Shown here: positions 1-64,000 of the stretch, piece after piece | Layout: each line of letters opens with the position of its first letter | How positions within the stretch are numbered: the stretch's first letter is position 1 | NCBI GenBank assembly: GCA_026390575.1 | Contig: JAPLFR010000013.1 | Span: forward strand, 1 to 64,000 | DNA length: 64,000 nt | Direction of reading: 5' to 3' | Source of the DNA: Ignavibacteriales bacterium | Lineage (GTDB): Bacteria; Bacteroidota; Ignavibacteria; UBA10030 | Made by a program: the position numbers and the translations under genes | Notes under the pieces: model-generated | Seen by the model: the letters and a program-made list of their open reading frames with translations, nothing else | What the model was told of the DNA's origin: nothing | Database searches by the model: none

Positions 1-133
1 ACTCTGCTCGGCGATAGCGTGATCGATGTCGCTGACTTCTTTCCATCTATCCTCCTTTGGATTCTTCTCGCTGTGGTACCCAAAGTATAAACTCTGGGTA
101 CCATCTGCAAGAAAAGTAGGAGGACAAATGTCC
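1..133. other. Window edge: undecided partial coding sequence with a 9-bp inverted repeat
   Basis: Two readings compete. A plus-strand frame is open from base 1 to a TAA at 88-90 and would be the last 29 residues of a gene entering from the left, with a hydrophobic end (LLWILLAVVPKV). A minus-strand frame is open from about 121 to base 1 with a protein-like composition (KEVSDIDHAIAEQ) but has no usual start codon. A perfect inverted repeat, tggtaccca at 74-82 and tgggtacca at 95-103, overlaps the plus-strand stop; no T-tract follows on either side, so I do not call it a terminator. What is seen does not decide which strand is coding. Confidence 0.25.
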
Positions 134-2164
134 TTATTTCATCAAAACCATTTTCCTGGTTTCAAGTATTTCATCAACTTGCCCATTCTGACTATCGACT
201 GACGGTACAACGGACAAACGATAAAAGTAAACACCACTTGGTACCGCCGACGCATTCCATTGACGCGAATAATAGCCTGGTTCCAATTTTTCACCAACAA
301 GAGCCGCCACTTCTCTCCCAAGCACATCATACACTTTCAGATGTACAAATCCGGCTTTTGCAATTTGGAAACCGATTTTTGTAGTTGGATTAAACGGGTT
401 GGGATAATTCTGGTAGAGAACTGATGAACGGGGCACCTGAATCAACATATCCACGCCTGTTGGAACTTGTTGATAGTCTTTGAGTATCCAGTTTTGAGGA
501 TCAAGTTGTACCGAATCGGGGCGCATTGAAGTTGTGCAGGTAAAGGACTGATTACCGATGTTATTGATCACCGTGAATGTTGTATCAAGTCCGGGTCCGA
601 AGAATCGTAAATCAAGCGGCATGGTAAAATAATCAGGATCTGGTGTACCGGTTGTCTGTTGAATCCGGACTGTCGATAAATAATTCTGCCCTTGCGGAAC
701 AACGGAAAGCGAATAATAATACTTCGGATATCGTTCGCCATAGACCCATTCATTAAAGAAGGTGTTGAGATCATTTCCTGAAACTTGCTCGCACACTGTC
801 TGAAAATCTCTTGTCGATGCAGTGCCGTACATAAATTGCGGATCGTTCGCATATGATCTCATGGCGCGGAAGAATGTCGAATCTCCCAAAACGTGTCTAA
901 GCATATGCAAAACCCAGGCTCCTTTATTATACACGCGGCTTCCGTTAAACAGGTTGCTGACGTTTGCCGTATCTTGTACATAGAGCGATCCACTGGAGAG
1001 TTTAGCACTGCTTGCATATCCATTCATTCGAGAAGCGTAGGAAGGAAATCCATATTGTTTTTCGCGATAAAGGGCTTCGCAATATGTAGCAAATCCTTCA
1101 TTCAGCCAGAGATCGGGCCAGGTTTGGCAGGTGATCATATCACCAAACCATTGATGTCCAAGTTCATGGGCGATTGTTATTTCTGAGAATGCGTACGTGC
1201 CAAGCGAAGTAAGTGTTTGGTGTTCCATTCCGCCGCCCCAGCCGAACTCCGCATGACCGTATTTCTCTTTTATGAAAGGATACTGTCCGAATAATCCGGA
1301 ATAGACTTCCAACATTCTCGGTGTCCGGGAAATATTATTTCGATAACTGGGATATACCGTATCGAGCGTAGGTGTTACATAATTGACGACCTCCATCGAA
1401 TCGGTTGGAGAATACTTATACCAATAGGATACGGTGTTGAAATTCGTCAGGGTAACAGAAACGAGATAGGTGGCAATCTTATAGCGATGTTTCCACTTAT
1501 AGGTCGTTGTGCCGTCTCCATTGGAAAGCACTTCGATAAGTTTCCCCTGTGATACCGCTTTATAGGCGTTAAGACATGTGATCCAGATATCAACAGAGTC
1601 TGCCTTGCTGGACGGATGATTGATGCAGGGCCACCAATCGCTTGCTCCATAAGGTTCGCTCAGTGTCCAGATCCATTGAGCGCCATCCGACCGTACAATA
1701 TCCCCAAAACTTCCAAAACCAGTAATGGCAGGAGTTCCATAATAATAGATGAGTACAGTGAAAGGCTCCCCCGAATTATAACTACGGAGACATGCAATGT
1801 TCAGAAGATCGGATGTATGAGAAAATGAAGTTCGTTGTCCATCGATAATAACAGAATCGACAGTCATAGCATCTGAAAAGTCGAGTGAAATCTGACTCAA
1901 ACTATTTTGAAGGCTTTTACCAATTGCGGTCACGGACCCGGAGATTCCGGGCTTCACGAAAGACAAATTAAGTTTATAATATGTCACAGCGAAAGGACGA
2001 GGGATGCGAGTACTTTTTCGCATGAGATGCATGAAAGATGTATACCGGCTTTTTTCCATACGTTGGAGATTTTCCATCTCAACTGACGATGAATCTTGTG
2101 CCATTGCCAGTCCGGCTCCAAACAAATATCCGAGCACTATATATTTATAGATAAAATGGTTCAT
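134..2164 (-). CDS. Secreted M1 family metallopeptidase with type IX secretion C-terminal sorting domain
   Basis: A zinc aminopeptidase of the M1 (gluzincin) family, probably exported and cell-surface attached or released. Residues 1-22 form a signal peptide (hydrophobic stretch ending AMAQ). The zinc site is HELGH at 333-337 with the third ligand E356, exactly the HExxH-x18-E spacing of M1; GGGMEH upstream corresponds to the GxMEN exopeptidase signature, with His in place of Asn. The last ~85 residues start with NYPNPFNPTTKIGF and end with a GVYFYRL strand, the por/T9SS-type sorting domain common in Ignavibacteria and relatives. At 676 residues it is a short M1 member, without the long C-terminal helical domain of PepN. 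It lies downstream of the efflux genes but is separated from them by a palindromic repeat and is probably transcribed separately. ATG start. Confidence 0.9.
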   Translation of the reverse strand: MNHFIYKYIVLGYLFGAGLAMAQDSSSVEMENLQRMEKSRYTSFMHLMRKSTRIPRPFAVTYYKLNLSFVKPGISGSVTAIGKSLQNSLSQISLDFSDAMTVDSVIIDGQRTSFSHTSDLLNIACLRSYNSGEPFTVLIYYYGTPAITGFGSFGDIVRSDGAQWIWTLSEPYGASDWWPCINHPSSKADSVDIWITCLNAYKAVSQGKLIEVLSNGDGTTTYKWKHRYKIATYLVSVTLTNFNTVSYWYKYSPTDSMEVVNYVTPTLDTVYPSYRNNISRTPRMLEVYSGLFGQYPFIKEKYGHAEFGWGGGMEHQTLTSLGTYAFSEITIAHELGHQWFGDMITCQTWPDLWLNEGFATYCEALYREKQYGFPSYASRMNGYASSAKLSSGSLYVQDTANVSNLFNGSRVYNKGAWVLHMLRHVLGDSTFFRAMRSYANDPQFMYGTASTRDFQTVCEQVSGNDLNTFFNEWVYGERYPKYYYSLSVVPQGQNYLSTVRIQQTTGTPDPDYFTMPLDLRFFGPGLDTTFTVINNIGNQSFTCTTSMRPDSVQLDPQNWILKDYQQVPTGVDMLIQVPRSSVLYQNYPNPFNPTTKIGFQIAKAGFVHLKVYDVLGREVAALVGEKLEPGYYSRQWNASAVPSGVYFYRLSVVPSVDSQNGQVDEILETRKMVLMK

Positions 2165-2229
2165 ACTTCATGACCTTAAATGTCTTGTTACAATCACAAA
2201 ATCCTGCCCATTCGATTATATCTTGAAGG

Positions 2230-2313
2230 ATTGTCATTCCGAACTTGCCTGTCCGCCGTTTGTTTGGCAGATTTCGGCAACTATAGACCCTGAAACGAGT
2301 TCAGGGTGACAAT
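2230..2313. repeat. REP/MITE-like palindromic intergenic element
   Basis: The spacer between the peptidase and TolC genes is bounded by attgtca (2230-2236) and tgacaat (2307-2313), and holds a hairpin ccctgaa-acgag-ttcaggg (2288-2306). This is the sort of dispersed non-coding palindrome seen between genes in this bacterial group. It could act as a transcript-end stabiliser for the TolC gene; that role is inferred. Confidence 0.5.
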
Positions 2314-2316
2314 GTA

Positions 2317-3609
2317 TCAATTCTCATACGATGCACCAACCGCACGGCTGAGTTCATACTTGCTGATGACAAAGCGATAGAGCGCCTGCAAATTCATCAA
2401 CCTTGCAGATGATTCGGCAGTCTCTGCATCCAACAAGTCCAGATTTGTAATCGAACCGGTTTCGTAACGAGTGCGTGCGATGGTTACTGCTTCTTGCGCC
2501 TGTTGCAGCTGCACTTCGGAAATTTGAACTTTTGCAATAGCTGCTTGAACGTCTGCGATGACCTGTTCTACTTCGGAACGAATCTGACGTTCAACATCTA
2601 GACCATGTGCTTGTTCTGCCTGAAGAGAAGCCTGCGCTTCTTCTTCCTGATGACTCACTCGGCCGCCATCAAACAGAGGTACTCGGGCTTGTACTCCCCA
2701 CATCCAATTTCCACGCAGTGCATAAATATTGGGTTCATATCCATTCTTGAGTCCATACGCCGCACTCACATTGAGTGACGGCATATTACCACGCGAACTC
2801 AATTTCTTCTGGAACTGCGCAGATTGTTCAGCATCACGCACAAGCTTCACCTCAGGTCGTTGTTGCATCGCAACCTGAATAAGAGAATCGATGTCGAGGG
2901 CAATGGATGTTTGCTCAAAAGAACCTCGAATGAGAAGAAGAGTGTTTGCCTGGAAACCAAGCAGTTGACGTAGTATTGATTCTTGCTTTTGAAGCGAATT
3001 GAGAATTTCCACTCTTTGATTTTGGGACGCTGCGACGCGTACTTGTGTCGTTAGTACGTCAAAATTTGTTGCACTTCCTGCAGCAACTCGTTTCTGTGTC
3101 ACCGTGATATGCTGGTTGAGCGCTTCAATTTGTTCGTCCTGCACCAGTAAGCTTTTCCTTAACAAAACGATTGTATAGAATGTGCGGATAGTTTGTGATG
3201 CAAGATTACTTTTTGTCAAACCGACCATATCGCGTGAACTCTGAACTCTTGCCTGGCTCAGCTCTTCGCTTGCACTCGTCTTTCCAAAATCATAGGCCGT
3301 ATACCTTCCGACAATGTGTGCATCATAATTGTCTTCAGGTGCTAATACTAAATTTTGCCCGCCGAAGAAAAACGCCGGCACCGGACCAATGTGCGTGTAA
3401 GAAGCTTCTGTTGTTATATCCGGCACTCGAGCACTGGATATTTGTGAAACACGAGCTTCTGCTGCACGAGTATTTGCCAACGCTTGTTCTATGGCCGGAT
3501 GGATTTGAAGAACTCGTTGAACGGCTTGCTCGACTGTTAAAGAATCTTGCGCAATTGAGATATTGATAAAAAACAAAACGAGAGAACTTATGGGAATCAG
3601 TAATTTCAT
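2317..3609 (-). CDS. TolC-family outer membrane efflux channel protein
   Basis: Outer-membrane factor of a tripartite efflux pump. The 430-residue protein has a signal peptide (about 1-20, ending SIAQ) and the duplicated OEP layout: each half is rich in long amphipathic helices (heptad-like runs such as EEEAQASLQAEQA) with short beta segments between. The second half ends with the typical ARTRYETGSITNLDLLDAE stretch that precedes the last OEP helix. It is encoded just downstream of an EmrA-like adaptor and an EmrB-like pump on the same strand, so it most likely completes that pump. A 220-bp gap with a palindromic repeat separates it from the exporter, so co-transcription is uncertain. AAGGA precedes the ATG by 9 bases. 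Confidence 0.9.
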   Translation of the reverse strand: MKLLIPISSLVLFFINISIAQDSLTVEQAVQRVLQIHPAIEQALANTRAAEARVSQISSARVPDITTEASYTHIGPVPAFFFGGQNLVLAPEDNYDAHIVGRYTAYDFGKTSASEELSQARVQSSRDMVGLTKSNLASQTIRTFYTIVLLRKSLLVQDEQIEALNQHITVTQKRVAAGSATNFDVLTTQVRVAASQNQRVEILNSLQKQESILRQLLGFQANTLLLIRGSFEQTSIALDIDSLIQVAMQQRPEVKLVRDAEQSAQFQKKLSSRGNMPSLNVSAAYGLKNGYEPNIYALRGNWMWGVQARVPLFDGGRVSHQEEEAQASLQAEQAHGLDVERQIRSEVEQVIADVQAAIAKVQISEVQLQQAQEAVTIARTRYETGSITNLDLLDAETAESSARLMNLQALYRFVISKYELSRAVGASYEN

Positions 3610-3663
3610 AGTAGCGTATCCTTGATGTACATCATTCTAAAAATATATATGTGTGCTATTTTG

Positions 3664-3780
3664 GATTCCCGATAGCTGGAAGCCTAATAATGTATCACGC
3701 TTCGCGTGATTCAATTTTATGCCTCCGGCTGGGAATGACAAAAGGATAAATGTCATTCCCGCGGATTGTAAGCGGGAATC
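3664..3780. repeat. REP/MITE-like nested palindromic element
   Basis: The spacer between the exporter and TolC genes contains nested inverted repeats: outer arms gattcccg (3664-3671) and cgggaatc (3773-3780), a 10-bp perfect hairpin gggaatgaca/tgtcattccc (3731-3740, 3751-3760), and a 7-bp hairpin atcacgc-ttc-gcgtgat (3694-3710). No ORF is present. The bounded, nested layout fits a non-autonomous dispersed repeat and not a simple terminator. Confidence 0.6.
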
Positions 3781-3832
3781 TTACTTTTAAATAATCCACT
3801 ATGTAAAAATAATCCACTACAAATAATAGTAA

Positions 3833-5452
3833 TTATTCTGCAACGATTATATGTTCCGATTTCTGCCTTTTCTTCGTACGAATAAAAAGGATTGGAACAA
3901 GAGCCGCAATGGTGATGATCGATGCCACCAGAAAATCATCTCCGACAGCCTGAATAAATGATTGTGTCGAAATATGGGATGCAATCAACGCATTTGCACG
4001 CATCGTTGCGAGAGATTGATTTCCTGCCAGCGCATTCATACTAAAGCGAGTTAAATGCTGTGCAACCATATGGTATGCATCCGATTGCGGGTTGACGGCC
4101 TGGCCATAAATCGACATATGGTAAATGGTACGGCGAAGCAATAACGTGCTCATAAATGCTATTCCAAAACTTCCTCCCAATTGCCGGATGATGTTAAACA
4201 AGCCGGAGGCCTGTCCGATTTTATGTTTCGGAACATTCGAGAGCGCCGACATGGAGAGCGGCGTGAACATCAATCCCATGGCAAATCCTCGAATATACAA
4301 CGCGAGCATAATTTGGTGATGTTCTGAATAAAGAGACAATGAACTGTTGATAAACAGACTGCCGGCAAGGAGTGTTATGCCGATGCCTGCCGGAATTCGC
4401 GGATCGATTTTGTCCGATAAATATCCGGAAATCGGAGCAGTGATTGCTTGAAGAATCCCGACAGGAAGAAACAGCGACCCGGCTTGAAATGCCGTATACC
4501 CGAGTGAGAGCTGCAGATAAAGCGGCAGTAAAAACGTGCTGCCGAACATGCCGAATCCAAAGATAAAGAGAATTCCATTTGCAATGCTAAAGTTAAAATC
4601 CTTGAATAAGCTCAAATCGATCAACGGATGCTCGACAGTTAATTCCGTGATAAAGAAAATAATTAGCGAAAGAGAAGCGATCACAAAACAAGAAACGATA
4701 AAGGGTGATGTCCATCCCCCCGTATTCCATGAAGCGTTACCATCCGTTAAAGCTAACAAGAGTGAACAGAGAAACGCAGCCATCGAAACAAACCCGATCA
4801 CGTCGAACGATCGTACACGTTCCGTTTTATATTCCCGCTGAATAACAGCTGTTGCAAATAAACCCATAATACCAACCGGCACGTTAACATTAAAGATTGC
4901 ATTCCAGTTGATATTATCGATAAGGTAACCGCCGATCATCGGTCCGAGCGAAACGGAAGCCGCTGCGGCAATCGCCCAAAATCCGAGAGCAATCCCCCGC
5001 TGCTGCGGAGGAAATTCACGGGTGACGATAGCCATTCCTGTCGGCATGATGAGTCCCGCCCCGGTCGCCTGCACAATGCGGAAAAGGATCAGTACGTTTT
5101 CATTCCAGGCAAGGCCGCAAAGAAATGAACCGAATGTAAACAATGCAAGCGCGGAAAAATATGTCCGCTTGTATCCGAAATGATCTGCAATCCATCCGGA
5201 GGTCGGAAGCATCACGGCGAACACAAGCATGTACGCTGTGACAACCCATTCCACTTTATCCACGCCGATGCCAAATGAAGACATGATTTTGGACAACGAC
5301 ACATCGACAATGGTTGCATCGAGAACCGCCATAAACGTTCCGATCATGACATTTGCCAGTACCCACCAGCGGTACGAATCGTGCTCGTGATGCAGCGACG
5401 GCACACGACGAGTGAACCCTAGTTTCAAACGATGTGTTATTCCTTCAAACAT
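3833..5452 (-). CDS. DHA2/EmrB-type MFS multidrug exporter
   Basis: Proton-driven drug exporter of the inner membrane, 14-TM DHA2 family. The motif-C-like GxxxGPxxGG region appears as SLGPMIGGYLID, and motif A as SGWIADHFGYKR. Length (539 residues) is normal for EmrB/QacA proteins. I chose the ATG at 5452; an in-frame TTG at 5458 would overlap the TGA of the adaptor gene, and an AAAGG lies 10 bases before the ATG. Adaptor and exporter are therefore essentially contiguous and translationally coupled. With the adaptor upstream, the TolC-type channel downstream and a TetR gene at the head, it forms a self-contained efflux operon. The substrate cannot be told from sequence. Confidence 0.92.
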   Translation of the reverse strand: MFEGITHRLKLGFTRRVPSLHHEHDSYRWWVLANVMIGTFMAVLDATIVDVSLSKIMSSFGIGVDKVEWVVTAYMLVFAVMLPTSGWIADHFGYKRTYFSALALFTFGSFLCGLAWNENVLILFRIVQATGAGLIMPTGMAIVTREFPPQQRGIALGFWAIAAAASVSLGPMIGGYLIDNINWNAIFNVNVPVGIMGLFATAVIQREYKTERVRSFDVIGFVSMAAFLCSLLLALTDGNASWNTGGWTSPFIVSCFVIASLSLIIFFITELTVEHPLIDLSLFKDFNFSIANGILFIFGFGMFGSTFLLPLYLQLSLGYTAFQAGSLFLPVGILQAITAPISGYLSDKIDPRIPAGIGITLLAGSLFINSSLSLYSEHHQIMLALYIRGFAMGLMFTPLSMSALSNVPKHKIGQASGLFNIIRQLGGSFGIAFMSTLLLRRTIYHMSIYGQAVNPQSDAYHMVAQHLTRFSMNALAGNQSLATMRANALIASHISTQSFIQAVGDDFLVASIITIAALVPILFIRTKKRQKSEHIIVAE

Positions 5453-5454
5453 AG

Positions 5455-6480
5455 TCAACGGACCTTTACCTTCACTTCAACAGACATCCCCGGAAGCAAT
5501 TTTACCGGCGTTGGATGTGTGCCGGAAAATCGTTCAATGGATATTTTTATAGGGACCCGCTGCGTCACTTTTGTAAAATTTCCGGAAGCGTTATTCGGAG
5601 GAATTAACGAGAATTGTGATGCGGTGTTTGATCCCAGGCGAAGAATTGTTCCTCCAAACTTCACGTGCGGATAGGTATCCACGCTAATGTCGACTGTATC
5701 GCCAAGACGCAATGCTCCTATTCCGGTCTCCTCCAGATTTGCAGTCACCCATACATCTTTTACATTATAGATTGTGAAAATGGATTGACCGGGCTGTACA
5801 ACATCGCCCGTGAGAACCCACCTTTTTGAAATCACACCTGTCATAGGCGATGCAATGATCGTGTTTTTCAATTGAGTTTGAATCACCCCCAGTTGAGCTT
5901 GCGCCGAAACGACCTGCGCATTTGCAATATTGAGGCGTGCCTGGAATGATGCTAGTTCACTTTGAGCATTATCGTATTGTTCTTTTGGGATAATATTTTG
6001 ATGAAATTGTGTGGACGCACGTTTGAAATCGGTTTCCGCCTTTTCTAAATTCACCTTCGCGAGGAGAATATTTTCATGAGCAAACGCGAGAGACGCTTTT
6101 GCCTGAGTTTCCTGAGCGCGTAAATCGCTGTCATCGATCCGCACCAGGATTTGTCCCTGCTGAACTGAGTCGCCTTCATCGGCTGTCAACTGATCAATTC
6201 TCCCGAGTATTTTTGCACTCACCGAAACGCGATCTGCATCGATATAGGCATCGTCCGTCGATACATAATCACGGAGCTGGATGTAGTACATCCACGCGAA
6301 AATTGAGATCGCTAAGACAACGAGAAACAGAGGAATGACGACTTTCACATTTTTGTAGAGCGGAACGGTTTCAATAGGTTCTTCGTCGCCGCCTACCATC
6401 TCCCCCTTTTTTCCAACTACCATCTCCCTTTCTATTTCTTCTAAATTATGAACTTGTGGTTTCTCCTCTTTCTTTTTCAT
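5455..6480 (-). CDS. EmrA/HlyD-family periplasmic adaptor (membrane fusion protein)
   Basis: Links the inner-membrane exporter to the outer-membrane channel. A cytoplasmic N-terminal tail of about 45 charged residues is followed by one TM helix (about 48-68, VVIPLFLVVLAISIFAWMYY) and the EmrA hallmark STDDAYIDAD at the start of the periplasmic part. A biotinyl-lipoyl half-motif, an alpha-hairpin (about 125-205) and a beta-barrel (VLTGDVVQPGQSIF, NLEETGIGALRLGD) follow. At 341 residues it is the normal length. AAAGGA lies 9 bases before the ATG. It sits 25 bp behind the TetR gene and abuts the exporter gene, so the three are almost surely one transcript. Confidence 0.92.
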   Translation of the reverse strand: MKKKEEKPQVHNLEEIEREMVVGKKGEMVGGDEEPIETVPLYKNVKVVIPLFLVVLAISIFAWMYYIQLRDYVSTDDAYIDADRVSVSAKILGRIDQLTADEGDSVQQGQILVRIDDSDLRAQETQAKASLAFAHENILLAKVNLEKAETDFKRASTQFHQNIIPKEQYDNAQSELASFQARLNIANAQVVSAQAQLGVIQTQLKNTIIASPMTGVISKRWVLTGDVVQPGQSIFTIYNVKDVWVTANLEETGIGALRLGDTVDISVDTYPHVKFGGTILRLGSNTASQFSLIPPNNASGNFTKVTQRVPIKISIERFSGTHPTPVKLLPGMSVEVKVKVR

Positions 6481-6505
6481 GAAAGATTATCCTTTCGTTT
6501 ATATG

Positions 6506-7120
6506 CTATGATTTACTGCTGATGCCATGAAGAATGGTCTCGGCAAAAAGAAGCGTCTCCTGTTCATAGGAAACGCGGTCAGATTCAACGATTGCCTGGT
6601 GATCGTACCCGCGGAAAAACCGGAGATGTAGCCCTTGAAGAATATGCAAAATCATCGATGCGGTTTTTTGCGGGTGATCGAGCCGGAACTCATGGTTCTT
6701 TTTCCCCTCTTGCAGTATGTGTGCGATCTGCTGAAGTTCCTGCTGGAGAAATTCGGTAAAGAGATCTTTAAAAATCGATTTGACATCATTCCAGCCCTGC
6801 TTATGAAAGTGGCTCAGATTGCTCAATTGCTCCGTCAGTTTGATTCGAAGCTGAATGTACTCTAAAAATTTTTGGCCGGCAGAGAGTGAACCTTCAATGA
6901 CCGTCTTGATACAGGAAAGGAACTCCACTTGTTCATGCTGGATCACCGAGCGGAAAATAGCTTCTTTTGTTGGGAAATAATAATAGAGCGATGCCTTTGC
7001 CATACCAACATCTTCCGCGATCTCGTCCATTGTTACCTTGGAATATCCGTACGAGGCAAAGCGGTGTTGAGCGGCATCCAAAATGAGCTTTTCTTTGTCT
7101 CTCGAAAGCATATTTCCCAT
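6506..7120 (-). CDS. TetR-family transcriptional regulator of the efflux operon
   Basis: A 204-residue one-component repressor-type regulator. The N-terminal helix-turn-helix is clear (ASYGYSKVTMDEIAEDVG followed by KASLYYYFPTKEAIF, residues about 18-53); the C-terminal ligand-binding half is poorly conserved, as usual. It is the first gene of the adaptor-exporter operon, so it most likely senses an exported compound and represses its own operon. An inverted repeat ctttcgac/gtcgaaag lies just upstream and is a reasonable operator. AAAGG precedes the ATG by 6 bases; a second in-frame ATG three codons in is possible. Confidence 0.9.
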   Translation of the reverse strand: MGNMLSRDKEKLILDAAQHRFASYGYSKVTMDEIAEDVGMAKASLYYYFPTKEAIFRSVIQHEQVEFLSCIKTVIEGSLSAGQKFLEYIQLRIKLTEQLSNLSHFHKQGWNDVKSIFKDLFTEFLQQELQQIAHILQEGKKNHEFRLDHPQKTASMILHILQGLHLRFFRGYDHQAIVESDRVSYEQETLLFAETILHGISSKS

Positions 7121-7127
7121 AGTTGAC

Positions 7128-7158
7128 CTTTCGACCTTAGGAGTTAAACAGTCGAAAG
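7128..7158 (-). promoter_or_regulatory. Candidate TetR operator upstream of the efflux operon
   Basis: Perfect 8-bp inverted repeat ctttcgac (7128-7135) and gtcgaaag (7151-7158), half-site centres 23 bp apart, lying 8-38 bp before the TetR start codon. Position and symmetry fit an autoregulatory operator; no binding evidence exists. Confidence 0.45.
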
Positions 7159-7212
7159 ATACGAAAAGTTCCCTTTATATGTTGCTAATCCATTTCGCGA
7201 GATATTGGAGAT

Positions 7213-7251
7213 TTAAAAAAGAGGCAACATCTTATATTCAGATGGTGCCTC
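7213..7251 (-). terminator. Rho-independent terminator of the tricorn-like protease gene
   Basis: Stem gaggcaacatct (7221-7232) pairs with agatggtgcctc (7240-7251) with one mismatch around a 7-base loop. Read on the minus strand it is followed directly by TTTTTT (7215-7220), so it terminates transcripts coming from the 7380-10643 gene, about 130 bp past its stop. Confidence 0.75.
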
Positions 7252-7379
7252 TCATTAAATAAATGATAATGTATGATAAATTATTTTTCTACTTGTACAA
7301 TACTTATTTTATTCGTAATGAAATCTACGAAGTCTCTCTTCTTTCAGATTCGGAAAGACCTCGAAGTATTTTCTCATAA

Positions 7380-10300
7380 TCACCTACTCTTATCAGGATA
7401 CGGAGGCGGCGGCGCAAGTTTTGCCGGCTTCGTCTTCATTTCATCCAGCACCTGCTGAATTGCCCGGTTGAGTTGTTCGTCCTCGCCAGAAAATTCCTTC
7501 GCCGGATCGTTATCAACGACGATGTCAGGATCAACACCATGGCCTTCCATGATCCACTCTTTGCCCTCAACATCGTACCGGGAGAACTCCGGTTTATTGA
7601 GGAACCCTCCATCGAGCAGCGGCAGTGTTCCACGAATTCCTACCACGCCGCCCCACGACCGTTTCCCGATAATCTTTCCCAACTTCGCCTGCCGGAATCG
7701 ATAAGCGACAATGTCGCCGTCAGACGCCGAGAATTCGTCGAGGAGCAGGACTTTTGGACCCAGAACCGTTCCACCCGGATCGATGGACGGAGCTCCATTG
7801 CGTGCTATATCAATCATCGCGATCTCACGCCGCAAGCGTTCTATAATTTGCTGTGACACATTCCCTCCGCCGTTTCCGCGGCAGTCGATGATGAGGCCTT
7901 CTTTGCGAAGCTGTGGATAATAGTACTTCACAAATTCATTCAGGCCCGGCACACCCATATCCGGCACATGCACATACCCGATTTTTCCGTTCGTTGCCCT
8001 GGACACCTTTTCGATGTTTGTCTGTACCCAGTTATAATAATAGAGCGGTTGTTCGTTGCCGGTTGGTATAACGGTCGTTTCATGGGCACCGGCTTCCTTC
8101 GGCTCTGCATTGAGCTTCAACTTCACTTGTTTCCCGACAGTATTGACAAGCGATTCATAGATGTCTGTCATCTGGTTTGTCGGCTTGCCATCCAGGGCAA
8201 GTATGTATTCACCCTCTTTTGCGTTGACACCGATTTCCGTTAATGGCGAGCGAACACGCTGATCCCAGTTCTGACCTTTAAGAATTTTGACGATGCGGTA
8301 GTATCCCGATGTTGCATCACGTTCAATCTTTGCACCCAGCAATCCGGTCTGAATACGTTCTGCTTTCGGCATATCCCCGCCGCCGACATACGTGTGTCCC
8401 GCATCTAATTCACCGATCATTTCGCCGAGAATATAGGTAAGGTCGGCTCGATGATTGACAAACGGTACCAATACTTCATATTTTTTTCTTATTCCGACCC
8501 AATCGACACCATGCATGTTGGGAGCAAAGAAGAAATCCCGCATCTGCCGCCAGCACTCATTATAGATTTGCGTCCATTCGGAGTGATGATCGAGTTTCAC
8601 TTTCATGTCGGAAAGGTCGAGTTTTTCCTTGATCTCGATCTTCGCCGTCGGGAGATCGATAATCGCATAAGATTTTTCCTGTCCCACCAGCATCTTTTTT
8701 CCGTCGGCAGAAATTTCGAAACCGTTGAACTCGCCCAGCTCGGTTTCCTTCTGCTTCTCCAGATCATAGAAGAATAGTTTTGCTTTCTCATCTTTGGTGC
8801 CGCTGCGAATATAATAAACTTTTTCTCCGACCGATTGGAGATTCCGATAACGCGATGCAGTAACAGGAAGTACTGTAACGCGTCCCTGAATTCCATCGAC
8901 ATCAACCTTCACAACAACTTCCTTTTTCTCGTCCTTCTTTTTGTCGGATTTTTCTTCCGACTTCCCGGACTTTTCTTCCTTCATCTTCACTTCATCGCTC
9001 TTCGGTTCGAATGGTGATTTTGTCTCCTTTGAGAGTGTCAGTAAGTATATCTTTGCCATATCGAAGTAGGCATGGTTCCATTCTGTTTGACTGTATGATG
9101 GATTGAATGTACGATTGGAGACAAAAAACAGATATTTCCCATCCGAGCTGAATGAGGGTTCATACGACGAAAACCAGCCGTCCGTTACTTCAATGGCTTT
9201 CTGAGTTTCCAAGGAGTACAAACAGAGCTTCGTCATGACTTCCTCTTCCGGCTTTGCAAATGCAATCCACTTGCTGTCGGGCGACCACGCATAATCGGTA
9301 AACTCCCACTGATCCGACTGCATCACCAGTGTTACTTTCTTTGATTCTACTTCAACATACAGCAATCGCTGTTGTTTGTCGGCCCACAGTATCTTCTTTG
9401 AATCCGGAGACCAGATAATATTATACTTGTACACATCGCCGTTTGTGGTCAGCCGGGTCGGTGTTCCGCTTCCGTCTTGCGACATTATATAGATTTCATC
9501 TTCACCGGTCGCATCGGAGATGTATGCAATCGATTTACCGTCAGGTGACCATTTGGAATTACGCTCATGTACACCGGCGGTTTTCGTCAAATTGCGAATG
9601 TTGCCATACTTGACAGGTATTGTAAAGATATCACCTCTCGCACCGAACAACGCCCGGTTGCCATCAGGTGCGATTTCATAATTTGTAATATTCTTGCTTA
9701 CATCCACCAGGCTGCCGCGCCCGCCGTCGAAATCATCATTGATGGAAATTGTGACTTTCTCTGCCTTTCCACTGGCGAAATCATATTTGTAGATATAGCC
9801 GCCATTCTCGAATACGACCGCATTATCACCAAGCGATGGAAACTTGATGTCATATTCTGTGAAATTCGTAACCTTCTTTGTTTCCTTGGTGTTCAGATCG
9901 TAAGAGTAGAGATTCATCCTCTTGTTCTCATCCCGATCGGAAATGAAGTAGATCGTATTCCCGCTCCACATCGGAAAAATATCTTGCGCAGGATTATTGG
10001 TGATGTCAGTTGTCTGCTTGGTTTCAAAATCGTAGATCCAAACATCATCGGCTTGGCCGCCGCGATATCTTTTCCAGGTTCTGAACTCACGGAAGACACG
10101 GTTATAAGCAAGTTTTTTTCCATCGGGAGAATAGGAACAGAATCCTCCGCGCGGCAGCGGTAACTGTTCGGGGATGCCTCCATTGACCGATGCGAGATAC
10201 AACTGTCCTTTGAAATCATTGAACTCAATCCGCCGCGAACGAAAGACAACATGGTTGTCGTCCTTCCAGCCCATAACAATATTGTTTGGTCCCATACGAT

Positions 10301-10643
10301 CGGAAACATCATCGCGGTCGAGCGTCGCTGTGAATGTGAGCCGTTTCGGCACTCCACCTTCAGCCGGCATGAGATAGACTTCTGTATTGCCATCGTACTG
10401 TCCGGTAAAAGCGATTTGTTTTCCATCGGGTGAATAATGAGCAAACATCTCGAAACCAATATCGGTTGTCAATTTTCGGGCAATACCTCCCGTTGCCGGT
10501 ACCGAATAGAGATCTCCTGCATAAGTAAAAACAATCTGATTCCCATGAATTGCAGGGAATCGAAGCAAGCGGGATTCCTGTGCAAATAGATTCGATAGTA
10601 TCAACATCAGACATGAGAACTGAACAATGAGACGGTGTGTCAT
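7380..10643 (-). CDS. Tricorn-like S41 peptidase (exported)
   Basis: Large serine protease that degrades oligopeptides, here with a signal peptide (1-22, ending NLFAQ), so periplasmic or secreted. The order fits tricorn: an N-terminal beta-propeller with TolB/WD40-like repeats (YSPDGKQIAFTG, SPDGKSIAYIS, WSPDSKKILWAD), a second propeller (to about 660) interrupted by a Lys/Glu-rich low-complexity linker (EEKSGKSEEKSDKKKDEKKE), a C1 helical domain, a PDZ-like domain, and an S41 core at the C terminus. The catalytic serine region is FSASDGD with S974-D975-G976-D977, and GNGGGNVSQQ precedes it. Length, 1087 residues, is typical. GAGG precedes the ATG. It is monocistronic between terminators. Confidence 0.92.
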   Translation of the reverse strand: MTHRLIVQFSCLMLILSNLFAQESRLLRFPAIHGNQIVFTYAGDLYSVPATGGIARKLTTDIGFEMFAHYSPDGKQIAFTGQYDGNTEVYLMPAEGGVPKRLTFTATLDRDDVSDRMGPNNIVMGWKDDNHVVFRSRRIEFNDFKGQLYLASVNGGIPEQLPLPRGGFCSYSPDGKKLAYNRVFREFRTWKRYRGGQADDVWIYDFETKQTTDITNNPAQDIFPMWSGNTIYFISDRDENKRMNLYSYDLNTKETKKVTNFTEYDIKFPSLGDNAVVFENGGYIYKYDFASGKAEKVTISINDDFDGGRGSLVDVSKNITNYEIAPDGNRALFGARGDIFTIPVKYGNIRNLTKTAGVHERNSKWSPDGKSIAYISDATGEDEIYIMSQDGSGTPTRLTTNGDVYKYNIIWSPDSKKILWADKQQRLLYVEVESKKVTLVMQSDQWEFTDYAWSPDSKWIAFAKPEEEVMTKLCLYSLETQKAIEVTDGWFSSYEPSFSSDGKYLFFVSNRTFNPSYSQTEWNHAYFDMAKIYLLTLSKETKSPFEPKSDEVKMKEEKSGKSEEKSDKKKDEKKEVVVKVDVDGIQGRVTVLPVTASRYRNLQSVGEKVYYIRSGTKDEKAKLFFYDLEKQKETELGEFNGFEISADGKKMLVGQEKSYAIIDLPTAKIEIKEKLDLSDMKVKLDHHSEWTQIYNECWRQMRDFFFAPNMHGVDWVGIRKKYEVLVPFVNHRADLTYILGEMIGELDAGHTYVGGGDMPKAERIQTGLLGAKIERDATSGYYRIVKILKGQNWDQRVRSPLTEIGVNAKEGEYILALDGKPTNQMTDIYESLVNTVGKQVKLKLNAEPKEAGAHETTVIPTGNEQPLYYYNWVQTNIEKVSRATNGKIGYVHVPDMGVPGLNEFVKYYYPQLRKEGLIIDCRGNGGGNVSQQIIERLRREIAMIDIARNGAPSIDPGGTVLGPKVLLLDEFSASDGDIVAYRFRQAKLGKIIGKRSWGGVVGIRGTLPLLDGGFLNKPEFSRYDVEGKEWIMEGHGVDPDIVVDNDPAKEFSGEDEQLNRAIQQVLDEMKTKPAKLAPPPPYPDKSR

Positions 10644-10710
10644 GAGAGTACCTCAAGAGATATGTGATGGTCAATTGTAATCAAATCTACCGAATAGTAT
10701 TGGAAAAACA

Positions 10711-10739
10711 AAAGGCGATATAGCTGAGATATCGCCTTT
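10711..10739. terminator. Rho-independent terminator after tpiA
   Basis: Perfect 11-bp stem aaaggcgatat/atatcgccttt (10711-10721, 10729-10739) with a 7-base loop. On the minus strand it is followed by TGTTTTTCC, and it lies 26 bp past the tpiA stop. The plus-strand side also carries a short T-run, but there is no plus-strand gene to end here. Confidence 0.8.
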
Positions 10740-10764
10740 CTTCATAAATATTTTTTATAGATGC

Positions 10765-11523
10765 TTACGCCGCTGCTTGCACGATTGCAGCAAATGAATC
10801 TGCTTTTAAGCATGCACCGCCGACAAGCGCGCCGTCGATATCCGGCTGATGGAGTAATTCTTTTGCGTTTTCCGGTTTCACACTGCCACCGTATTGAAGA
10901 ATAACTTTCTCCGCAATCGCCCAGCTATATAATTGCCCGATAAGTTTGCGAATAAGCTGGTGCACTTCCTGCGCTTGCTGCGGTGTTGCAACCTTGCCGG
11001 TACCAATTGCCCACACCGGTTCGTACGCGATGATCAGCTTCTCAACATCTGCGGCTGGAATATCTTTCAAGCATCCCTTTACCTGTACCGATACGATTTG
11101 ATCGGTGATGTTCTTCTCGCGTTCTTCCAATGTTTCGCCCACGCAAATGATTGGAATCAGTCCGGAGGCAAGAGCCTTCTTTGCTTTTTTGTTGATAAAT
11201 TCATTTGTCTCTTTGAAATACTGCCGCCGTTCTGAATGTCCGAGTATAACATATTGGCATCCAACAGATTTCAACATTTTCGGCGAGACTTCACCCGTGA
11301 AAGCGCCCTCATCCTCGTGATACATATTCTGTGCACCAATCGCGATGGGACTGCCTTCGAGCAGTTTCTGTGCAAGTGCAAGCGACGTATACGGCGGGCA
11401 TACAATCGTCTTCACACCGTTTGGAAGGACTGCAAGTTTCGTTTTAAGACCGTTAAGGAGTTCTGCCGACTCGTTCAGGTCTTTGTACATTTTCCAGTTA
11501 CCAGCTATTACTTTGTTTCGCAT
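10765..11523 (-). CDS. tpiA: Triosephosphate isomerase
   Basis: Glycolytic and gluconeogenic interconversion of dihydroxyacetone phosphate and glyceraldehyde 3-phosphate, in the cytosol. All catalytic residues are present: K11 in GNWKM, H96 in LGHSERR and E168 in AYEPVWAIGTG, followed by the flexible loop GTGKVATPQQ and the phosphate-binding GGSVKPEN and LVGGACL. At 252 residues it is full length. AAAGGA lies just before the ATG. It is followed by a strong terminator and preceded by the four-helix-bundle cassette, so it appears monocistronic. Confidence 0.97.
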   Translation of the reverse strand: MRNKVIAGNWKMYKDLNESAELLNGLKTKLAVLPNGVKTIVCPPYTSLALAQKLLEGSPIAIGAQNMYHEDEGAFTGEVSPKMLKSVGCQYVILGHSERRQYFKETNEFINKKAKKALASGLIPIICVGETLEEREKNITDQIVSVQVKGCLKDIPAADVEKLIIAYEPVWAIGTGKVATPQQAQEVHQLIRKLIGQLYSWAIAEKVILQYGGSVKPENAKELLHQPDIDGALVGGACLKADSFAAIVQAAA

Positions 11524-11540
11524 TGATGATCCTTTATGTT

Positions 11541-11995
11541 GTCTTTGAGTTATTAGTCGATGAGTCTATGAGTATTATTTCTTGATTGCTTTTTTTAATC
11601 CATCCAACATTGCAATAATTTCATTTGTCTGAGATGAGAGTTCGTCATAATTTATTTTTTCTACATATTTACTCCGAATTGCGATATCTAAACAAGCTAA
11701 ACACTCAAATCCGGAGCGAATAGCAATGTCCAAGAACCTGGCATATTCTAATTTCGATGAATTTCCTGCACCTTCTGCAATATTCAAAACAATGGAATCT
11801 GCCGCTCTCCGCCATTGAGAGGTCAATCCAAACATTTCTTCTTTAGGAAATTTCCGTACACATTGACGGACAGCAAATGAGTAATCAAGCGACTTCTCAT
11901 AAACTCGCAAGTTCTTAAATCGATTCATTCGATCTGTCCATTCTCATTATTTATACTCACAACTCAATGACTCATAGACTTAAAGACTCAAAGAC
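11541..11995 (-). mobile_element. Four-helix-bundle (IVS-type) cassette with related inverted ends
   Basis: The small gene at 11575-11928 is bracketed by self-similar word arrays in opposite orientation. The left flank (11541-11573) starts gtctttgagt and contains gatgagtctatgagt; the right flank (11955-11995) ends actcaaagac and contains actcatagactt, the reverse complement but for one base. The right end reaches into the last codons of gatB (stop at 11990-11988), so the word array supplies that gene's stop. The bounded 455-bp layout between tpiA and gatB suggests an inserted unit. Mobility is inference: no transposase is present and target-site duplication was not established. Confidence 0.45.
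11575..11928 (-). CDS. Four-helix bundle protein (23S rRNA intervening-sequence family)
   Basis: A 117-residue protein with the family signature: N-terminal FKNLRVYEKSLDY, the central LTSQWRRAADSIVLNIAEG and the helix LEYARFLDIAIRSG. The family was first described from proteins encoded in intervening sequences of 23S rRNA genes, but most members, like this one, sit at unrelated chromosomal sites and have no proven function. It is probably a small homo-oligomeric helical protein in the cytosol. Its flanks are inverted copies of a repeated word, suggesting that the gene moves with them. Confidence 0.88.
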   Translation of the reverse strand: MNRFKNLRVYEKSLDYSFAVRQCVRKFPKEEMFGLTSQWRRAADSIVLNIAEGAGNSSKLEYARFLDIAIRSGFECLACLDIAIRSKYVEKINYDELSSQTNEIIAMLDGLKKAIKK

Positions 11996-13445
11996 TCAGT
12001 TTCCTCAACAGTAATTCATTCACCACTTTGGGATTCGCTTTTCCCTTCATTGCCTTCATTATTTGTCCGACAAAGAAACCAAATACCTGCTGCTTTCCGC
12101 TTTTATATTGCTCAACTTGTCCTTGGTTGTTTGCGAGAATCTCATCAATTACTTTTTCAATTTCAGAGACATCGCTTACTTGCATTAAACCCTTCTTCTC
12201 GACAATCGCTTTGGGCGATTCTTGTGTCTTCAACATTTCTTCAAACACATCTTTGGCAATCTTGCCGCTGATCGTTCCGTCGATTATGAGACTGATCATG
12301 TCGGAGAGATTTTTGGGAGTAATCGGGAAATCAGAGACAGCGATATGCCGCTCGTTAATGACACGCAGAACGTCCACCATCGTCCAATTGCTTGCTATTT
12401 TATAAGTCTCTTCGTTTTTCTTTTTAAGATTTGAAACGATTCCATCGAAATAGTCCGCTACTTCGCGGTCAACGGTAAGAATATCAGCATCGTACTTCGG
12501 CAATTTGAATTCGTTGATATAGCGGTCGCGGCGAACAGTCGGCAATTCCGGTAGTTGCGCTTTGATTTCATCAATCCACTCTTCGTTTACCAGAACCGGC
12601 ACTAAATCAGGATCAGGAAAATAGCGATAGTCATGCGCCTCTTCTTTCGAGCGCATCGGCACGCATATTCCTTTATCAGAATCCCACAATAATGTCTGTT
12701 GAACTATTGTTTCACCACTTTCGAGCGCTTCGATTTGACGGGTGATTTCATATTCCAATGCTTTCTCGACGAAGCGGAAGGAATTCAAATTCTTTACTTC
12801 CAGCTTCGTGCCTAATTTCGTTTCGCCCTTTTTCCGCACCGAGACGTTCGCATCACATCGAAGACTTCCTTCTTCCATATTACCATCACAGATGCCAAGA
12901 TATGTGACAATCTGACGAATCATTGAGAGATATTGATAGGCCTCGTGCGGTGTGTGCATATCGGGCTCACTCACGATCTCAATAAGCGGAACGCCGCACC
13001 GGTTCACATCCACAAGCGTATCGGTGTCCTGATCATGAATCGACTTGCCGGCATCTTCTTCCATGTGAATGCGCGTTATGCCGATCCGCCGTGTTGTTCC
13101 ATCCTTCAATTCTACATCCAGCCAGCCGTTTGCACAAATCGGTTCTTCATACTGTGATATCTGGTAGCCCTTTGGCAAATCCGGATAGAAATAATTTTTT
13201 CGAGCAAAAATAGATTGAGGGGCGATGGTGCAATTTGTCGCCAGACCCATCTTTATAATGAACTCGACATGATTTCTGTTCAACACCGGAAGCACTCCCG
13301 GCATACCAAGACAAACCGGACAGACATTGGAGTTAGGATCATTCCCAAACTTTGTGGAACAGCTGCAAAACGCTTTCGATTTGGTTAAGAGCTGTGCGTG
13401 AACTTCGAGTCCAATCACAGGTTCGTAATTATCATTCCAGGGCAT
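11988..13445 (-). CDS. gatB: Asp-tRNA(Asn)/Glu-tRNA(Gln) amidotransferase subunit B
   Basis: Kinase/transferase subunit of GatCAB, which activates misacylated Glu-tRNA(Gln) or Asp-tRNA(Asn) with ATP and amidates it. Recognised by the start ([21 protein letters not shown]), the zinc-binding Cys pairs (CSCS near 28 and CPVCLG near 44), [23 protein letters not shown], and the C-terminal tRNA-binding YqeY-like tail ending [10 protein letters not shown]. The 485-residue length is normal. gatA and gatC are not adjacent. The final two codons and stop overlap the inverted end of the neighbouring four-helix cassette, so the C terminus may have been rewritten by that insertion. Confidence 0.97.
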
Positions 13446-13499
13446 AAAAAAGTCTATGAGATTATAAGTATCTGAGCCGTTGAGATAAAAGAAAAATTC

Positions 13500-13551
13500 A
13501 TTACTGACTACTGATAACTGATCACTTACAACTGATCACTGATCAACTGCC
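13500..13551. repeat. Degenerate tandem word array (ctgatcact type)
   Basis: The spacer between gatB and sucC holds repeated near-copies of one word: ctgataactgatcactt, caactgatcactgatcaact. Spacing is irregular and there are no unique spacers, so it is not CRISPR. It resembles in style, but not in sequence, the arrays around the four-helix cassette. Function unknown. Confidence 0.4.
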
Positions 13552-14715
13552 TCACGCCGCAATCGCGTTTGTTACTTTCTCGGCGGCTTCTTTCAACGTG
13601 CCCGCCACAAGAAATTTTATTCCGGAGTTTTCTAAAATCTCTGCTGCAAGTTCGGCATTTGTACCGGCAAGACGAACGACGATCGGAACCTGCACATCGA
13701 CATTTTTCGCGGCCTCCACTACTCCTTTTGCCACACGATCGCACCGCACAATCCCGCCAAAAATGTTAATGAGGATGGCCTTTACATTCTCATCTTTTAA
13801 AATAATTTTGAATCCGGCTTCCACCGTTTCTGCGCTGGCTCCGCCGCCGACATCAAGAAAGTTCGCAGGCATTCCGCCTGCAAGTTTGATAATATCCATT
13901 GTCGCCATTGCAAGCCCTGCGCCATTGACCATACACCCGACATTCCCATCAAGTTTTATATAATTGAGATTGGATGCCGCGGCTTCCACTTCAAGCGGTT
14001 CTTCTTCATCAATATCGCGCAGCTGTTCATATTCCGGATGGCGGAAAAGTGCATTGTCGTCAAAGTTGATCTTGGCATCGAGCGCAATAACATGTCCTTC
14101 CTGCGTAACGACAAGCGGATTTATCTCGGCCAGGGATGCGTCGGTTGCTTCGTATGCTTTGTAAAGCGCCAATAAAAATTTTACTCCATTCTTCAATGCG
14201 TCGCCTGTTAACCCGAGACCGAAGCAAAGTGTTCGCGCTTGAAACTGTTGAAATCCGATGAGGGGATCGATTGCTTCTTTCAGTATCTTGTCCGGTGCTT
14301 CGGCAGCGACTTTTTCAATCTCCACTCCGCCTTCCGTAGAAACCATCACCACATTTTGCGAGCGCTGACGATCCAGCGTAATACCGACATACATTTCCTT
14401 TGCGATATTCATACCTTGTTCAACAAGCAAGCGGCGGACAATGCGTCCCTCCGATCCTGTTTGATGCGTTATGAGACGCATGCCAAGAATTTCTCCGGCG
14501 CGCTCGCGAACTTCTTCTAAGCTTCGCGCAAGTTTTACGCCGCCGCCTTTGCCGCGTCCGCCGGCATGAATTTGCGCTTTCACAACCCACACGCTTCCGC
14601 CGATCTTCTCAGCCGCGTTCACTGCTTCATCAATCGTGAATGCCACTTCACCTTTCGGTACAGGAACTCCAAACTTCTTGAGAATTTCTTTTCCTTGATA
14701 TTCATGAATCTTCAT
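13552..14715 (-). CDS. sucC: Succinyl-CoA synthetase (ADP-forming) subunit beta
   Basis: TCA-cycle substrate-level phosphorylation, succinyl-CoA + ADP + Pi to succinate + ATP, as an alpha-beta complex. The N-terminal ATP-grasp shows [37 protein letters not shown] and the metal-binding AEINPLVV. The C-terminal ligase domain shows [26 protein letters not shown] and [11 protein letters not shown]. Length, 387 residues, is standard. The alpha subunit (sucD) is not next to it, unlike in many bacteria. ATG start with GGAATTC just upstream. Confidence 0.97.
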
Positions 14716-14739
14716 GTTGAATTCCTTTTTCGTTCTGAT

Positions 14740-15249
14740 CTATAGTTCAGATTCTGCGTCATTCATATCAGTTTCCGATGATTTCCACTCTATAATTTCC
14801 TCCACTGCATCTAAAAATTCCGGAATAGGGACATATACTTTCGCCGGTTTGTTGATGTTGCTGCGCGAGATGGGCGAATCGCCTCCGCCATCCCAAATAA
14901 ATCCGATGGAATTAAAATTCTGCACTAATACTTTATGTCCGGCTGATTCCAAAATCGATTTTACCAGCTCTGCATCGGATATTTCTGTCGAACGAAATAT
15001 TTCCGCCCAATCTTGTTCCACTTTCACTTTTCGATGCGCAGAACAAAGAAAACGTCCGCGAACCTTAGTACCGCATTCTTCACAACAAAGTTTACGGCAG
15101 ATAATACAAACACCTGCTCCAGGTTCCAGCGTATGCAAATCGCAGAACTCCTGGCCGGCTTTCGTGAACAGCACTCCGCAATGTGGGCAGAAATCGCTGT
15201 CATCTGTAATTTCTTCGCCGCAATACGAACATTTAATATATTCTGACAT
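14740..15249 (-). CDS. Zinc-ribbon protein with C-terminal DUF2007-like domain
   Basis: A 169-residue protein with three metal-binding pieces followed by a small alpha-beta domain. The N terminus is a zinc ribbon (CSYCGEEI, then FCPHCG, residues 8-25). A B-box-like region follows (CDLHTLEPGAGVCIICRKLCCEECG, then FLCSAHR, to about 75). The rest (TEISDAELVKSILESAGHKVLVQN ... VYVPIPEFLDAVEEII) matches the DUF2007 putative signal-transducing fold. No catalytic site is visible; a regulatory or protein-binding adaptor role is the best guess. It lies 24 bp upstream of sucC on the same strand and may be co-transcribed with it. Confidence 0.75.
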   Translation of the reverse strand: MSEYIKCSYCGEEITDDSDFCPHCGVLFTKAGQEFCDLHTLEPGAGVCIICRKLCCEECGTKVRGRFLCSAHRKVKVEQDWAEIFRSTEISDAELVKSILESAGHKVLVQNFNSIGFIWDGGGDSPISRSNINKPAKVYVPIPEFLDAVEEIIEWKSSETDMNDAESEL

Positions 15250-15274
15250 TTTGATTTAATGATTTATGGTTTAA

Positions 15275-15333
15275 AATCTCGCGATTGAGTTAATTTTTTT
15301 TCGATTCGAAGTTGTCAATTCGCATTTCGCAAT
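15275..15333. repeat. Low-complexity spacer with attcgcaattt-type words
   Basis: Between pruA and the zinc-ribbon gene the spacer carries near-copies of one word: gattcgaagttg, caattcgcatttcgcaattt. It is a third example in this window of a short self-similar spacer. No hairpin with a T-tract is obvious. Confidence 0.3.
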
Positions 15334-16890
15334 TTACTTGATCTTCTCGGATAACGACTTTGCTTGCATAAAGAGCAGTAAGTAATCCCGCCCTCCGGCT
15401 TTTGAGTCCGTACCGGACATATTAAATCCGCCGAAGGGGTGCACGCCGACAAACGCGCCGGTGATTTTTCGATTCACATAAAAGTTGCCAACATGGAACC
15501 TCTTCTTCGCTTTTTCAATCTTTTTTCTATTCTTTGTCCAAATGCCGCCGGTGAGACCGAATTCTGTATTGTTTGCCACTTCAAGTGCTTGATCGAAATC
15601 TTTCACTTTGATGACAGCAAGCACCGGACCAAATATCTCTTCCTGTGAAATCGTTCCCAGAGGATCGACATCGGCAATAACTGTCGGCTTAATAAAGAAC
15701 CCGTCTCCTTCAGCTTTCCCGCCGCCGCAAATCAATCGGCCGCCTTCTTGGATTCCTTTTTGGATGTACGAAAGAATTTTTTCTTCAGCACTTTTATTGA
15801 CCACCGGACCTAAATAATTTGCCGGATCGTCCGACGAACCGGTTTTGAGTTTATCAACTTTTACTTTTAATAAATCGAGAAATTTATCGTATACTTTTTC
15901 CACCACGATTGCACGGGAACAAGCAGAACATTTTTGTCCCTGAAAACCGAACGCCGAGACCATGACCGCATGAACTGCCGCATCGAGATCAGTTTGATCA
16001 TCGATAACGATAGAATCTTTACCGCCCATTTCTGCAATGACGCGCTTGAGCCATCGTTGTCCGGGTTGAACTTTTGCCGCAAGTTCATTGATATGAATAC
16101 CGACTTCTTTTGATCCGGTAAACGATACAAATCTTGTTTTCGGATGTGCAACAAGCACATCGCCAACCGTCGCCCCGGAGCCAGCTATAAAGTTAATAAC
16201 GCCCGCCGGTAATCCAACCTCACGCATCAACTTAAAAAACATCCAACCGGTAAACGGTGAGTCGCTGGATGGCTTCAGCACGACTGTATTGCCGGCAACG
16301 ACAGCGGCTGATGTCATACCTGCAAGAATTGCAAGTGCAAAATTCCATGGCGGCACAACAACACCGACACCGAGCGGAATGTACCTTAGTTCATTTTTCT
16401 CATCAGGAATTTTTGTAATAGGCTGCTTATTAGAATAACGCAGCATCTCCCACGCGTAAAACTCAAGGAAGTCGATTGCTTCTGCCGTATCAGCATCGGC
16501 TTCGGGCCACGTCTTACCGACTTCGTAAATCAGCATCGCGCTGAATTCGTGCTTGCGCCTCCGCATGAGCTTGGCGGCTTTGAAAAGATACTCGGCTCGT
16601 TTTTTCGAATCAACCCATTTCCATTCTTCAAACTTCTTTACTGCAGATTCGATGGCTTTATTCGCGAGATCGGGATTCGCTTTCGAGAACACTCCAATCA
16701 CTTCATTCGGCCTGGATGGATTTATGGATTGCAATTTGTCGTCAGTGCGGATTTCTTCTCCGCCGATAACGAGAGGATATTCCTTTCCCAGTATCGCTTT
16801 CACGTTGGCGAGCGCTTTTTCCATCGCTTTCCGATTTGCCGGTTTGGAAAAATCGGTTAATGGTTCATTCTTAAAAGGTTTGTGCGGCAT
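15334..16890 (-). CDS. pruA: L-glutamate gamma-semialdehyde dehydrogenase
   Basis: Oxidises 1-pyrroline-5-carboxylate/glutamate semialdehyde to glutamate with NAD+, the second step of proline catabolism. The aldehyde dehydrogenase fold is clear: VVVPPWNFALAI, NTVVLKPSSD, FTGSKEVG (NAD site), the general base in AEMGGKDS, and the catalytic Cys region GFQGQKCSACSR. The C-terminal FYVNRKITGAFVGVHPFGGF is characteristic of the PruA/RocA group. I chose the ATG at 16890, giving 518 residues and MPHKPFKNEP as the start, because AAAGGA (16904-16899) lies 8 bases before it; an in-frame ATG at 16917 has no such site. No proline dehydrogenase (PutA/PRODH) is adjacent. Confidence 0.95.
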   Translation of the reverse strand: MPHKPFKNEPLTDFSKPANRKAMEKALANVKAILGKEYPLVIGGEEIRTDDKLQSINPSRPNEVIGVFSKANPDLANKAIESAVKKFEEWKWVDSKKRAEYLFKAAKLMRRRKHEFSAMLIYEVGKTWPEADADTAEAIDFLEFYAWEMLRYSNKQPITKIPDEKNELRYIPLGVGVVVPPWNFALAILAGMTSAAVVAGNTVVLKPSSDSPFTGWMFFKLMREVGLPAGVINFIAGSGATVGDVLVAHPKTRFVSFTGSKEVGIHINELAAKVQPGQRWLKRVIAEMGGKDSIVIDDQTDLDAAVHAVMVSAFGFQGQKCSACSRAIVVEKVYDKFLDLLKVKVDKLKTGSSDDPANYLGPVVNKSAEEKILSYIQKGIQEGGRLICGGGKAEGDGFFIKPTVIADVDPLGTISQEEIFGPVLAVIKVKDFDQALEVANNTEFGLTGGIWTKNRKKIEKAKKRFHVGNFYVNRKITGAFVGVHPFGGFNMSGTDSKAGGRDYLLLFMQAKSLSEKIK

Positions 16891-17101
16891 AGCGCCAGTC
16901 CTTTCAGCAATAATCATAGAATAATTTTTAGTGTGTATAACTTACGGATTTTTTTGAAAAATTGCCTTCCTTGTTAAGACTAATCTCAACTTGATCATTC
17001 ACATTGATGCAATTTTCATATGTATGTACTGATAAAACAGAAAGTTTTCCGTATTATTACTTCACATCAATCGAAGACACCACTGGCTCAAAATCACAAC
17101 A

Positions 17102-19660
17102 ATGCCTGGATTGAAATACGCTCTTTTTCTAACATTCCTTGTTACTCAAAGCGCAGATGCACAATCCAGCGTCTTTCTTTTCCAACCCGATAGTGTAACG
17201 ATAGCCGCCAATCCGGAATTTCAAGCAAGCAGTCTCCATCGGTTTTTATTCGGTTCACTTTGGCGCGATACGTGGACAACACCGGTAAAAGTAGAAATTC
17301 TGAATTTGGATTCTTCTGCCGGCATTCTTACCTTCGACACGTTGCTCATACGATCACATCAGGGGATCGTTACTCGCTCACTACTCTTTAAAGACAAGAA
17401 CGGAAACGCGCAAACATTTACGCCGAACTATCAGGATTCCGCTTCTTCACTCCCTCAAGAGTTATCAATTCTGTTGCCGCGAGATATTATCGATGACCAA
17501 ATGAGTACATTAAATCCATTTGCATCACTCGTCGTTGCCCCAATTCTACAAGCAGCGGGGCTGGCTTTTCGAGAATCACGTCTTATCTCTCTACCAGACA
17601 ACAAAGACTTTGACAAGAATAATCTGCAAGCCGGAGGAAGGCTTGGAATTCTTGAAGGACCATGGCGCATTCCATTTACAAACATCGCATCTCCTCAGAG
17701 TGAATTATTTGAAACATCGTCGATTCTGGAATCGCTGGAGAATGATCTCCACAATAGAGTTGATGAATTGCATTATCTCAAAGCTCGGCTTATCGATATT
17801 CTCCTTGGCGACTGGGATCGCTCGGCGGATCAATGGCAATGGCTCAAAGTACAAACCCCGACAAGCATCATTTGGGAACCCGTACCGCTTGCACATCGAC
17901 AAGCACTTGTTCGGTTGAATGGTTTGCTCCCTCTTATAGCCGACCTTGCGTTTCCAGAGCTGGAACATTGCGGTGAGAATATTTCCAGCGTCGAGAATAC
18001 CACGCTCACAGGACGTACTCTCGATCGCAGATTATTAATATCTTTTCCAAAACAAACTTGGGACTCGTTGGCGAACTGGATTCAGATTCAGATATCCGAT
18101 TCCGTTCTCATACAGTCAATATCAAAATTACCTGTCCCGATATTAGAAAAGGAAGGAAAATCGATTCTACAGATTCTTCAGGCTCGGCGCGCACAATTGC
18201 CGATGGCAGCGAGTGAATTCTACAAGTTGTCATCGGCATACGTGGAAATCCATGGCAGCAATAAAGCAGAACGCGTAGAAATTCGCAGGATCGGTAGGCA
18301 TATGGTTTCCGTTGCACTATATGATCGTGTCGACACATCACAGACACCTCTCTACCAGCGATTGTTCCACGATGATTTCACAAAAGAGATTCGTCTGCTG
18401 CTCCTTGATGGTGATGATAAGGCGACAATCGAAGGAGAAGAAAACGGCACTATGAAAATTATTGTCGATGGCGGTAGCGGGAAGAATGAACTTGTCGATA
18501 TGAGCAAAAGCAGAAGAGTATTCTCCAACTTGAATCTTTTTGCTTCTGCAGGTGCAGTTTTTTATAATAATAATTCAGTATTGCGTACCAAAATGGGCAG
18601 CAATACTCCAGTGATCCGCAATTGGGGCAGTGAGTGGTCGTTCAGTCCGTGGCTGGATATCAATCCTGATGACGGGCTGTTCATCGGCGGTGGACCTGTC
18701 TATACGCAATATGGCTATCGTATGGAACCATACACTAAACAAATTAGTGTGCGTGCCGGAGTTGCAACGGAAACCGGACGCTACCGCTTAGATGCGACTG
18801 GAGAATTCCGGGATTGGTTTCGCGGTATAAGTACATTCCTTCAATTCCATGCTTCACAGCTCGATTTATCAAATTTTTTCGGACTGGGCAATGAAACGAC
18901 GTACAGCCCATCACTCGACCATTCTGAATTTTATAAAGTTGACCAAAGGCAGGTATTTTTTCGCGCTACAGTCGACTTCGCAATCGCCGCCAACACATCT
19001 GCAGAATTCGGCAGTACCATCAAGCTTATCGACAACAACCCAAAACCGGGCACACTCCTCGACGCTCTCCAACTTTCTTATTATAATAAAAGTCTGACAT
19101 TTTTAAACCTTTCTGCCCGTATTCAAGCAGACAGCCGTGATGCAGACAAGTTACCGACCCGCGGTTTGTTTATGAAAGCAGAGGTTTCCTATCTTCCGAA
19201 AATGTTCGACAATGCAAACACATTCTACAAACTCCGGTGTGAAACTCGGACATACTTTACGCCTGTGAACATTCAAGCATTAACAATTGCTGTAAGAGCA
19301 GCCGGGGAAAAGATATGGGGAAACCATCCTTTCTTTGAGTCTGCTTTTCTTGGAGGCAACGAATCGCTGCGCGGATTCGAACGTCAACGTTTTGCAGGCG
19401 ATGCTTCGTTGCAAGGCGGCATGGAGCTTCGCGCGCGCGTAGCACAGATTCCATTTCTCGTTCCGCTCTGGGCAGGAATTTCGGGATTTGTTGAAACAGG
19501 CAGCGTCTTCATCGATGGTGAACAATCTCACAACTGGCATAACGCTGTCGGTGGTGGGGTATGGTTCTCAATCATAAAACCGGAATATCTCGTCAGTTTT
19601 AGTTTTGCCCGTTCGAAGGATGAAGTTACGTTCTATGCAACACTTGGATTTACGTTTTGA
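17102..19660 (+). CDS. BamA/TamA-family outer membrane protein with a GDWDR-bearing N-terminal domain
   Basis: An 852-residue outer-membrane protein. Signal peptide 1-21 (LTFLVTQSADAQ). The C-terminal ~380 residues form an Omp85-type barrel; the diagnostic motif-3 loop is GGNESLRGFERQRF with R757-G758, and the last strand ends in aromatic F (TLGFTF). In place of ordinary POTRA repeats, residues 25-450 make another domain. It includes LLGDWDRSADQW (G236-R240), a motif shared with the carrier region of metallophosphatase-OMP fusions and reminiscent of HipA/Fam20-like kinases; I do not claim kinase activity. The role may be insertion or secretion of surface proteins or lipids. It is transcribed alone, divergent from pruA. 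Confidence 0.8.
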   Translation: MPGLKYALFLTFLVTQSADAQSSVFLFQPDSVTIAANPEFQASSLHRFLFGSLWRDTWTTPVKVEILNLDSSAGILTFDTLLIRSHQGIVTRSLLFKDKNGNAQTFTPNYQDSASSLPQELSILLPRDIIDDQMSTLNPFASLVVAPILQAAGLAFRESRLISLPDNKDFDKNNLQAGGRLGILEGPWRIPFTNIASPQSELFETSSILESLENDLHNRVDELHYLKARLIDILLGDWDRSADQWQWLKVQTPTSIIWEPVPLAHRQALVRLNGLLPLIADLAFPELEHCGENISSVENTTLTGRTLDRRLLISFPKQTWDSLANWIQIQISDSVLIQSISKLPVPILEKEGKSILQILQARRAQLPMAASEFYKLSSAYVEIHGSNKAERVEIRRIGRHMVSVALYDRVDTSQTPLYQRLFHDDFTKEIRLLLLDGDDKATIEGEENGTMKIIVDGGSGKNELVDMSKSRRVFSNLNLFASAGAVFYNNNSVLRTKMGSNTPVIRNWGSEWSFSPWLDINPDDGLFIGGGPVYTQYGYRMEPYTKQISVRAGVATETGRYRLDATGEFRDWFRGISTFLQFHASQLDLSNFFGLGNETTYSPSLDHSEFYKVDQRQVFFRATVDFAIAANTSAEFGSTIKLIDNNPKPGTLLDALQLSYYNKSLTFLNLSARIQADSRDADKLPTRGLFMKAEVSYLPKMFDNANTFYKLRCETRTYFTPVNIQALTIAVRAAGEKIWGNHPFFESAFLGGNESLRGFERQRFAGDASLQGGMELRARVAQIPFLVPLWAGISGFVETGSVFIDGEQSHNWHNAVGGGVWFSIIKPEYLVSFSFARSKDEVTFYATLGFTF

Positions 19661-19771
19661 AGCTGGATTTGAATGTGCTTTCAGGAGTTGCGTCCTGACA
19701 GGCACAGAACAAGTGAATTGAAGTATCGAGAACAAACCCTTGCCATTACCTCAACAAATCCATTGAGTGTC

Positions 19772-20530
19772 TTACTTTTTCCCGATAAAATCCAAAATAG
19801 CATTGATGATAGTGAGAGGATGTGGCGGACAGCCGGGGATAAACAAATCGATTTTTACCGTATTGACAAATTCGCGATTCAATTCGTTGGATTCAGCAAA
19901 CACACCGCCACTAATTGCGCAGGCGCCGACGGTAATAACAATTTTCGGCTCGCTGATACTTTTATAGGCATCCAGTAAAGCCGGCGCCATATTTTTTGTG
20001 ATAGGCCCGGTGATGACAATGCCATCCGCATGGCGCGGCGAGGCAACGAAATCGATGCCAAAGCGTCCCATATCAAAATTGACATTTCCGCAGGCAGATA
20101 ATTCCATCTCACATCCATTACACCCGCCGGTGGAAACCTGTCTCAGTTTTAAGGAGCGGCCGAACACTGTATGTATTTTTTTCCGTGCTTCGATTGCTGA
20201 TGCAACATAATCAGTATAATCCGTTCCCGGTGCGACAACGAGATGATCTTTCTTTGAGGCCGCTATTTTATAATTATTGCTGAAATGGATTGCTCCATTC
20301 GATGCGCGTTCGCATTCACCGCAAAAAATACATTTTCCAAGATCGATTGCCAACGGATTTTTCGCTATTGCATTCGTTGGGCACATATCGACAACTTCTT
20401 GCCAATCGTTTGTGTGTTTCGTTTCGTCAATAATTGGAAAGCCACGATGCGTTTCCATCAACGCAGCATTTCGAATATCTGCAATCGCTTGAAAGCCATG
20501 ACGTATTCTAAGTTTTATGAGGTCGAGCAT
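19772..20530 (-). CDS. Ehr-type complex small subunit (NuoB/HycG-like) with N-terminal ferredoxin-like domain
   Basis: Electron-transfer subunit of a group 4 hydrogenase/complex I-related membrane complex. The C-terminal half is the NuoB/20-kDa fold, with all four ligands of the proximal [4Fe-4S] (N2-type) cluster: C137 and C140 (GGCNGCE), C204 (VGACAISGG) and C234 (PGCPPHP). The N-terminal part derives from a 2[4Fe-4S] ferredoxin like HycF/NuoI, but only one cluster's ligands remain: C50 (CPTNAI) with C67, C70, C73 (CIFCGEC); the other set is gone. It is the last gene of the operon, 15 bp after the large subunit. A ferredoxin or another soluble partner may deliver electrons here. Confidence 0.85.
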   Translation of the reverse strand: MLDLIKLRIRHGFQAIADIRNAALMETHRGFPIIDETKHTNDWQEVVDMCPTNAIAKNPLAIDLGKCIFCGECERASNGAIHFSNNYKIAASKKDHLVVAPGTDYTDYVASAIEARKKIHTVFGRSLKLRQVSTGGCNGCEMELSACGNVNFDMGRFGIDFVASPRHADGIVITGPITKNMAPALLDAYKSISEPKIVITVGACAISGGVFAESNELNREFVNTVKIDLFIPGCPPHPLTIINAILDFIGKK

Positions 20531-20545
20531 TCTTCACCAATAGTA

Positions 20546-22045
20546 TTACAAATCAATACCACAATAGGAAAGGTTGAAACTCTTGTTGCATAACGGAAAG
20601 TCGGAGATCCCTTCATCGCGGACAGCCAATGCCAAAGCAAGCCAGTTATTAAATGAAGGATCTTTGATTTTCAAACGTTTGATGTTCCCATCATTATCCG
20701 TGAGCAGTACGTGAGCAATTTCACCGCGCCATCCTTCGGTCAGGGAAACGACGAAACGGTTTGGCTGAAGCGAGGATACAATATTCTTTGACTCACCTTC
20801 TGAAAGATTATTCAATTGGTCACGAATTATTTTAACGGATTGCTGAATCTCTACAAAACGAATATATGCTCTTGCAAATACATCCCCGTTGTCCAGCGTT
20901 AATTTATGAACGGGAAAAGATTCATAGGCACCAAACGGATGATCTGCACGTACATCGATTGCGACACCGCTTGCTCGTGCCGCAGGACCAACCATGCCAA
21001 TTTCTCTTGCTGTTTCTTTTTCTATAATTCCGGTCTTTTCAAATCGTTCCAGAGTAGATGCTGACGTGAACAAGACTTCACCCGCCAAAAGCACGTCATC
21101 TTCAAGTTCATTGATTGTTGCCAATATTTTGTCTTGCAACTGCGAAGAGATCGTATAATGAACACCGCCAATTGCTAACAATCCCCTGCCGAATCTGTTG
21201 CCGCAAATGGACATTGTTGTATTGATAACTTTTGTGCGAAGCGCGCCAAACACAGAATTACCTGTCAGATATGCAACGTCACCAGAGAGTGCGGACAAAT
21301 CGCCAAGATGAACAGCGATCCGTTCCAGTTCAAGGGCAATCGTACGTATCGTTTTTACTGTTCGCGAAACCGATATCTTTCCAGCAGATTCCATCGCACG
21401 GACAAATGTACCGCAATGACCAATAACTGTATCGCCGGCAATAGATTCCGATAACTTTTCGAGATAGACAGGGCGATTGTTATTCTTTATGAAGAGCGCT
21501 TCAACCCCGCGATGCTGGAAGCCGTGCTCGATTTCAAGATGATATATTTTTTCACCGTGGCAGGAAAATCTGAAATGGCCGGGTTCGATAATGCCTGCAT
21601 GAATTGGGCCTACACCCACTTCATGAATTTCTTCGCCGGTCATGCTAAAGAATTCGTAGGGTGTTTCACGCTGATCAATTCCGGCAATTCCATGCCGGAC
21701 GGGTTTGAGCCAGGGATGTCCTTCCGGTGTGATTTCAAACTGTTCAAATAGTTCACGTTCAAACAACGATGCGGAAGGTATCTCGGATGTAAAAGAGTGA
21801 TAGTGTGATTGAAAATTAATCTTTGAGGAAGCGACACTCAATCTTGAGTTATTATCATCAGCAACGATCGCGTACATCGCAATTCCGTCGGTTTCTTTAT
21901 CGGCGAAATATTGCACCAATCGCCTACCGCTTTTAATTTTCTCTATGAGCTGATTTCGTAAATCGTCAATATGCAGCCGCGGTATCTCATTCAATGAGAT
22001 TGATTGTAAATTTTTTATTTCGGCCCAATTCAATGGAAACCCCAA
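20546..22045 (-). CDS. Ehr-type complex large subunit (NuoCD/HycE-like) without nickel ligands
   Basis: A fusion of a NuoC-like N-terminal domain (about 1-120) and a NuoD/hydrogenase large-subunit domain (about 135-499; GPIHAGIIEPGHFRF, HGFQHRGVEALF). Energy-converting NiFe hydrogenases bind nickel with an N-terminal ICGIC and a C-terminal DPCxxC. Here the first site reads VIGHCGTF with only C211 left, and the C terminus reads FPLCNKSFNLSYCGIDL, with C486 and C495 but no CxxC. It therefore should not bind Ni-Fe(CN)2CO, and no maturation genes are present. The start is a TTG directly after the preceding TAA and no ATG is available; translation is probably coupled. The reaction catalysed is unknown. 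Confidence 0.83.
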   Translation of the reverse strand: MGFPLNWAEIKNLQSISLNEIPRLHIDDLRNQLIEKIKSGRRLVQYFADKETDGIAMYAIVADDNNSRLSVASSKINFQSHYHSFTSEIPSASLFERELFEQFEITPEGHPWLKPVRHGIAGIDQRETPYEFFSMTGEEIHEVGVGPIHAGIIEPGHFRFSCHGEKIYHLEIEHGFQHRGVEALFIKNNNRPVYLEKLSESIAGDTVIGHCGTFVRAMESAGKISVSRTVKTIRTIALELERIAVHLGDLSALSGDVAYLTGNSVFGALRTKVINTTMSICGNRFGRGLLAIGGVHYTISSQLQDKILATINELEDDVLLAGEVLFTSASTLERFEKTGIIEKETAREIGMVGPAARASGVAIDVRADHPFGAYESFPVHKLTLDNGDVFARAYIRFVEIQQSVKIIRDQLNNLSEGESKNIVSSLQPNRFVVSLTEGWRGEIAHVLLTDNDGNIKRLKIKDPSFNNWLALALAVRDEGISDFPLCNKSFNLSYCGIDL

Positions 22046-23479
22046 TTATTGAAAAAATCCAACAGCGCCATTGAGCAAATCAAGGACTTGCTTCGGCATA
22101 TTTATTCCGATGATACAAAGAATGAGAAGCAGCACCAGTTGAGGCGCATAAGCATAGGCAGCAAATTTTTTACTTCCCGCATTGGCTGTTTGTACATCAC
22201 TAAAAGCCATTTTGAATACAGTGCCGCCCATACCAAACATGATAATCACGAGAAACAAGAAGAATGGGATTGCAAGCCAAGACATTCCACTTAACCAAAA
22301 AGCCCTTACAATTAAAAATTTGCTGATGAAAACAGGAAACGGCGGGAAGCCGATGATAGCAAGCATGGAAATAATCCAAAGCCAGCCGGTCCGCGGATCT
22401 GTTTGAAGCAATCCATTCACTTCTTCAATCCTTTTACTTTTATATAATTGCAGGATATTGCCTGACGTCAGAAACAATGATGCCTTTGAGAGTGAATGAG
22501 CAAGCGTATGAAGAAGAGCGGCGAATATTCCGTACTTGCCAAGTGCAATTCCAATGAAAAGGATGCCCATGTTCTCGATGGAAGAATACGCAAGCATTCT
22601 CTTGTAATTCTTTAATCGCAGCATGAAAACAGCACTCACCATCAAAGAAAGAAAACCGGTAATGAGAAAAAGAAAATTCGAGAAGTCGTCTAACCGAGCA
22701 TGAATAAATATTTCCTGAACACGAAGCAAACCAAGAAGAGCGGAATTCAACAGTGCCCCGGAAAGCAGCGCAGAGACAGGCGAAGGTGCTTCGGAGTGGG
22801 CATCCGGCAGCCATGCATGGATTGGTGCAACACCAATTTTCGTTCCCAATCCAACAAAAATGAATGCAAACGAGACCTTGAGCCAAAACGGATTTATTTC
22901 AGAAGCGCGAGCATAGAGATCCTTGAAGAACAACGAATCAATGTGCCGACTGCCGATAGAAAGCACGATGATGCCGACAAACGCCAGCGCAATTCCAATG
23001 GAACAAATGAAAATGTACTTCCACGCAGCCTCTAAGGATGATTTTTTCTTTTCAAAATAAATCAACATTGCGCTTGTCAATGTCGACGCTTCAATAAAAA
23101 CCCAAAGCGAGGCTAAATGTGTTGAAAGAATGACGCCGCTCATAGAGACAATAAAAAACAGAATTTCAATAATATAGACAGCTTCTTGCTTTGCAGAGAG
23201 CGCATGTATTTTAAAATAAAAAAGACTGTACACTGCGGCGCTGCCAAAGACGAGTGTCATAATTGAAAAGAAGTAGAGTCCTATCGTATCAAATTGAAAG
23301 TATGTTAAAAACCATGTCGGCAGCACGTACCATTCAATATTCATCCACTGTGCCGCAGCAATGACAACATACAGAACGGCAGAACCGATCAAAGCAATGC
23401 GATTCACAAGTTTATTTCTTGCTATCACACTCCATAATCCAAATAGTATCGGCATAAAAAGTACTAATCCAATCATCAT
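22046..23479 (-). CDS. Ehr-type complex antiporter-like membrane subunit (HyfF/NuoN-like)
   Basis: A polytopic Mrp-antiporter-like subunit with about 14 predicted TM helices, expected to move protons or Na+. Key family features are the helix with LWVFIEASTLTSAMLIYFEK (TM5 acidic residue) and the discontinuous helix region KIGVAPIHAWLPDAHSEAPSPVSALLSG, followed by the lysine-bearing KRMLAYSSIENMGI. At about 477 residues it is standard for HyfF/NuoN. It starts at an ATG sharing one base with the previous stop, with AAAGGA upstream; a second ATG immediately follows and may be the true start. Confidence 0.88.
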   Translation of the reverse strand: MMIGLVLFMPILFGLWSVIARNKLVNRIALIGSAVLYVVIAAAQWMNIEWYVLPTWFLTYFQFDTIGLYFFSIMTLVFGSAAVYSLFYFKIHALSAKQEAVYIIEILFFIVSMSGVILSTHLASLWVFIEASTLTSAMLIYFEKKKSSLEAAWKYIFICSIGIALAFVGIIVLSIGSRHIDSLFFKDLYARASEINPFWLKVSFAFIFVGLGTKIGVAPIHAWLPDAHSEAPSPVSALLSGALLNSALLGLLRVQEIFIHARLDDFSNFLFLITGFLSLMVSAVFMLRLKNYKRMLAYSSIENMGILFIGIALGKYGIFAALLHTLAHSLSKASLFLTSGNILQLYKSKRIEEVNGLLQTDPRTGWLWIISMLAIIGFPPFPVFISKFLIVRAFWLSGMSWLAIPFFLFLVIIMFGMGGTVFKMAFSDVQTANAGSKKFAAYAYAPQLVLLLILCIIGINMPKQVLDLLNGAVGFFQ

Positions 23480-24114
23480 CAATCCTTTAATTCTGTAAGT
23501 TCATCAATATGACTGCCGTCGTACATCTCTTGAATTTTGTTGAAGAAAATAACGAAGAGATAAATACCGACAAAAAGATCGAGCAAGACGCCAAGATTCA
23601 CCAGGAAGGGCAATTCGTTGGCGACAGAAAGTGAGAGCAGAAAGATTCCGTTCTCCAGCATCATATAGCAGAGGATGTGCGTAATGATTGTTTTGCGGTT
23701 AATAATGAGGAAGAGGCTTGAAACAATCAACATAATGGATACACCGAAGTAGAGCGGCTTGATGCCGGCATTTGTTTTTGCTGCCCAGAATGCAGCAACA
23801 AATCCAAAAGCAAAAATTGCGCTTGCAAAAATAAGCGAATAAAATTGAGTAATGTAAGGCTCTACTTCCCGTGCAATTTCATTTTTGCGGATGACTGTTA
23901 AGAGAAAGTATGGAATAACAATAGCTTTGATCACTAATGTCTCCAGACTGAGAAATGCAATGTTCAACCAATTGATTTCTTGAATATCCACTATGACAAG
24001 GAGAAAAAGAAGGAATCCTTGCAATGCTAATGTTTTTACATACGCTTCAATGCGACTGACGGCAAAGACATAAAGCATACTTGTACCGAGAAGAATGATC
24101 AGGATATCGGTCAT
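23479..24114 (-). CDS. Ehr-type complex subunit HyfE-like (NuoK-related)
   Basis: A 211-residue membrane protein with about 6-7 TM helices. The C-terminal half is NuoK-like (ITHILCYMMLENGIFLLSLS, with the membrane Glu typical of NuoK, and a final helix ending FFNKIQEMYDG); the N-terminal half is the extra region found in HyfE. It overlaps the preceding gene by 4 bp and the next by 1 bp, so it is translationally coupled. GGAGG lies 6 bases before its ATG. It likely contributes to ion translocation between the antiporter-like subunits. Confidence 0.86.
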   Translation of the reverse strand: MTDILIILLGTSMLYVFAVSRIEAYVKTLALQGFLLFLLVIVDIQEINWLNIAFLSLETLVIKAIVIPYFLLTVIRKNEIAREVEPYITQFYSLIFASAIFAFGFVAAFWAAKTNAGIKPLYFGVSIMLIVSSLFLIINRKTIITHILCYMMLENGIFLLSLSVANELPFLVNLGVLLDLFVGIYLFVIFFNKIQEMYDGSHIDELTELKD

Positions 24115-25034
24115 GAAAGACCTCCGCGCAGAAAGAATGCAACGACTGCAAACGCTGTCAAAGAAAGAGCTGTCATAAGGAAAATGAATTGTGGAACATG
24201 CGACATTCTCGAACGCGCAATGAGCGATTCAACCGCTCCAACGGCTATATATATAAAGATAAGAACCCCGAAAAAGAGGCAGAGCGCAGCGATCGATGGA
24301 AAATATGGCGGAATACATAAATTTGCAATCAACATTGCAATGAGCATCATTTTCATCCCGGCAGCATAAACCATAAAAGCTAAATCAGGGCCGGAGTAGT
24401 CGAGAATCATTACTTCGTGAATCATGGTAAGTTCGAGGTGCGTGTTGGGATCATCAACCGGAACTCGGCTGCCTTCAGCTAAGAGCATAATAAACAATGA
24501 AGCCACTAAAAGAATTTTTACCAAGAGTGAATAACCAGCGCTCACAGTCAGCATCGCAAATATTGCCTCGAACGAGATCTGATTGGTCAATAAGGCAAGT
24601 GTGCCAAGAACAATAAAGAATGCCATCTCTACCAAGGTTGAAAATGTAACCTCTCTGCTCGCTCCCATTCCTTCAAAACTGCTGCCGGTATCTAACGCTG
24701 CAAGCACCAGCATAAATTTTGCCAATCCAAGTGTATATGTGAATACAATGAAATCTCCCGGAAAATGGATGATCGACCCAATAAATGGAATTGGAATAAA
24801 CAACATCGCAAAGAGTGCTGCCGCAATATTTACAGAAGGGGCAATCTTTAATATAAAGGAAGTTGTTTTACTTATGACCTCTCCTTTGCGGAGGAGTTTC
24901 AGGAAATCATAGTACGGTTGAAAAACCGACGCGCCTTTTCTGCCAGCCCATCGGGCTTTGGTTTTATTGATAATGCCAATAAAAAGAAAAGGCAAAACGC
25001 AGGTTATCGCAAAAACAAATATCTTCGTCATCAT
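24111..25034 (-). CDS. Ehr-type complex subunit HyfC/HycD-like (NuoH-related)
   Basis: Membrane anchor subunit, about 307 residues with 8 TM helices, that connects the soluble electron-transfer arm to the ion-pumping arm. Family signatures are ARWAGRKGASVFQPYYDFLKL (the RxGPR-like loop) and the acidic loop AEGSRVPVDDPNTHLELTMIHE, which in complex I shapes the quinone or coupling cavity. I chose the ATG at 25034 (ATGATGA, overlapping the stop of the upstream gene). An in-frame ATG at 25121 would add 29 residues lying wholly inside that gene and without hydrophobic character. Confidence 0.88.
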   Translation of the reverse strand: MMTKIFVFAITCVLPFLFIGIINKTKARWAGRKGASVFQPYYDFLKLLRKGEVISKTTSFILKIAPSVNIAAALFAMLFIPIPFIGSIIHFPGDFIVFTYTLGLAKFMLVLAALDTGSSFEGMGASREVTFSTLVEMAFFIVLGTLALLTNQISFEAIFAMLTVSAGYSLLVKILLVASLFIMLLAEGSRVPVDDPNTHLELTMIHEVMILDYSGPDLAFMVYAAGMKMMLIAMLIANLCIPPYFPSIAALCLFFGVLIFIYIAVGAVESLIARSRMSHVPQFIFLMTALSLTAFAVVAFFLRGGLS

Positions 25035-27013
25035 TTGCCGCCCCAAATCCAAAGAAGAAGAAAGACTAAGAAGATTAACCCGTAAATAATATACTGCTGC
25101 ATTCTTCCACTTTGAATCCATGAGAATTTATTGAGGAAGTTATTCAATAACCGTATGGATGGTTGAATAAGTACTCGCTCCGAAAAATCTTGCGCATGAC
25201 TTTCAAACGAAGCGCGCGTTGGGAACAACACCTGTTCTTTATGAACTTGCACTTTTTGCGGGACCAACTCGGCAGTCAACTGTAAGAACGGCTGAGCGAA
25301 AGAACTAGCCGTGTATTGCATACGGCTACTTTCTTTTTGGTATCCGCAATCCCAAGTTTTGAAAACTTGCACAGACCTTTTTCTCAGTAAAACAGTTCTT
25401 ATGGTAAAAAAGGACCCAATCAAAATAATGAAGATAGAGAGTGAGGTCGATATTGTCGTCATCAACGAAATAATTTCCGGCATTGCTGTATGAGATGCAT
25501 CTGGTAGAAATTGTCCGACGGCGGATGACAGCAACTTGATTGCAAATACAGGGAAAACACCGATCACGATCATGGCGAAGACTAAAAAGGCCATTGGGAG
25601 AAGGAGTGAATATTCTTTTTCTTCTGGTGTGAAGTGCAACTCTGATCGAGGTGTGCCTAAAAAACAAATTCCATAAACTTTGGTGAAACATAAAAGAGCC
25701 ATTGTGCCAATAAGCGCTAAGCCGGATAGTCCCATGAGAGCAGCAATATTGAATGCAATGTTGTTGATTGAAAAGCTTCTTGCGAGGCCAAGAAATATTA
25801 CAAATTCACTAATAAATCCGTTCAGTAACGGCATGCCGCTAATTGCGAGTGAGGCAATCAAAAACAGGATAGATGTAAATGGCAAATACTTGCTTAGACC
25901 GCCGAGTTTATCAATATCTCTTGTATGAGTTTGTGAGTACACTATTCCAGCTCCATAAAACAAAACACTCTTAAAAGTAAAATGATTGATCGTGTGCAAC
26001 AAAGCTCCAAGAAAGCCGAGTGCCGCAATAGGTGTGTTATTATACACTAAACCAAGCATACCAATGCCAATTCCCATCCCGAGGATGCCGATGTTTTCTA
26101 TGCTATGATATGCAAGCAATTTTTTAAGATCGTGCTGTGCTATAGCATTTGCCACACCATAGATACCGGTGACAATCGACATGACAATAACCCCGTACGC
26201 CAAACGATAGTCTGGAACACCGACCAGTAAAAGAATTCTCAGAATTCCGTAAACGCCCATTTTAATCATTACACCAGACATGAGCGCCGACACACCAGTC
26301 GGAGCTGCGGGATGCGCTTTAGGCAGCCACGTGTGCATAGGCACAAATCCGGCTTTTGTGCCAAATCCAAGAAAGAAAAGAATAAAAATGAAGATTGAAG
26401 AACTGCCCGAATTGCAGACAACACTTTTAAAAGAATTAAAATCGAGCGAACCTGCGATGGCGGAAGACCAACCGAATGCTGCAATGAGAAAAGCAGCACC
26501 AATTTGCATTGCAACGAGATAATAGATACTTGCTTTGCGCACTTCTTCTTTCTTATGTTCAAAGTTGACAAGAAAGAACGAGGTAAGCGACATCGTTTCC
26601 CAAACAACAAGGAAGAGCAGAGCATTTTGAACTATGACGACTAAAAGCATTGAAGATGACATCAATCCTAAGAAGAAATAGTAAGATGAAAGGTCTGATG
26701 TATCTCCAGCATACATTTTCATATAGCCGTGGGAATAAACGGCGGCAAACAATGCGCCGAGAGAAATAATGAGAGAAAAAAGTGCAGCTAAAGGATCCAA
26801 TCGAAGAAATGATATTCCGATAGGTTCAGAGAAAAAGAATTGCGCATCGATCTGTCCACCGGATAAAAGAATTCCAATGACGCTTGGGAGAATACATAAT
26901 TGAGCAATTACGGCAAATACTATGAACGCTATCGATTTAAATTTTTCTTTGAGAAAAAGAGCAACGAATCCTCCGACAGAAAAAAGCGCCGTACCGATGA
27001 GCAAGCTAATCAT
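25031..27013 (-). CDS. Ehr-type complex antiporter-like membrane subunit (HyfB/NuoL-like)
   Basis: The largest membrane subunit, 660 residues, about 16 TM helices. The antiporter core is recognised by NALLFLVVWETMSLTSFFLVN (TM5 Glu), the broken helix GFVPMHTWLPKAHPAAPTGVSALMSG and LLAYHSIENIGI. The C-terminal extension carries a soluble stretch (VFKTWDCGYQKESSRMQYTASS) common to HyfB/EhrA proteins, and then a last TM helix. The chosen ATG at 27013 overlaps the stop of the regulator gene (ATGA) and has GGAGG 10 bases upstream; an upstream start at 27040 would add nine non-hydrophobic residues. Confidence 0.9.
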   Translation of the reverse strand: MISLLIGTALFSVGGFVALFLKEKFKSIAFIVFAVIAQLCILPSVIGILLSGGQIDAQFFFSEPIGISFLRLDPLAALFSLIISLGALFAAVYSHGYMKMYAGDTSDLSSYYFFLGLMSSSMLLVVIVQNALLFLVVWETMSLTSFFLVNFEHKKEEVRKASIYYLVAMQIGAAFLIAAFGWSSAIAGSLDFNSFKSVVCNSGSSSIFIFILFFLGFGTKAGFVPMHTWLPKAHPAAPTGVSALMSGVMIKMGVYGILRILLLVGVPDYRLAYGVIVMSIVTGIYGVANAIAQHDLKKLLAYHSIENIGILGMGIGIGMLGLVYNNTPIAALGFLGALLHTINHFTFKSVLFYGAGIVYSQTHTRDIDKLGGLSKYLPFTSILFLIASLAISGMPLLNGFISEFVIFLGLARSFSINNIAFNIAALMGLSGLALIGTMALLCFTKVYGICFLGTPRSELHFTPEEKEYSLLLPMAFLVFAMIVIGVFPVFAIKLLSSAVGQFLPDASHTAMPEIISLMTTISTSLSIFIILIGSFFTIRTVLLRKRSVQVFKTWDCGYQKESSRMQYTASSFAQPFLQLTAELVPQKVQVHKEQVLFPTRASFESHAQDFSERVLIQPSIRLLNNFLNKFSWIQSGRMQQYIIYGLIFLVFLLLWIWGGK

Positions 27014-27699
27014 GTATTCACGGCCTCCTTTTTCTGCCATTCGAATTCTCTCTTGCGGACATACTCCAAAATCGTTTCTGTATTTGAATGTTCTTTCAAA
27101 ATGTTTAAGAATGTATCATCTTGACATAAATAGGAGATTTTAGAAAGCACTTCTAAATGCATCTTAGGACTTGCTGTGAGCAAAATAAAAAGAGTATGGA
27201 CAGGTTGATTATCTAAAGAACCAAAATCAACCGGCTTTTCCAAACTACAAATTGAGACACTCGCATTTTTTAAATCGGTAATAATAGGATTGCGTGGATG
27301 AGGAATTGCAATGCCTTTACCAACTGACGTCGGCATCAGCTCTTCCCTGCTCAGCAGAGCAGAGAGAATTTCTTCTTTCGATATGTTTTGCGGTGTGATG
27401 ATTCTTTGAACCGCACTTTGTAAAACTTCACGGACAGTTTCTCCTGAGACTTGAGTAACAATTCCACCTTTTTCTACAAGCCGCTCTAAACTATCACGCC
27501 TATCTGGATTTGTCAAATTAATTAATGTAGAAGAAAGCTCTATCTTATTACTCAAAATCCATTCATTAATTTCCGTTCTATTAAAACGATATTGATGATT
27601 GATTCGATAACAGGGAATTTTTTTATTTTTGATCCAGCGGTAAACAGTCTTTTCGGATACTTGTAAAAGATCGACAATATCCTTGATTTTGAGCTCCAT
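27010..27699 (-). CDS. HTH-EIIA(Ntr) fusion protein, likely regulator of the Ehr-type operon
   Basis: A 229-residue protein joining an N-terminal excisionase/MerR-like helix-turn-helix (KDIVDLLQVSEKTVYRWIK, then IPCYRINHQYRFNRTEIN, residues 5-48) to a PTS EIIA domain of the nitrogen type (about 85-222). The phosphorylatable histidine is H134 in GKGIAIPHPRN, and the EIIA end HLEVLSKISYLCQDD is intact. No EIIB/EIIC transporter is nearby, so it is not a sugar importer. It heads the operon and overlaps the first complex gene by 4 bp, so it plausibly couples PTS(Ntr) phosphorylation to expression of the complex. AAAGGG lies 6 bases before the ATG; direct repeats lie 40-88 bp upstream. Confidence 0.85.
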   Translation of the reverse strand: MELKIKDIVDLLQVSEKTVYRWIKNKKIPCYRINHQYRFNRTEINEWILSNKIELSSTLINLTNPDRRDSLERLVEKGGIVTQVSGETVREVLQSAVQRIITPQNISKEEILSALLSREELMPTSVGKGIAIPHPRNPIITDLKNASVSICSLEKPVDFGSLDNQPVHTLFILLTASPKMHLEVLSKISYLCQDDTFLNILKEHSNTETILEYVRKREFEWQKKEAVNT

Positions 27700-27738
27700 A
27701 AATCCCTTTTTTTGAATATAAATTTACTGATAGTTCCC

Positions 27739-27787
27739 TTAATGTCCAATATTGTTTATATGAATATCCTTTAATGTCCGAAGTTGT
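27739..27787 (-). promoter_or_regulatory. Two direct repeats, candidate binding sites of the HTH-EIIA regulator
   Basis: ttaatgtccaatattgt (27739-27755) and ttaatgtccgaagttgt (27771-27787) are in the same orientation exactly 32 bp apart, about three helical turns, ending 40 bp upstream of the regulator's start codon. On the minus strand the shared unit is ACAAnnTnGGACATTAAnGG. Direct, non-palindromic repeats suit an excisionase-type HTH. Confidence 0.5.
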
Positions 27788-27819
27788 CCATATCATTATT
27801 CTTACAATAAATTATTGGT

Positions 27820-27846
27820 TTTCTATAATTTTTCCAATTATAGAAA
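27820..27846. promoter_or_regulatory. 27-bp perfect AT-rich palindrome
   Basis: Arms tttctataatt (27820-27830) and aattatagaaa (27836-27846), 11 of 11 paired around tttcc. It sits mid-way in the divergent spacer, away from any transcript end, so an operator for a dimeric regulator is likelier than a terminator. Confidence 0.4.
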
Positions 27847-28122
27847 TAGATTTTATTATCTGTAGAGCTTTCTGAAATTTTTGCGAATAGTGTATCGTAC
27901 AATTGAATTTCTTATTCTGATTGCATGACATTCTCTTATGTAAAAGTGATCATGATCTTAGGTGATAGCATTGATACTGTTCTTGTATGTCTTCAACTCA
28001 AAGCGCGTTCATAAAAACAACTGTGAGCACTCTTCACGAGTGATGCTCAGCAATAAAGAATGATACTGAGGAAAGTCTTTTAGTATTTCACACTGAACCT
28101 CAAAAATGATTATATTAACTCT

Positions 28123-30753
28123 GTGAGTACGTTCCGCACAATTAAAAAAAACTACGAAAAGAAAACACAAGAAATACTCCGGATGCATCGTGCAGGTGCA
28201 GGCGGTATTCGCGTCGGTCTTGCGTTGACACATCAGCGCGACTCTCTTTTACAGTTGATTTTTAAGCGTCTCACAAGTGACTCTCACCATGTAACAATCG
28301 TTGCTCTGGGCGGTTACGGAAGAAAAGAACTATGCTTTTCTTCTGATACAGACGTTATGTTTCTCATCTCAGATGAACAACATCGGAATTCCGCTACTCC
28401 AGCAGTTCAGGAATTTATCCACAACTTATTGGATACCGGTTTAGATATTGGCCACAGCTTCCGCACTATTGATGAATGTATCTCCCTTCCCCCAGAAGAT
28501 TTTGAATCCCGTATGTCGCTCATCGAGGCACGGTTTATCTGTGGGGATGAAACCATAGTTCGAAAACTTATCTCATCCATCCAAGAGAAGATCAAAGAAG
28601 GCGATCAGCATTCTTTCGTACATAGGATTTCCGAGTCACGGCAAATGCGGCATAACAAATATGGCAGCTCGTCAAAACTTCTTGAACCGAATATAAAAAA
28701 CAGTGCCGGCGGTCTGCGTGATATTCATACCGCACTCTGGTTAATGCGCGGTACAGGAACAATACCGATTCCGAAAAACCTTGGAACATCAGAAACCGCT
28801 ACGCTGCATCTTCTTAAATCTCGAGCAGTGAAACTGCAATTCACACCATCGTCTTTGAAAGAAATAAAATTATCGTTTGATACGCTGCTTCGAGTGCGTA
28901 ACGAAATGCACATTCAATCCAACGCTCTCCACGACACACTGGAATTTAGTTTTCAGCAGCACGTTGCTTCCGGCCTTCGCTATCGCACAAATTCGGAGCG
29001 GGCGAAGGTTGAGCGTTTTATGCAGGATTACTATAGAGCTTCACGTTCTGTGGCGTCATTTTGCACACGGGTCATCGATTGGTCGCATGACCGCTGGTCA
29101 CCCGTTGTTCTCATAACGAAAACAGCAAAACTCAGCAGTGCTTTGGTCATACAAAACGGGCGAATCCATCTGTCAAAACGCAGTGTGCTTATTTCTAACG
29201 AACTTCTCCTCCGCGCATTTTTGTTTCGGAGCGAACGTCATGCCAAGTTTTCGTTCCAGTTGGAAGATGCCATTCATCGCCGATTGCAATTTCTTAAACC
29301 GCTCAGCACTCCATCGGAAACAGAATTATTCCGGCTCCTTCTTCATAGACCAAATGGCGTTGGTAGCGCGATTCGTAAAATGAATGAACTAGGGCTGTTC
29401 GAACGATGGATACCGGAGTGGAAACCGATGGTCTCATTCTTCCAGCATAATCAGTACCATTATTATACCGCCGATGAACACACGCTCATCGCGCTCGCCA
29501 ATGCTGAAACGCTTGAACATTCAAGTTCTTCATTCGGAACAGTCTTTCGCGCCCTGCCGAGAAGAGACACTCTGTATATCGCCTGCCTGTTGCACGATAT
29601 CGCCAAGCCGTCTCATATCGGCAAGCATGAAATAAAGGGTGTTTTCATCGCAAAGCGCGTCCTTCAACGATTAATGTATGACGATTTGATGGAAGATGTC
29701 TCATTCCTCATTCGACATCATTTGCTTATGGAACAGGTGGCGTTCCGCCGCAATTTGAATGACACGCAAACAATTGTGGAGTTCGCACGGACATGTAACC
29801 GTATCGAACAACTCGATTATTTGTACGTTCTCACATACGCGGATCTCTCTGCAGTCAATAAAAATGTGTGGACCGAATGGAAGGAACTTTTACTTCGGGA
29901 TTTGTATCGCAAAGCACGCATCGTGTTGGAAAAAGAAATGACAAGCGAAGAGGTCCATAAGCGGACCGCTCAGCTTGTGGAAGAAAAGCATACGGATGTC
30001 ATTCATAATCTTGCGTCTGCATTTCCTCCAGACGAAGTGAATGCCCACATTTCGCAATTCTCCGATACATCGTATATTGCAGCATTCAAGCCAGACGAAA
30101 TTGCAAACCATTTGCAAGCTATTCACCAAGCTGAAAAAGTTTCCGTCCTTTTTCAACAATCCGGCAGTTTTACTGACGTGACATTCATTGCCCATGATTC
30201 GCCAGGTGTACTTTCTCAGTTCTGCGGTGTACTGACCGCAAACGACGCAAACATTTTAAACGCCGAAGTGTTCACGCGACGCGATGGAATCGTCATAGAT
30301 AAATTTCGTGTTGTGGAATTCGGATCCAATACAGCACTCTCCGATGACCATTGTTCACGGATCAGCCGAGATGTGACAGAAGTGATGGAAGGGCGCACTG
30401 AGATCGCGCATCTCATCGAACGGCATCGTATGCGCTGGAAACGGCGCACTCGGATAATGAACCCAAACACGCGCTGCGATGTGGAATTTGAGGATCACCC
30501 GCAGTTTACAATTATCGATGTGTATGCACCGGATATGCTCGGTCTTCTCTACCGAATCACCGGAACAATTGCGCGCCTTGGCTTCAATATTTCGTTTGCA
30601 AAAATAGCCACTCGCGTGGACGGCATTGTGGATTCGTTCTATCTTTTAGATGCCAGTGGAAATAAGTTGGATGATCCCGCACAACAAGAAACGGCAAAGC
30701 GAGAAATTCTCGCGACGATTCAGACTCTCTCCGAATCGGGGCCTATAGCATAA
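28123..30753 (+). CDS. glnD: [Protein-PII] uridylyltransferase / uridylyl-removing enzyme
   Basis: Bifunctional nitrogen sensor that uridylylates and deuridylylates PII proteins in response to glutamine. Domains in order: nucleotidyltransferase (GGYGRKEL then D75 and D77 of the active site), a helical linker (KNSAGGLRDIHTALW), an HD hydrolase domain (ACLLHDIAKPSHIGKHEI; H491-D492), and two C-terminal ACT domains starting near 686 (AHDSPGVLSQFCGVL) and 795 (APDMLGLLYRITGTI). Length, 876 residues, is typical. The start is a GTG; the only nearby ATG upstream runs into a stop after six codons, and no clear Shine-Dalgarno is visible. No glnB/glnK lies in the window. Confidence 0.95.
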   Translation: MSTFRTIKKNYEKKTQEILRMHRAGAGGIRVGLALTHQRDSLLQLIFKRLTSDSHHVTIVALGGYGRKELCFSSDTDVMFLISDEQHRNSATPAVQEFIHNLLDTGLDIGHSFRTIDECISLPPEDFESRMSLIEARFICGDETIVRKLISSIQEKIKEGDQHSFVHRISESRQMRHNKYGSSSKLLEPNIKNSAGGLRDIHTALWLMRGTGTIPIPKNLGTSETATLHLLKSRAVKLQFTPSSLKEIKLSFDTLLRVRNEMHIQSNALHDTLEFSFQQHVASGLRYRTNSERAKVERFMQDYYRASRSVASFCTRVIDWSHDRWSPVVLITKTAKLSSALVIQNGRIHLSKRSVLISNELLLRAFLFRSERHAKFSFQLEDAIHRRLQFLKPLSTPSETELFRLLLHRPNGVGSAIRKMNELGLFERWIPEWKPMVSFFQHNQYHYYTADEHTLIALANAETLEHSSSSFGTVFRALPRRDTLYIACLLHDIAKPSHIGKHEIKGVFIAKRVLQRLMYDDLMEDVSFLIRHHLLMEQVAFRRNLNDTQTIVEFARTCNRIEQLDYLYVLTYADLSAVNKNVWTEWKELLLRDLYRKARIVLEKEMTSEEVHKRTAQLVEEKHTDVIHNLASAFPPDEVNAHISQFSDTSYIAAFKPDEIANHLQAIHQAEKVSVLFQQSGSFTDVTFIAHDSPGVLSQFCGVLTANDANILNAEVFTRRDGIVIDKFRVVEFGSNTALSDDHCSRISRDVTEVMEGRTEIAHLIERHRMRWKRRTRIMNPNTRCDVEFEDHPQFTIIDVYAPDMLGLLYRITGTIARLGFNISFAKIATRVDGIVDSFYLLDASGNKLDDPAQQETAKREILATIQTLSESGPIA

Positions 30754-30773
30754 GAATTCATTGATGAGCTAGT

Positions 30774-31583
30774 ATGAATACTGCACACCCCATAGGCGTT
30801 TTTGATTCCGGTATTGGCGGTATGACTGTAGTCCGCGCATTAACGCATTACTTACCGCACGAAAATATTATTTATTTTGGCGACACGGCACGAGTGCCGT
30901 ATGGACCCAAATCACCACAGGTTGTGCGTGAGTATGCCCTTCAAGATACAGATGTGCTGCTTCAACACGATGTGAAACTCATCGTCATCGCTTGCAACAC
31001 AGTATCAGCCGTCGCTCTTGATGTTGTGCAGAAACGGGCAAAAGTTCCGGTTGTCGGTGTGATTCTTCCAGGTGCAGAAGCTGCCGCACGAGCAACAAAG
31101 AATAAGCGCATTGGCGTTATCGGCACAGTCGGTACTATCTTCAGCAATGCGTACACAAACGCCATTCGTCAGATTGATTCCGACATTAAAGTATTTGGTC
31201 AGCCATGCCCGCTTTTTGTTCCGCTTGCTGAAGAAGGTTGGATCGATCACAAAGCAACAGAATTGATCGCCAAAGAATATCTTTTCCCTTTGACACTCGA
31301 AAAAATTGATACGCTTGTGCTTGGCTGTACACATTATCCTATCTTGCAAAACCTCATCGGCAAAGTACTTCACCAAAGTGTCACGTTGATTGATTCTGGA
31401 GAAGCAACTGCATTCGTTGTCAAGAACATGCTTACAGACTTGAAATTGAATAACACGAGTACATTAAAGCCGAACTTGCAATTTTTCGTCAGCGACGTCC
31501 CGCACAAATTTGCCGAAATTGGAGAACGCTTTCTTGGAACAAAACTTGGCAAAGTACAGCGCGTCAGCGGATTCTTGAACTAG
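30774..31583 (+). CDS. murI: Glutamate racemase
   Basis: Makes D-glutamate for peptidoglycan, in the cytosol, without cofactor. The N-terminal IGVFDSGIGGMTVVRAL carries the substrate-binding D11-S12, and the two catalytic cysteines are C74 in ACNTVSA and C185 in LGCTHYP. PYGPKSP and the end RVSGFLN complete the family pattern. 269 residues is normal. It starts 20 bp after glnD and is probably co-transcribed with it. Confidence 0.96.
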   Translation: MNTAHPIGVFDSGIGGMTVVRALTHYLPHENIIYFGDTARVPYGPKSPQVVREYALQDTDVLLQHDVKLIVIACNTVSAVALDVVQKRAKVPVVGVILPGAEAAARATKNKRIGVIGTVGTIFSNAYTNAIRQIDSDIKVFGQPCPLFVPLAEEGWIDHKATELIAKEYLFPLTLEKIDTLVLGCTHYPILQNLIGKVLHQSVTLIDSGEATAFVVKNMLTDLKLNNTSTLKPNLQFFVSDVPHKFAEIGERFLGTKLGKVQRVSGFLN

Positions 31584-31713
31584 AGATAGAGTAGAGAAGT
31601 TACCTGGAATACAAAATCAAATTGATATCGTTCCGATAATTCACTATTCTTTTACCATTTATTACGCTAAAACTATCTGAATAGCCATTCCGATTGGATA
31701 GAAGGGCCCCGAC

Positions 31714-33918
31714 ATGGATACTGTATCAATTCTACCTTCAGACAGCATCGGCAGAAATTTCATCCCGAAGGAATATCTCCCGGACGACAAAGACGAATAC
31801 TATCAACGCAACGCACAAGTTCCATGGCCAAAGGACCGATGGCGGCAGCTTCGTGCAGACGAAATAGAACACCTCGTACAAAACAAAAATACATCTGATA
31901 ACTGGGGCGATATACTGGTTACAGATCCATTTGATCCAAACAAAATCAAAAACAACAGTTTTTTGGGGATTATTCGAATTGGATGCGTTCAGAATGTCAA
32001 TCTCAAGCATCATGATCTGCAGGTGCCCGTTGGAATAACTGACAGCGTTGTTATAGCGTGCGATATCGGAGATAATGTAACTATACGCAATGTACGGTAT
32101 CTTGCGCATTACATCATTGGTGATCGATGCATTTTATTGAACATCGATGAAATGCATACGACCGATCACGCCAAGTTCGGGAACGGAATTCTTAAGGAAG
32201 GCGAGCCCGAAGATGTGAGAGTATGGCTGGACCTGATGAACGAAACGGGAAGCAGAAGAGTGCTGCCATTTGACGGCATCATCACAGCCGATGCTTACCT
32301 CTGGGCAAAATATCGTGACGATAAAGCGCTTCAGGAAAAATTGATTACGATAACACAGCATAGTTTTGACAATCGTCGCGGTTTCTATGGAACGATTGGC
32401 AACCAGTGTGTGATCAAAAATTCTGGAATACTCAAAGACGTAAAAATTGGTAACTGCTGTTATATTAAGGGCGCGAATAAACTTAAGAACCTGACCATTA
32501 ACTCTTCAGAGACCGAATCCACACAAATCGGCGAGGGCGTTGAATTAATTAACGGAATAATAGGGTACGGCTGTCACATTTTTTACGGATCGAAAGCTGT
32601 CCGCTTCGTTCTTGGAAACAACTCTAATCTTAAATACGGCGCCCGATTAATCCATTCATTCTTAGGTGACAACTCCACGATCTCATGCTGCGAAGTACTG
32701 AACAACCTCATCTTCCCGGCGCATGAACAGCATCATAATAACTCATTCCTTATTGCCTCTGTCGTATTGGGACAAAGCAATGTGGCCGCAGGCGCTACAA
32801 TCGGTTCAAACCACAACAGCCGTGCTAATGATAACGAGGTTCAGGCAGGACGCGGATTCTGGCCGGGACTTTGCACAAGCATCAAACATTCCTGCCGTTT
32901 TGCTTCTTTCGTTCTTCTCTCCAAAGCAGACTATCCTGTTGAAATGGACATTCCTTTTCCTTTCTCGTTGATCAACAATAATGCAGCAAAGGATGGACTT
33001 GAAGTCCTGCCTGCATTTTGGTGGATGTACAATATGTATGCTTTAGCCCGAAACACCTGGAAATTTCAGAATCGAGATAAACGAAAAATTAAAGTGCAAA
33101 ATATTGAATTCGATTCGCTTGCTCCGGATACAATTGAAGAAATATTTAACGCGCTGCGCCTTCTCGAAATCTGGACAGCAAAAGCCGATATTCTTCGTCA
33201 GGGCAATTCCGCCGAGAGGAAGAGCGAAAAAGAATTAATTCAAATCGGACAAAAACTATTGGATGGGCCGGAAAAACAGATGGCTCTTTTAGAAGTGCTC
33301 GGCGAGAATATGGAAAAATCCGATCGTAAAGTAGTTATTCTTAAAGCATATAAATCCTACCATGCTTATAAGGATATGATCCATTATTATGGCATAAAAA
33401 ATCTTTTGGATTACTTGAGAACAAATACGAACGAAACATTTTCTTCTATGCGTGAGACTCTGAAAAACAGCCGACAAATTCAATGGATTAATCTCGGCGG
33501 ACAATTAATTCCCGCACCTGATGTAGACCAACTTCGTGCTGATATTGGATCCGGCAAGCTTGCTTCATGGGAAGAAATTCATAAACGATACGACACACTC
33601 TGGACAACGTATCCATTGGAGAAACAAAAACATGCCTATGCTTCGCTATGCACTTTGCTTGGAACGGATACATTGACTCACGAGCAATGGATCGCTGCAC
33701 TCGACCGAGCTGCGAAAATACAGGAATACATTCGAGATCAAGTCTATATCACCAGAAAAAAAGATTACGATAACCTGTTCCGGCAAAACACCTATCGGAA
33801 CATGGCAGAAATGACGGCCGCCATCGGCACAGTTGAAGAAAACAGCTTTATTAAACAGGTACGATTAGAAACCGATAAGTTTAAAAAACTTGTGGCTGAA
33901 ATGAAGCAACGAAACTGA
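31714..33918 (+). CDS. DUF4954 protein with left-handed beta-helix repeats
   Basis: A 734-residue protein conserved in Bacteroidota-type bacteria and spirochaetes but uncharacterised. Residues about 75-400 contain hexapeptide-type repeats (GVELINGIIGYGCHIFYG, VLGQSNVAAGATIGSNHNS), the left-handed parallel beta-helix of acyl- and nucleotide-sugar transferases; GSNHNS and FWPGLCTSIKHSCRF look like substrate or acyl-CoA coil turns. The rest is mainly helical (AFWWMYNMYALARNTWKF ... EQWIAALDRAAKIQEYI). No signal peptide is seen. A sugar acetyl- or nucleotidyl-transfer role is a guess from the fold. It is preceded by AAGGG 6 bases before the ATG and followed by a MITE-like element. Confidence 0.75.
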   Translation: MDTVSILPSDSIGRNFIPKEYLPDDKDEYYQRNAQVPWPKDRWRQLRADEIEHLVQNKNTSDNWGDILVTDPFDPNKIKNNSFLGIIRIGCVQNVNLKHHDLQVPVGITDSVVIACDIGDNVTIRNVRYLAHYIIGDRCILLNIDEMHTTDHAKFGNGILKEGEPEDVRVWLDLMNETGSRRVLPFDGIITADAYLWAKYRDDKALQEKLITITQHSFDNRRGFYGTIGNQCVIKNSGILKDVKIGNCCYIKGANKLKNLTINSSETESTQIGEGVELINGIIGYGCHIFYGSKAVRFVLGNNSNLKYGARLIHSFLGDNSTISCCEVLNNLIFPAHEQHHNNSFLIASVVLGQSNVAAGATIGSNHNSRANDNEVQAGRGFWPGLCTSIKHSCRFASFVLLSKADYPVEMDIPFPFSLINNNAAKDGLEVLPAFWWMYNMYALARNTWKFQNRDKRKIKVQNIEFDSLAPDTIEEIFNALRLLEIWTAKADILRQGNSAERKSEKELIQIGQKLLDGPEKQMALLEVLGENMEKSDRKVVILKAYKSYHAYKDMIHYYGIKNLLDYLRTNTNETFSSMRETLKNSRQIQWINLGGQLIPAPDVDQLRADIGSGKLASWEEIHKRYDTLWTTYPLEKQKHAYASLCTLLGTDTLTHEQWIAALDRAAKIQEYIRDQVYITRKKDYDNLFRQNTYRNMAEMTAAIGTVEENSFIKQVRLETDKFKKLVAEMKQRN

Positions 33919-34003
33919 AGAAGGAAATAAAATTGAATTATTCTATTTGGTTTGTCTCAAGAAAATTTCGGCAGATCTATTTGAAAACAACGGAATAATT
34001 TAT

Positions 34004-34126
34004 TAGAGACATCTGAAAAATAGAATTATTGATGGTAGTCGCAATCTTTAGATTGCGTTTTCTAAACACAATCGCGAACTAAAGTTCGCGTCTACCAATA
34101 TTACCAGAATATTTCAGATGTCTCTA
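34004..34126. mobile_element. MITE-like element with 15-bp terminal inverted repeats and two internal hairpins
   Basis: The 123-bp unit is bounded by tagagacatctgaaa (34004-34018) and its exact complement tttcagatgtctcta (34112-34126). Inside, tggtagtcgc (34033-34042) pairs with gcgtctacca (34088-34097) with one mismatch, enclosing two short-loop hairpins: gcaatct-tt-agattgc (34041-34056) and cgcgaact-aa-agttcgcg (34073-34090). This would fold as a clover-like cruciform. No ORF is inside. It occupies most of the gap between the DUF4954 gene and pyrE. Confidence 0.7.
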
Positions 34127-34208
34127 TTAAGAAGAATTGTGCTGAAGATTGAAACATACGCCTCATAGCAATACAGGTAACGGAACAGGCACAATAATCA
34201 GTCCAAAA

Positions 34209-34237
34209 TTGCACCTCAGACGAGTTCTCAGTATCTT
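34209..34237 (+). promoter_or_regulatory. Candidate sigma70-type promoter of pyrE
   Basis: TTGCAC (34209-34214) and TATCTT (34232-34237) are separated by 17 bp and lie about 35 bp before the pyrE start, downstream of the MITE-like element. The consensus match is moderate, and this group may use altered promoter rules. Confidence 0.3.
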
Positions 34238-34270
34238 TTTATCAACCATAACAACAAGAAATATTTGCTT

Positions 34271-34852
34271 ATGAAACTGCCCAAAGAACAAATTCTTGAA
34301 ATCTTCCGGGAAACAAAAGCGCTCCTCGAAGGACACTTCCAACTCACTTCCGGCATGCATAGCCCGCAGTATTTTCAATGTGCCCGCGTGCTGCAATTTC
34401 CGAAATATCTCCACCTGCTCTCTGGAGAAATTGCACGCCACTTTGGATATAACGAAGTGGAAGTCGTTCTTTCTCCTGCCATCGGAGGAATTGTGGTTGG
34501 AACGGAAGTCGGCAGAATGCTGGGCGCGCGCACTATTTTTGCCGAACGGAAAGACGGCAAGATGGAACTGCGCCGCGGATTTGAAATTCTTCCCGGTGAA
34601 CGCGTACTCGTCGTGGAAGATGTTGTAACGACCGGAGGTTCCACGAAAGAAGTTATTGATTTAGTGAACGCCGCAAAAGGCAGTCTCGTCGGTACCGGCT
34701 GTATTGTCGATCGAAGCAACGGAAAAGTGCAATTTGACACAAAACAATTTGCGGTTTTACAGATGGAAGTTGTTACGCATCAGCCGACAGATTGCCCATT
34801 GTGCAAATCCGGCAGCGCAGTCGTAAAACCCGGCAGTAGAGGGAATTATTAA
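34271..34852 (+). CDS. pyrE: Orotate phosphoribosyltransferase
   Basis: Joins orotate and PRPP to give OMP in pyrimidine synthesis. The PRPP-binding signature is VLVVEDVVTTGGSTKEVI near residue 115, preceded by AERKDGKMELRRGF; the N-terminal HFQLTSGMHSPQYFQC binds orotate. 193 residues from the ATG at 34271; the TTG two codons upstream is unneeded. The C-terminal CPLCKSG pair is a feature of the Bacteroidota/Chlorobi-like PyrE set. It is followed 2 bp later by the MscS gene, so the two are likely co-transcribed. Confidence 0.94.
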   Translation: MKLPKEQILEIFRETKALLEGHFQLTSGMHSPQYFQCARVLQFPKYLHLLSGEIARHFGYNEVEVVLSPAIGGIVVGTEVGRMLGARTIFAERKDGKMELRRGFEILPGERVLVVEDVVTTGGSTKEVIDLVNAAKGSLVGTGCIVDRSNGKVQFDTKQFAVLQMEVVTHQPTDCPLCKSGSAVVKPGSRGNY

Positions 34853-34853
34853 T

Positions 34854-35972
34854 ATGGGTGATGTATTCCAACATGTGCAGCAATTGATCGGCAGTGGATT
34901 CACACTCTACCTGTGGAACGGTTTCGTAGCATTCGCAGCCGTTATGGTTATTGGATTTTTTTTCAAATACTTTCTCAATACCCTTGGCCGCAAACTTATT
35001 GCTAGAACAAACACCGAATTAGACGATAAGATTTTTGCCGTCATCCTTCCCCGTGTCAAGTGGCTTGCAATCGTCATCGGTTTATATCTTACCATCGAAC
35101 AAATTGCCAAAGGCATTGCTCGCACCGATAGAATTAGTGAAGAACTGGTTCAATATTCGGAAGGCATCATCTATATTGCATTCGTTTGTCTTGTCACCGC
35201 GCTGATAATCCGTCTCATCGACACACTGTTGAAACATTCCATGGAAACGCATGCAAAGAAAACAGAATCGATGGTCAATGAAGCGCTCTTTCCAATCTTG
35301 AATAGATTGGTGATGATTTTGATACTGTTTGTCGCAGCCGTGATTTCTCTTGGACATTTTGGCGTCGATGTCAGCAGTTTGCTCGTCTTCCTCGGCGGCG
35401 GTTCAGTGGCTGTTGCTCTTGCAGCACAGGAAACTCTGGCAAACATGATCGCAGGGTTTGTTATTATGCTGGATCGGCCGTTTCGTCTTGGTGATAGAAT
35501 AAAACTTCCTTCCGGTGAAATTGGTGATGTATTCGAAATTGGCCTTCGCAGCACAAAGATTCTCGACTTCGACAATAATCTCATTGTCAGCCCGAACGCC
35601 GAGTTGACGAAAACCAAGGTCATCAATTATTCGTATCCTCGAAACGATATCCGTGTCCTCGTTGAAGTAAATGTTGCATACGGTACATCGATCGAGCGGG
35701 CAAAAGAAATCATGCTCAACCTCGCTCGTCAAAATTCCGATCTGCTCAAACAACCGGAACCGAGTGTATTTTTCAGCGCAATGGGCGAATCATCATGCAC
35801 GCTTCAGTTAATTGGACGCACTGACGATTGGAAGAAAAAGGGCCGCGCAGAGAATGTTTTGCGCGAACAAATATATACAGCTTTCATGAAGGAAGGAATT
35901 TCCTCCGGTATTGCACAGCATGTCGTTCAACTTTCATCACCGATCATCAATGTCTCTCCAAAAAACGATTAA
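34854..35972 (+). CDS. MscS-family mechanosensitive ion channel
   Basis: Inner-membrane channel that opens under hypo-osmotic stress. 372 residues: about four TM helices (18-38, 65-85, 100-120, 145-165), then the pore-lining TM3 (FLGGGSVAVALAAQETLANMIAGF, Gly/Ala-rich) and the beta domain (RLGDRIKLPSGEIGDVFEIGLRSTKI, NLIVSPNAEL), ending with an alpha-beta domain. The Gly-Ala knob pattern is well kept. It starts 2 bp after pyrE and ends inside the start of the NUDIX gene. Confidence 0.93.
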   Translation: MGDVFQHVQQLIGSGFTLYLWNGFVAFAAVMVIGFFFKYFLNTLGRKLIARTNTELDDKIFAVILPRVKWLAIVIGLYLTIEQIAKGIARTDRISEELVQYSEGIIYIAFVCLVTALIIRLIDTLLKHSMETHAKKTESMVNEALFPILNRLVMILILFVAAVISLGHFGVDVSSLLVFLGGGSVAVALAAQETLANMIAGFVIMLDRPFRLGDRIKLPSGEIGDVFEIGLRSTKILDFDNNLIVSPNAELTKTKVINYSYPRNDIRVLVEVNVAYGTSIERAKEIMLNLARQNSDLLKQPEPSVFFSAMGESSCTLQLIGRTDDWKKKGRAENVLREQIYTAFMKEGISSGIAQHVVQLSSPIINVSPKND

Positions 35973-36504
35973 GTCCGAAAGATTGTATCACGGCAGCATC
36001 ATCGACCTGATTATCGAAGAGGTCGAAGACGCACCGGGTAATATCCGCAAACGTGAGATTGTGAGCCACCCGGGCGGAAGTGTTATCGTACCGTTACTCG
36101 ACAATGGCGATGTGATTCTTGTACGGCAGTACCGATATCCGCTCAAAAAATTTATTTTGGAAGTTCCCGCTGGAAAGCTTGAACCGAACGAAGATCCGTT
36201 GAGAGCTGCTCAACGCGAACTGCAGGAAGAAACTGGCTACATTGCTGACAAGTATGAAAAACTGACAGCGATGTTCACCACTCCAGGATTCTGCAGCGAA
36301 GTGCTTCATATCTATCTTGCCACCGGATTAAATAAATCCGAGCACGGCCAAAATCTTGACGAAGGCGAACAGAGTCTTACGGTTGAATATATTCCGCTTT
36401 CCACTGTTGTAGAAATGATCGTGCGCGGCGAGATCGGCGACAGCAAAACCATCGCCGGAATTATGTTGGCTGAACGAAAACTCAAATCAATGAACAATGA
36501 ATGA
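35950..36504 (+). CDS. NUDIX hydrolase, ADP-ribose pyrophosphatase type
   Basis: Probably hydrolyses ADP-ribose or a related nucleoside diphosphate sugar. The complete NUDIX box is visible: G-x5-E-x7-REL-x-EE-x-G in GKLEPNEDPLRAAQRELQEE, followed by TGY. The upstream GGSVIVPLLDNGDVILVRQYR and the later TTPGFCSE fit the ADP-ribose pyrophosphatase subfamily. I prefer the ATG at 35950 (184 residues), overlapping the mscS end by 23 bp; starts at 35920 or 35911 lie deeper in mscS and add residues with no family match. No strong ribosome site exists, so coupling to mscS is likely. Confidence 0.9.
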   Translation: MSLQKTIKSERLYHGSIIDLIIEEVEDAPGNIRKREIVSHPGGSVIVPLLDNGDVILVRQYRYPLKKFILEVPAGKLEPNEDPLRAAQRELQEETGYIADKYEKLTAMFTTPGFCSEVLHIYLATGLNKSEHGQNLDEGEQSLTVEYIPLSTVVEMIVRGEIGDSKTIAGIMLAERKLKSMNNE

Positions 36505-36600
36505 ATATGGTCGATGAGGAATGCTCCTTTACTTATCTATGACTGCCCATTCATCTCATATCATTGATCATTATTCACTCATCACGAGTCACTTGTTATT

Positions 36601-37947
36601 ATGAATATTGTTGAATTGATTCGGAAGAAGCGCGAAGGTAGTTCACTCACCGAAGAAGAATTCCGATTTCTCATCACGGGATACGTCGAAGGCACAGTGC
36701 CGGATTATCAAATGTCTGCATTCCTCATGGCGTGCTACTTCCGTGGGATGAGCAGCGAGGAAACGCTCACGTTCACAAAGCTGATGCTGCATTCCGGCGA
36801 GGTGATTGATCTTTCCGAAATTCCCGGCGTCAAAGTCGATAAACATTCTACCGGTGGTGTGGGCGACAAGGTGTCGCTTATTCTCGCACCGATGGTTGCC
36901 GCATGCGGCGTTCCTGTACCAATGATTTCCGGGCGCGGACTCGGACACACCGGCGGCACGCTCGATAAATTAGAATCCATTCCTGGTTTTCGAACCGATC
37001 TTTCCATTTCAGAATACAAGCGAGTCATTCGCGAAATTGGTGTGGTGATGATCGGGCAAACGAAAGAGATTGCACCTGCCGATAAAATGATGTATGCCCT
37101 TCGCGACGTGACGGCAACCGTTGAGTGCATTCCACTGATTGCTGGAAGCATTATGAGCAAGAAATTAGCGGAAGGCATTGATGCATTAGTGCTTGATGTG
37201 AAAACCGGTCGTGGCGCGTTCATGCAGACGCGCGAACGTGCAGTGGAATTAGCACAGACACTTGTCGGCATCGGCAATGGATTTGGGAAAGAGACCATCG
37301 GTTATATAACGGATATGAACCAGCCGCTTGGCGTTGCTATCGGCAATTGGCTGGAAGTAATTGAATCCGTCGAATGTCTGCGCGGTACCGTTGGGAAAAA
37401 TGATATGTCAAGCGATTTAATGGAAGTGACATACGTGCTTTCAGGAACGATGGTGTATCTCGGTAAAAAAGCGAAGTCGATCGAAGAAGGAATTGAGAAA
37501 TGTAGAAAGACGATTGAAGACGGGTCGGCATATCATAAACTGCTCGACCTCGTCCGTGCACAAGGTGGCAGTGTTGAAGCAATTGAAAATTTGGAACGCT
37601 ATCCCCTGCCTAAGTTCGCTATGGAAGTGAAATCAAGTGAGCAAGGATTTGTCAACGAAATAGATTCTTTCGAACTCGGATTGACAAGTATTTCCCTCGG
37701 TGCCGGCCGCGAAAAGATCGACGACGTGATCGATATGAAAGCAGGAATTTTATTGAAGAAGAAGGTTGGTGATGCAGTCGATGTTGGAGATTCTCTTGTT
37801 ATTTTTTATACAGACCGAGAGGACGTTCTTGCTTCTGCGCGCGAAAGAATTACGAAAGCATTTAAGTTCTCTTCCACTAAGCCGGAACGCAAACCAATGA
37901 TTTTAGATATCGTGGATAAGAACGGTGTGAGGAAATGGGGAGCTTAG
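36601..37947 (+). CDS. pdp: Pyrimidine-nucleoside (thymidine) phosphorylase
   Basis: Phosphorolysis of pyrimidine nucleosides to base and pentose 1-phosphate. The family signature VDKHSTGGVGDKVSLILAP is near residue 80, followed by SGRGLGHTGGTLDKLESIPG and KTGRGAFM (Lys contacting phosphate). The C-terminal barrel-sandwich domain (AGILLKKKVGDAVDVGDSLV) is complete. At 448 residues it could be DeoA or PyNP; active-site details that separate them cannot be judged by eye. The preceding 96-bp spacer is repetitive in style (tcattgatcattattcactcatcac). Confidence 0.94.
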   Translation: MNIVELIRKKREGSSLTEEEFRFLITGYVEGTVPDYQMSAFLMACYFRGMSSEETLTFTKLMLHSGEVIDLSEIPGVKVDKHSTGGVGDKVSLILAPMVAACGVPVPMISGRGLGHTGGTLDKLESIPGFRTDLSISEYKRVIREIGVVMIGQTKEIAPADKMMYALRDVTATVECIPLIAGSIMSKKLAEGIDALVLDVKTGRGAFMQTRERAVELAQTLVGIGNGFGKETIGYITDMNQPLGVAIGNWLEVIESVECLRGTVGKNDMSSDLMEVTYVLSGTMVYLGKKAKSIEEGIEKCRKTIEDGSAYHKLLDLVRAQGGSVEAIENLERYPLPKFAMEVKSSEQGFVNEIDSFELGLTSISLGAGREKIDDVIDMKAGILLKKKVGDAVDVGDSLVIFYTDREDVLASARERITKAFKFSSTKPERKPMILDIVDKNGVRKWGA

Positions 37948-37948
37948 C

Positions 37949-37999
37949 AACCTTCCGAAGGTTTCCAGAGCTTAAGCAATGAGAACCTTCGGAAGGGTT
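37949..37999. terminator. Bidirectional terminator-like inverted repeat between convergent genes
   Basis: aaccttccgaaggtt (37949-37963) and aaccttcggaagggtt (37984-37999) are inverted near-copies, each also internally near-palindromic, filling the 50-bp gap between pdp (plus) and suhB (minus). The second copy overlaps the suhB stop codon. T-tracts are short, so Rho-independent action is likely but not certain. Confidence 0.5.
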
Positions 38000-38783
38000 A
38001 TCCTTGTTTTCCTATTCTCTTCTTCAGCACTGCGACCATCTGTTCGTGAATCAATCCGTTCGTAGCAAGTATTTCTTCTTTATAGACACTTGATGGAAAA
38101 CCTCGGAAGTCGGTCCACTTACCGCCTGCTTCTGTCACCATCAATACTCCTGCGGCCATATCCCATGGGCGAATCACTCCTTCCCAGAAGCCTTCGAAGC
38201 GTCCAGCTGCAACGTAACATAAATCAAGCGCTGCCGACCCAAGCCGCCGAATTGCCTGTGCTTCAACAAGAAAATTTCTAAAGTGTGTAACTGCGGGTTC
38301 TGGCCGCTCATTCACATCGTACGCAAATCCGGTAACAACGAGACTTTCAATCAGCTTTGTTGTCTTAGTAACCTCTATGCGCTTTTTATTCAACCACGCA
38401 CCCTTACCTTTTTCAGCAGTGAATAATTCATCTCGACTGGGATCATAGACCGCGCCTAGAATTATCTCTCCTTTGTATTCCAAACCGATTGACACACAAT
38501 AGATGGGCAACGCATGAGTGTAGTTTACCGTCCCGTCTAATGGATCAATAATCCATCGGTATTCGGATTTCACTTCCGCGGCACCTGATTCCTCACAGAG
38601 AAAATCGTGATGCGGAAAGTGCTGTTTGATTTTGCTGATAATAAGTAGTTCCGACTTCTTATCAATTTCAGTAACAAGATTTGTTTCTTGACCACCCTTG
38701 TGTTCAATCTTTCTGATCTTGCCAACGTTCATCTTAAGATATTTTCCTGCTTCGAGCGCGGCTTCAACTGCTACATTGAGCAT
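37998..38783 (-). CDS. suhB: Inositol monophosphatase family protein
   Basis: Mg2+-dependent, Li+-sensitive phosphatase of the IMPase/SuhB group. The metal-binding motifs are present: LCEESGAAE (Glu), IDPLDGTVNYTHALP (motif A) and PWDMAAGVLMVTEAGG (motif B). 261 residues is standard. The substrate might be inositol phosphate or another sugar phosphate; in bacteria SuhB also associates with transcription antitermination, which sequence alone cannot show here. It is transcribed alone. Confidence 0.92.
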   Translation of the reverse strand: MLNVAVEAALEAGKYLKMNVGKIRKIEHKGGQETNLVTEIDKKSELLIISKIKQHFPHHDFLCEESGAAEVKSEYRWIIDPLDGTVNYTHALPIYCVSIGLEYKGEIILGAVYDPSRDELFTAEKGKGAWLNKKRIEVTKTTKLIESLVVTGFAYDVNERPEPAVTHFRNFLVEAQAIRRLGSAALDLCYVAAGRFEGFWEGVIRPWDMAAGVLMVTEAGGKWTDFRGFPSSVYKEEILATNGLIHEQMVAVLKKRIGKQG

Positions 38784-38917
38784 ACTGTTTTCATTCGGAA
38801 CAAATAAATATTGAATTAATTTATCTCGTTAGAAATTACACTTCGGCTTGCCGTGGGATTTATAGAATATTTCACGAACACGGGCATTAATACCCCCTGC
38901 GAGTATTCTAACGGAAT

Positions 38918-40921
38918 TTATTTTTTCGCTTTTAGTAATATATTTTTATATTGTTCTATAATCTGAGGAGGGACTTTATGACCTAGAGCTATTGATCGTT
39001 GAACATCTTCCCATGCTTTTACTGGCTGTCCTATATTTTGATAAGATATTGCTCTATCAAGGTAAACATCGCCCGCATTAGGATTGAGAGCTAACGATCT
39101 GCTATAATCATTTATTGCATCAATGGGCATTCCTTTTCGTGCATACGCGAGTCCTCTGTTATACCACAATGTTGAGTTATTAGGTGTTATTTTCATTCCT
39201 TCATTAAAATTGGCAATTGCCGAATCGTACCTCATAGTATTTAAATAGCAAACTCCGCGTCCATTATATCCGCCCATAGCGGTAGGAAATAACTGTAAAA
39301 GCCTATCAAACTTAACAAGAGCAGAATCATAATTTTTCATTAAACAATACACGTTAGCTAAATTCACCATTGCGTCGGGATATATCGGATTAAATTTTAA
39401 TGCACTATCCAAATCGGCTTTAGCCATATTTAGATCTTTTCCTAATAAAGCATAAACCATACCTCTATTATTATAGGCTTCAGCGCAATCGTGCTTTATT
39501 TTAATTGCCATATTGCAATCAGCTATTGCTTCATCATATCTCCTTTGGTCGATTAATATTTTTGCTCGACCGTAATATGGCCTAGGTTTATTAGGAGATT
39601 TTTCTATGATGTCTGTCATAAAAGAAACTTCAGTTTTCCAAACTTCATTGCGCGAATAAGCAGCATAGGAATATGAAGACACAATAATTAGTAATGAAAT
39701 ACCAACAAAGCGGTGGCTCGTCTTTCTGAGGACAAAATAATAAAAGGAACTTACCAGAAATAGGACATACCCAAACATTGGTAAATAAAGACGATGTTCA
39801 AAAATAACATCAGTTATCGGAAATATGCTGGACTCTATTGAGAGCGTAAGAAAGAACCAGAATATTCCAAAAGATAATAATCTATATTTCTTAAATGAAT
39901 ATATTCCACCTATTATGATTCCAATTAACAATAATAAACTGCCCATTGTTGCAAAATCCCATAAGGTCTTTGATAATGGGAAATCATAGTCAAGGTTCTG
40001 ATTGATAGGAATAAATAACAATCTAATATATGTAACCAGTACACGAAACTGTGTCATCAAATAATCTAATCTAGAAATCTGGATTGTTTCCCGCGGCAAT
40101 CCTCCGGAAAATATTTTTAAAAAAGCGATCACAATTATTGTTAATGCAGCTATTATGTATCTCCAATAAATCTTATTCTCCTTATCACGAATAAAGAATA
40201 ACTCATACATAATAAGAGCACCGGGCAGCGAATAAACTATTTCTTTACTCCACATCCCCAGAACAAATCCAATGACAGCGCCTAGATAGAAGACCAATGA
40301 TAATACTTTTCTTTTCCCCTCAATCTGTATCATCCTTCCTTGGACATAAAGGCATAGTGATAGTATATAAAACATCGTTGCCATCGATGTCATTCTTTGC
40401 ACTATATATGTTATTGCATTTGTTTGTATAGGATGTGCTACAAATATCAACGCACCAAATAATGCTATATATTTTGAATATTTACTTACCTCTTCAGAAC
40501 GCATTACCGGTGTTTTAAATGTTAATAGTAATAACCAGAAGACAGAAAGTGCAGTTAGCGTATGAATTATACTGTTTACAACATGATAGCCGTAAACATT
40601 TAGTTCACTCCAATGATAATTTAGTGCAAATGTCAAATAAGAAAATGAACGACTATTTGTAAGTCTTGTCCATTTCGAAATATCTGTGAAATTAGATAAA
40701 TGTCTAAGATCTAAATTATTAATAATAGAGCCGTTATCATCATACTGAAATCCAGACTGAAGAGTATTGGAATAAACAATTAGGCTTAATGAAATAATTC
40801 CTATGATCGATAGGAGGTAAATAACTATTTCTTTCCTATTGCCAACAAGTAGTTTTTTACGGGCGTTCATTCTCGAAGCTTCAATATTCTTTCTTTTATT
40901 TCTAGCGCTTTTTTTACTCAT
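38918..40921 (-). CDS. Polytopic membrane protein with C-terminal TPR repeats (GT-C / TMTC-like)
   Basis: A 667-residue protein with a Lys/Arg-rich N-terminal tail, about 10-12 TM helices (residues 30-430), and then six TPR repeats (about 440-650, for example DEAIADCNMAIKIKHDCAEA, YDSAIANFNEGMKITPNNS). After the first TM helix a loop with the acidic pair FQYDDNGSI is the place where GT-C enzymes keep their catalytic acid. The layout matches TMTC-type O-mannosyltransferase-like proteins of bacteria: a lipid-linked sugar donor would be used on the periplasmic side and the TPRs would hold the protein acceptor. Enzyme activity is not established. AAGGAG lies close to the ATG. It stands next to the glycan locus and may serve it. 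Confidence 0.72.
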   Translation of the reverse strand: MSKKSARNKRKNIEASRMNARKKLLVGNRKEIVIYLLSIIGIISLSLIVYSNTLQSGFQYDDNGSIINNLDLRHLSNFTDISKWTRLTNSRSFSYLTFALNYHWSELNVYGYHVVNSIIHTLTALSVFWLLLLTFKTPVMRSEEVSKYSKYIALFGALIFVAHPIQTNAITYIVQRMTSMATMFYILSLCLYVQGRMIQIEGKRKVLSLVFYLGAVIGFVLGMWSKEIVYSLPGALIMYELFFIRDKENKIYWRYIIAALTIIVIAFLKIFSGGLPRETIQISRLDYLMTQFRVLVTYIRLLFIPINQNLDYDFPLSKTLWDFATMGSLLLLIGIIIGGIYSFKKYRLLSFGIFWFFLTLSIESSIFPITDVIFEHRLYLPMFGYVLFLVSSFYYFVLRKTSHRFVGISLLIIVSSYSYAAYSRNEVWKTEVSFMTDIIEKSPNKPRPYYGRAKILIDQRRYDEAIADCNMAIKIKHDCAEAYNNRGMVYALLGKDLNMAKADLDSALKFNPIYPDAMVNLANVYCLMKNYDSALVKFDRLLQLFPTAMGGYNGRGVCYLNTMRYDSAIANFNEGMKITPNNSTLWYNRGLAYARKGMPIDAINDYSRSLALNPNAGDVYLDRAISYQNIGQPVKAWEDVQRSIALGHKVPPQIIEQYKNILLKAKK

Positions 40922-41019
40922 GAAACTCCTTAAGACGGTATACTAAATGTAACTTAACATTTAAAATAGAAATAAAACTCACTTAAAGCCACATTATCAA
41001 TTGAATCCAGGTTTAATGA

Positions 41020-41265
41020 ATGATCAGAATTTTACCCGATCTCTCAATTGGATTATTATTGGTTCTATTGCCGATTCTAATAAATGATCTTGTATTCCAT
41101 GCGGCACAGTGCCGCGAAAAAATTGCGATTTCTATGAACGAAACGCAATGCTACTTATTTGAAGCGGTACTAGGTCCCCGAGCCATCGACACAAATAACT
41201 ACTGGTTAATAAAAGAAGAAATGATAAATTTCGACCAACCGATTATTTTACAAATATCTGTTTGA
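41020..41265 (+). CDS. Doubtful small ORF with a hydrophobic N terminus
   Basis: An 81-residue plus-strand frame occupies most of the 320-bp gap between the TPR protein and the first glycosyltransferase, overlapping the latter's 3' end by 23 bp on the opposite strand. It begins MIRILPDLSIGLLLVLLPIL, which could be a membrane segment; the rest matches nothing I know. Only AGG is seen as a ribosome site. The rest of the gap shows no other feature. It may equally be chance. Confidence 0.2.
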   Translation: MIRILPDLSIGLLLVLLPILINDLVFHAAQCREKIAISMNETQCYLFEAVLGPRAIDTNNYWLIKEEMINFDQPIILQISV

Positions 41266-41992
41266 ATCTGAACAACAACGTCGATAATAAATATAGCGGA
41301 GTTACATTGAGGTTATTGTTTTTCATTGCTAAATAACATTCCCAAACACTTCGTGCTATATTTATTAAACTTTTATTGCTTTTGCCGCTGTCGCGCATTT
41401 TAATTAAAACGTCAGGAATATAACATGTGGACACAGAATGTTTACATAGAAATCGAATCATCAATTCCACATCAGATGAAAATTTATAATCTGTGTTAAA
41501 GACGCCCAATCTATCATAAATATTTTTCTTTACAAAAAATGTCGGATGCGGTGGGAACCATCCCTTTTTAAAATTATCTACATTGCAAGAAATAGACTTC
41601 CAATATCTTGTCACCTTCATTAAATCATTCCTCTTAACATACACCACATCACCATAACAACTATCAACTTTATTAAGATTAATTTCATCAACAATATGTT
41701 GGATCACTCCATTGTCTGCATAATAATCATCGGCATTCAGAAAACCTATTATATCGCCCGTAGCCATCTTAACGCCTTTATTCATTGCATAATAAACACC
41801 ATTGTCAGGTTCTGAAATCCATTGGGATATATTCCCATTATATTTTCTCAATATATCAATGGTTCCATCGGTCGAGCCACCGTCAATTACGATATATTCA
41901 ATATTTTTATAAGTCTGGCCCATAACGCTATCCATACAACTAATAATTGTATCGACATTATTGAGCACGATTGTAATAATAGTTACTTTCAT
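41243..41992 (-). CDS. Family 2 glycosyltransferase
   Basis: Transfers a sugar from a nucleotide donor during surface-glycan assembly. 249 residues with the GT-A fold: KVTIITIVLNNVDTIISCMDSV, VIDGGSTDGTIDIL (donor-binding Asp), and LNADDYY, the DxD-type metal site, near residue 86. ISEPDNGVYYAMNKGV is typical of WcaA-like GT2 enzymes. Donor and linkage are unknown. It is the last gene of the minus-strand glycan run, 14 bp after the GT4 gene. Confidence 0.9.
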   Translation of the reverse strand: MKVTIITIVLNNVDTIISCMDSVMGQTYKNIEYIVIDGGSTDGTIDILRKYNGNISQWISEPDNGVYYAMNKGVKMATGDIIGFLNADDYYADNGVIQHIVDEINLNKVDSCYGDVVYVKRNDLMKVTRYWKSISCNVDNFKKGWFPPHPTFFVKKNIYDRLGVFNTDYKFSSDVELMIRFLCKHSVSTCYIPDVLIKMRDSGKSNKSLINIARSVWECYLAMKNNNLNVTPLYLLSTLLFRFKQIFVK

Positions 41993-42006
41993 TTCAAATA
42001 TGATTC

Positions 42007-43200
42007 TTATCCTGATACAATTGTTTTTATTGTATTTCTAAATCTATTATTAAATACTTCTTGGGTATAGTGTTTTACTATTTCATAACCCTTTATTCTA
42101 AGACTGTCTCTCAACTTGTTATCATTCAATAAAGACAAAATTGAATTTTCGATTTCAGAAACAGAATTTGGATTAAAATAAATCGCCGCTTCAGATAATT
42201 GTTCTCTCATTGCATAGACATCTGAAACACTAACCGGACAACCAAGTGCAAGAGCTTCAAGTGGTGGAATATTGGTTGGACCACAAAACGAAGGAAAAAT
42301 AAACACATGAGCCTTTCGATAGATATCTACTATTTCTTCATTTGAAACATAACCCAGGATATGAACGTTTTCTTTAATATTTAGTTCATGTATCAGGGTA
42401 ACTATTTTATTATAATAATTCTTTTTTGAACCGGTAAATACTAGATGAATATTAGGATATTTCTTTATCACGTTAGCAAAAGCGTAAATAAGATTTTCGT
42501 GATTTTTATGCTTCCAAAATTGAGCCGGATAAAAGATGAATTTACCTGGAAGCGTTAATGAGCCTTTTTTATTCTGAATATTATTATGTTGATAAATATA
42601 ATCTGGTATAACAAATGGCATGACAAATATTTTATGATTATCAATATCATATGATTCCATCAACTGATTTTTCCCCAAATTAGAATCAACAAAAATATAT
42701 TGACAGTATTTACACATTTTCTTGAATACTTTTTCTCTCCAATAATATATCCTAAAAGATGATATTTCGGGAAAACCACGCTCATATCGATGCATTAAAT
42801 CATGTACAACACCAATAGACTTGATAGGCATTTGGTAGCTTGTAAAGCTATAAGAAGAAAAAACCCATAAATCACAATTCTGTTTTTTAACTTTATTAGC
42901 AATTGGATCTATCAATGGCGATATTTTATACCATATTTTAAGTGGTAAATTAAATAAAGTGATCAAAATTCCGAATAAATAGGATAATTTTGCAAAGGGG
43001 ATATAGAATTTATCACATGTTAAATTTGATAAGTAGCTTTCCCAAATTATTTCTGTATAAGCAATGGAAATTTCATATTCATCTTCAGGCAATTTATTAA
43101 AAGCATCAAGAAGAGAAAGATTATATTGAAATTGTCCACCCCATTCAGGAGTACAACCTAAAAACAAACCAATTTTCTTTTTCAATTTCTCCTCACACAT
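42007..43200 (-). CDS. Family 4 (GT-B) glycosyltransferase
   Basis: A 397-residue retaining-type glycosyltransferase. The C-terminal domain shows LPGKFIFYPAQFWKHKNHENLI, HLVFTGSKK, VHILGYVSNEEIVDIYRKA and the donor-binding FIFPSFCGPTNIPPLEALALGCPV, with the E-x7-E motif varied to PPLEALALG. SIGVVHDLMHRYE is a common feature of mannosyl/rhamnosyl-type GT4 enzymes. The ATG at 43200 has GGGGTG just upstream; an in-frame TTG at 43212 is less likely. Confidence 0.9.
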   Translation of the reverse strand: MCEEKLKKKIGLFLGCTPEWGGQFQYNLSLLDAFNKLPEDEYEISIAYTEIIWESYLSNLTCDKFYIPFAKLSYLFGILITLFNLPLKIWYKISPLIDPIANKVKKQNCDLWVFSSYSFTSYQMPIKSIGVVHDLMHRYERGFPEISSFRIYYWREKVFKKMCKYCQYIFVDSNLGKNQLMESYDIDNHKIFVMPFVIPDYIYQHNNIQNKKGSLTLPGKFIFYPAQFWKHKNHENLIYAFANVIKKYPNIHLVFTGSKKNYYNKIVTLIHELNIKENVHILGYVSNEEIVDIYRKAHVFIFPSFCGPTNIPPLEALALGCPVSVSDVYAMREQLSEAAIYFNPNSVSEIENSILSLLNDNKLRDSLRIKGYEIVKHYTQEVFNNRFRNTIKTIVSG

Positions 43201-43383
43201 TAAACACCCCAACTATTAGACTTTTGAACTATTTTGCTCATACATTTCTTAAAATCTAATATTATCAATCTAATATCATACAATACATATTCTAACTCGA
43301 GTATGAATTAATTTATTGAGAAATGAAGATTCTTTTTGTAAATATTGTTTTTTTAAATCAGATTATAATACTTTGAATAATTA

Positions 43384-44511
43384 TTAAATATACTCAAGTA
43401 AAACCTCTTTCAAAGAGTTGACAATATATTCAATATTATCGTTTGTTAATGTAAGTCCGCTAGGTAGATAAAAACCCTTTCGTGCTATTCGCTCTGCTAT
43501 TGGATAACTCTCATTCATAAACAAGCCCATTCTTTTTAAAACAGGTTGTTCATGCATAGGCCAGAAAAAAGGTCTGGTTCCTATGTTTCTTGCTCTTAAT
43601 TTGGACATTATTTCATCATTATCTACATTGAGAAAGTCATGAAGAACAATTCCATAAACCCAATATATGTTTTCAGCATACTCAATCTTGGCCAAGGGAG
43701 TTTGAATCCATGAAATATTTTTCAACAGCTCATTGTATAGTCTACCCATTTCCCTTTTCTTTTGAACATGCTGTTCAATTCTTTCAATTTGCGCCAGACC
43801 AATGGCAGCCTGTAAATTTGACATTCGATAATTCCAACCTATTTCATCATGCACATATCTTTTCTTCTCTTGAAAACAAAGATTCCTCAACGATCGACAC
43901 CTTTCAGCCAATTTAGGATCATCAGTAACAATCATTCCGCCTTCGCCTGTAGTAATATGTTTGTTCGGATAAAAACTAAATGTACTTAGGTTTCCAAAAC
44001 TTCCACAGGGATTTCCTTTATAGGTTTGACCATGCATTTCAGCGGCATCTTCAATAATAAATAAATTGTGTCGGCGAGCAATATCTAAAACAGGATCCAT
44101 ATCGACTGGTAAACCATAGATATGCACTATAAGAATAGCCTTTGTTCTATTAGTAATCTTTTCTTGAATTTGATTAATCTGCATGTTCCACGTTATAGGA
44201 TCTGCGTCAATTAGTACTGGAATAGCACCAGTTCTTACAATTGCGGTGGCACAAGAGATTATTGTAAAAGAAGGTAGAATGACTTCATCTCCTTTAGTAA
44301 TTCCCAATGCTTGTATAGTAATATCCAAAGCTGCGGTACCATTTGCGACGGCAATTCCATATTTACGGTTGACATATGACGCCATTTGTTGTTCGAACTT
44401 ATTAATAAATGGACCTTCAGACGAGATCCACCCAGTGTCTATGCACTCAAGAAGATATTTCTTCTCGTTGCCATCCAACAAAGGTTCATTTACAGGTATA
44501 AACATTTCCAT
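43384..44511 (-). CDS. DegT/DnrJ/EryC1 (PLP) sugar aminotransferase
   Basis: Adds an amino group to a keto-sugar nucleotide using PLP, usually with glutamate as donor. Near-perfect family pattern: NGTAALDITIQALGITKGDEVILPSFT, the PLP-phosphate region, IIEDAAEMHG (Asp pairing with the PLP ring nitrogen) and internal aldimine Lys K184 in SFYPNKHITTGEGG. The C-terminal RPFFWPMHEQPVL is typical of perosamine synthetase-like (GDP-4-keto-6-deoxymannose) enzymes, which suggests a 4-amino-4,6-dideoxy sugar. No matching 4,6-dehydratase is in the window. The formyltransferase-like gene nearby could act on the product. Confidence 0.92.
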   Translation of the reverse strand: MEMFIPVNEPLLDGNEKKYLLECIDTGWISSEGPFINKFEQQMASYVNRKYGIAVANGTAALDITIQALGITKGDEVILPSFTIISCATAIVRTGAIPVLIDADPITWNMQINQIQEKITNRTKAILIVHIYGLPVDMDPVLDIARRHNLFIIEDAAEMHGQTYKGNPCGSFGNLSTFSFYPNKHITTGEGGMIVTDDPKLAERCRSLRNLCFQEKKRYVHDEIGWNYRMSNLQAAIGLAQIERIEQHVQKKREMGRLYNELLKNISWIQTPLAKIEYAENIYWVYGIVLHDFLNVDNDEIMSKLRARNIGTRPFFWPMHEQPVLKRMGLFMNESYPIAERIARKGFYLPSGLTLTNDNIEYIVNSLKEVLLEYI

Positions 44512-44514
44512 TAC

Positions 44515-44946
44515 TTATTCAATAATATTAATTTTTGATTTTTCTACACCATTAAATCTAGTTTTATCCCCTTCTCCAGAATATGGACCTTGCTTGACTT
44601 CGACCATTTCTATATCTTCGAGGACTTCAAAACCGTGACCACCTGTTGCCAGTAAAATAATATCTCCTTCAGCTAATATTCTACTTTCACAATATATTTT
44701 ATTCTCATCATAAAAATCTACACGCAGTTTCCCTTTTTTTATAAATAATACTTCTTGAGTATACTCTACATTTCTTACTATACAATTGTGAACATGAGGT
44801 TGAATACTTTTTCCTTTGGGATGGTTCATATATGCTAGTTGCTGCGAATAATTGTCTCCAGTAAAAAAATGAATTCCGGGTTCAGAATAATTATTCCTAA
44901 CGATTACCGAAAGAATCTTTCCATCAATTTTTATATACTCTACCAT
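44515..44946 (-). CDS. Cupin-fold protein of glycan cluster
   Basis: A 143-residue single-domain cupin. The metal site looks like KSIQPHVHNC followed by the conserved YTQEVLFIKKGKLRVDFYD strand, and the second motif is GDIILLATGGHGFEVLE. Such stand-alone cupins are frequent in O-antigen and capsule clusters and may be sugar epimerases, isomerases or unknown; the function is not inferable. It ends 3 bp before the aminotransferase start, so they are translated together. Confidence 0.7.
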   Translation of the reverse strand: MVEYIKIDGKILSVIVRNNYSEPGIHFFTGDNYSQQLAYMNHPKGKSIQPHVHNCIVRNVEYTQEVLFIKKGKLRVDFYDENKIYCESRILAEGDIILLATGGHGFEVLEDIEMVEVKQGPYSGEGDKTRFNGVEKSKINIIE

Positions 44947-45051
44947 TCTACATTACTCTTTTTTGAAAAGGGTACCTAGTTAATATTGAATTTTGCAGTC
45001 TAGTTAATACAGGAGGTACTAATTCATCCAGTAATTTCTAATTCCTTAACA

Positions 45052-45984
45052 TTACCTAAAAAATGATTGCAAATAATCAAAAACACTTCGTAAAAATTTT
45101 AACCCAAATATATTTTTAATACGTAAACTTGATAAATACTTAGTTACTTGAATATCATATGCTCTGTCAACAACAATATGTGGGTTTATTCTTAAAGGTG
45201 TGTGGATGTTATGCACCTCTTTGTTGCTAATATTGGGGTAAAAAAATTTTGTATGCGTTGCATCAATCCCAAAACCAATATTTGAGATTAAATTTACAGA
45301 AGGAACAATCGATAGAGCAGAGTACTTATAATGTGCAAATACCCATTGATGGTCCCAAGTATCAATCTTGCCGCCATAAGTTGCATTAAAATGCTTCATT
45401 TTTTGCTTATATAGAATATCATTACCAATCATTTTTTTAATATGGTGCCTTACATCGGGGTCTGACCAGTCCTCCATTTTAATGTCAAAATATTTCCAAG
45501 CTCTTCTCCATGATGCCCACCCCCACACATCAACATGTTGAGTAAAATGATAATCCTGTGTATCCGACTTCCATTCCCCTAAAGTATTGGATCCAGAAAT
45601 GGAAAATATTCTATTATCGTCTCTAAACATTTTCAATAACTGAGCACAATATTGAAAGAATGAAGGGTCCGGGATGCAATCATCCTCCAAAATAATTCCT
45701 TCTTCAACGTTTTGGAAAAACCAATCTATAGAAGAACTTACACCCATTTTACAGCCAAGATTTTTGTCCCTGAACAATGTTTTAACGTTGCATTCCCAAT
45801 CAATATTGCTTAGAATGTCACGAACATTTTCACAGTTGATTAAATCTTCCGGATTATTATTTCTGGGACCGTCTACTGCTATACATAAATCCTTAGGCTT
45901 TAATTCTCTAATTTTATCAAATACTTTTTTTGTGGATTGCGGTCTATTGAAGGCTATGACTAATATGGGTATGTCAAATTTCAT
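45052..45984 (-). CDS. HlpA-like GT-A glycosyltransferase
   Basis: A 310-residue protein of the nucleotide-diphospho-sugar transferase superfamily, in the group often labelled hemolytic protein HlpA-like. It opens with FDIPILVIAFNRPQSTKKVF, has LFRDKNLGCKMGVSSSIDW, and the metal-binding GIILEDDCIPDPSFF (DD-type DxD); HVDVWGWASWRRAWKYFD is the acceptor region typical of the group. A role in glycan assembly is expected. The linkage is unknown. Confidence 0.85.
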   Translation of the reverse strand: MKFDIPILVIAFNRPQSTKKVFDKIRELKPKDLCIAVDGPRNNNPEDLINCENVRDILSNIDWECNVKTLFRDKNLGCKMGVSSSIDWFFQNVEEGIILEDDCIPDPSFFQYCAQLLKMFRDDNRIFSISGSNTLGEWKSDTQDYHFTQHVDVWGWASWRRAWKYFDIKMEDWSDPDVRHHIKKMIGNDILYKQKMKHFNATYGGKIDTWDHQWVFAHYKYSALSIVPSVNLISNIGFGIDATHTKFFYPNISNKEVHNIHTPLRINPHIVVDRAYDIQVTKYLSSLRIKNIFGLKFLRSVFDYLQSFFR

Positions 45985-46036
45985 TTGTGAGAATCACTTT
46001 CATATTTATGTTATCTCAAATTGTGAATTACATTGT

Positions 46037-47017
46037 TTACATTTTGATTGTTTTATAAATATTTCGCAATAGAAATTGAATTCTTGATGCTTTGTAAAAA
46101 GTCGGGGGCAATTTCAATAATAATGCGATTAATAGTAAATACCTTTTGCCAAACAAGTACTTAAACCTTTTGTCCAGTTTTTTGTTAAGAATCCTTCCTT
46201 CGCTTCTGAGTAATAGAACATAATTTATTAATGATAACTTTCTTTCAGAATAATATTCTTTAAATAGTTTTGCTGGTACATTTTGGGGATAATTTAAGTG
46301 ACAATATTTAATGACCTCAAGCTCCCCACTAAATATGTCCAATAGTTTCATTGTATCTTGCTGCCACCCATCATTTGGGATTCTGCCTATTACATATGGA
46401 TGAGCAATTATATAAAAATTCAAATAATTTATTACGGATAATAAAGCGCCTATTTGAATGAATTGAGTGCCATAAAATGGACTTTTATTAACACCGTCCC
46501 ACCAATATTTCTTCAATATATAAGATGGCAAAAAACCCGGTAAATTCTTTAATGACGTAATGGAATAAAACTGCTCCTTATTACTACATAAAATGTCTTC
46601 TTCAATGTCCAACATTTTCTTTACAATAATGGAGTCTAAATTATGTGATTTCTGACTATAGTTGGCATAAATGAAATCTATTTGAGGGTTATCATAAAGA
46701 ACATTAAGTACCTTTTGAACCGCTCCTTCATCTAATATGTCATCTTGGCCAATAAACCAAATAAATTCACCTTCTGCTAAATCAGCAACCCTCTCAAAAT
46801 TTTTATCCATTCCTAAAGTAATACTATTCTGGAATAATCTAACATTTTTATACTTAATCCTATAATTATCAACAATCTGGTACGTATGGTCAGTAGAGCG
46901 ATCGTCGCAAACCACTAATTCTACATTATCAACAATTTGTTTTGTAATGGATTCGAGAGTTTGCGAAATATGTGATTCGCCATTATATGCAGGTAAGACA
47001 ATAGATAGTTTGTACAT
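46037..47017 (-). CDS. Family 2 glycosyltransferase
   Basis: A 326-residue GT-A enzyme from the ATG at 47017, which gives the normal start YKLSIVLPAYNGESHI; the longer frame to 47071 runs into the upstream gene. Motifs: VVCDDRSTDHTYQIV, LGMDKNFERVADLAEGEFIWFIGQDDIL (DD metal site). The C-terminal third is Lys/Leu-rich and may contact the membrane. It starts 11 bp after the previous stop. Confidence 0.88.
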   Translation of the reverse strand: MYKLSIVLPAYNGESHISQTLESITKQIVDNVELVVCDDRSTDHTYQIVDNYRIKYKNVRLFQNSITLGMDKNFERVADLAEGEFIWFIGQDDILDEGAVQKVLNVLYDNPQIDFIYANYSQKSHNLDSIIVKKMLDIEEDILCSNKEQFYSITSLKNLPGFLPSYILKKYWWDGVNKSPFYGTQFIQIGALLSVINYLNFYIIAHPYVIGRIPNDGWQQDTMKLLDIFSGELEVIKYCHLNYPQNVPAKLFKEYYSERKLSLINYVLLLRSEGRILNKKLDKRFKYLFGKRYLLLIALLLKLPPTFYKASRIQFLLRNIYKTIKM

Positions 47018-47028
47018 AACAAATGACT

Positions 47029-48021
47029 TTATGCTTTTATTGTTTCGATATAGTTGCCGATACTCATCCATTCCGGAGCTTTGCTTTCATTCAAGAATCT
47101 TGATGATCCGATGTTTCCCCTAAGTTTCTTTATTACTTCTCTTCTTATCGTCATATCAAGTTCAATATATTTCTTGCACAGAGATTCTTCAGCATAAATA
47201 CAATCAAGCCAAACGCGCTTTGTTTCAGAATCATATTTTGAATTTGCTCTATTGATATAAAGAACATCTTCATAGCGATTCAATTCCTCCATAAACTCAA
47301 ATAACGGAAGATACTTTACTTGTTTACCGGTTCCAATAACAACATCTTGCTCTTTATCCAATGACATTGAATAGTCAAACACACGAAATTTTCCCTTGTT
47401 AATTATTTCGAATATCCTTTTAATACTATTGCAAGCATATAGCATTGTTACACCTTTTGCGAAATATACATCTGTTTCTATTTGCATATCAGACAATTCA
47501 AGGTAAGTGTCAATTGTATATTCTTGGTGCATAACTTTGGACAATCGATTAAAAAAGGGAGAAATATCGACACCAAACCATTTAACTGAATGTAAATCAA
47601 CGGGATAATAATTAATTTTTAGCGCCTTTAACAGTTGCTGATAAAATTCCATCCCTTCGATACACCCAAAAAGTGTTTGCCCCAGTTCAAAAAAAGATAA
47701 CGTTTCTTTTTGACAGCATTGCTGAATGGTGGATAGCGCAAGGAGCTTACTCAAATTAATAACCGCATCATCCTTATGATATACATCTGCGTTATAGATA
47801 TTAAATGCTTTGTCGAGCGAACCATAGAGCAATGCGTCCTGCATAGAAAGATATGCATAGATATCATTTGAATATCGAGCATGCATTAACCAGTCATATG
47901 CTTTATCGTGAAGACGAAAATCCCAGATGTGTTTCTTCCCGGCTGGAACATCAATTGATCCAAACTCCAAATATGTTATTGATGCATTATTATTCATTCC
48001 ATAAAAATTTTGTTTTTCCAT
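47029..48021 (-). CDS. Unknown glycan-cluster protein, possibly methyltransferase-like
   Basis: I do not recognise this 330-residue protein. It has no signal peptide or TM segment. A central stretch, LSFFELGQTLFGCIEGMEFYQQLLKALKINYYPVDLHSVKWFGVD in shortened view (E-x-G then an acidic strand end), could be a degenerate Rossmann SAM-binding start, and RVFDYSMSLDKEQ might be another strand. This is weak. Its position between a formyltransferase-like gene and a GT2 gene, with gaps of 7 and 11 bp, ties it to glycan building or decoration. ATG start with AAAAGAC upstream. Confidence 0.5.
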   Translation of the reverse strand: MEKQNFYGMNNNASITYLEFGSIDVPAGKKHIWDFRLHDKAYDWLMHARYSNDIYAYLSMQDALLYGSLDKAFNIYNADVYHKDDAVINLSKLLALSTIQQCCQKETLSFFELGQTLFGCIEGMEFYQQLLKALKINYYPVDLHSVKWFGVDISPFFNRLSKVMHQEYTIDTYLELSDMQIETDVYFAKGVTMLYACNSIKRIFEIINKGKFRVFDYSMSLDKEQDVVIGTGKQVKYLPLFEFMEELNRYEDVLYINRANSKYDSETKRVWLDCIYAEESLCKKYIELDMTIRREVIKKLRGNIGSSRFLNESKAPEWMSIGNYIETIKA

Positions 48022-48028
48022 GTCTTTT

Positions 48029-48829
48029 CTATTGGTTTATTTCAAATATCCCTGATGGTTTATTAGGATCATACAACGTATTTATTCTGATGACTGCTAG
48101 ATGCCTTAATAATGGATGCATTATAAAATATGCATTCCCTTCTTTATGTTGTGAGGGACATATTTCAATACGGTTTTCTGCACTATATTTTTGTAGTACT
48201 TTTTTTAATGTATAACTTCTTATGTACGGATCAATAATATAGTCTACGAATAATGGTTGCTCCGGTTTGATTAAATAGTTGATGCAGAATTTTGAAGCTG
48301 CTATGTTTGGACCTGTATCAATGTTTTTATCCATAATGATCGCAGTCGAGCCCAATGTATTCTCGGTAAGGATACTATAATAAAAACATGTACTTCCTCT
48401 ATATTCAGGGATGCTACCTGGATGTAAATGAATGAATGTTTTCCCCAGCATGAACATGTGTTCTGACAGAATACCGCCTCCCGTAAATAAAAAATATTTG
48501 TTACTGCATTGATGTAGACATGCCTGGATTTCTTCATCGTTAATATCCGATGACTTTGCTTTAATTACCGTAGCTCCCGTATGTTCAATACTGTTGATCA
48601 GATCCGGATCTATTCTAAAGAATGCATCAGAATATCTAAAGAGTTTGTCTTCCTCCATTAATTTGTCCAGTCCAGGAATCCCCACAGGTATAATAACAAC
48701 TTCGCTTGGCCATACTCCTAATTCTTGGAAAACATTTAAATACGCAATGCTTCTTACAGAGGGCAAGAGTAACATTCCAATATTTAACAAACTAGCGCCC
48801 ATAGATCGAATTAATAATGTTTTGTTCAC
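48029..48829 (-). CDS. Formyltransferase-like protein
   Basis: A 266-residue member of the formyl-THF-dependent formyltransferase superfamily. The core is FIHLHPGSIPEYRGS, followed by TAIIMDKNIDTGPNIA with the conserved Asp of the family. In FMT and sugar N-formyltransferases the first position of the NxH pair is Asn; here it is His (HLH), so the catalytic set is non-standard. It may formylate an amino sugar made by the nearby DegT aminotransferase. The start is a GTG overlapping the upstream gene by 38 bp; an ATG at 48802 is an alternative. Confidence 0.65.
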   Translation of the reverse strand: MNKTLLIRSMGASLLNIGMLLLPSVRSIAYLNVFQELGVWPSEVVIIPVGIPGLDKLMEEDKLFRYSDAFFRIDPDLINSIEHTGATVIKAKSSDINDEEIQACLHQCSNKYFLFTGGGILSEHMFMLGKTFIHLHPGSIPEYRGSTCFYYSILTENTLGSTAIIMDKNIDTGPNIAASKFCINYLIKPEQPLFVDYIIDPYIRSYTLKKVLQKYSAENRIEICPSQHKEGNAYFIMHPLLRHLAVIRINTLYDPNKPSGIFEINQ

Positions 48830-49391
48830 ATAGAATAGAATAAAAAATTAAATTATTATATTCTGGTTTGATTTCCCATTCCGAAAAAAGGATCAGATCA
48901 TTGAGCTTAACCACAGTATTTAAATCATTATAATTATTATTTTGCATAAACCTTATTGATAAATTGATCGACAATAGAGCATATACTTTTAAGTCTTTAA
49001 AGAAATCAGAATTCTTTTTGAATTCCTTATTGTATACATTGAAAATTCGACCAAATACTTCAAATTTTTTTTGATACTTATCAAGTATATTATTTACCGC
49101 TAATGTTTGGTGCTCCTTTTTGGTAAGATACACATAACACTTCTTCAGTAGCGGAAATGTTGCATAACCTTCCTTTGTATCAAATATCTCAGAGACACCT
49201 GTGAAATATTCATTTGATATTGCACGCGTAATCACCTCTAAATTGTTAAAGATTAGCAACTGCTCTCTAAGGTCTATATTATGACATTCTCTCACTTTTT
49301 TCCTCCTGATTTCAAGGAAGCCACTGATATAGTGAGCAATATCAATTGGTGCGAAGGAATATTTGTCTCGTAAAAAAGTGTCAGCTTTCAT
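48792..49391 (-). CDS. Unknown 199-residue protein next to the phosphoramidate-like genes
   Basis: No family recognised. It is mostly helical, rich in Asn, Lys, Ile and Phe, with no signal peptide or P-loop, so it is not the CDP-amidate kinase (Cj1415-type) that would be expected in the Campylobacter pathway. Its ATG shares one base with the stop of the cytidylyltransferase gene (TAATG), so the two are translationally coupled, and its end overlaps the formyltransferase-like gene. Coupling suggests partnership with one of these enzymes. Confidence 0.6.
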   Translation of the reverse strand: MKADTFLRDKYSFAPIDIAHYISGFLEIRRKKVRECHNIDLREQLLIFNNLEVITRAISNEYFTGVSEIFDTKEGYATFPLLKKCYVYLTKKEHQTLAVNNILDKYQKKFEVFGRIFNVYNKEFKKNSDFFKDLKVYALLSINLSIRFMQNNNYNDLNTVVKLNDLILFSEWEIKPEYNNLIFYSILCEQNIINSIYGR

Positions 49392-50164
49392 TATTCAAAA
49401 AATTTATTGCTGATTTTGCCATCTTGTATTTGGTTCAGCATAATCTCATAATCATCATTGGTATCGAATTCCAACCAGCCTCCATCTGATACGATTGGCT
49501 GGATAATGTTACCTTCCAAAATGAGTTCATTCAGGAGGTCGGTCATATAACCGTTTCTGAAAGTTTTGCCTGATTGTATCCATGATTCGTTTGTCGCTTT
49601 TTTATTTTCATACATTTTTAACGTTTTCATCGTACCAGTTTTCGATAATTTTATCATACCGATATACCTGTAATCAATTCCCTTGGATGAGGCGACAGGC
49701 TTACCGAGTTCGACGATCTTGTCATCTTTGATAGTCAGCGACTCAAGATCATTTTCGGTAGTACCATATCTCATCGCCCAATATTCTTTCCATGATTTAT
49801 CAACAGCAACACCTATATCACCCTTATAGGTAGATGTCAAATTAAGTAATTCATCGGTGAATAAAATATCCGAATAAGTGATAAGCATTTCCGAATCCAT
49901 TATCTCTCTGGCACATAACATCGATTCCACCATATTGGTAATACCGTAATTAGGATTGTGATAATACTTTATTCCTGGATAATTTATTTTATCTTTCATA
50001 TAACCAGTCACAATATTAATATCATCAATACCGGCTTTTCTAAATCTGCAAATTTGCCATTCTATTAAAGTTTTACCATTAAATTCAAGCATTCCCTTAG
50101 GAAGGTTTTTTGTATACTTTGCCAGTCTTTTGCCTTCACCAGCGGCCAATATAAGAGCTTTCAT
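49391..50164 (-). CDS. Nucleotidyltransferase, candidate CTP:phosphoglutamine cytidylyltransferase
   Basis: A 257-residue LicC/RmlA-like NTP transferase. The nucleotide-binding motif is intact (MKALILAAGEGKRLAKYT, PKGMLEFNGKTLIEW), followed by YSDILF (metal-binding Asp) and GYMTDLLNEL. Length and class match Campylobacter jejuni Cj1416, which converts L-glutamine phosphate and CTP to CDP-L-glutamine; a LicC-type phosphocholine cytidylyltransferase would look similar. The flanking glutamine-kinase-like and amidotransferase-fold genes favour the former. ATG at 50164 has AAAGGA 6 bases upstream; the longer frame starting at 50185 is not needed. Confidence 0.8.
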   Translation of the reverse strand: MKALILAAGEGKRLAKYTKNLPKGMLEFNGKTLIEWQICRFRKAGIDDINIVTGYMKDKINYPGIKYYHNPNYGITNMVESMLCAREIMDSEMLITYSDILFTDELLNLTSTYKGDIGVAVDKSWKEYWAMRYGTTENDLESLTIKDDKIVELGKPVASSKGIDYRYIGMIKLSKTGTMKTLKMYENKKATNESWIQSGKTFRNGYMTDLLNELILEGNIIQPIVSDGGWLEFDTNDDYEIMLNQIQDGKISNKFFE

Positions 50165-50175
50165 AATATTCCTTT

Positions 50176-50880
50176 TTACCACCATTTACCATTATCAATA
50201 AAATATTTAAATAGTTGTTTCTGAATAAAATTATTTGATCCTTTTCTTTCAGGATGCCATTGTATCCCAAGCAATGGTTTATTCTTGAGATAAAATCCTT
50301 CTATCACGCCGTCTGTGGCTATCGCAAATGGTATTAAATCCGATCCCAAGGTGGATTTTATTATTCCATGATTATGAAACGAATTAACTTTTGAAGTCCT
50401 TGACTTGTTCAGAAATTCCAGATTATTGTCAAGAATCTTAATACTATGATTCGTGGCAACATGATTTATTCCACCATCGATGTTTTCTTTTAAAAAAGGA
50501 ATAAGTTTTCCACCTTTATATATATTAACAAATTGAAAGCCTCTGCATACGGCTAAAGTTGGAATATCGTTTTTAATTGCCCATTCAAGCAACAATAACT
50601 CTGATTTGTCTCTTGCAGGATTAAATTTAGGTTCAAAGTATTTAGGATTATGATAATATTTCCTCCTGAAATCTTCTCCATTCGTAAGTACCAGGATATC
50701 GATGTCGGCTTTTTTAATATATAATACAGGATCACGTAATGCATTGGGAATCAGTATTGGATAGAGACCTGATTTATCTAAAAATCTGATCCAGTCATAA
50801 CTTATTGAGTCCCTCTCTTCAAAGTAGCTGGTTGCATTTGAACTCCTCAAAGTCAGACCTATTCTATAATGAGATAACAT
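50176..50880 (-). CDS. Class-I glutamine amidotransferase-fold hydrolase (C26), candidate gamma-glutamyl-CDP-amidate hydrolase
   Basis: A 234-residue gamma-glutamyl hydrolase-like enzyme (PuuD/C26 group). The catalytic triad is C112 in LAVCRGFQ, H209 and E211 in QWHPER; TNGEDF and the ARDKSELLLLEWAI helix are typical. In C. jejuni the homologue Cj1417 removes glutamate from CDP-L-glutamine to leave cytidine diphosphoramidate. Here the gene is flanked by the kinase-like and cytidylyltransferase-like genes, overlapping the former by 17 bp. ATG at 50880 with AGGGA upstream is chosen over a GTG at 50892. Confidence 0.82.
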   Translation of the reverse strand: MLSHYRIGLTLRSSNATSYFEERDSISYDWIRFLDKSGLYPILIPNALRDPVLYIKKADIDILVLTNGEDFRRKYYHNPKYFEPKFNPARDKSELLLLEWAIKNDIPTLAVCRGFQFVNIYKGGKLIPFLKENIDGGINHVATNHSIKILDNNLEFLNKSRTSKVNSFHNHGIIKSTLGSDLIPFAIATDGVIEGFYLKNKPLLGIQWHPERKGSNNFIQKQLFKYFIDNGKWW

Positions 50881-53800
50881 ATTTCCCTGCACAATTTAAT
50901 TCTATAGAATTGGATTTTATTAATTGATTAAATAATTCTTCACCGCAACCAATAGCCGCAGGTATACCAAATTCATTAGCCCGGATTGTCATATGTGAGG
51001 CTGCGCCTCCAAACATTGTTATCAATCCACTAATATTATGTGCAAATATCCAATCAAAACCTGGATCTGCACTTTCAATCATAACTATTTTTCCAGTTAT
51101 AATCCTCGGTTCAATCAGTGAACTTATTAGTACAGGACTACCGATCACTTTTTTTAATGTAACAAAGTTTGGACGTGACGTGGGTATGTTAATGACATAT
51201 ATATCATTTAATGAATTTATTATATATGGCAATTTTATGCTGAGTGAAGAATCATAATCATATTTAGATAATTTAATTTCTTCTGACAATAAATGTTCTA
51301 ATTTTTTAAAAGATATTGTATTTGCAAAATCAATAATTGTATTTATATCTACAAACGCCATATCCTCCCTGGTAAAAGAAAATATTTCCCCGAGCTCGAC
51401 AATCATTTTCAACACACTGCTGACAGTCTTTGTAAATTCAAATTTGCTATATTCTCTTTGGATTATTGAAGCATGGATGAAATTAAATAGTTGTTCCACA
51501 TTAAAAGAGAATTCGTTTTCTTCAATTAATGATTCAATATTTTTCTTTTCCAAAGAGGTCAAACGAAATGATTTAATAGATTTTTCCTTTGTTACTCCTT
51601 TACTTGTAGCTTTATTTCTTATTCCCGTCCCAAAATATTGGTCATAATTTTCATCATATCTTAATGAGGTTATATCATATGTTCCAGGTCTGAGATGGCC
51701 GTATTTCTCTAAAAATAATGTTTTGGAAATATCGCCAGCAATAACCGCATCTAAATCTGAGATTAAATCACTAGCAACTGACTCAATTGAATGCAATAGT
51801 TCATTTCGACGCTCAAGTGAAAGAGCATCTCTTTCCACAAGAGACTGCAACATTGAATTTCCGATAAATGCATATCTTGCAAGAATTGAGAATGGAATTG
51901 TACCTAATTCTATACAAGAATTGAGCATAATATTAATTATCGATGGTATCCTGGAGGTATCTGAAATATCTGACGAATATATTTTCCTCAATAATTCAAG
52001 TTGCTTTACTTTATTAATTAGTATTTCTATAGTGTCAAATTTACCGCTAATAATATTATTGGTAAGTGCAAATAAACTACCTTTGAACTTCTTTATTTCA
52101 TTTAAAGAAAATGAGTTCTGATAAAATGCATTGAACTTATTGTCAAAATTAAAATCGAGACATGTAAAACATATCTCAAATTCAACTTTGTCGTGTAAAT
52201 CAGGATTATTTGAAAGGCGAACAAGATATTCATTAACAATTTTTTTTGACAGTGACGGTTCTAAGTCTGCAGGTAAAAATGAATTAAAGCTATTCCTGAC
52301 ATCAACATAAGGATGCCCCATAATATTAACCATCAGGTTTGCAGGTGAAACATCTTTATAACCAATTCTAGCTCGAGAAATCCTCCAGGCAGATTTCATT
52401 ATTAGATAATCATATAATGTGTAAGCCAATTGTTTTGGATGAATTCCGATCATTTCAGCGGGATTCCAATCGGACATATCCGCGAAAATTGTTTTATCAC
52501 CAAATAGGAAGGAAGTATGATTAAATTTGTTTTGCAAAAAACTTTTAATATTAACAATAGCACTGGAATTATCACTTAAAAAACCACTTTTGTCAAATTC
52601 ATCTGACTTAGTTATTGGCCTCACCTGCAGAATATATATTGATTCGTGATTATCAATTGCAAATTCAATATCAAGGGAGTCATAATTGACTATTTCTTCA
52701 ATTTCTTTTACGGCCTCTAGTAGCTTTTTAAGGCCTATATTTTCAGGATATATTGGTGAATAACGATTGACAAGCACTGTTTTGAAATGATTTGATCTTC
52801 CGCTAGTTACAGAATCAGTTATTTCTGAAGTATCATCATAGTTAATGATATAATAAGGGGCACCCGTTTCTATATCCCGGGTAAAGATGACTCCACTCAT
52901 AACTACATTTTTAACCATTTGCTGAACTAATATTTGGTTCTCTAGGTAGTAATTGTTCCCCTTTAAGTCATAACTCAAAACCACCTTTTTTACTGAATCA
53001 TATATCTGCTGAGGATTTTTCGAATCAACATTTAAAACGCTTTCAAAAGCACCTGCTAACGACTCCTCAAATGAATCTTCATTTATTGCGCTACTTCTTA
53101 TTGCTATTTTTTCTGGTGAAAACATTTTTGAAATTGCCGCTACAATTTCATCCGGATTCTTTTTCCACATTCCAACTGTAAAATATTCTTGTTTACAAAA
53201 CAGTCCTTTTTTCAGCAAAAGCGATAGTCTGCTCAGGGTTTGGCTTTTTGTACCCAGAACAAATCTCACTAAACCGCCGGCTGAATCGATTTCCTTCCAT
53301 TCCTTTCCAATATCGACAGCTGTTATATTATTTTTTTGTTTAATTAAATAACGCAAGAGGTCTGTTAGAAATCCATTCTTTATGTCATTTGCCTGCTCAA
53401 ATGGCTGCCTTAAAAATTTTGGATATTCTATATTTAGAAACTCAGATAATATTCCGGTACACTTTTCGCTAAGGTAAGCCAAACCGATAAATTCACCTAT
53501 TATATTTTCGGAAATATTTAAAAAACCAATATCAGTCACAGAATTCAGTGAACCTAAAACAAGATTTTTAGAAATACTTTGCCCTTTTCTTATCTTTTGT
53601 TTCCAATTCGAGTCAATTGCAATTGTAATAGCATCAGAGGAATTTTCGATTAACTTCCTAACTACATTTGGATAATAAACTATATCAGCATATGATATAA
53701 GGAGTGATCCTTTGATATTTCTTCGCCCATGGTACAACGATTCAAGTACACCGGATTTATCCCATTCAGGATTATATACATAATTGAGCCCTGGATATTT

Positions 53801-54010
53801 TTTACCAATCATATCAATTTGGTAACCACCCACAAACGTAATTTCATTCACGTTGTTAGCATTAAATGCAGCTAATATCCAATCTAAAACTCTATAACCC
53901 TCCTGATCGCTTAACAAGGTTTTTGGCTGAGTATTTAAAACATATTGTTTTTCAGGATTCGAGCCAGCACCTAAAATAATAGCATTTATTTTATTGTTCT
54001 TAGAGTTCAT
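50864..54010 (-). CDS. Nucleotidyltransferase domain fused to PEP-synthase-like kinase, candidate L-glutamine kinase
   Basis: A 1048-residue fusion. Residues 8-250 are an NTP-transferase-like domain (INAIILGAGSNPEKQ, QPKTLL, ISYADIVYY), but the usual GxGxR arginine is missing, so activity is uncertain. From about 265 comes the ATP-binding PPDK/PEP-synthase domain: R305 in AIRSSAINEDSFEES, with AGAFESVLNV; a long helical middle follows, and the C-terminal phosphohistidine domain ends the protein, with H1006 in GGAASHMTIRANEFGIPA. There is no PEP/pyruvate TIM-barrel domain, so it is not PEP synthase or PPDK. Campylobacter Cj1418, about 790 residues, has the same kinase layout and phosphorylates L-glutamine on its amide nitrogen. 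The fused domain is not something I know from that protein. Confidence 0.8.
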   Translation of the reverse strand: MNSKNNKINAIILGAGSNPEKQYVLNTQPKTLLSDQEGYRVLDWILAAFNANNVNEITFVGGYQIDMIGKKYPGLNYVYNPEWDKSGVLESLYHGRRNIKGSLLISYADIVYYPNVVRKLIENSSDAITIAIDSNWKQKIRKGQSISKNLVLGSLNSVTDIGFLNISENIIGEFIGLAYLSEKCTGILSEFLNIEYPKFLRQPFEQANDIKNGFLTDLLRYLIKQKNNITAVDIGKEWKEIDSAGGLVRFVLGTKSQTLSRLSLLLKKGLFCKQEYFTVGMWKKNPDEIVAAISKMFSPEKIAIRSSAINEDSFEESLAGAFESVLNVDSKNPQQIYDSVKKVVLSYDLKGNNYYLENQILVQQMVKNVVMSGVIFTRDIETGAPYYIINYDDTSEITDSVTSGRSNHFKTVLVNRYSPIYPENIGLKKLLEAVKEIEEIVNYDSLDIEFAIDNHESIYILQVRPITKSDEFDKSGFLSDNSSAIVNIKSFLQNKFNHTSFLFGDKTIFADMSDWNPAEMIGIHPKQLAYTLYDYLIMKSAWRISRARIGYKDVSPANLMVNIMGHPYVDVRNSFNSFLPADLEPSLSKKIVNEYLVRLSNNPDLHDKVEFEICFTCLDFNFDNKFNAFYQNSFSLNEIKKFKGSLFALTNNIISGKFDTIEILINKVKQLELLRKIYSSDISDTSRIPSIINIMLNSCIELGTIPFSILARYAFIGNSMLQSLVERDALSLERRNELLHSIESVASDLISDLDAVIAGDISKTLFLEKYGHLRPGTYDITSLRYDENYDQYFGTGIRNKATSKGVTKEKSIKSFRLTSLEKKNIESLIEENEFSFNVEQLFNFIHASIIQREYSKFEFTKTVSSVLKMIVELGEIFSFTREDMAFVDINTIIDFANTISFKKLEHLLSEEIKLSKYDYDSSLSIKLPYIINSLNDIYVINIPTSRPNFVTLKKVIGSPVLISSLIEPRIITGKIVMIESADPGFDWIFAHNISGLITMFGGAASHMTIRANEFGIPAAIGCGEELFNQLIKSNSIELNCAGKYVISL

Positions 54011-54121
54011 ATGGATTCAATTACCATTATGAAATTAACCTTAACGGATTTATTAAAATATTGAGAACGGGTGCAAACTTTTTCCAAAAAACTTGATAGT
54101 TGCCTTTTAATATAATTTCCC

Positions 54122-54892
54122 TTAGACACTTTTAGTTATGCTATAATTTATTTCACGGTTTAAATTAATAACCGATAGAAGGAATTGAACTACATTCTTG
54201 AATACAATTAACGAAAACATGATCAATGTGTAGAATGCTATTTCCCTACCAAAGCTGATTGGAATTATTAAGATACATGCATTTCCATATAAAACGAAGA
54301 AAAAGGAATAGACTGACCAGAATATCATATTATTTTTCAAAAGACTAAAGATTGATTTATTACTATTTTCATTCTTAGTTGATTTGTCATTCATTGTTCC
54401 TTTCTGGTTGTTTTGAATGTTTTTGATGTTTTCATATTTTAGTTGTAAATAGGATCTTTCATTATTCAGCGCTGTGCTCAATAACCATACTGCAGTAGCA
54501 ATAAAAGACACTATCCAGATATTCGTGTGATTATATTTAATCGCAACTGCATAAAATATGAGTACGAATTTTATTTGATCGGAAAATGTATCATAAAAGC
54601 CTCCATTCGCACTTTTTTTGTCAGTCATTCTTGCTATCATTCCGTCACAAACATCAAAAACAAGGGATAAGAACCAAAATATCGGAAAATAAATCGGGTT
54701 GTCTAAATAAATAAGACAGTATATCGCTACGATTGCTAGAATGCTGGAAATGCTCGTGACTAAATTAGGACTAAATTTCATGAAATTTAACAATAATGCT
54801 AAGGGATAACATCCCCGATACATCAATCTCATAAATGGAACTTCATTTATTGCGTAGGGATTGGGACAATAGCTAAAATTACTTTTCTTCAT
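54122..54892 (-). CDS. CDP-alcohol phosphatidyltransferase-family membrane enzyme
   Basis: A 256-residue inner-membrane enzyme that moves a phosphoryl-X group from a CDP-linked donor to an alcohol, releasing CMP. The family motif is perfect: D80-x2-D83-G-x2-A-R88 (DVCDGMIAR), then G97-x3-D101-x3-D105 (GGFYDTFSD). About six TM helices are visible, with a hydrophilic insert (NDKSTKNENSNKS) in the second half. It lies first in the run before the glutamine-kinase-like fusion, so it may use the cytidine diphosphoramidate made there; a phospholipid role is the conservative alternative. The ATG at 54892 is taken over a TTG one codon earlier. Confidence 0.88.
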   Translation of the reverse strand: MKKSNFSYCPNPYAINEVPFMRLMYRGCYPLALLLNFMKFSPNLVTSISSILAIVAIYCLIYLDNPIYFPIFWFLSLVFDVCDGMIARMTDKKSANGGFYDTFSDQIKFVLIFYAVAIKYNHTNIWIVSFIATAVWLLSTALNNERSYLQLKYENIKNIQNNQKGTMNDKSTKNENSNKSIFSLLKNNMIFWSVYSFFFVLYGNACILIIPISFGREIAFYTLIMFSLIVFKNVVQFLLSVINLNREINYSITKSV

Positions 54893-55150
54893 CAATCAGT
54901 CCGTTCTAATAAGCACTAATAAAAAATTGGTTCTGTTAACCAAAATGATAGTTTGAAACATATCCCGGTTTTAGAAAATCATTTAATCGGGAGGATAATA
55001 TTATTCAAAACTATTTATTACGTCCTCCTTTTTCCGTTCTTTGATATGGTGGCTGTAAATGGATTACGAGATCCATTTGTAACTTTGATATCATCATCGT
55101 GGCATTGACTATGAGAAATAATTCTATTGACCAATACAAGAATGGTTCAA

Positions 55151-57160
55151 TTAAGATGTAGGTTGGGTTACTAATGACAACAAATAATCTATCATCACCT
55201 CAGGTTTGCCGATATTTTTCTGCAAAAAATCATCTTTTGCTTTTTGTACTGTTTCCTGCATCCACCATTTTTGCGGATTGTCTTTTATGCTTTCAACAAA
55301 ACGAGCAGCCTCAACAGGGTCAGTCTGGCATATTTTTGCATCTACAAGGGGTTTAAAGAAATCTGAATATTCGTCATTCAGATAATATGCATCGGCATTC
55401 CAGAAAAAAACAGTTGGAATATTCATAACCAGGGCTTCAATGTACGACGTAGCAATATAATCTATTACAACCAGGTGCGATTTTAACATTTGGATCTTGC
55501 TAGGTTCAGAAACATCCGCAAAAGATTTTATTTGATTCAGATACGATGAAAGTATATGTTCTTTGTCATAGCAAAGAAAAGGCAGACCTTTGAGAGGATA
55601 TGCTCTATAGGTCAGCTCTTCCAGAGTGTCTTTTCCCAAGTTCTTGAAGAAAGATTTACAGAAACCAAAATGTTTTATGGCATTTTCTTCAGATGAGCTG
55701 TATGCAGAGGAATAATGCGACATGTTCACACTAGCCGCCACGCTAACGTATAATATTTTATAGACTTTATTAAAGTCGTTTTCTATCGAAAAAGGAAATA
55801 ATGAGGCACCTTTCACAAGCCCTTTTAGACGAGGATCAAACCACCCAAGTGTTACATAGACATCCGACATATCTATTACGTGCGAAATAAAGCTACCCGC
55901 GCAGGGATGAAAGAAGCAGTTATGCTCGTTATTTACATGCTTGACGCCCTTCTCTTGTGCTATTGCCAGGAATATTGACATAAACGTTTCGCTGATCCAT
56001 GCCTCACTAACTATATATCTCAAAGATTGGTACCTTTTGAGGCAAGATGAATGAGCGATTTCAATCTCTTTAAAGTGTTCGACGAAAACCTTCGGCAGAC
56101 AATATGGTATTGTGGAAAAAAAGAATTCATCAAACCTGTCAAAATCGGCATTAAATTGAGCTAAGTGCTTCCTCTTATCCCATAAAACATCCTTATCTTC
56201 GTAATCAAGTTGGATAGTCCAATCGAGAGGGTATATCTTTTCCTGGCTTCCCTTTATAAGTTTGGACAAGTTCTCTTCCGAAAAAAAAGATCCGATGATC
56301 CCCACCTGTATATCCTTTTTCGAAACCATTTCTGTTCTTATCAAAGATAAAAACTTACGCATGACCCTTTTTACCAGATAGTAACTGTTTTGTATTTTTC
56401 TTCCGGTATTCGCATCTCTTTTAAAAGATGTTAGAAACTCGCTCACGACCATTCTTCCCAAATCATAAATATTGTGCATATTTCTGATGGTATCCGCTTC
56501 AATAAATTTCAGTCCCGAATGAGCAATTTTTCTATCAAAACGAACCGTTTGCTGATGCATTTCGGTGAATACGCCCGGATAGAAAAGCCTAATATATAAA
56601 CTGAAAATTTGTTCCATTCCGTAGTCAGAATCTTCGAAACAATATCTATGGTCCTCAAAATCCAATGGAATGAAATAGGAATCTTCTGCAAGGATAGTAC
56701 ATGTATGAAGATCGCTGTTAAAATATAGTTCACATTTTTTGTATAAATCGTGGATACTGGTTAAATATCTGATAAACGCCATTGACAAGGCTTTTTTCCA
56801 AAAAGATTCGTTGTGAGTTGTCCCATGGATCTCATTTAGACGTTTTGAAAGTATGTCAATATACTTATTGTATTTTACATCCACATAGAGGCTGTCATTA
56901 TCAATATCCGTCCTCGTCTTCCTCGTTGGCGGAGCAACTTCAATATTGTCAAACCTATTTAGTTTACCCTCTTTTTCCAGTACGTGATAGACATAAGGAT
57001 CGGTAATAAATAAATCTTTTGAACTTTTGTCCCATAGTGGATAATATGCTGAAATAATAAAATTTTTAGTACTCACAATAAATTTCCCTTTGGCAATCAG
57101 AGGACTTTCAAATATTTCTGCATAATACGCCGTTGTGTTTATTTCGTGTATAATCCACAA
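55151..57160 (-). CDS. LIC12162-family putative surface-glycan transferase
   Basis: A 669-residue protein of the group first named from Leptospira, found in O-antigen and capsule loci but uncharacterised. Family features: YNKYIDILSKRLNEIHGTTHNESFW near residue 100, SEAWISETFMSIFLAIAQEKG, NNEHNCFFHPCAGS (a Cys/His-rich strand) and the C-terminal VVIDYIATSYIEALVMNIPTVFFWN, which resembles the donor-binding domain of GT-B enzymes, ending WWMQETVQ. No TM segment. The start is a TTG with TAGGG upstream; no in-frame ATG exists near the expected N terminus. Confidence 0.7.
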   Translation of the reverse strand: MWIIHEINTTAYYAEIFESPLIAKGKFIVSTKNFIISAYYPLWDKSSKDLFITDPYVYHVLEKEGKLNRFDNIEVAPPTRKTRTDIDNDSLYVDVKYNKYIDILSKRLNEIHGTTHNESFWKKALSMAFIRYLTSIHDLYKKCELYFNSDLHTCTILAEDSYFIPLDFEDHRYCFEDSDYGMEQIFSLYIRLFYPGVFTEMHQQTVRFDRKIAHSGLKFIEADTIRNMHNIYDLGRMVVSEFLTSFKRDANTGRKIQNSYYLVKRVMRKFLSLIRTEMVSKKDIQVGIIGSFFSEENLSKLIKGSQEKIYPLDWTIQLDYEDKDVLWDKRKHLAQFNADFDRFDEFFFSTIPYCLPKVFVEHFKEIEIAHSSCLKRYQSLRYIVSEAWISETFMSIFLAIAQEKGVKHVNNEHNCFFHPCAGSFISHVIDMSDVYVTLGWFDPRLKGLVKGASLFPFSIENDFNKVYKILYVSVAASVNMSHYSSAYSSSEENAIKHFGFCKSFFKNLGKDTLEELTYRAYPLKGLPFLCYDKEHILSSYLNQIKSFADVSEPSKIQMLKSHLVVIDYIATSYIEALVMNIPTVFFWNADAYYLNDEYSDFFKPLVDAKICQTDPVEAARFVESIKDNPQKWWMQETVQKAKDDFLQKNIGKPEVMIDYLLSLVTQPTS

Positions 57161-57265
57161 ATTTGCCCTATAAAAACTTGTCCAAGGTTAGCTCCACACC
57201 GTGAGATGGTTGCCCAATAAGCAGCCCATCCCGTTACCAGTACCTGTTTGCTTACTAGTCGCAAT

Positions 57266-58348
57266 TCACGATTTCAGATTCCCTCGCTGCTGCACATCAT
57301 TCTGCGCCTGTTCATAATCCTCAAGTTGCCCAATATCCAACCAGTATTCAATAACAGGAAAACTGGCAACGATATGATCAAAATCGAGCAATCTTTGGAT
57401 CAGATCGGTCATGTTGAAATGCTCACCAGTAGGAATAAATTCAAAGGCTTTCGGTTCAAGCAAATAGATCCCGGCATTGACCAGGAAATGCATCTGCGGT
57501 TTTTCTTCCAAGGCACAGACATGCGATCCTTCACATTTAATGACTCCGTATGGAACCAGTATATCATATTGTTTTACAGCTACTGTCATAACAGCGCGGT
57601 GTTCCTGATGATAGGCCAGCATCGCCCTGAAATCTACCTTTGTCAGAATATCACCGTTGATGACCAGCATGGGTTCTGTTGGCTTATCAATCAGCCCTAA
57701 TGCCCCGCCTGTGCCCAACGGTTTATCTTCATTTACATAGTTTATTTCTACACCAAATGAGCTGCCATCTCCGAAATGATCGGAAATTTTCTCCGGTTTA
57801 TAATGGGTGGCCACATTAACGCGCCGGATGCCAACCTGCCGCAACTGTTCAATCACCAATTCCATCAGGGGTTTACCGCCCACGGGCAACATCGGTTTGG
57901 GCAAATCCTCTGTGAGTGGCCGCAATCGCGTACCCATACCACCGGCCATGATCACGGCCTGAAGTGGGAGATCCGGGATAGGAATTAAATCGTCGATCAT
58001 CACAAGATCGACAACCCTACCGTCACTATCCAGAACAGGGAGCTGACGCAAAACATTCTTATGCAATAAATCAAGTAATTTTTCGCGATTTGTGCCTAAT
58101 TGGACGGTAACTGGTTTTGGGTATTGCGTGCTGACTTTACTTGCCAACAACACACTCACAGGCGATTCCAAGTCTTTCCCTGCCAGAATAGCCCGCCGCA
58201 CGTCACCATCGGTTATAGTTCCTAATAGACGTCTTGCCTGATCCACCACCAAGGCAATACCACAAGCCCCCCTGTCAACGCATTCCATGGCTGCGCTAAT
58301 CGATTGCTCAGGCGAAATACAAAGGGCTTTTAGTTGATTGTCATTCAT
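57266..58348 (-). CDS. CBS-domain sugar nucleotidyltransferase, PtmE-like
   Basis: About 360 residues: an N-terminal pair of CBS domains (ITDGDVRRAILAGK, VSVLLASKV, to residue 120) followed by a sugar nucleotidyltransferase (VIMAGGMGTRLRPLTEDLPKPMLPVGG, INGDILTKVDF). This architecture is that of PtmE, which forms the GDP-sugar precursor in legionaminic-acid synthesis, and of similar enzymes in nonulosonate clusters. It lies just downstream of NeuC- and NeuB-like genes, which supports that role. Its base composition is visibly richer in G and C than the genes before it. ATG at 58348 has GGAAAG upstream; a TTG at 58360 is disfavoured. Confidence 0.88.
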   Translation of the reverse strand: MNDNQLKALCISPEQSISAAMECVDRGACGIALVVDQARRLLGTITDGDVRRAILAGKDLESPVSVLLASKVSTQYPKPVTVQLGTNREKLLDLLHKNVLRQLPVLDSDGRVVDLVMIDDLIPIPDLPLQAVIMAGGMGTRLRPLTEDLPKPMLPVGGKPLMELVIEQLRQVGIRRVNVATHYKPEKISDHFGDGSSFGVEINYVNEDKPLGTGGALGLIDKPTEPMLVINGDILTKVDFRAMLAYHQEHRAVMTVAVKQYDILVPYGVIKCEGSHVCALEEKPQMHFLVNAGIYLLEPKAFEFIPTGEHFNMTDLIQRLLDFDHIVASFPVIEYWLDIGQLEDYEQAQNDVQQRGNLKS

Positions 58349-58419
58349 AACACTTTCCAAAGGTCGCCCACAAGTGTGTCATTCCATGCGCACCGAAATT
58401 CTCGGCTATAATAATTTAC

Positions 58420-59595
58420 TCAGACCAATTTTGTCATAACCGGCAAATCATAAAATTTCTTATGCTTTAGGGAAACAAGATCTACAGAACTAAGAATATC
58501 TACTATTCGGCCTGAAGCGTACCCATCACCATATGGATTAACGACCTTACTAAGAATATCGTGAAATTCTGACGAGTACAACGTGCAGAAAGCAGCCTTA
58601 ATTGAATCCTTCGATGTACCGCAGTCGATTACACTTGGTGCCTTAATCCTGCCCGATTGCCTCGTTCCAATATTGATACTTCCGATCTTGAAACTGGGTG
58701 CTTCCCATATTCCGCTCGAAGAATTGCCAACGACTGCATCAACATATTGCATAACGGAGTAGTAATGTAACTGGCCCAAAGAATAAAAAGATACGGCCTG
58801 GCCTTGTTTTCTTGCCACATACGAGTCTATCATCTGGTTTATAAAACGCCCATTTGTATCGGCATTTGCTTTCGTGAAAACAATCAAACTATTGGCTTGT
58901 TCATCCAATACATCGAGCAAATTCTGAAATTGAAATTCAACAGGTTCATCATCAAGAGTTGCGGGATGAAAGGTTACTAAAAAATTATGGGATTGCAATT
59001 GGGCACCAAGAATGTTTTCAATTTCATCCTTGTTCAGCAATTTCATTGTTTTCAAATTATCAAGACCTGGCCCACCGACACAGTAAACTCTCTCTGGATT
59101 CTCACCCATCTGAATAATGCGAGTACGGTATTCATCGGCTGCAACAAAGTGGATGTGACTCATTTTGGTAATTGCATGTCTCATCGCATCATCAATGGCT
59201 CCCTCGGTGATTTCGCCCCCACAGAGATGCGCTATTGGTATCCGCGCTACCATCGCGGCTATAGCAACCGCAAGGGCTTCAAAACGGTCGCCGAGAACAA
59301 GTAAGATGTCCGGTTGCAAGCGTTCGAGAGCATCTGCAAATCCTATGATTCCAATGCCGATTGACTTTGAAATAGATGTCGGTGTATCGGAACTCAAGAG
59401 CATTTCCACTTTCTCGTCGATAATAAATCCATCTTTCTCAATTTCTCGATAAGTCAGACCAAACTCAGGTGATAGATGCATGCCGGAGACAAGCAACTGG
59501 ACTTTTATATCTTCTTTTTGACTCAAGGCTATTATAACCGGCCTCAGTGAGCCATACTCCGCCCGGGAGCCCGTGAATATACATATCGTTTTCAT
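58420..59595 (-). CDS. neuC: UDP/GDP-sugar 2-epimerase (hydrolysing), NeuC/LegG type
   Basis: Hydrolysing 2-epimerase of the WecB/NeuC family giving a free mannosamine-type sugar for nonulosonate synthesis. The start KTICIFTGSRAEYGSLRPVI and GDRFEALAVAIAAMVARIPIAHLCGGEIT are diagnostic of the NeuC branch; SHIHFVAADEYRTRI and the C-terminal VVGNSSSGIWEAPSFKIGSINIGTRQSGR complete it. At 391 residues it is full length. It shares one base with the end of neuB (TAATG). Whether the substrate is UDP-GlcNAc (NeuC) or the bacillosamine-type sugar (LegG/PtmD) cannot be told from sequence; the PtmE-like neighbour hints at the legionaminate route. Confidence 0.93.
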   Translation of the reverse strand: MKTICIFTGSRAEYGSLRPVIIALSQKEDIKVQLLVSGMHLSPEFGLTYREIEKDGFIIDEKVEMLLSSDTPTSISKSIGIGIIGFADALERLQPDILLVLGDRFEALAVAIAAMVARIPIAHLCGGEITEGAIDDAMRHAITKMSHIHFVAADEYRTRIIQMGENPERVYCVGGPGLDNLKTMKLLNKDEIENILGAQLQSHNFLVTFHPATLDDEPVEFQFQNLLDVLDEQANSLIVFTKANADTNGRFINQMIDSYVARKQGQAVSFYSLGQLHYYSVMQYVDAVVGNSSSGIWEAPSFKIGSINIGTRQSGRIKAPSVIDCGTSKDSIKAAFCTLYSSEFHDILSKVVNPYGDGYASGRIVDILSSVDLVSLKHKKFYDLPVMTKLV

Positions 59596-60608
59596 TAAAA
59601 TGTTAACAGCTCATCCTCATCATAGTCTTTGTTAGCGTTACGGCCAAGTATCCAATCCCACAACATAGGACTTATTCCCGTCCCTGGTCTTTTCGTAGTA
59701 AGATTTGTTTCTGTGAACATTTCTCCTGCCTTGATAGGCCGATCGGCCACGATGCTCTTACGCGCAATGTTTTTGTTCTTCTTTTCTGATTCCGAAGCTT
59801 TTTTAATGCCACTCCCGAGCGCCACTTCAATATTTCGTATAGCTGACACCATGCATTTGAATTCAGCCGGTTCAAGTGACGCGCGATGATCCGGACCGAG
59901 CATATTCTTATTTAAAGTAAGATGCTTTTCTATTACTGACGCCCCAAGGGCTACAGCAGCAATCGGTACTTCGATTCCCAATGTATGGTCAGAATAACCG
60001 ACTGGTAATTTGAATGCTTCCCTGAGCGTCACCATCGCTCTGAGATTTACATCGGGATAAGGCGTCGGGTATTCTGTGTTACACTGGAGCAGGGTTATTT
60101 CGCTCGTTGAGGTACCTGAATCAATCAAAATATTGAGTGCATCTTCAATCTCCCCCAAATCAGCCATACCTGTAGACATAATTACTGGTTTACAAAGACG
60201 TCCTAAAGCTCGTAAATATGGAAGATTGGTTATTTCACCCGACGGAACCTTAATCATTCCAAGCCCTAAATCGGCAAGCATTTGTATACTCTCAAGATCG
60301 AAAGGCGTTGATAGAAATCGAATCCCCTTTTGCTTACAATAATTAATCAAGGTGCGATGATCCTTGATGTCGAACTCTAATTTACGTGCCATTTCAAGCT
60401 GAGTTTCTTTCGCATCCGTAGTTTCTTTCTGATATTCTGCTTTTAATGCGTGCCAACTTATTTCGCGGTCCGCACGAAATGTTTGAAATTTCACTATATC
60501 CGCCCCCGCTTCCACAGCTTCATCAATGAGACGAAACGCAATATCCAAACTGCCATTGTGATTCACGCCTGCCTCAGCAATCACTATTACTCTCTGAAAG
60601 TTCAGCAT
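59595..60608 (-). CDS. neuB: Sialic-acid-type synthase, NeuB/LegI
   Basis: Condenses a mannosamine-type sugar with PEP to give a nine-carbon nonulosonic acid. The TIM-barrel carries VIVIAEAGVNHNGSLDIAF, GADIVKFQTF, FLSTPFDLESI and LLQCNTEYPTPYPDVNLRAM, GYSDHTLG, SVIEKHLTL. The C-terminal antifreeze-like SAF domain reads RKSIVADRPIKAGEMFTE. At 337 residues it is normal. It is the first of the three nonulosonate genes on the minus strand; NeuA/LegF-type CMP activation is not found in the window. Confidence 0.95.
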   Translation of the reverse strand: MLNFQRVIVIAEAGVNHNGSLDIAFRLIDEAVEAGADIVKFQTFRADREISWHALKAEYQKETTDAKETQLEMARKLEFDIKDHRTLINYCKQKGIRFLSTPFDLESIQMLADLGLGMIKVPSGEITNLPYLRALGRLCKPVIMSTGMADLGEIEDALNILIDSGTSTSEITLLQCNTEYPTPYPDVNLRAMVTLREAFKLPVGYSDHTLGIEVPIAAVALGASVIEKHLTLNKNMLGPDHRASLEPAEFKCMVSAIRNIEVALGSGIKKASESEKKNKNIARKSIVADRPIKAGEMFTETNLTTKRPGTGISPMLWDWILGRNANKDYDEDELLTF

Positions 60609-60626
60609 AATCTTTCTGCCTTCTAT

Positions 60627-61385
60627 CTATTCAATTACGATATAAGATTGTGTGGGGCTATAAATACTGTGATGTATCTTGTATCGATCCAGACCAAACA
60701 CCTCCGAGAGTGCAATGGTCTCACCGGGGTACCGACTTACATTCAATTCATCAAATCCAATAACACTGCCCCGGGTTATTCGATTTCGGATTGCTTTGAG
60801 GCATGCAAGCGTAGGCTCATAGATATCAAAATCAAAATATGCGAGTGCTACTATTGTCTCGGGATACCGATCTAAATATTTTAAAATCTGTTCAGAGGCA
60901 TCACCCTTGATCAGCTCATATTTTTTCATGTGTGCGATTGGGCTCTCCTGCTCGTGGTATGAAAGCACTTGATCAAGATATTCATCATAGTACTCCGTTA
61001 CATTAAACGAGCCGGCTTTGATAATATCATCATTTCCATCCTTAGAATCTATCGAAGGAAATCCAGAAAAAGTATCAAAACCAATGATTCTACGATTGTG
61101 ATTGAATGGTTCGTAAAGACCACGAAAATTTTCAAATAATGCCAAGTTTTTACCCCATCTGACTCCAAACTCCATAACAACACCGTGGACACTAAGAATC
61201 TTTTGATAAAGTTCATTCATGAACAGCAACATTGAAAGATCCTGTCGTTTAATGAACAGCGATAGATTCATCAATAGTTCATTTTCAGGAATAGGACACT
61301 TTCGAAACAACTCAAAAAAACTTCGCCGTGACGTCTGCTCATCCTTCGATGCATTCCACTGCGTTCTTATTTCCCGTGATACCAT
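60627..61385 (-). CDS. TylF/MycF-like SAM-dependent methyltransferase
   Basis: A 252-residue methyltransferase of the macrocin O-methyltransferase-like family. MEFGVRWGKNLALFENF is motif I (GxxxGxN), IIGFDTFSGFPS the acidic strand-2 end, and IVALAYFDFDIYEPTLACLKAI the metal-binding Asp region typical of Mg-dependent TylF. GSVIGFDELNVSRYPGE follows. It likely O-methylates a sugar. AAAGGAG lies 9 bases before the ATG. The adjacent gene also encodes a methyltransferase, 15 bp away. Confidence 0.85.
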   Translation of the reverse strand: MVSREIRTQWNASKDEQTSRRSFFELFRKCPIPENELLMNLSLFIKRQDLSMLLFMNELYQKILSVHGVVMEFGVRWGKNLALFENFRGLYEPFNHNRRIIGFDTFSGFPSIDSKDGNDDIIKAGSFNVTEYYDEYLDQVLSYHEQESPIAHMKKYELIKGDASEQILKYLDRYPETIVALAYFDFDIYEPTLACLKAIRNRITRGSVIGFDELNVSRYPGETIALSEVFGLDRYKIHHSIYSPTQSYIVIE

Positions 61386-61400
61386 TTTATTACTCCTTTT

Positions 61401-62081
61401 TCATTTACCAGGCTTTGAAACTGCGATAGTATGCTTATCTACATAAATTTCATTTCTGTTTTCGACAATCTGTTCCCAATATTCGATCTCGAATCCGATA
61501 GCGCATAGAATCGATATCAATTGTTCGATAGAAAACACGCTCACAGTTCCGGTATCCCGCATTACACCTTTTTTAATATCCGTTATCGTGTGTTCAGAAA
61601 TCCTTCGCCCTTCATCCCATCCAGTCGTCCCATATCCGAATCCACAAGTTAAGAATAGTCCACCAGGTTTCAAGAGATTAAAATATTTTCCATATGCTTC
61701 AATTACCATATTCTCAGGATTAGCATATATAGAATACTGATCTATCATAATATCATATGTTTGCCTGAGATAAACACTTGGTCTCGTTATATCTCCAAGC
61801 ACGGTTTCTATCTCATCCAATACACCAAATTCTTTAGCATTTACGTTGATGTGAGACAACCCCGACGGTGCCCCATCAAATGCGGTTACCTTACCACCCT
61901 CCTTTGCCATCATCCAGGAACTTGCACCCATACCACACCCAATATCCAGAACGTAAAGAGGGATATGATTTATTTTGTTTTTAGCTCGTATGAAAAACCT
62001 AATCGTCTCTTCAGGTGGGTACTTACCCCAAGATTTACTTGAAAATAAGTTTTCCCAAATGGGATCACCGAAAAAATTCAT
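61401..62081 (-). CDS. SAM-dependent methyltransferase
   Basis: A 226-residue class I methyltransferase. LYVLDIGCGMGASSWMMA (motif I) near residue 40, VTAFDGAPSGLSHI (motif II) and the later LLKPGGLFLTCGF (motif IV/V) are clear. The N-terminal MNFFGDPIWENLFSSKSWGKYPPEE is like the small-molecule/UbiE-like glycan methyltransferases. Its target is unknown, perhaps a sugar or a phosphate-bearing group of the glycan. Confidence 0.85.
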   Translation of the reverse strand: MNFFGDPIWENLFSSKSWGKYPPEETIRFFIRAKNKINHIPLYVLDIGCGMGASSWMMAKEGGKVTAFDGAPSGLSHINVNAKEFGVLDEIETVLGDITRPSVYLRQTYDIMIDQYSIYANPENMVIEAYGKYFNLLKPGGLFLTCGFGYGTTGWDEGRRISEHTITDIKKGVMRDTGTVSVFSIEQLISILCAIGFEIEYWEQIVENRNEIYVDKHTIAVSKPGK

Positions 62082-62085
62082 CTTC

Positions 62086-63150
62086 TTAATACCTATATTT
62101 TAATAATTGATTACCGTATTTTTTGCATTTCTCTGGGAATCGTTCCGACCACGCATTCACAATTTCACCATAAATAGCTGCGTTGTGAATCTTCTTTCCA
62201 ATAAAGAAATCAACTACACCATTCTTTGAAAAACTTCTCTTGTACCTGAAAACACCATCACCATCGGTAGTACCACCTCCGAGGCAAAAGCAGGTACAAC
62301 CTACATCTTTCAGGTGTTCAATAATGGCATGTTTCAAAATATCATTGGGACGACAATCATAATACTCAGCAAGAGTTCCACCTAAAAACGAATACCCGAC
62401 AGAGCCGCCGTAAAGAACAAGTTCACAGGCAATCGGGATTTCATCTTTGATTGTAAAGAACATGATCGTGTTTTGTCCGTTGAAACGAAGCATGGACTCA
62501 AAATAGTTCCTTGGAAAATTATAGAATTCATCAGCGGAATTCCGTGTCATCGTTTTTTCATATATGTCAATGAATGAATCTAATCGCTCAGAAGTGACAT
62601 CGCGGCCGGCAATAACGATCGTGTTCAATCCTGAACGTTCTGCCTTTTTTATATTCTTACGTGTCGAATGTTCATAAGAATTCTGCCAAATATCTCTTTC
62701 TGTCAAGTTCACAAGAACATTATGATTTACGCTGATCACATTTAGGTATGACACTAATTTATGATTGTTATATACGGGATTAAATCGAGTAAATTCTGCA
62801 ATAATCCCTTTTTCTTGGCAATATTCAATCATTGCACGGCTTATACCAGATGTGAAAGCGGGATCATTGGAGGTAGAGGCTACCCCGTTATAACCATAGG
62901 CTCCCTGAATATCAAAATACTCGTGATCAATATTAATATAAGAAAGTCCACGGAGAGTGTTAATTATAAAGGGATATAAAGCAATATCATTGTCATTCTC
63001 AAAAATCATACAATGGGCCTGCGATCCATAAACTTGCTCATAGACTCTGTAGTAAGAAGGAGAAAAATAGATATCTTGAAGATTCGCGGGAAGACATTTG
63101 AACGCGTCCCCCCATTGCGAGTCCGATGTTGTGCATTCTTTAATTCGCAT
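62086..63150 (-). CDS. FemAB/GNAT-like acyltransferase
   Basis: A 354-residue protein with two linked GNAT folds, the FemAB/BioF2-like arrangement used by peptidyl-tRNA-dependent or acyl-CoA ligases acting on cell-wall or sugar amines. Signature parts: STRKNIKKAERSGLNTIVI (RKxIKKA-type binding), VLYGGSVGYSFLGGTLAEYYDCRPNDILKHAI, and GCTCFCLGGGTTDGDGVFRYKRSFSKNG near the C terminus. It may add an amino-acyl or acyl group to an amino sugar of the glycan. It starts 41 bp after the aminotransferase and ends 4 bp before the methyltransferase start. Confidence 0.78.
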   Translation of the reverse strand: MRIKECTTSDSQWGDAFKCLPANLQDIYFSPSYYRVYEQVYGSQAHCMIFENDNDIALYPFIINTLRGLSYINIDHEYFDIQGAYGYNGVASTSNDPAFTSGISRAMIEYCQEKGIIAEFTRFNPVYNNHKLVSYLNVISVNHNVLVNLTERDIWQNSYEHSTRKNIKKAERSGLNTIVIAGRDVTSERLDSFIDIYEKTMTRNSADEFYNFPRNYFESMLRFNGQNTIMFFTIKDEIPIACELVLYGGSVGYSFLGGTLAEYYDCRPNDILKHAIIEHLKDVGCTCFCLGGGTTDGDGVFRYKRSFSKNGVVDFFIGKKIHNAAIYGEIVNAWSERFPEKCKKYGNQLLKYRY

Positions 63151-63191
63151 ATTTTTTTACCGCCGCGTCCTCTTTCATTTTAAGCCTTTTA

Positions 63192-64000
63192 TCAGAGGAG
63201 TTGTTTTAAGTTTCGAACCATTAATTCAAGCTCATCAATACGCACATCTTGGTGCACTGGCAAGTTCAAAATTCTGGTCGAAAGAAAATGAGATTCACTA
63301 TAATATCTATCAATTTCCGGAATTAGCTCGTGATATAGACTTACGACGCCATATCCTACTTCATTGAGCCCGAAGTAGAGCCTGTCTCTTGAATTTGCAT
63401 CAGGTAGCAGTATCGGAAAGCTCTGGGGTACAGCATCCTCAAGAGCATCCCTAAGAAGATGTATATGAAAACGGGCACATAAAGGTTCCATAAGTTCCTT
63501 AAGTTTTTGATAGTTTTCACACCTGCGCTGTGCAATTTGATAGCAATCATATTCATGTAAATTGAAAGATTCGATTGTTTCTGACTCCTGAGGGTATTTT
63601 GACAGGAGCATGCCGCCGTTTCTGTATGGAAGCATCTTATGCAAAGAAAAAAAGGCATAATCGAAATTCCGGTCCGCACCAAATAAAAAGGTAAAAAGCG
63701 CATGGGCACAATCTTCTACAACGATATAGTTCATCTTTATAGCCAACTCTTTAGCCTCAGAATAATTAGGGTCTCTGAAGCCGAAATAGTGTATGAGTAA
63801 AAGAATGCCTTTCTCATTTTCGATTAACCGATTCTTAAGGTCCACCATATCGATATAAAGGTCTTTATTCATTTTGTAAAAACAATACTTGATTCTGCTT
63901 TCCCGGATCGGATCGAATATACCAGACCCTTCTCTGGAGCTGAAACCAATATACGCTGGAGCCAATAACACGCATGAAAGATGATTGTTCAGAACATGTG
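63192..64000 (-). CDS. DegT/DnrJ-type aminotransferase (5' end beyond the window)
   Basis: The reading frame stays open to the right edge, so the N terminus is missing. The visible part begins VLLAPAYIGFSSREGSG, like the start of the DegT PLP fold, and continues with VVEDCAHAL (PLP-ring Asp) and the aldimine-type Lys in FFSLHKMLPYRNGG. The end RILNLPVHQDVRIDELELMV is typical of the family. It is a divergent member compared with the one at 43384-44511. In a nonulosonate context it could be the LegC/PseC-type step or an unrelated sugar aminotransferase; the sequence here does not decide. Confidence 0.82.
   Translation of the reverse strand, partial: HVLNNHLSCVLLAPAYIGFSSREGSGIFDPIRESRIKYCFYKMNKDLYIDMVDLKNRLIENEKGILLLIHYFGFRDPNYSEAKELAIKMNYIVVEDCAHALFTFLFGADRNFDYAFFSLHKMLPYRNGGMLLSKYPQESETIESFNLHEYDCYQIAQRRCENYQKLKELMEPLCARFHIHLLRDALEDAVPQSFPILLPDANSRDRLYFGLNEVGYGVVSLYHELIPEIDRYYSESHFLSTRILNLPVHQDVRIDELELMVRNLKQLL

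Follow-up and report, generated by a model that had tools for sequence, protein, structure and literature searches.

What a complete hydrogenase 4-like operon does when its large subunit carries no nickel ligands, and what controls it, are the questions raised by a locus in the window analysed here (64,000 nucleotides of an Ignavibacteriales bacterium, contig JAPLFR010000013.1). Energy-converting hydrogenase-related (Ehr) complexes of Geobacter, Nitrospira, Sulfobacillus and others likewise have no CxxC Ni motifs, and their reaction is unsettled (PMC7894505, PMC10284858, PMC4378227, PMC6349859). Our reading, to which we give a probability of roughly 0.6, is that this Ehr operon encodes a ferredoxin-linked, ion-pumping oxidoreductase that would make no H2 and would stand under the control of a winged-HTH-EIIA (wHTH-EIIA) protein and the sugar-phosphotransferase system (PTS).

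Six ORFs in the order HyfB-C-E-F-G-I occupy the minus strand from 27013 to 19772, as established by the ORF listing and profile family assignment, forming a Hyf/Ech-like operon with antiporter-type membrane subunits. The gene order given by the first-pass annotation holds, with all six ORFs matching the expected families; its six-gene operon is right in that the Hyf set is complete, but the operon comprises seven genes, the first of which (HTH-EIIA) had been overlooked.

27010..27699, minus strand: winged HTH (HTH_17) plus PTS EIIA (PtsN-like), 229 aa (PF12728, 5e-16; PF00359, 4e-29)
25031..27013, minus strand: HyfB-like antiporter subunit, NuoL/M family (NCBIfam hydrogenase 4 subunit B, 534 bits, under the curated cut-off of 667)
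24111..25034, minus strand: HyfC-like membrane subunit, NuoH family (PF00146, 3e-31)
23479..24114, minus strand: HyfE-like membrane subunit, NuoK-like (NF008556 hydrogenase 4 membrane subunit, 1e-17)
22046..23482, minus strand: HyfF-like antiporter subunit, NuoN/M family (NF005044 hydrogenase 4 subunit F, 3e-94)
20546..22045, minus strand: large subunit, HyfG/HycE/NuoCD-like with an N-terminal NuoC-like domain (by alignment; no Ni ligands)
19772..20530, minus strand: small subunit, half-ferredoxin plus NuoB/HycG-like domain (PF01058, 1.5e-29; Fer4_11)

The junctions are as tight as had been claimed: the HTH-EIIA gene (27010-27699) shares an ATGA overlap with the hyfB start, which lies at 27013 behind a good Shine-Dalgarno sequence (AAGGAGG), and the same overlap recurs at hyfB/hyfC and hyfC/hyfE. 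Although hyfC is listed as an ORF running to 25121, its ATG at 25034 is the one that overlaps the stop codon of hyfB. No hyp genes adjoin the operon, as previously noted; since the further NiFe large subunits of this genome all lie on a different contig (C15), hyp genes elsewhere would be uninformative about the Ehr operon.

A group 4 [NiFe] hydrogenase carries four Cys in two CxxC motifs, and the large subunit here has none of them. Its Cys residues lie at 162, 211, 281, 486 and 495 and form no CxxC pair, in agreement with the first-pass annotation, which had also placed C211 at the first Ni site. The latter assignment fails: alignment to HyfG and MbhL puts the CGIC motif at A203-G204-D205-T206, and C211, the residue right after His210, where most homologues have Ala, Thr, Asn or Ser, is ruled out as a remnant Ni ligand by both its position and its poor conservation. 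C486 and C495 likewise miss the Ni positions, NLSYCG (491-496) being the counterpart of HyfG DPCYSC in the alignment, and thus 0/4 Ni ligands are kept, with AGDT at site 1 and NLSYCG at site 2. Across the alignment of 90 homologues no CxxC pair occurs at either Ni site, and the second Cys of each motif is replaced in 90/90 (by Thr, Ser, Ala or Arg at site 1 and by Gly at site 2). The pocket is instead conserved among these homologues in a new form, GD[T/S]...NKSFxLSYxGxD, with D205, [T/S]206, K488, S493, Y494, G496 and D498 as the replacement residues, which argues that the former Ni site is under selection and not in decay. In some distant homologues one Ni position does hold a lone Cys (position 203 in L105, for example), but a pair never occurs.

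The nearest relative of the large subunit in both sequence and fold is HycE of formate hydrogenlyase; the AlphaFold2 model (pLDDT 89) has HycE 7z0s_E as its closest fold (Z 44.9), with NuoD-type chains at Z about 40-43. Structure comparison added little to the sequence and left the substrate undecided. In a quick tree, in which long branches were flagged and from which Geobacter sulfurreducens EhrL was left out, the large subunit falls inside a clade of 90 Ni-less homologues apart from HyfG/HycE, and two Geomonas (Geobacteraceae) sequences fall within the same clade. The Ni-less alignment, the HycE kinship and this clade support the earlier Ehr-type interpretation, and judged by sequence the operon is a member of the Ehr family, which includes Geobacteraceae. 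The positions of Thermus His38 and Tyr87, which we take to be the quinone ligands of complex I (the His and Tyr of the 49-kDa subunit), are Ile153 and Gly204 here and Ile and Gly in 90/90 homologues, making quinone reduction in the known manner doubtful. The NADH module NuoEFG of complex I has no gene in the operon.

In the small subunit, by contrast with the lost Ni site, the cluster ligands are intact. The four N2-type Cys reported earlier are present (C137, C140, C204, C234), and an N-terminal half-ferredoxin domain that had escaped notice supplies C50, C67, C70 and C73 for one [4Fe-4S] cluster; in the homologue alignment these cluster Cys are conserved at 95-100%. The channel residues E/K/K/E are kept in HyfB and the antiporter Glu/Lys in HyfB/HyfF, together with the HyfC acidic residues and HyfE E152/D177. 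These residues point to a complex I-like membrane complex that is probably proton-pumping.

Around the 90 Ehr loci neither a redox-partner gene nor a formate dehydrogenase family recurred; the lack of the former speaks for a general soluble carrier. SulP permeases occur in 9/90 loci (Bacteroidota, Spirochaetota, Planctomycetota), with a SulP-STAS-EIIA fusion within one Ehr operon (L051) and an EIIA-CBS gene downstream of another (L094). This genome has no SulP family gene, and SulP as a general partner was rejected for this genome. In GC-rich loci, the conserved minus-strand neighbour clusters that overlap core genes were taken for shadow ORFs and discarded.

The overlooked first gene joins a DNA-binding domain to a PTS domain with a phosphorylatable His (His134, in GIAIPH), and its closest solved structures are PtsN. 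It stands at the Ehr operon in 49/67 testable loci from about 14 phyla, and the phospho-His is present in 48/49 of the proteins. HPr is encoded in the genome next to an EI-like gene recognised by eye, and no EIIC of family PF02378 was found in the genome. Across 296 Bacteroidota genomes, the full-length protein occurs at Ehr loci only (7/7). We propose, from this distribution and domain content, that HTH-EIIA is a dedicated PTS-responsive local regulator.

This proposal is further strengthened by a repeat ahead of the gene:

27743..27789, minus strand: putative operator, GGACAacttcGGACAttaaaGGATA (27789-27765) plus a further TTGGACATTAAGG (GGACA at 27747-27743)

The direct repeat GGACA-N5-GGACA occurs upstream of HTH-EIIA genes in 27 matches at 23/49 loci against 0.61 expected, and a held-out test gave 20 matches in 17/42 loci against 0.47 in shuffles; the remaining 26/49 loci with the gene have no recognisable operator. 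Only the spacings 5, 15 and 25 stand out, and sites are found on both strands. Head-to-tail binding, with roughly 10 bp of DNA per protomer, is described for BldC and RdfS, two related wHTH proteins (PMC11963761). The operator is found in 0/18 loci without the HTH-EIIA gene (p 1e-4) and, by recognition helix, in 21/29 loci with the canonical helix vs 2/20 otherwise (p 1.5e-5), P-values which, like the hypergeometric 9e-12 for the confinement of the regulator to Ehr loci, count related loci as independent. A regulon search of genome G000 returned 3 perfect matches, one of them at Ehr, vs 4 for a reversed-pattern control; counts in 18 further genomes were about control level, and 17/20 of the non-Ehr matches fetched lay within genes, so no wider regulon is seen. 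With matches no more frequent than control, this search was rejected as a route to the redox partner.

In the following scheme the carrier and acceptor, the direction of the reaction, and the phosphorylation and DNA binding of the regulator are inferred. A low-potential soluble carrier, most likely ferredoxin, would feed electrons into the half-ferredoxin [4Fe-4S] cluster of the small subunit, from which they would pass via the N2-like cluster to a substrate in the rebuilt Ni pocket, perhaps a non-canonically bound quinone or another small acceptor. This reaction, which may also run in reverse, would power H+ (or Na+) pumping by the HyfC/HyfE/HyfB/HyfF membrane arm. The wHTH-EIIA protein would bind the GGACA-N5-GGACA repeats ahead of the operon and, with its EIIA His phosphorylated by EI/HPr, Ehr expression would track the PEP-fed PTS state. 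Counting against a ferredoxin donor, no partner gene fixes the donor, and the greater abundance of Geobacter Ehr on formate (PMC7894505) would also fit a formate-linked donor. For the family at large, we rate as slightly better than an even bet that a large part of bacterial Ehr is a PTS-gated energy converter, in which a private wHTH-EIIA reads the EI/HPr phosphorylation state and sets Ehr expression via GGACA-N5-GGACA, while EIIA may act directly on the complex or its anion permease where the HTH has degenerated or EIIA is fused to SulP/CBS.

Other explanations of the complex itself were weighed. A ferredoxin:quinone oxidoreductase that binds quinone in the classical cavity and works as complex I without EFG does agrees with the complex I-like fold and with a small subunit that combines an N2 cluster and a ferredoxin-like domain; given the invariant Ile and Gly at the quinone-ligand positions and the two complex I-type clusters already in the genome, we regard it as possible but doubtful. 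MBS of Pyrococcus, a Ni-less relative that reduces another substrate, offers a precedent for a reductase of sulfur or another small molecule with the altered pocket as its reduction site, and the pocket residues are indeed conserved and polar; however, the MBS/Mbx large subunit retains one CxxC whereas this one has none, no substrate-specific partner gene recurs, and the idea appears unlikely. A cryptic group 4 hydrogenase, making or using H2 via an unusual metal site or working as formate hydrogenlyase together with a formate dehydrogenase from a distant locus, could draw on the HycE-like subunit set and fold, the formate response in Geobacter and the other NiFe hydrogenases of the genome, but the loss of the second Cys of each CxxC throughout the homologues and the lack of a recurring formate dehydrogenase family leave it hardly credible.

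Two further alternatives concern purpose and control. Together with SulP and under PTS-Ntr control, Ehr might power the import of an anion such as HCO3-, serving ion or inorganic-carbon homeostasis with an NDH-1MS-like purpose, as the SulP loci and the two EIIA arrangements at L051 and L094 would allow; this genome and most loci are without SulP, and we judge such a role distinctly unlikely. The GGACA repeats might also be mere -35 promoter elements, with the link to HTH-EIIA a mere accident of synteny: TGGACA is close to TTGACA, and as -35 boxes two of the copies score weakly. The restricted spacings, the sites on both strands, their absence near the operon in the 18 loci without the gene and their covariation with the recognition helix all run against this, and it seems very improbable.

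For a widespread bacterial family whose reaction is unsettled, the ferredoxin-linked, PTS-controlled reading provides a first testable handle in the regulator and its putative control site; what is new here is the tie of the HTH-EIIA gene and the GGACA repeat to the Ehr operon. If true, a conserved regulator private to the operon, whose operator and signal (PTS phosphorylation) are both defined, would tell when cells want Ehr and offer a simple switch for it. The rebuilt Ni pocket offers its conserved residues as candidates for point mutants, and the findings caution against labelling such operons "hydrogenase 4".

Compared with known systems, the operon resembles described Ehr complexes in having the same kind of subunit set and no CxxC Ni motifs, and differs in its dedicated HTH-EIIA with a putative operator and in the EIIA/SulP links, for which no report was found in the literature searched. 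With E. coli formate hydrogenlyase and hydrogenase 4 (HycE, HyfB-I) it shares the membrane subunits and Glu154 of EPGHFR; unlike them, it has no Ni ligands, genes for the partners HycB/HyfA, HyfH and FdhF are missing, the large subunit lacks a C-terminal extension on which a maturation protease would act, and the small subunit is fused to a half-ferredoxin. Respiratory complex I (NuoBCDHLMNK) is matched in core subunits, N2 cluster and channel residues, but NuoEFG is missing, the quinone-ligand His/Tyr are changed and the large subunit ends in NKSFNLSYxGxD. The regulator is like PtsN (EIIA-Ntr) in the EIIA His within GIAIPH and like BldC/RdfS, whose protomers sit on DNA at intervals of about 10 bp (PMC11963761), in its wHTH; unlike either, it fuses wHTH and EIIA in one protein tied to one operon.

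The ORFs listed in the window run HyfB-, HyfC-, HyfE-, HyfF-, large- and small-subunit-like on the minus strand, and all six match the corresponding Pfam and NCBIfam families with E-values from 1e-4 (HyfE, Pfam) to 4e-160 (HyfB), so that chance is no issue for these assignments. This operon of the energy-converting hydrogenase-related (Ehr) complex is the full core of the group 4 hydrogenase/complex I type, as the first-pass annotation had read from its HyfB-C-E-F-G-I-like gene order. Packing of the genes is tight: the 1-4 bp overlaps described nearly throughout were found at hyfB/hyfC and hyfC/hyfE (ATGA), the remaining junctions lying within ~15 bases. The six-gene unit described there overlooked a gene directly upstream (27010-27699, minus strand), which has an ATGA overlap with hyfB and encodes a 229-aa HTH-EIIA protein (HTH_17 and PTS EIIA in Pfam), most like PtsN, with a phospho-site motif at His134 within GIAIPH.

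The HTH-EIIA gene is present at 49 of the 67 Ehr loci with room upstream, across ~14 named phyla; half of the 18 loci lacking it are Melainabacteria-type. Among 296 Bacteroidota genomes, 7 encode a full-length HTH-EIIA, all 7 at an Ehr locus, and Ehr occurs in 11 (hypergeometric p 9e-12, relatedness ignored), with the proviso that the HTH is short and a distant HTH-EIIA elsewhere in these genomes could therefore escape detection. As judged from open-access literature, the link between this regulator and Ehr is new, provisionally.

A putative operator was noticed by reading the upstream DNA, where GGACA is repeated, and GGACA pairs were then counted at all spacings. Pairs with a gap of 5 gave 27 hits in 23/49 upstream regions against 0.61 expected; leaving out the seven discovery loci, 20 hits remained in 17/42 regions, compared with 0.47 (maximum 2) under dinucleotide shuffling. 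Gaps of 15 and 25 were also raised, giving a 10-bp period, and related wHTH proteins stack on DNA, one per 10 bp (PMC11963761). None of the 18 loci without the HTH-EIIA gene carries the operator close upstream of the operon (Fisher 1e-4), and it occurs in 21/29 loci with the canonical Arg-Trp in the recognition helix versus 2/20 without (p 1.5e-5, relatedness ignored). Since perfect matches elsewhere in the searched genomes occur as often as chance predicts and fall mostly within genes, the putative switch looks private to the Ehr operon. At seven loci (L043, L045, L046, L081, L091, L119 and L132) the recognition helix is degenerate (TVYRW to EVQxL or similar) and the GGACA operator is absent, yet the EIIA His is kept, which suggests a non-DNA role for these proteins; some of the loci adjoin SulP.

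PTS phosphorylation would be the signal to HTH-EIIA, given its EIIA domain and conserved histidine. The source genome encodes HPr, an adjoining EI-like gene (recognised by eye) and a second EIIA, with no EIIC of PF02378, the one EIIC family searched; this set is consistent with a regulatory PTS. Other Ehr loci also carry EIIA domains, in different forms, including a stand-alone EIIA at L136 and two fusions:
L051, 6939-9137, plus strand: SulP-STAS-EIIA fusion inside the operon, between the large- and small-subunit genes
L094, 12308-13210, plus strand: EIIA fused to two CBS domains, immediately downstream of the Ehr small subunit
SulP permeases occur at 9/90 Ehr loci. The Ehr operon at L049, which likewise includes SulP, adjoins KdpA and a KdpB-like P-type ATPase (15640-19389, plus strand).

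In the joint alignment of the large subunit, HyfG CGIC falls over AGDT (203-206) and HyfG DPCYSC over NLSYCG (491-496). C211, previously taken as the remaining Ni ligand at the first site, loses that role: AGDT occupies the CGIC position, and C211 sits one residue past His210 and is elsewhere mostly Ala, Thr, Asn or Ser. The reported lack of a CxxC pair does hold in the alignment, where all 90 homologues likewise have none at either Ni site. G204, D205, K488, Y494, G496 and D498 are invariant across the 90, S493 is kept in 89/90, and 87/90 have Thr or Ser at position 206. His38 and Tyr87, the quinone ligands of complex I, correspond to Ile153 and Gly204 in 90/90. With no CxxC pair and these residues at the quinone-ligand positions, the former Ni pocket qualifies neither as a Ni site nor as a quinone site of the standard kind, although its conservation is strong.

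The four N2 ligands claimed for the small subunit (C137, C140, C204, C234) are all present, and its N-terminus is a half-ferredoxin (C50, C67, C70, C73) whose cysteines would be enough for one [4Fe-4S]; both sets are 95-100% conserved among homologues. HyfB keeps the equivalents of Glu144/Lys234/Lys265/Glu407 and HyfF those of Glu144/Lys234, with mostly Glu or Lys at 407 (NuoM numbering); as the acidic residues of HyfC and HyfE are also retained, the pumping arm looks intact. Two HyfB-type antiporter genes are found at ~17 Ehr loci (L043, L047, L089, L098, L099, L104, L121, L125 and others), possibly a longer membrane arm. The most economical reading is an ion-pumping oxidoreductase that would be fed by ferredoxin, its electron acceptor binding in the rebuilt former Ni pocket of the large subunit. 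No conserved dehydrogenase gene was found among the neighbour genes of the loci, which argues for a general electron carrier; a quinone is a possible acceptor, though not in the way known from complex I. Better supported than this redox mechanism are the regulator and its putative site.

Elsewhere in the window, an unusual 1048-aa fusion (50864-54010, minus strand) joins MobA-like NTP-transferase, PPDK ATP-binding and PEP-utiliser mobile domains, and its gene clusters with glycosyltransferases and a DegT aminotransferase. Positions 40001-56000 have a G+C of 0.30-0.34 versus ~0.44 in the first 36 kb, and the glycan-type genes there may be a surface polysaccharide cluster acquired by horizontal transfer; a 669-aa ORF at 55151-57160 (minus strand) has no Pfam match. 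A second complex I cluster in the source genome (L055, G000:C6:158100-178000) seems by eye to be without NuoEFG.

Reportedly, the founding Ehr papers are Coppi 2005 and Marreiros 2013. A bacterial genome scan yielded 80 loci; together with the loci of a phylum search, this made a set of 90 large subunits. A quick tree, flagged by the program for long branches, places all of them on one side of a branch that separates them from HyfG/HycE, and two Geomonas sequences fall within this group. The best alignment of the large subunit is to HycE of formate hydrogenlyase (138 bits), ahead of MbhL (129) and Thermus Nqo4 (97). An AlphaFold2 model built on 52 aligned homologues (mean pLDDT 89; loop 147-156 and C-terminus 495-499 poorly determined) has HycE as its nearest solved chain (7z0s_E, Z 44.9, rmsd 2.6, 479 residues), followed by complex I 49-kDa chains (Z ~40-43 across ~350 residues). 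The complex can be filed as Ehr, in keeping with the initial assignment, on the basis of the Geomonas-containing group and features common to published Ehr complexes, whose function is likewise unsettled (PMC10284858, PMC4378227, PMC6349859, PMC7894505).
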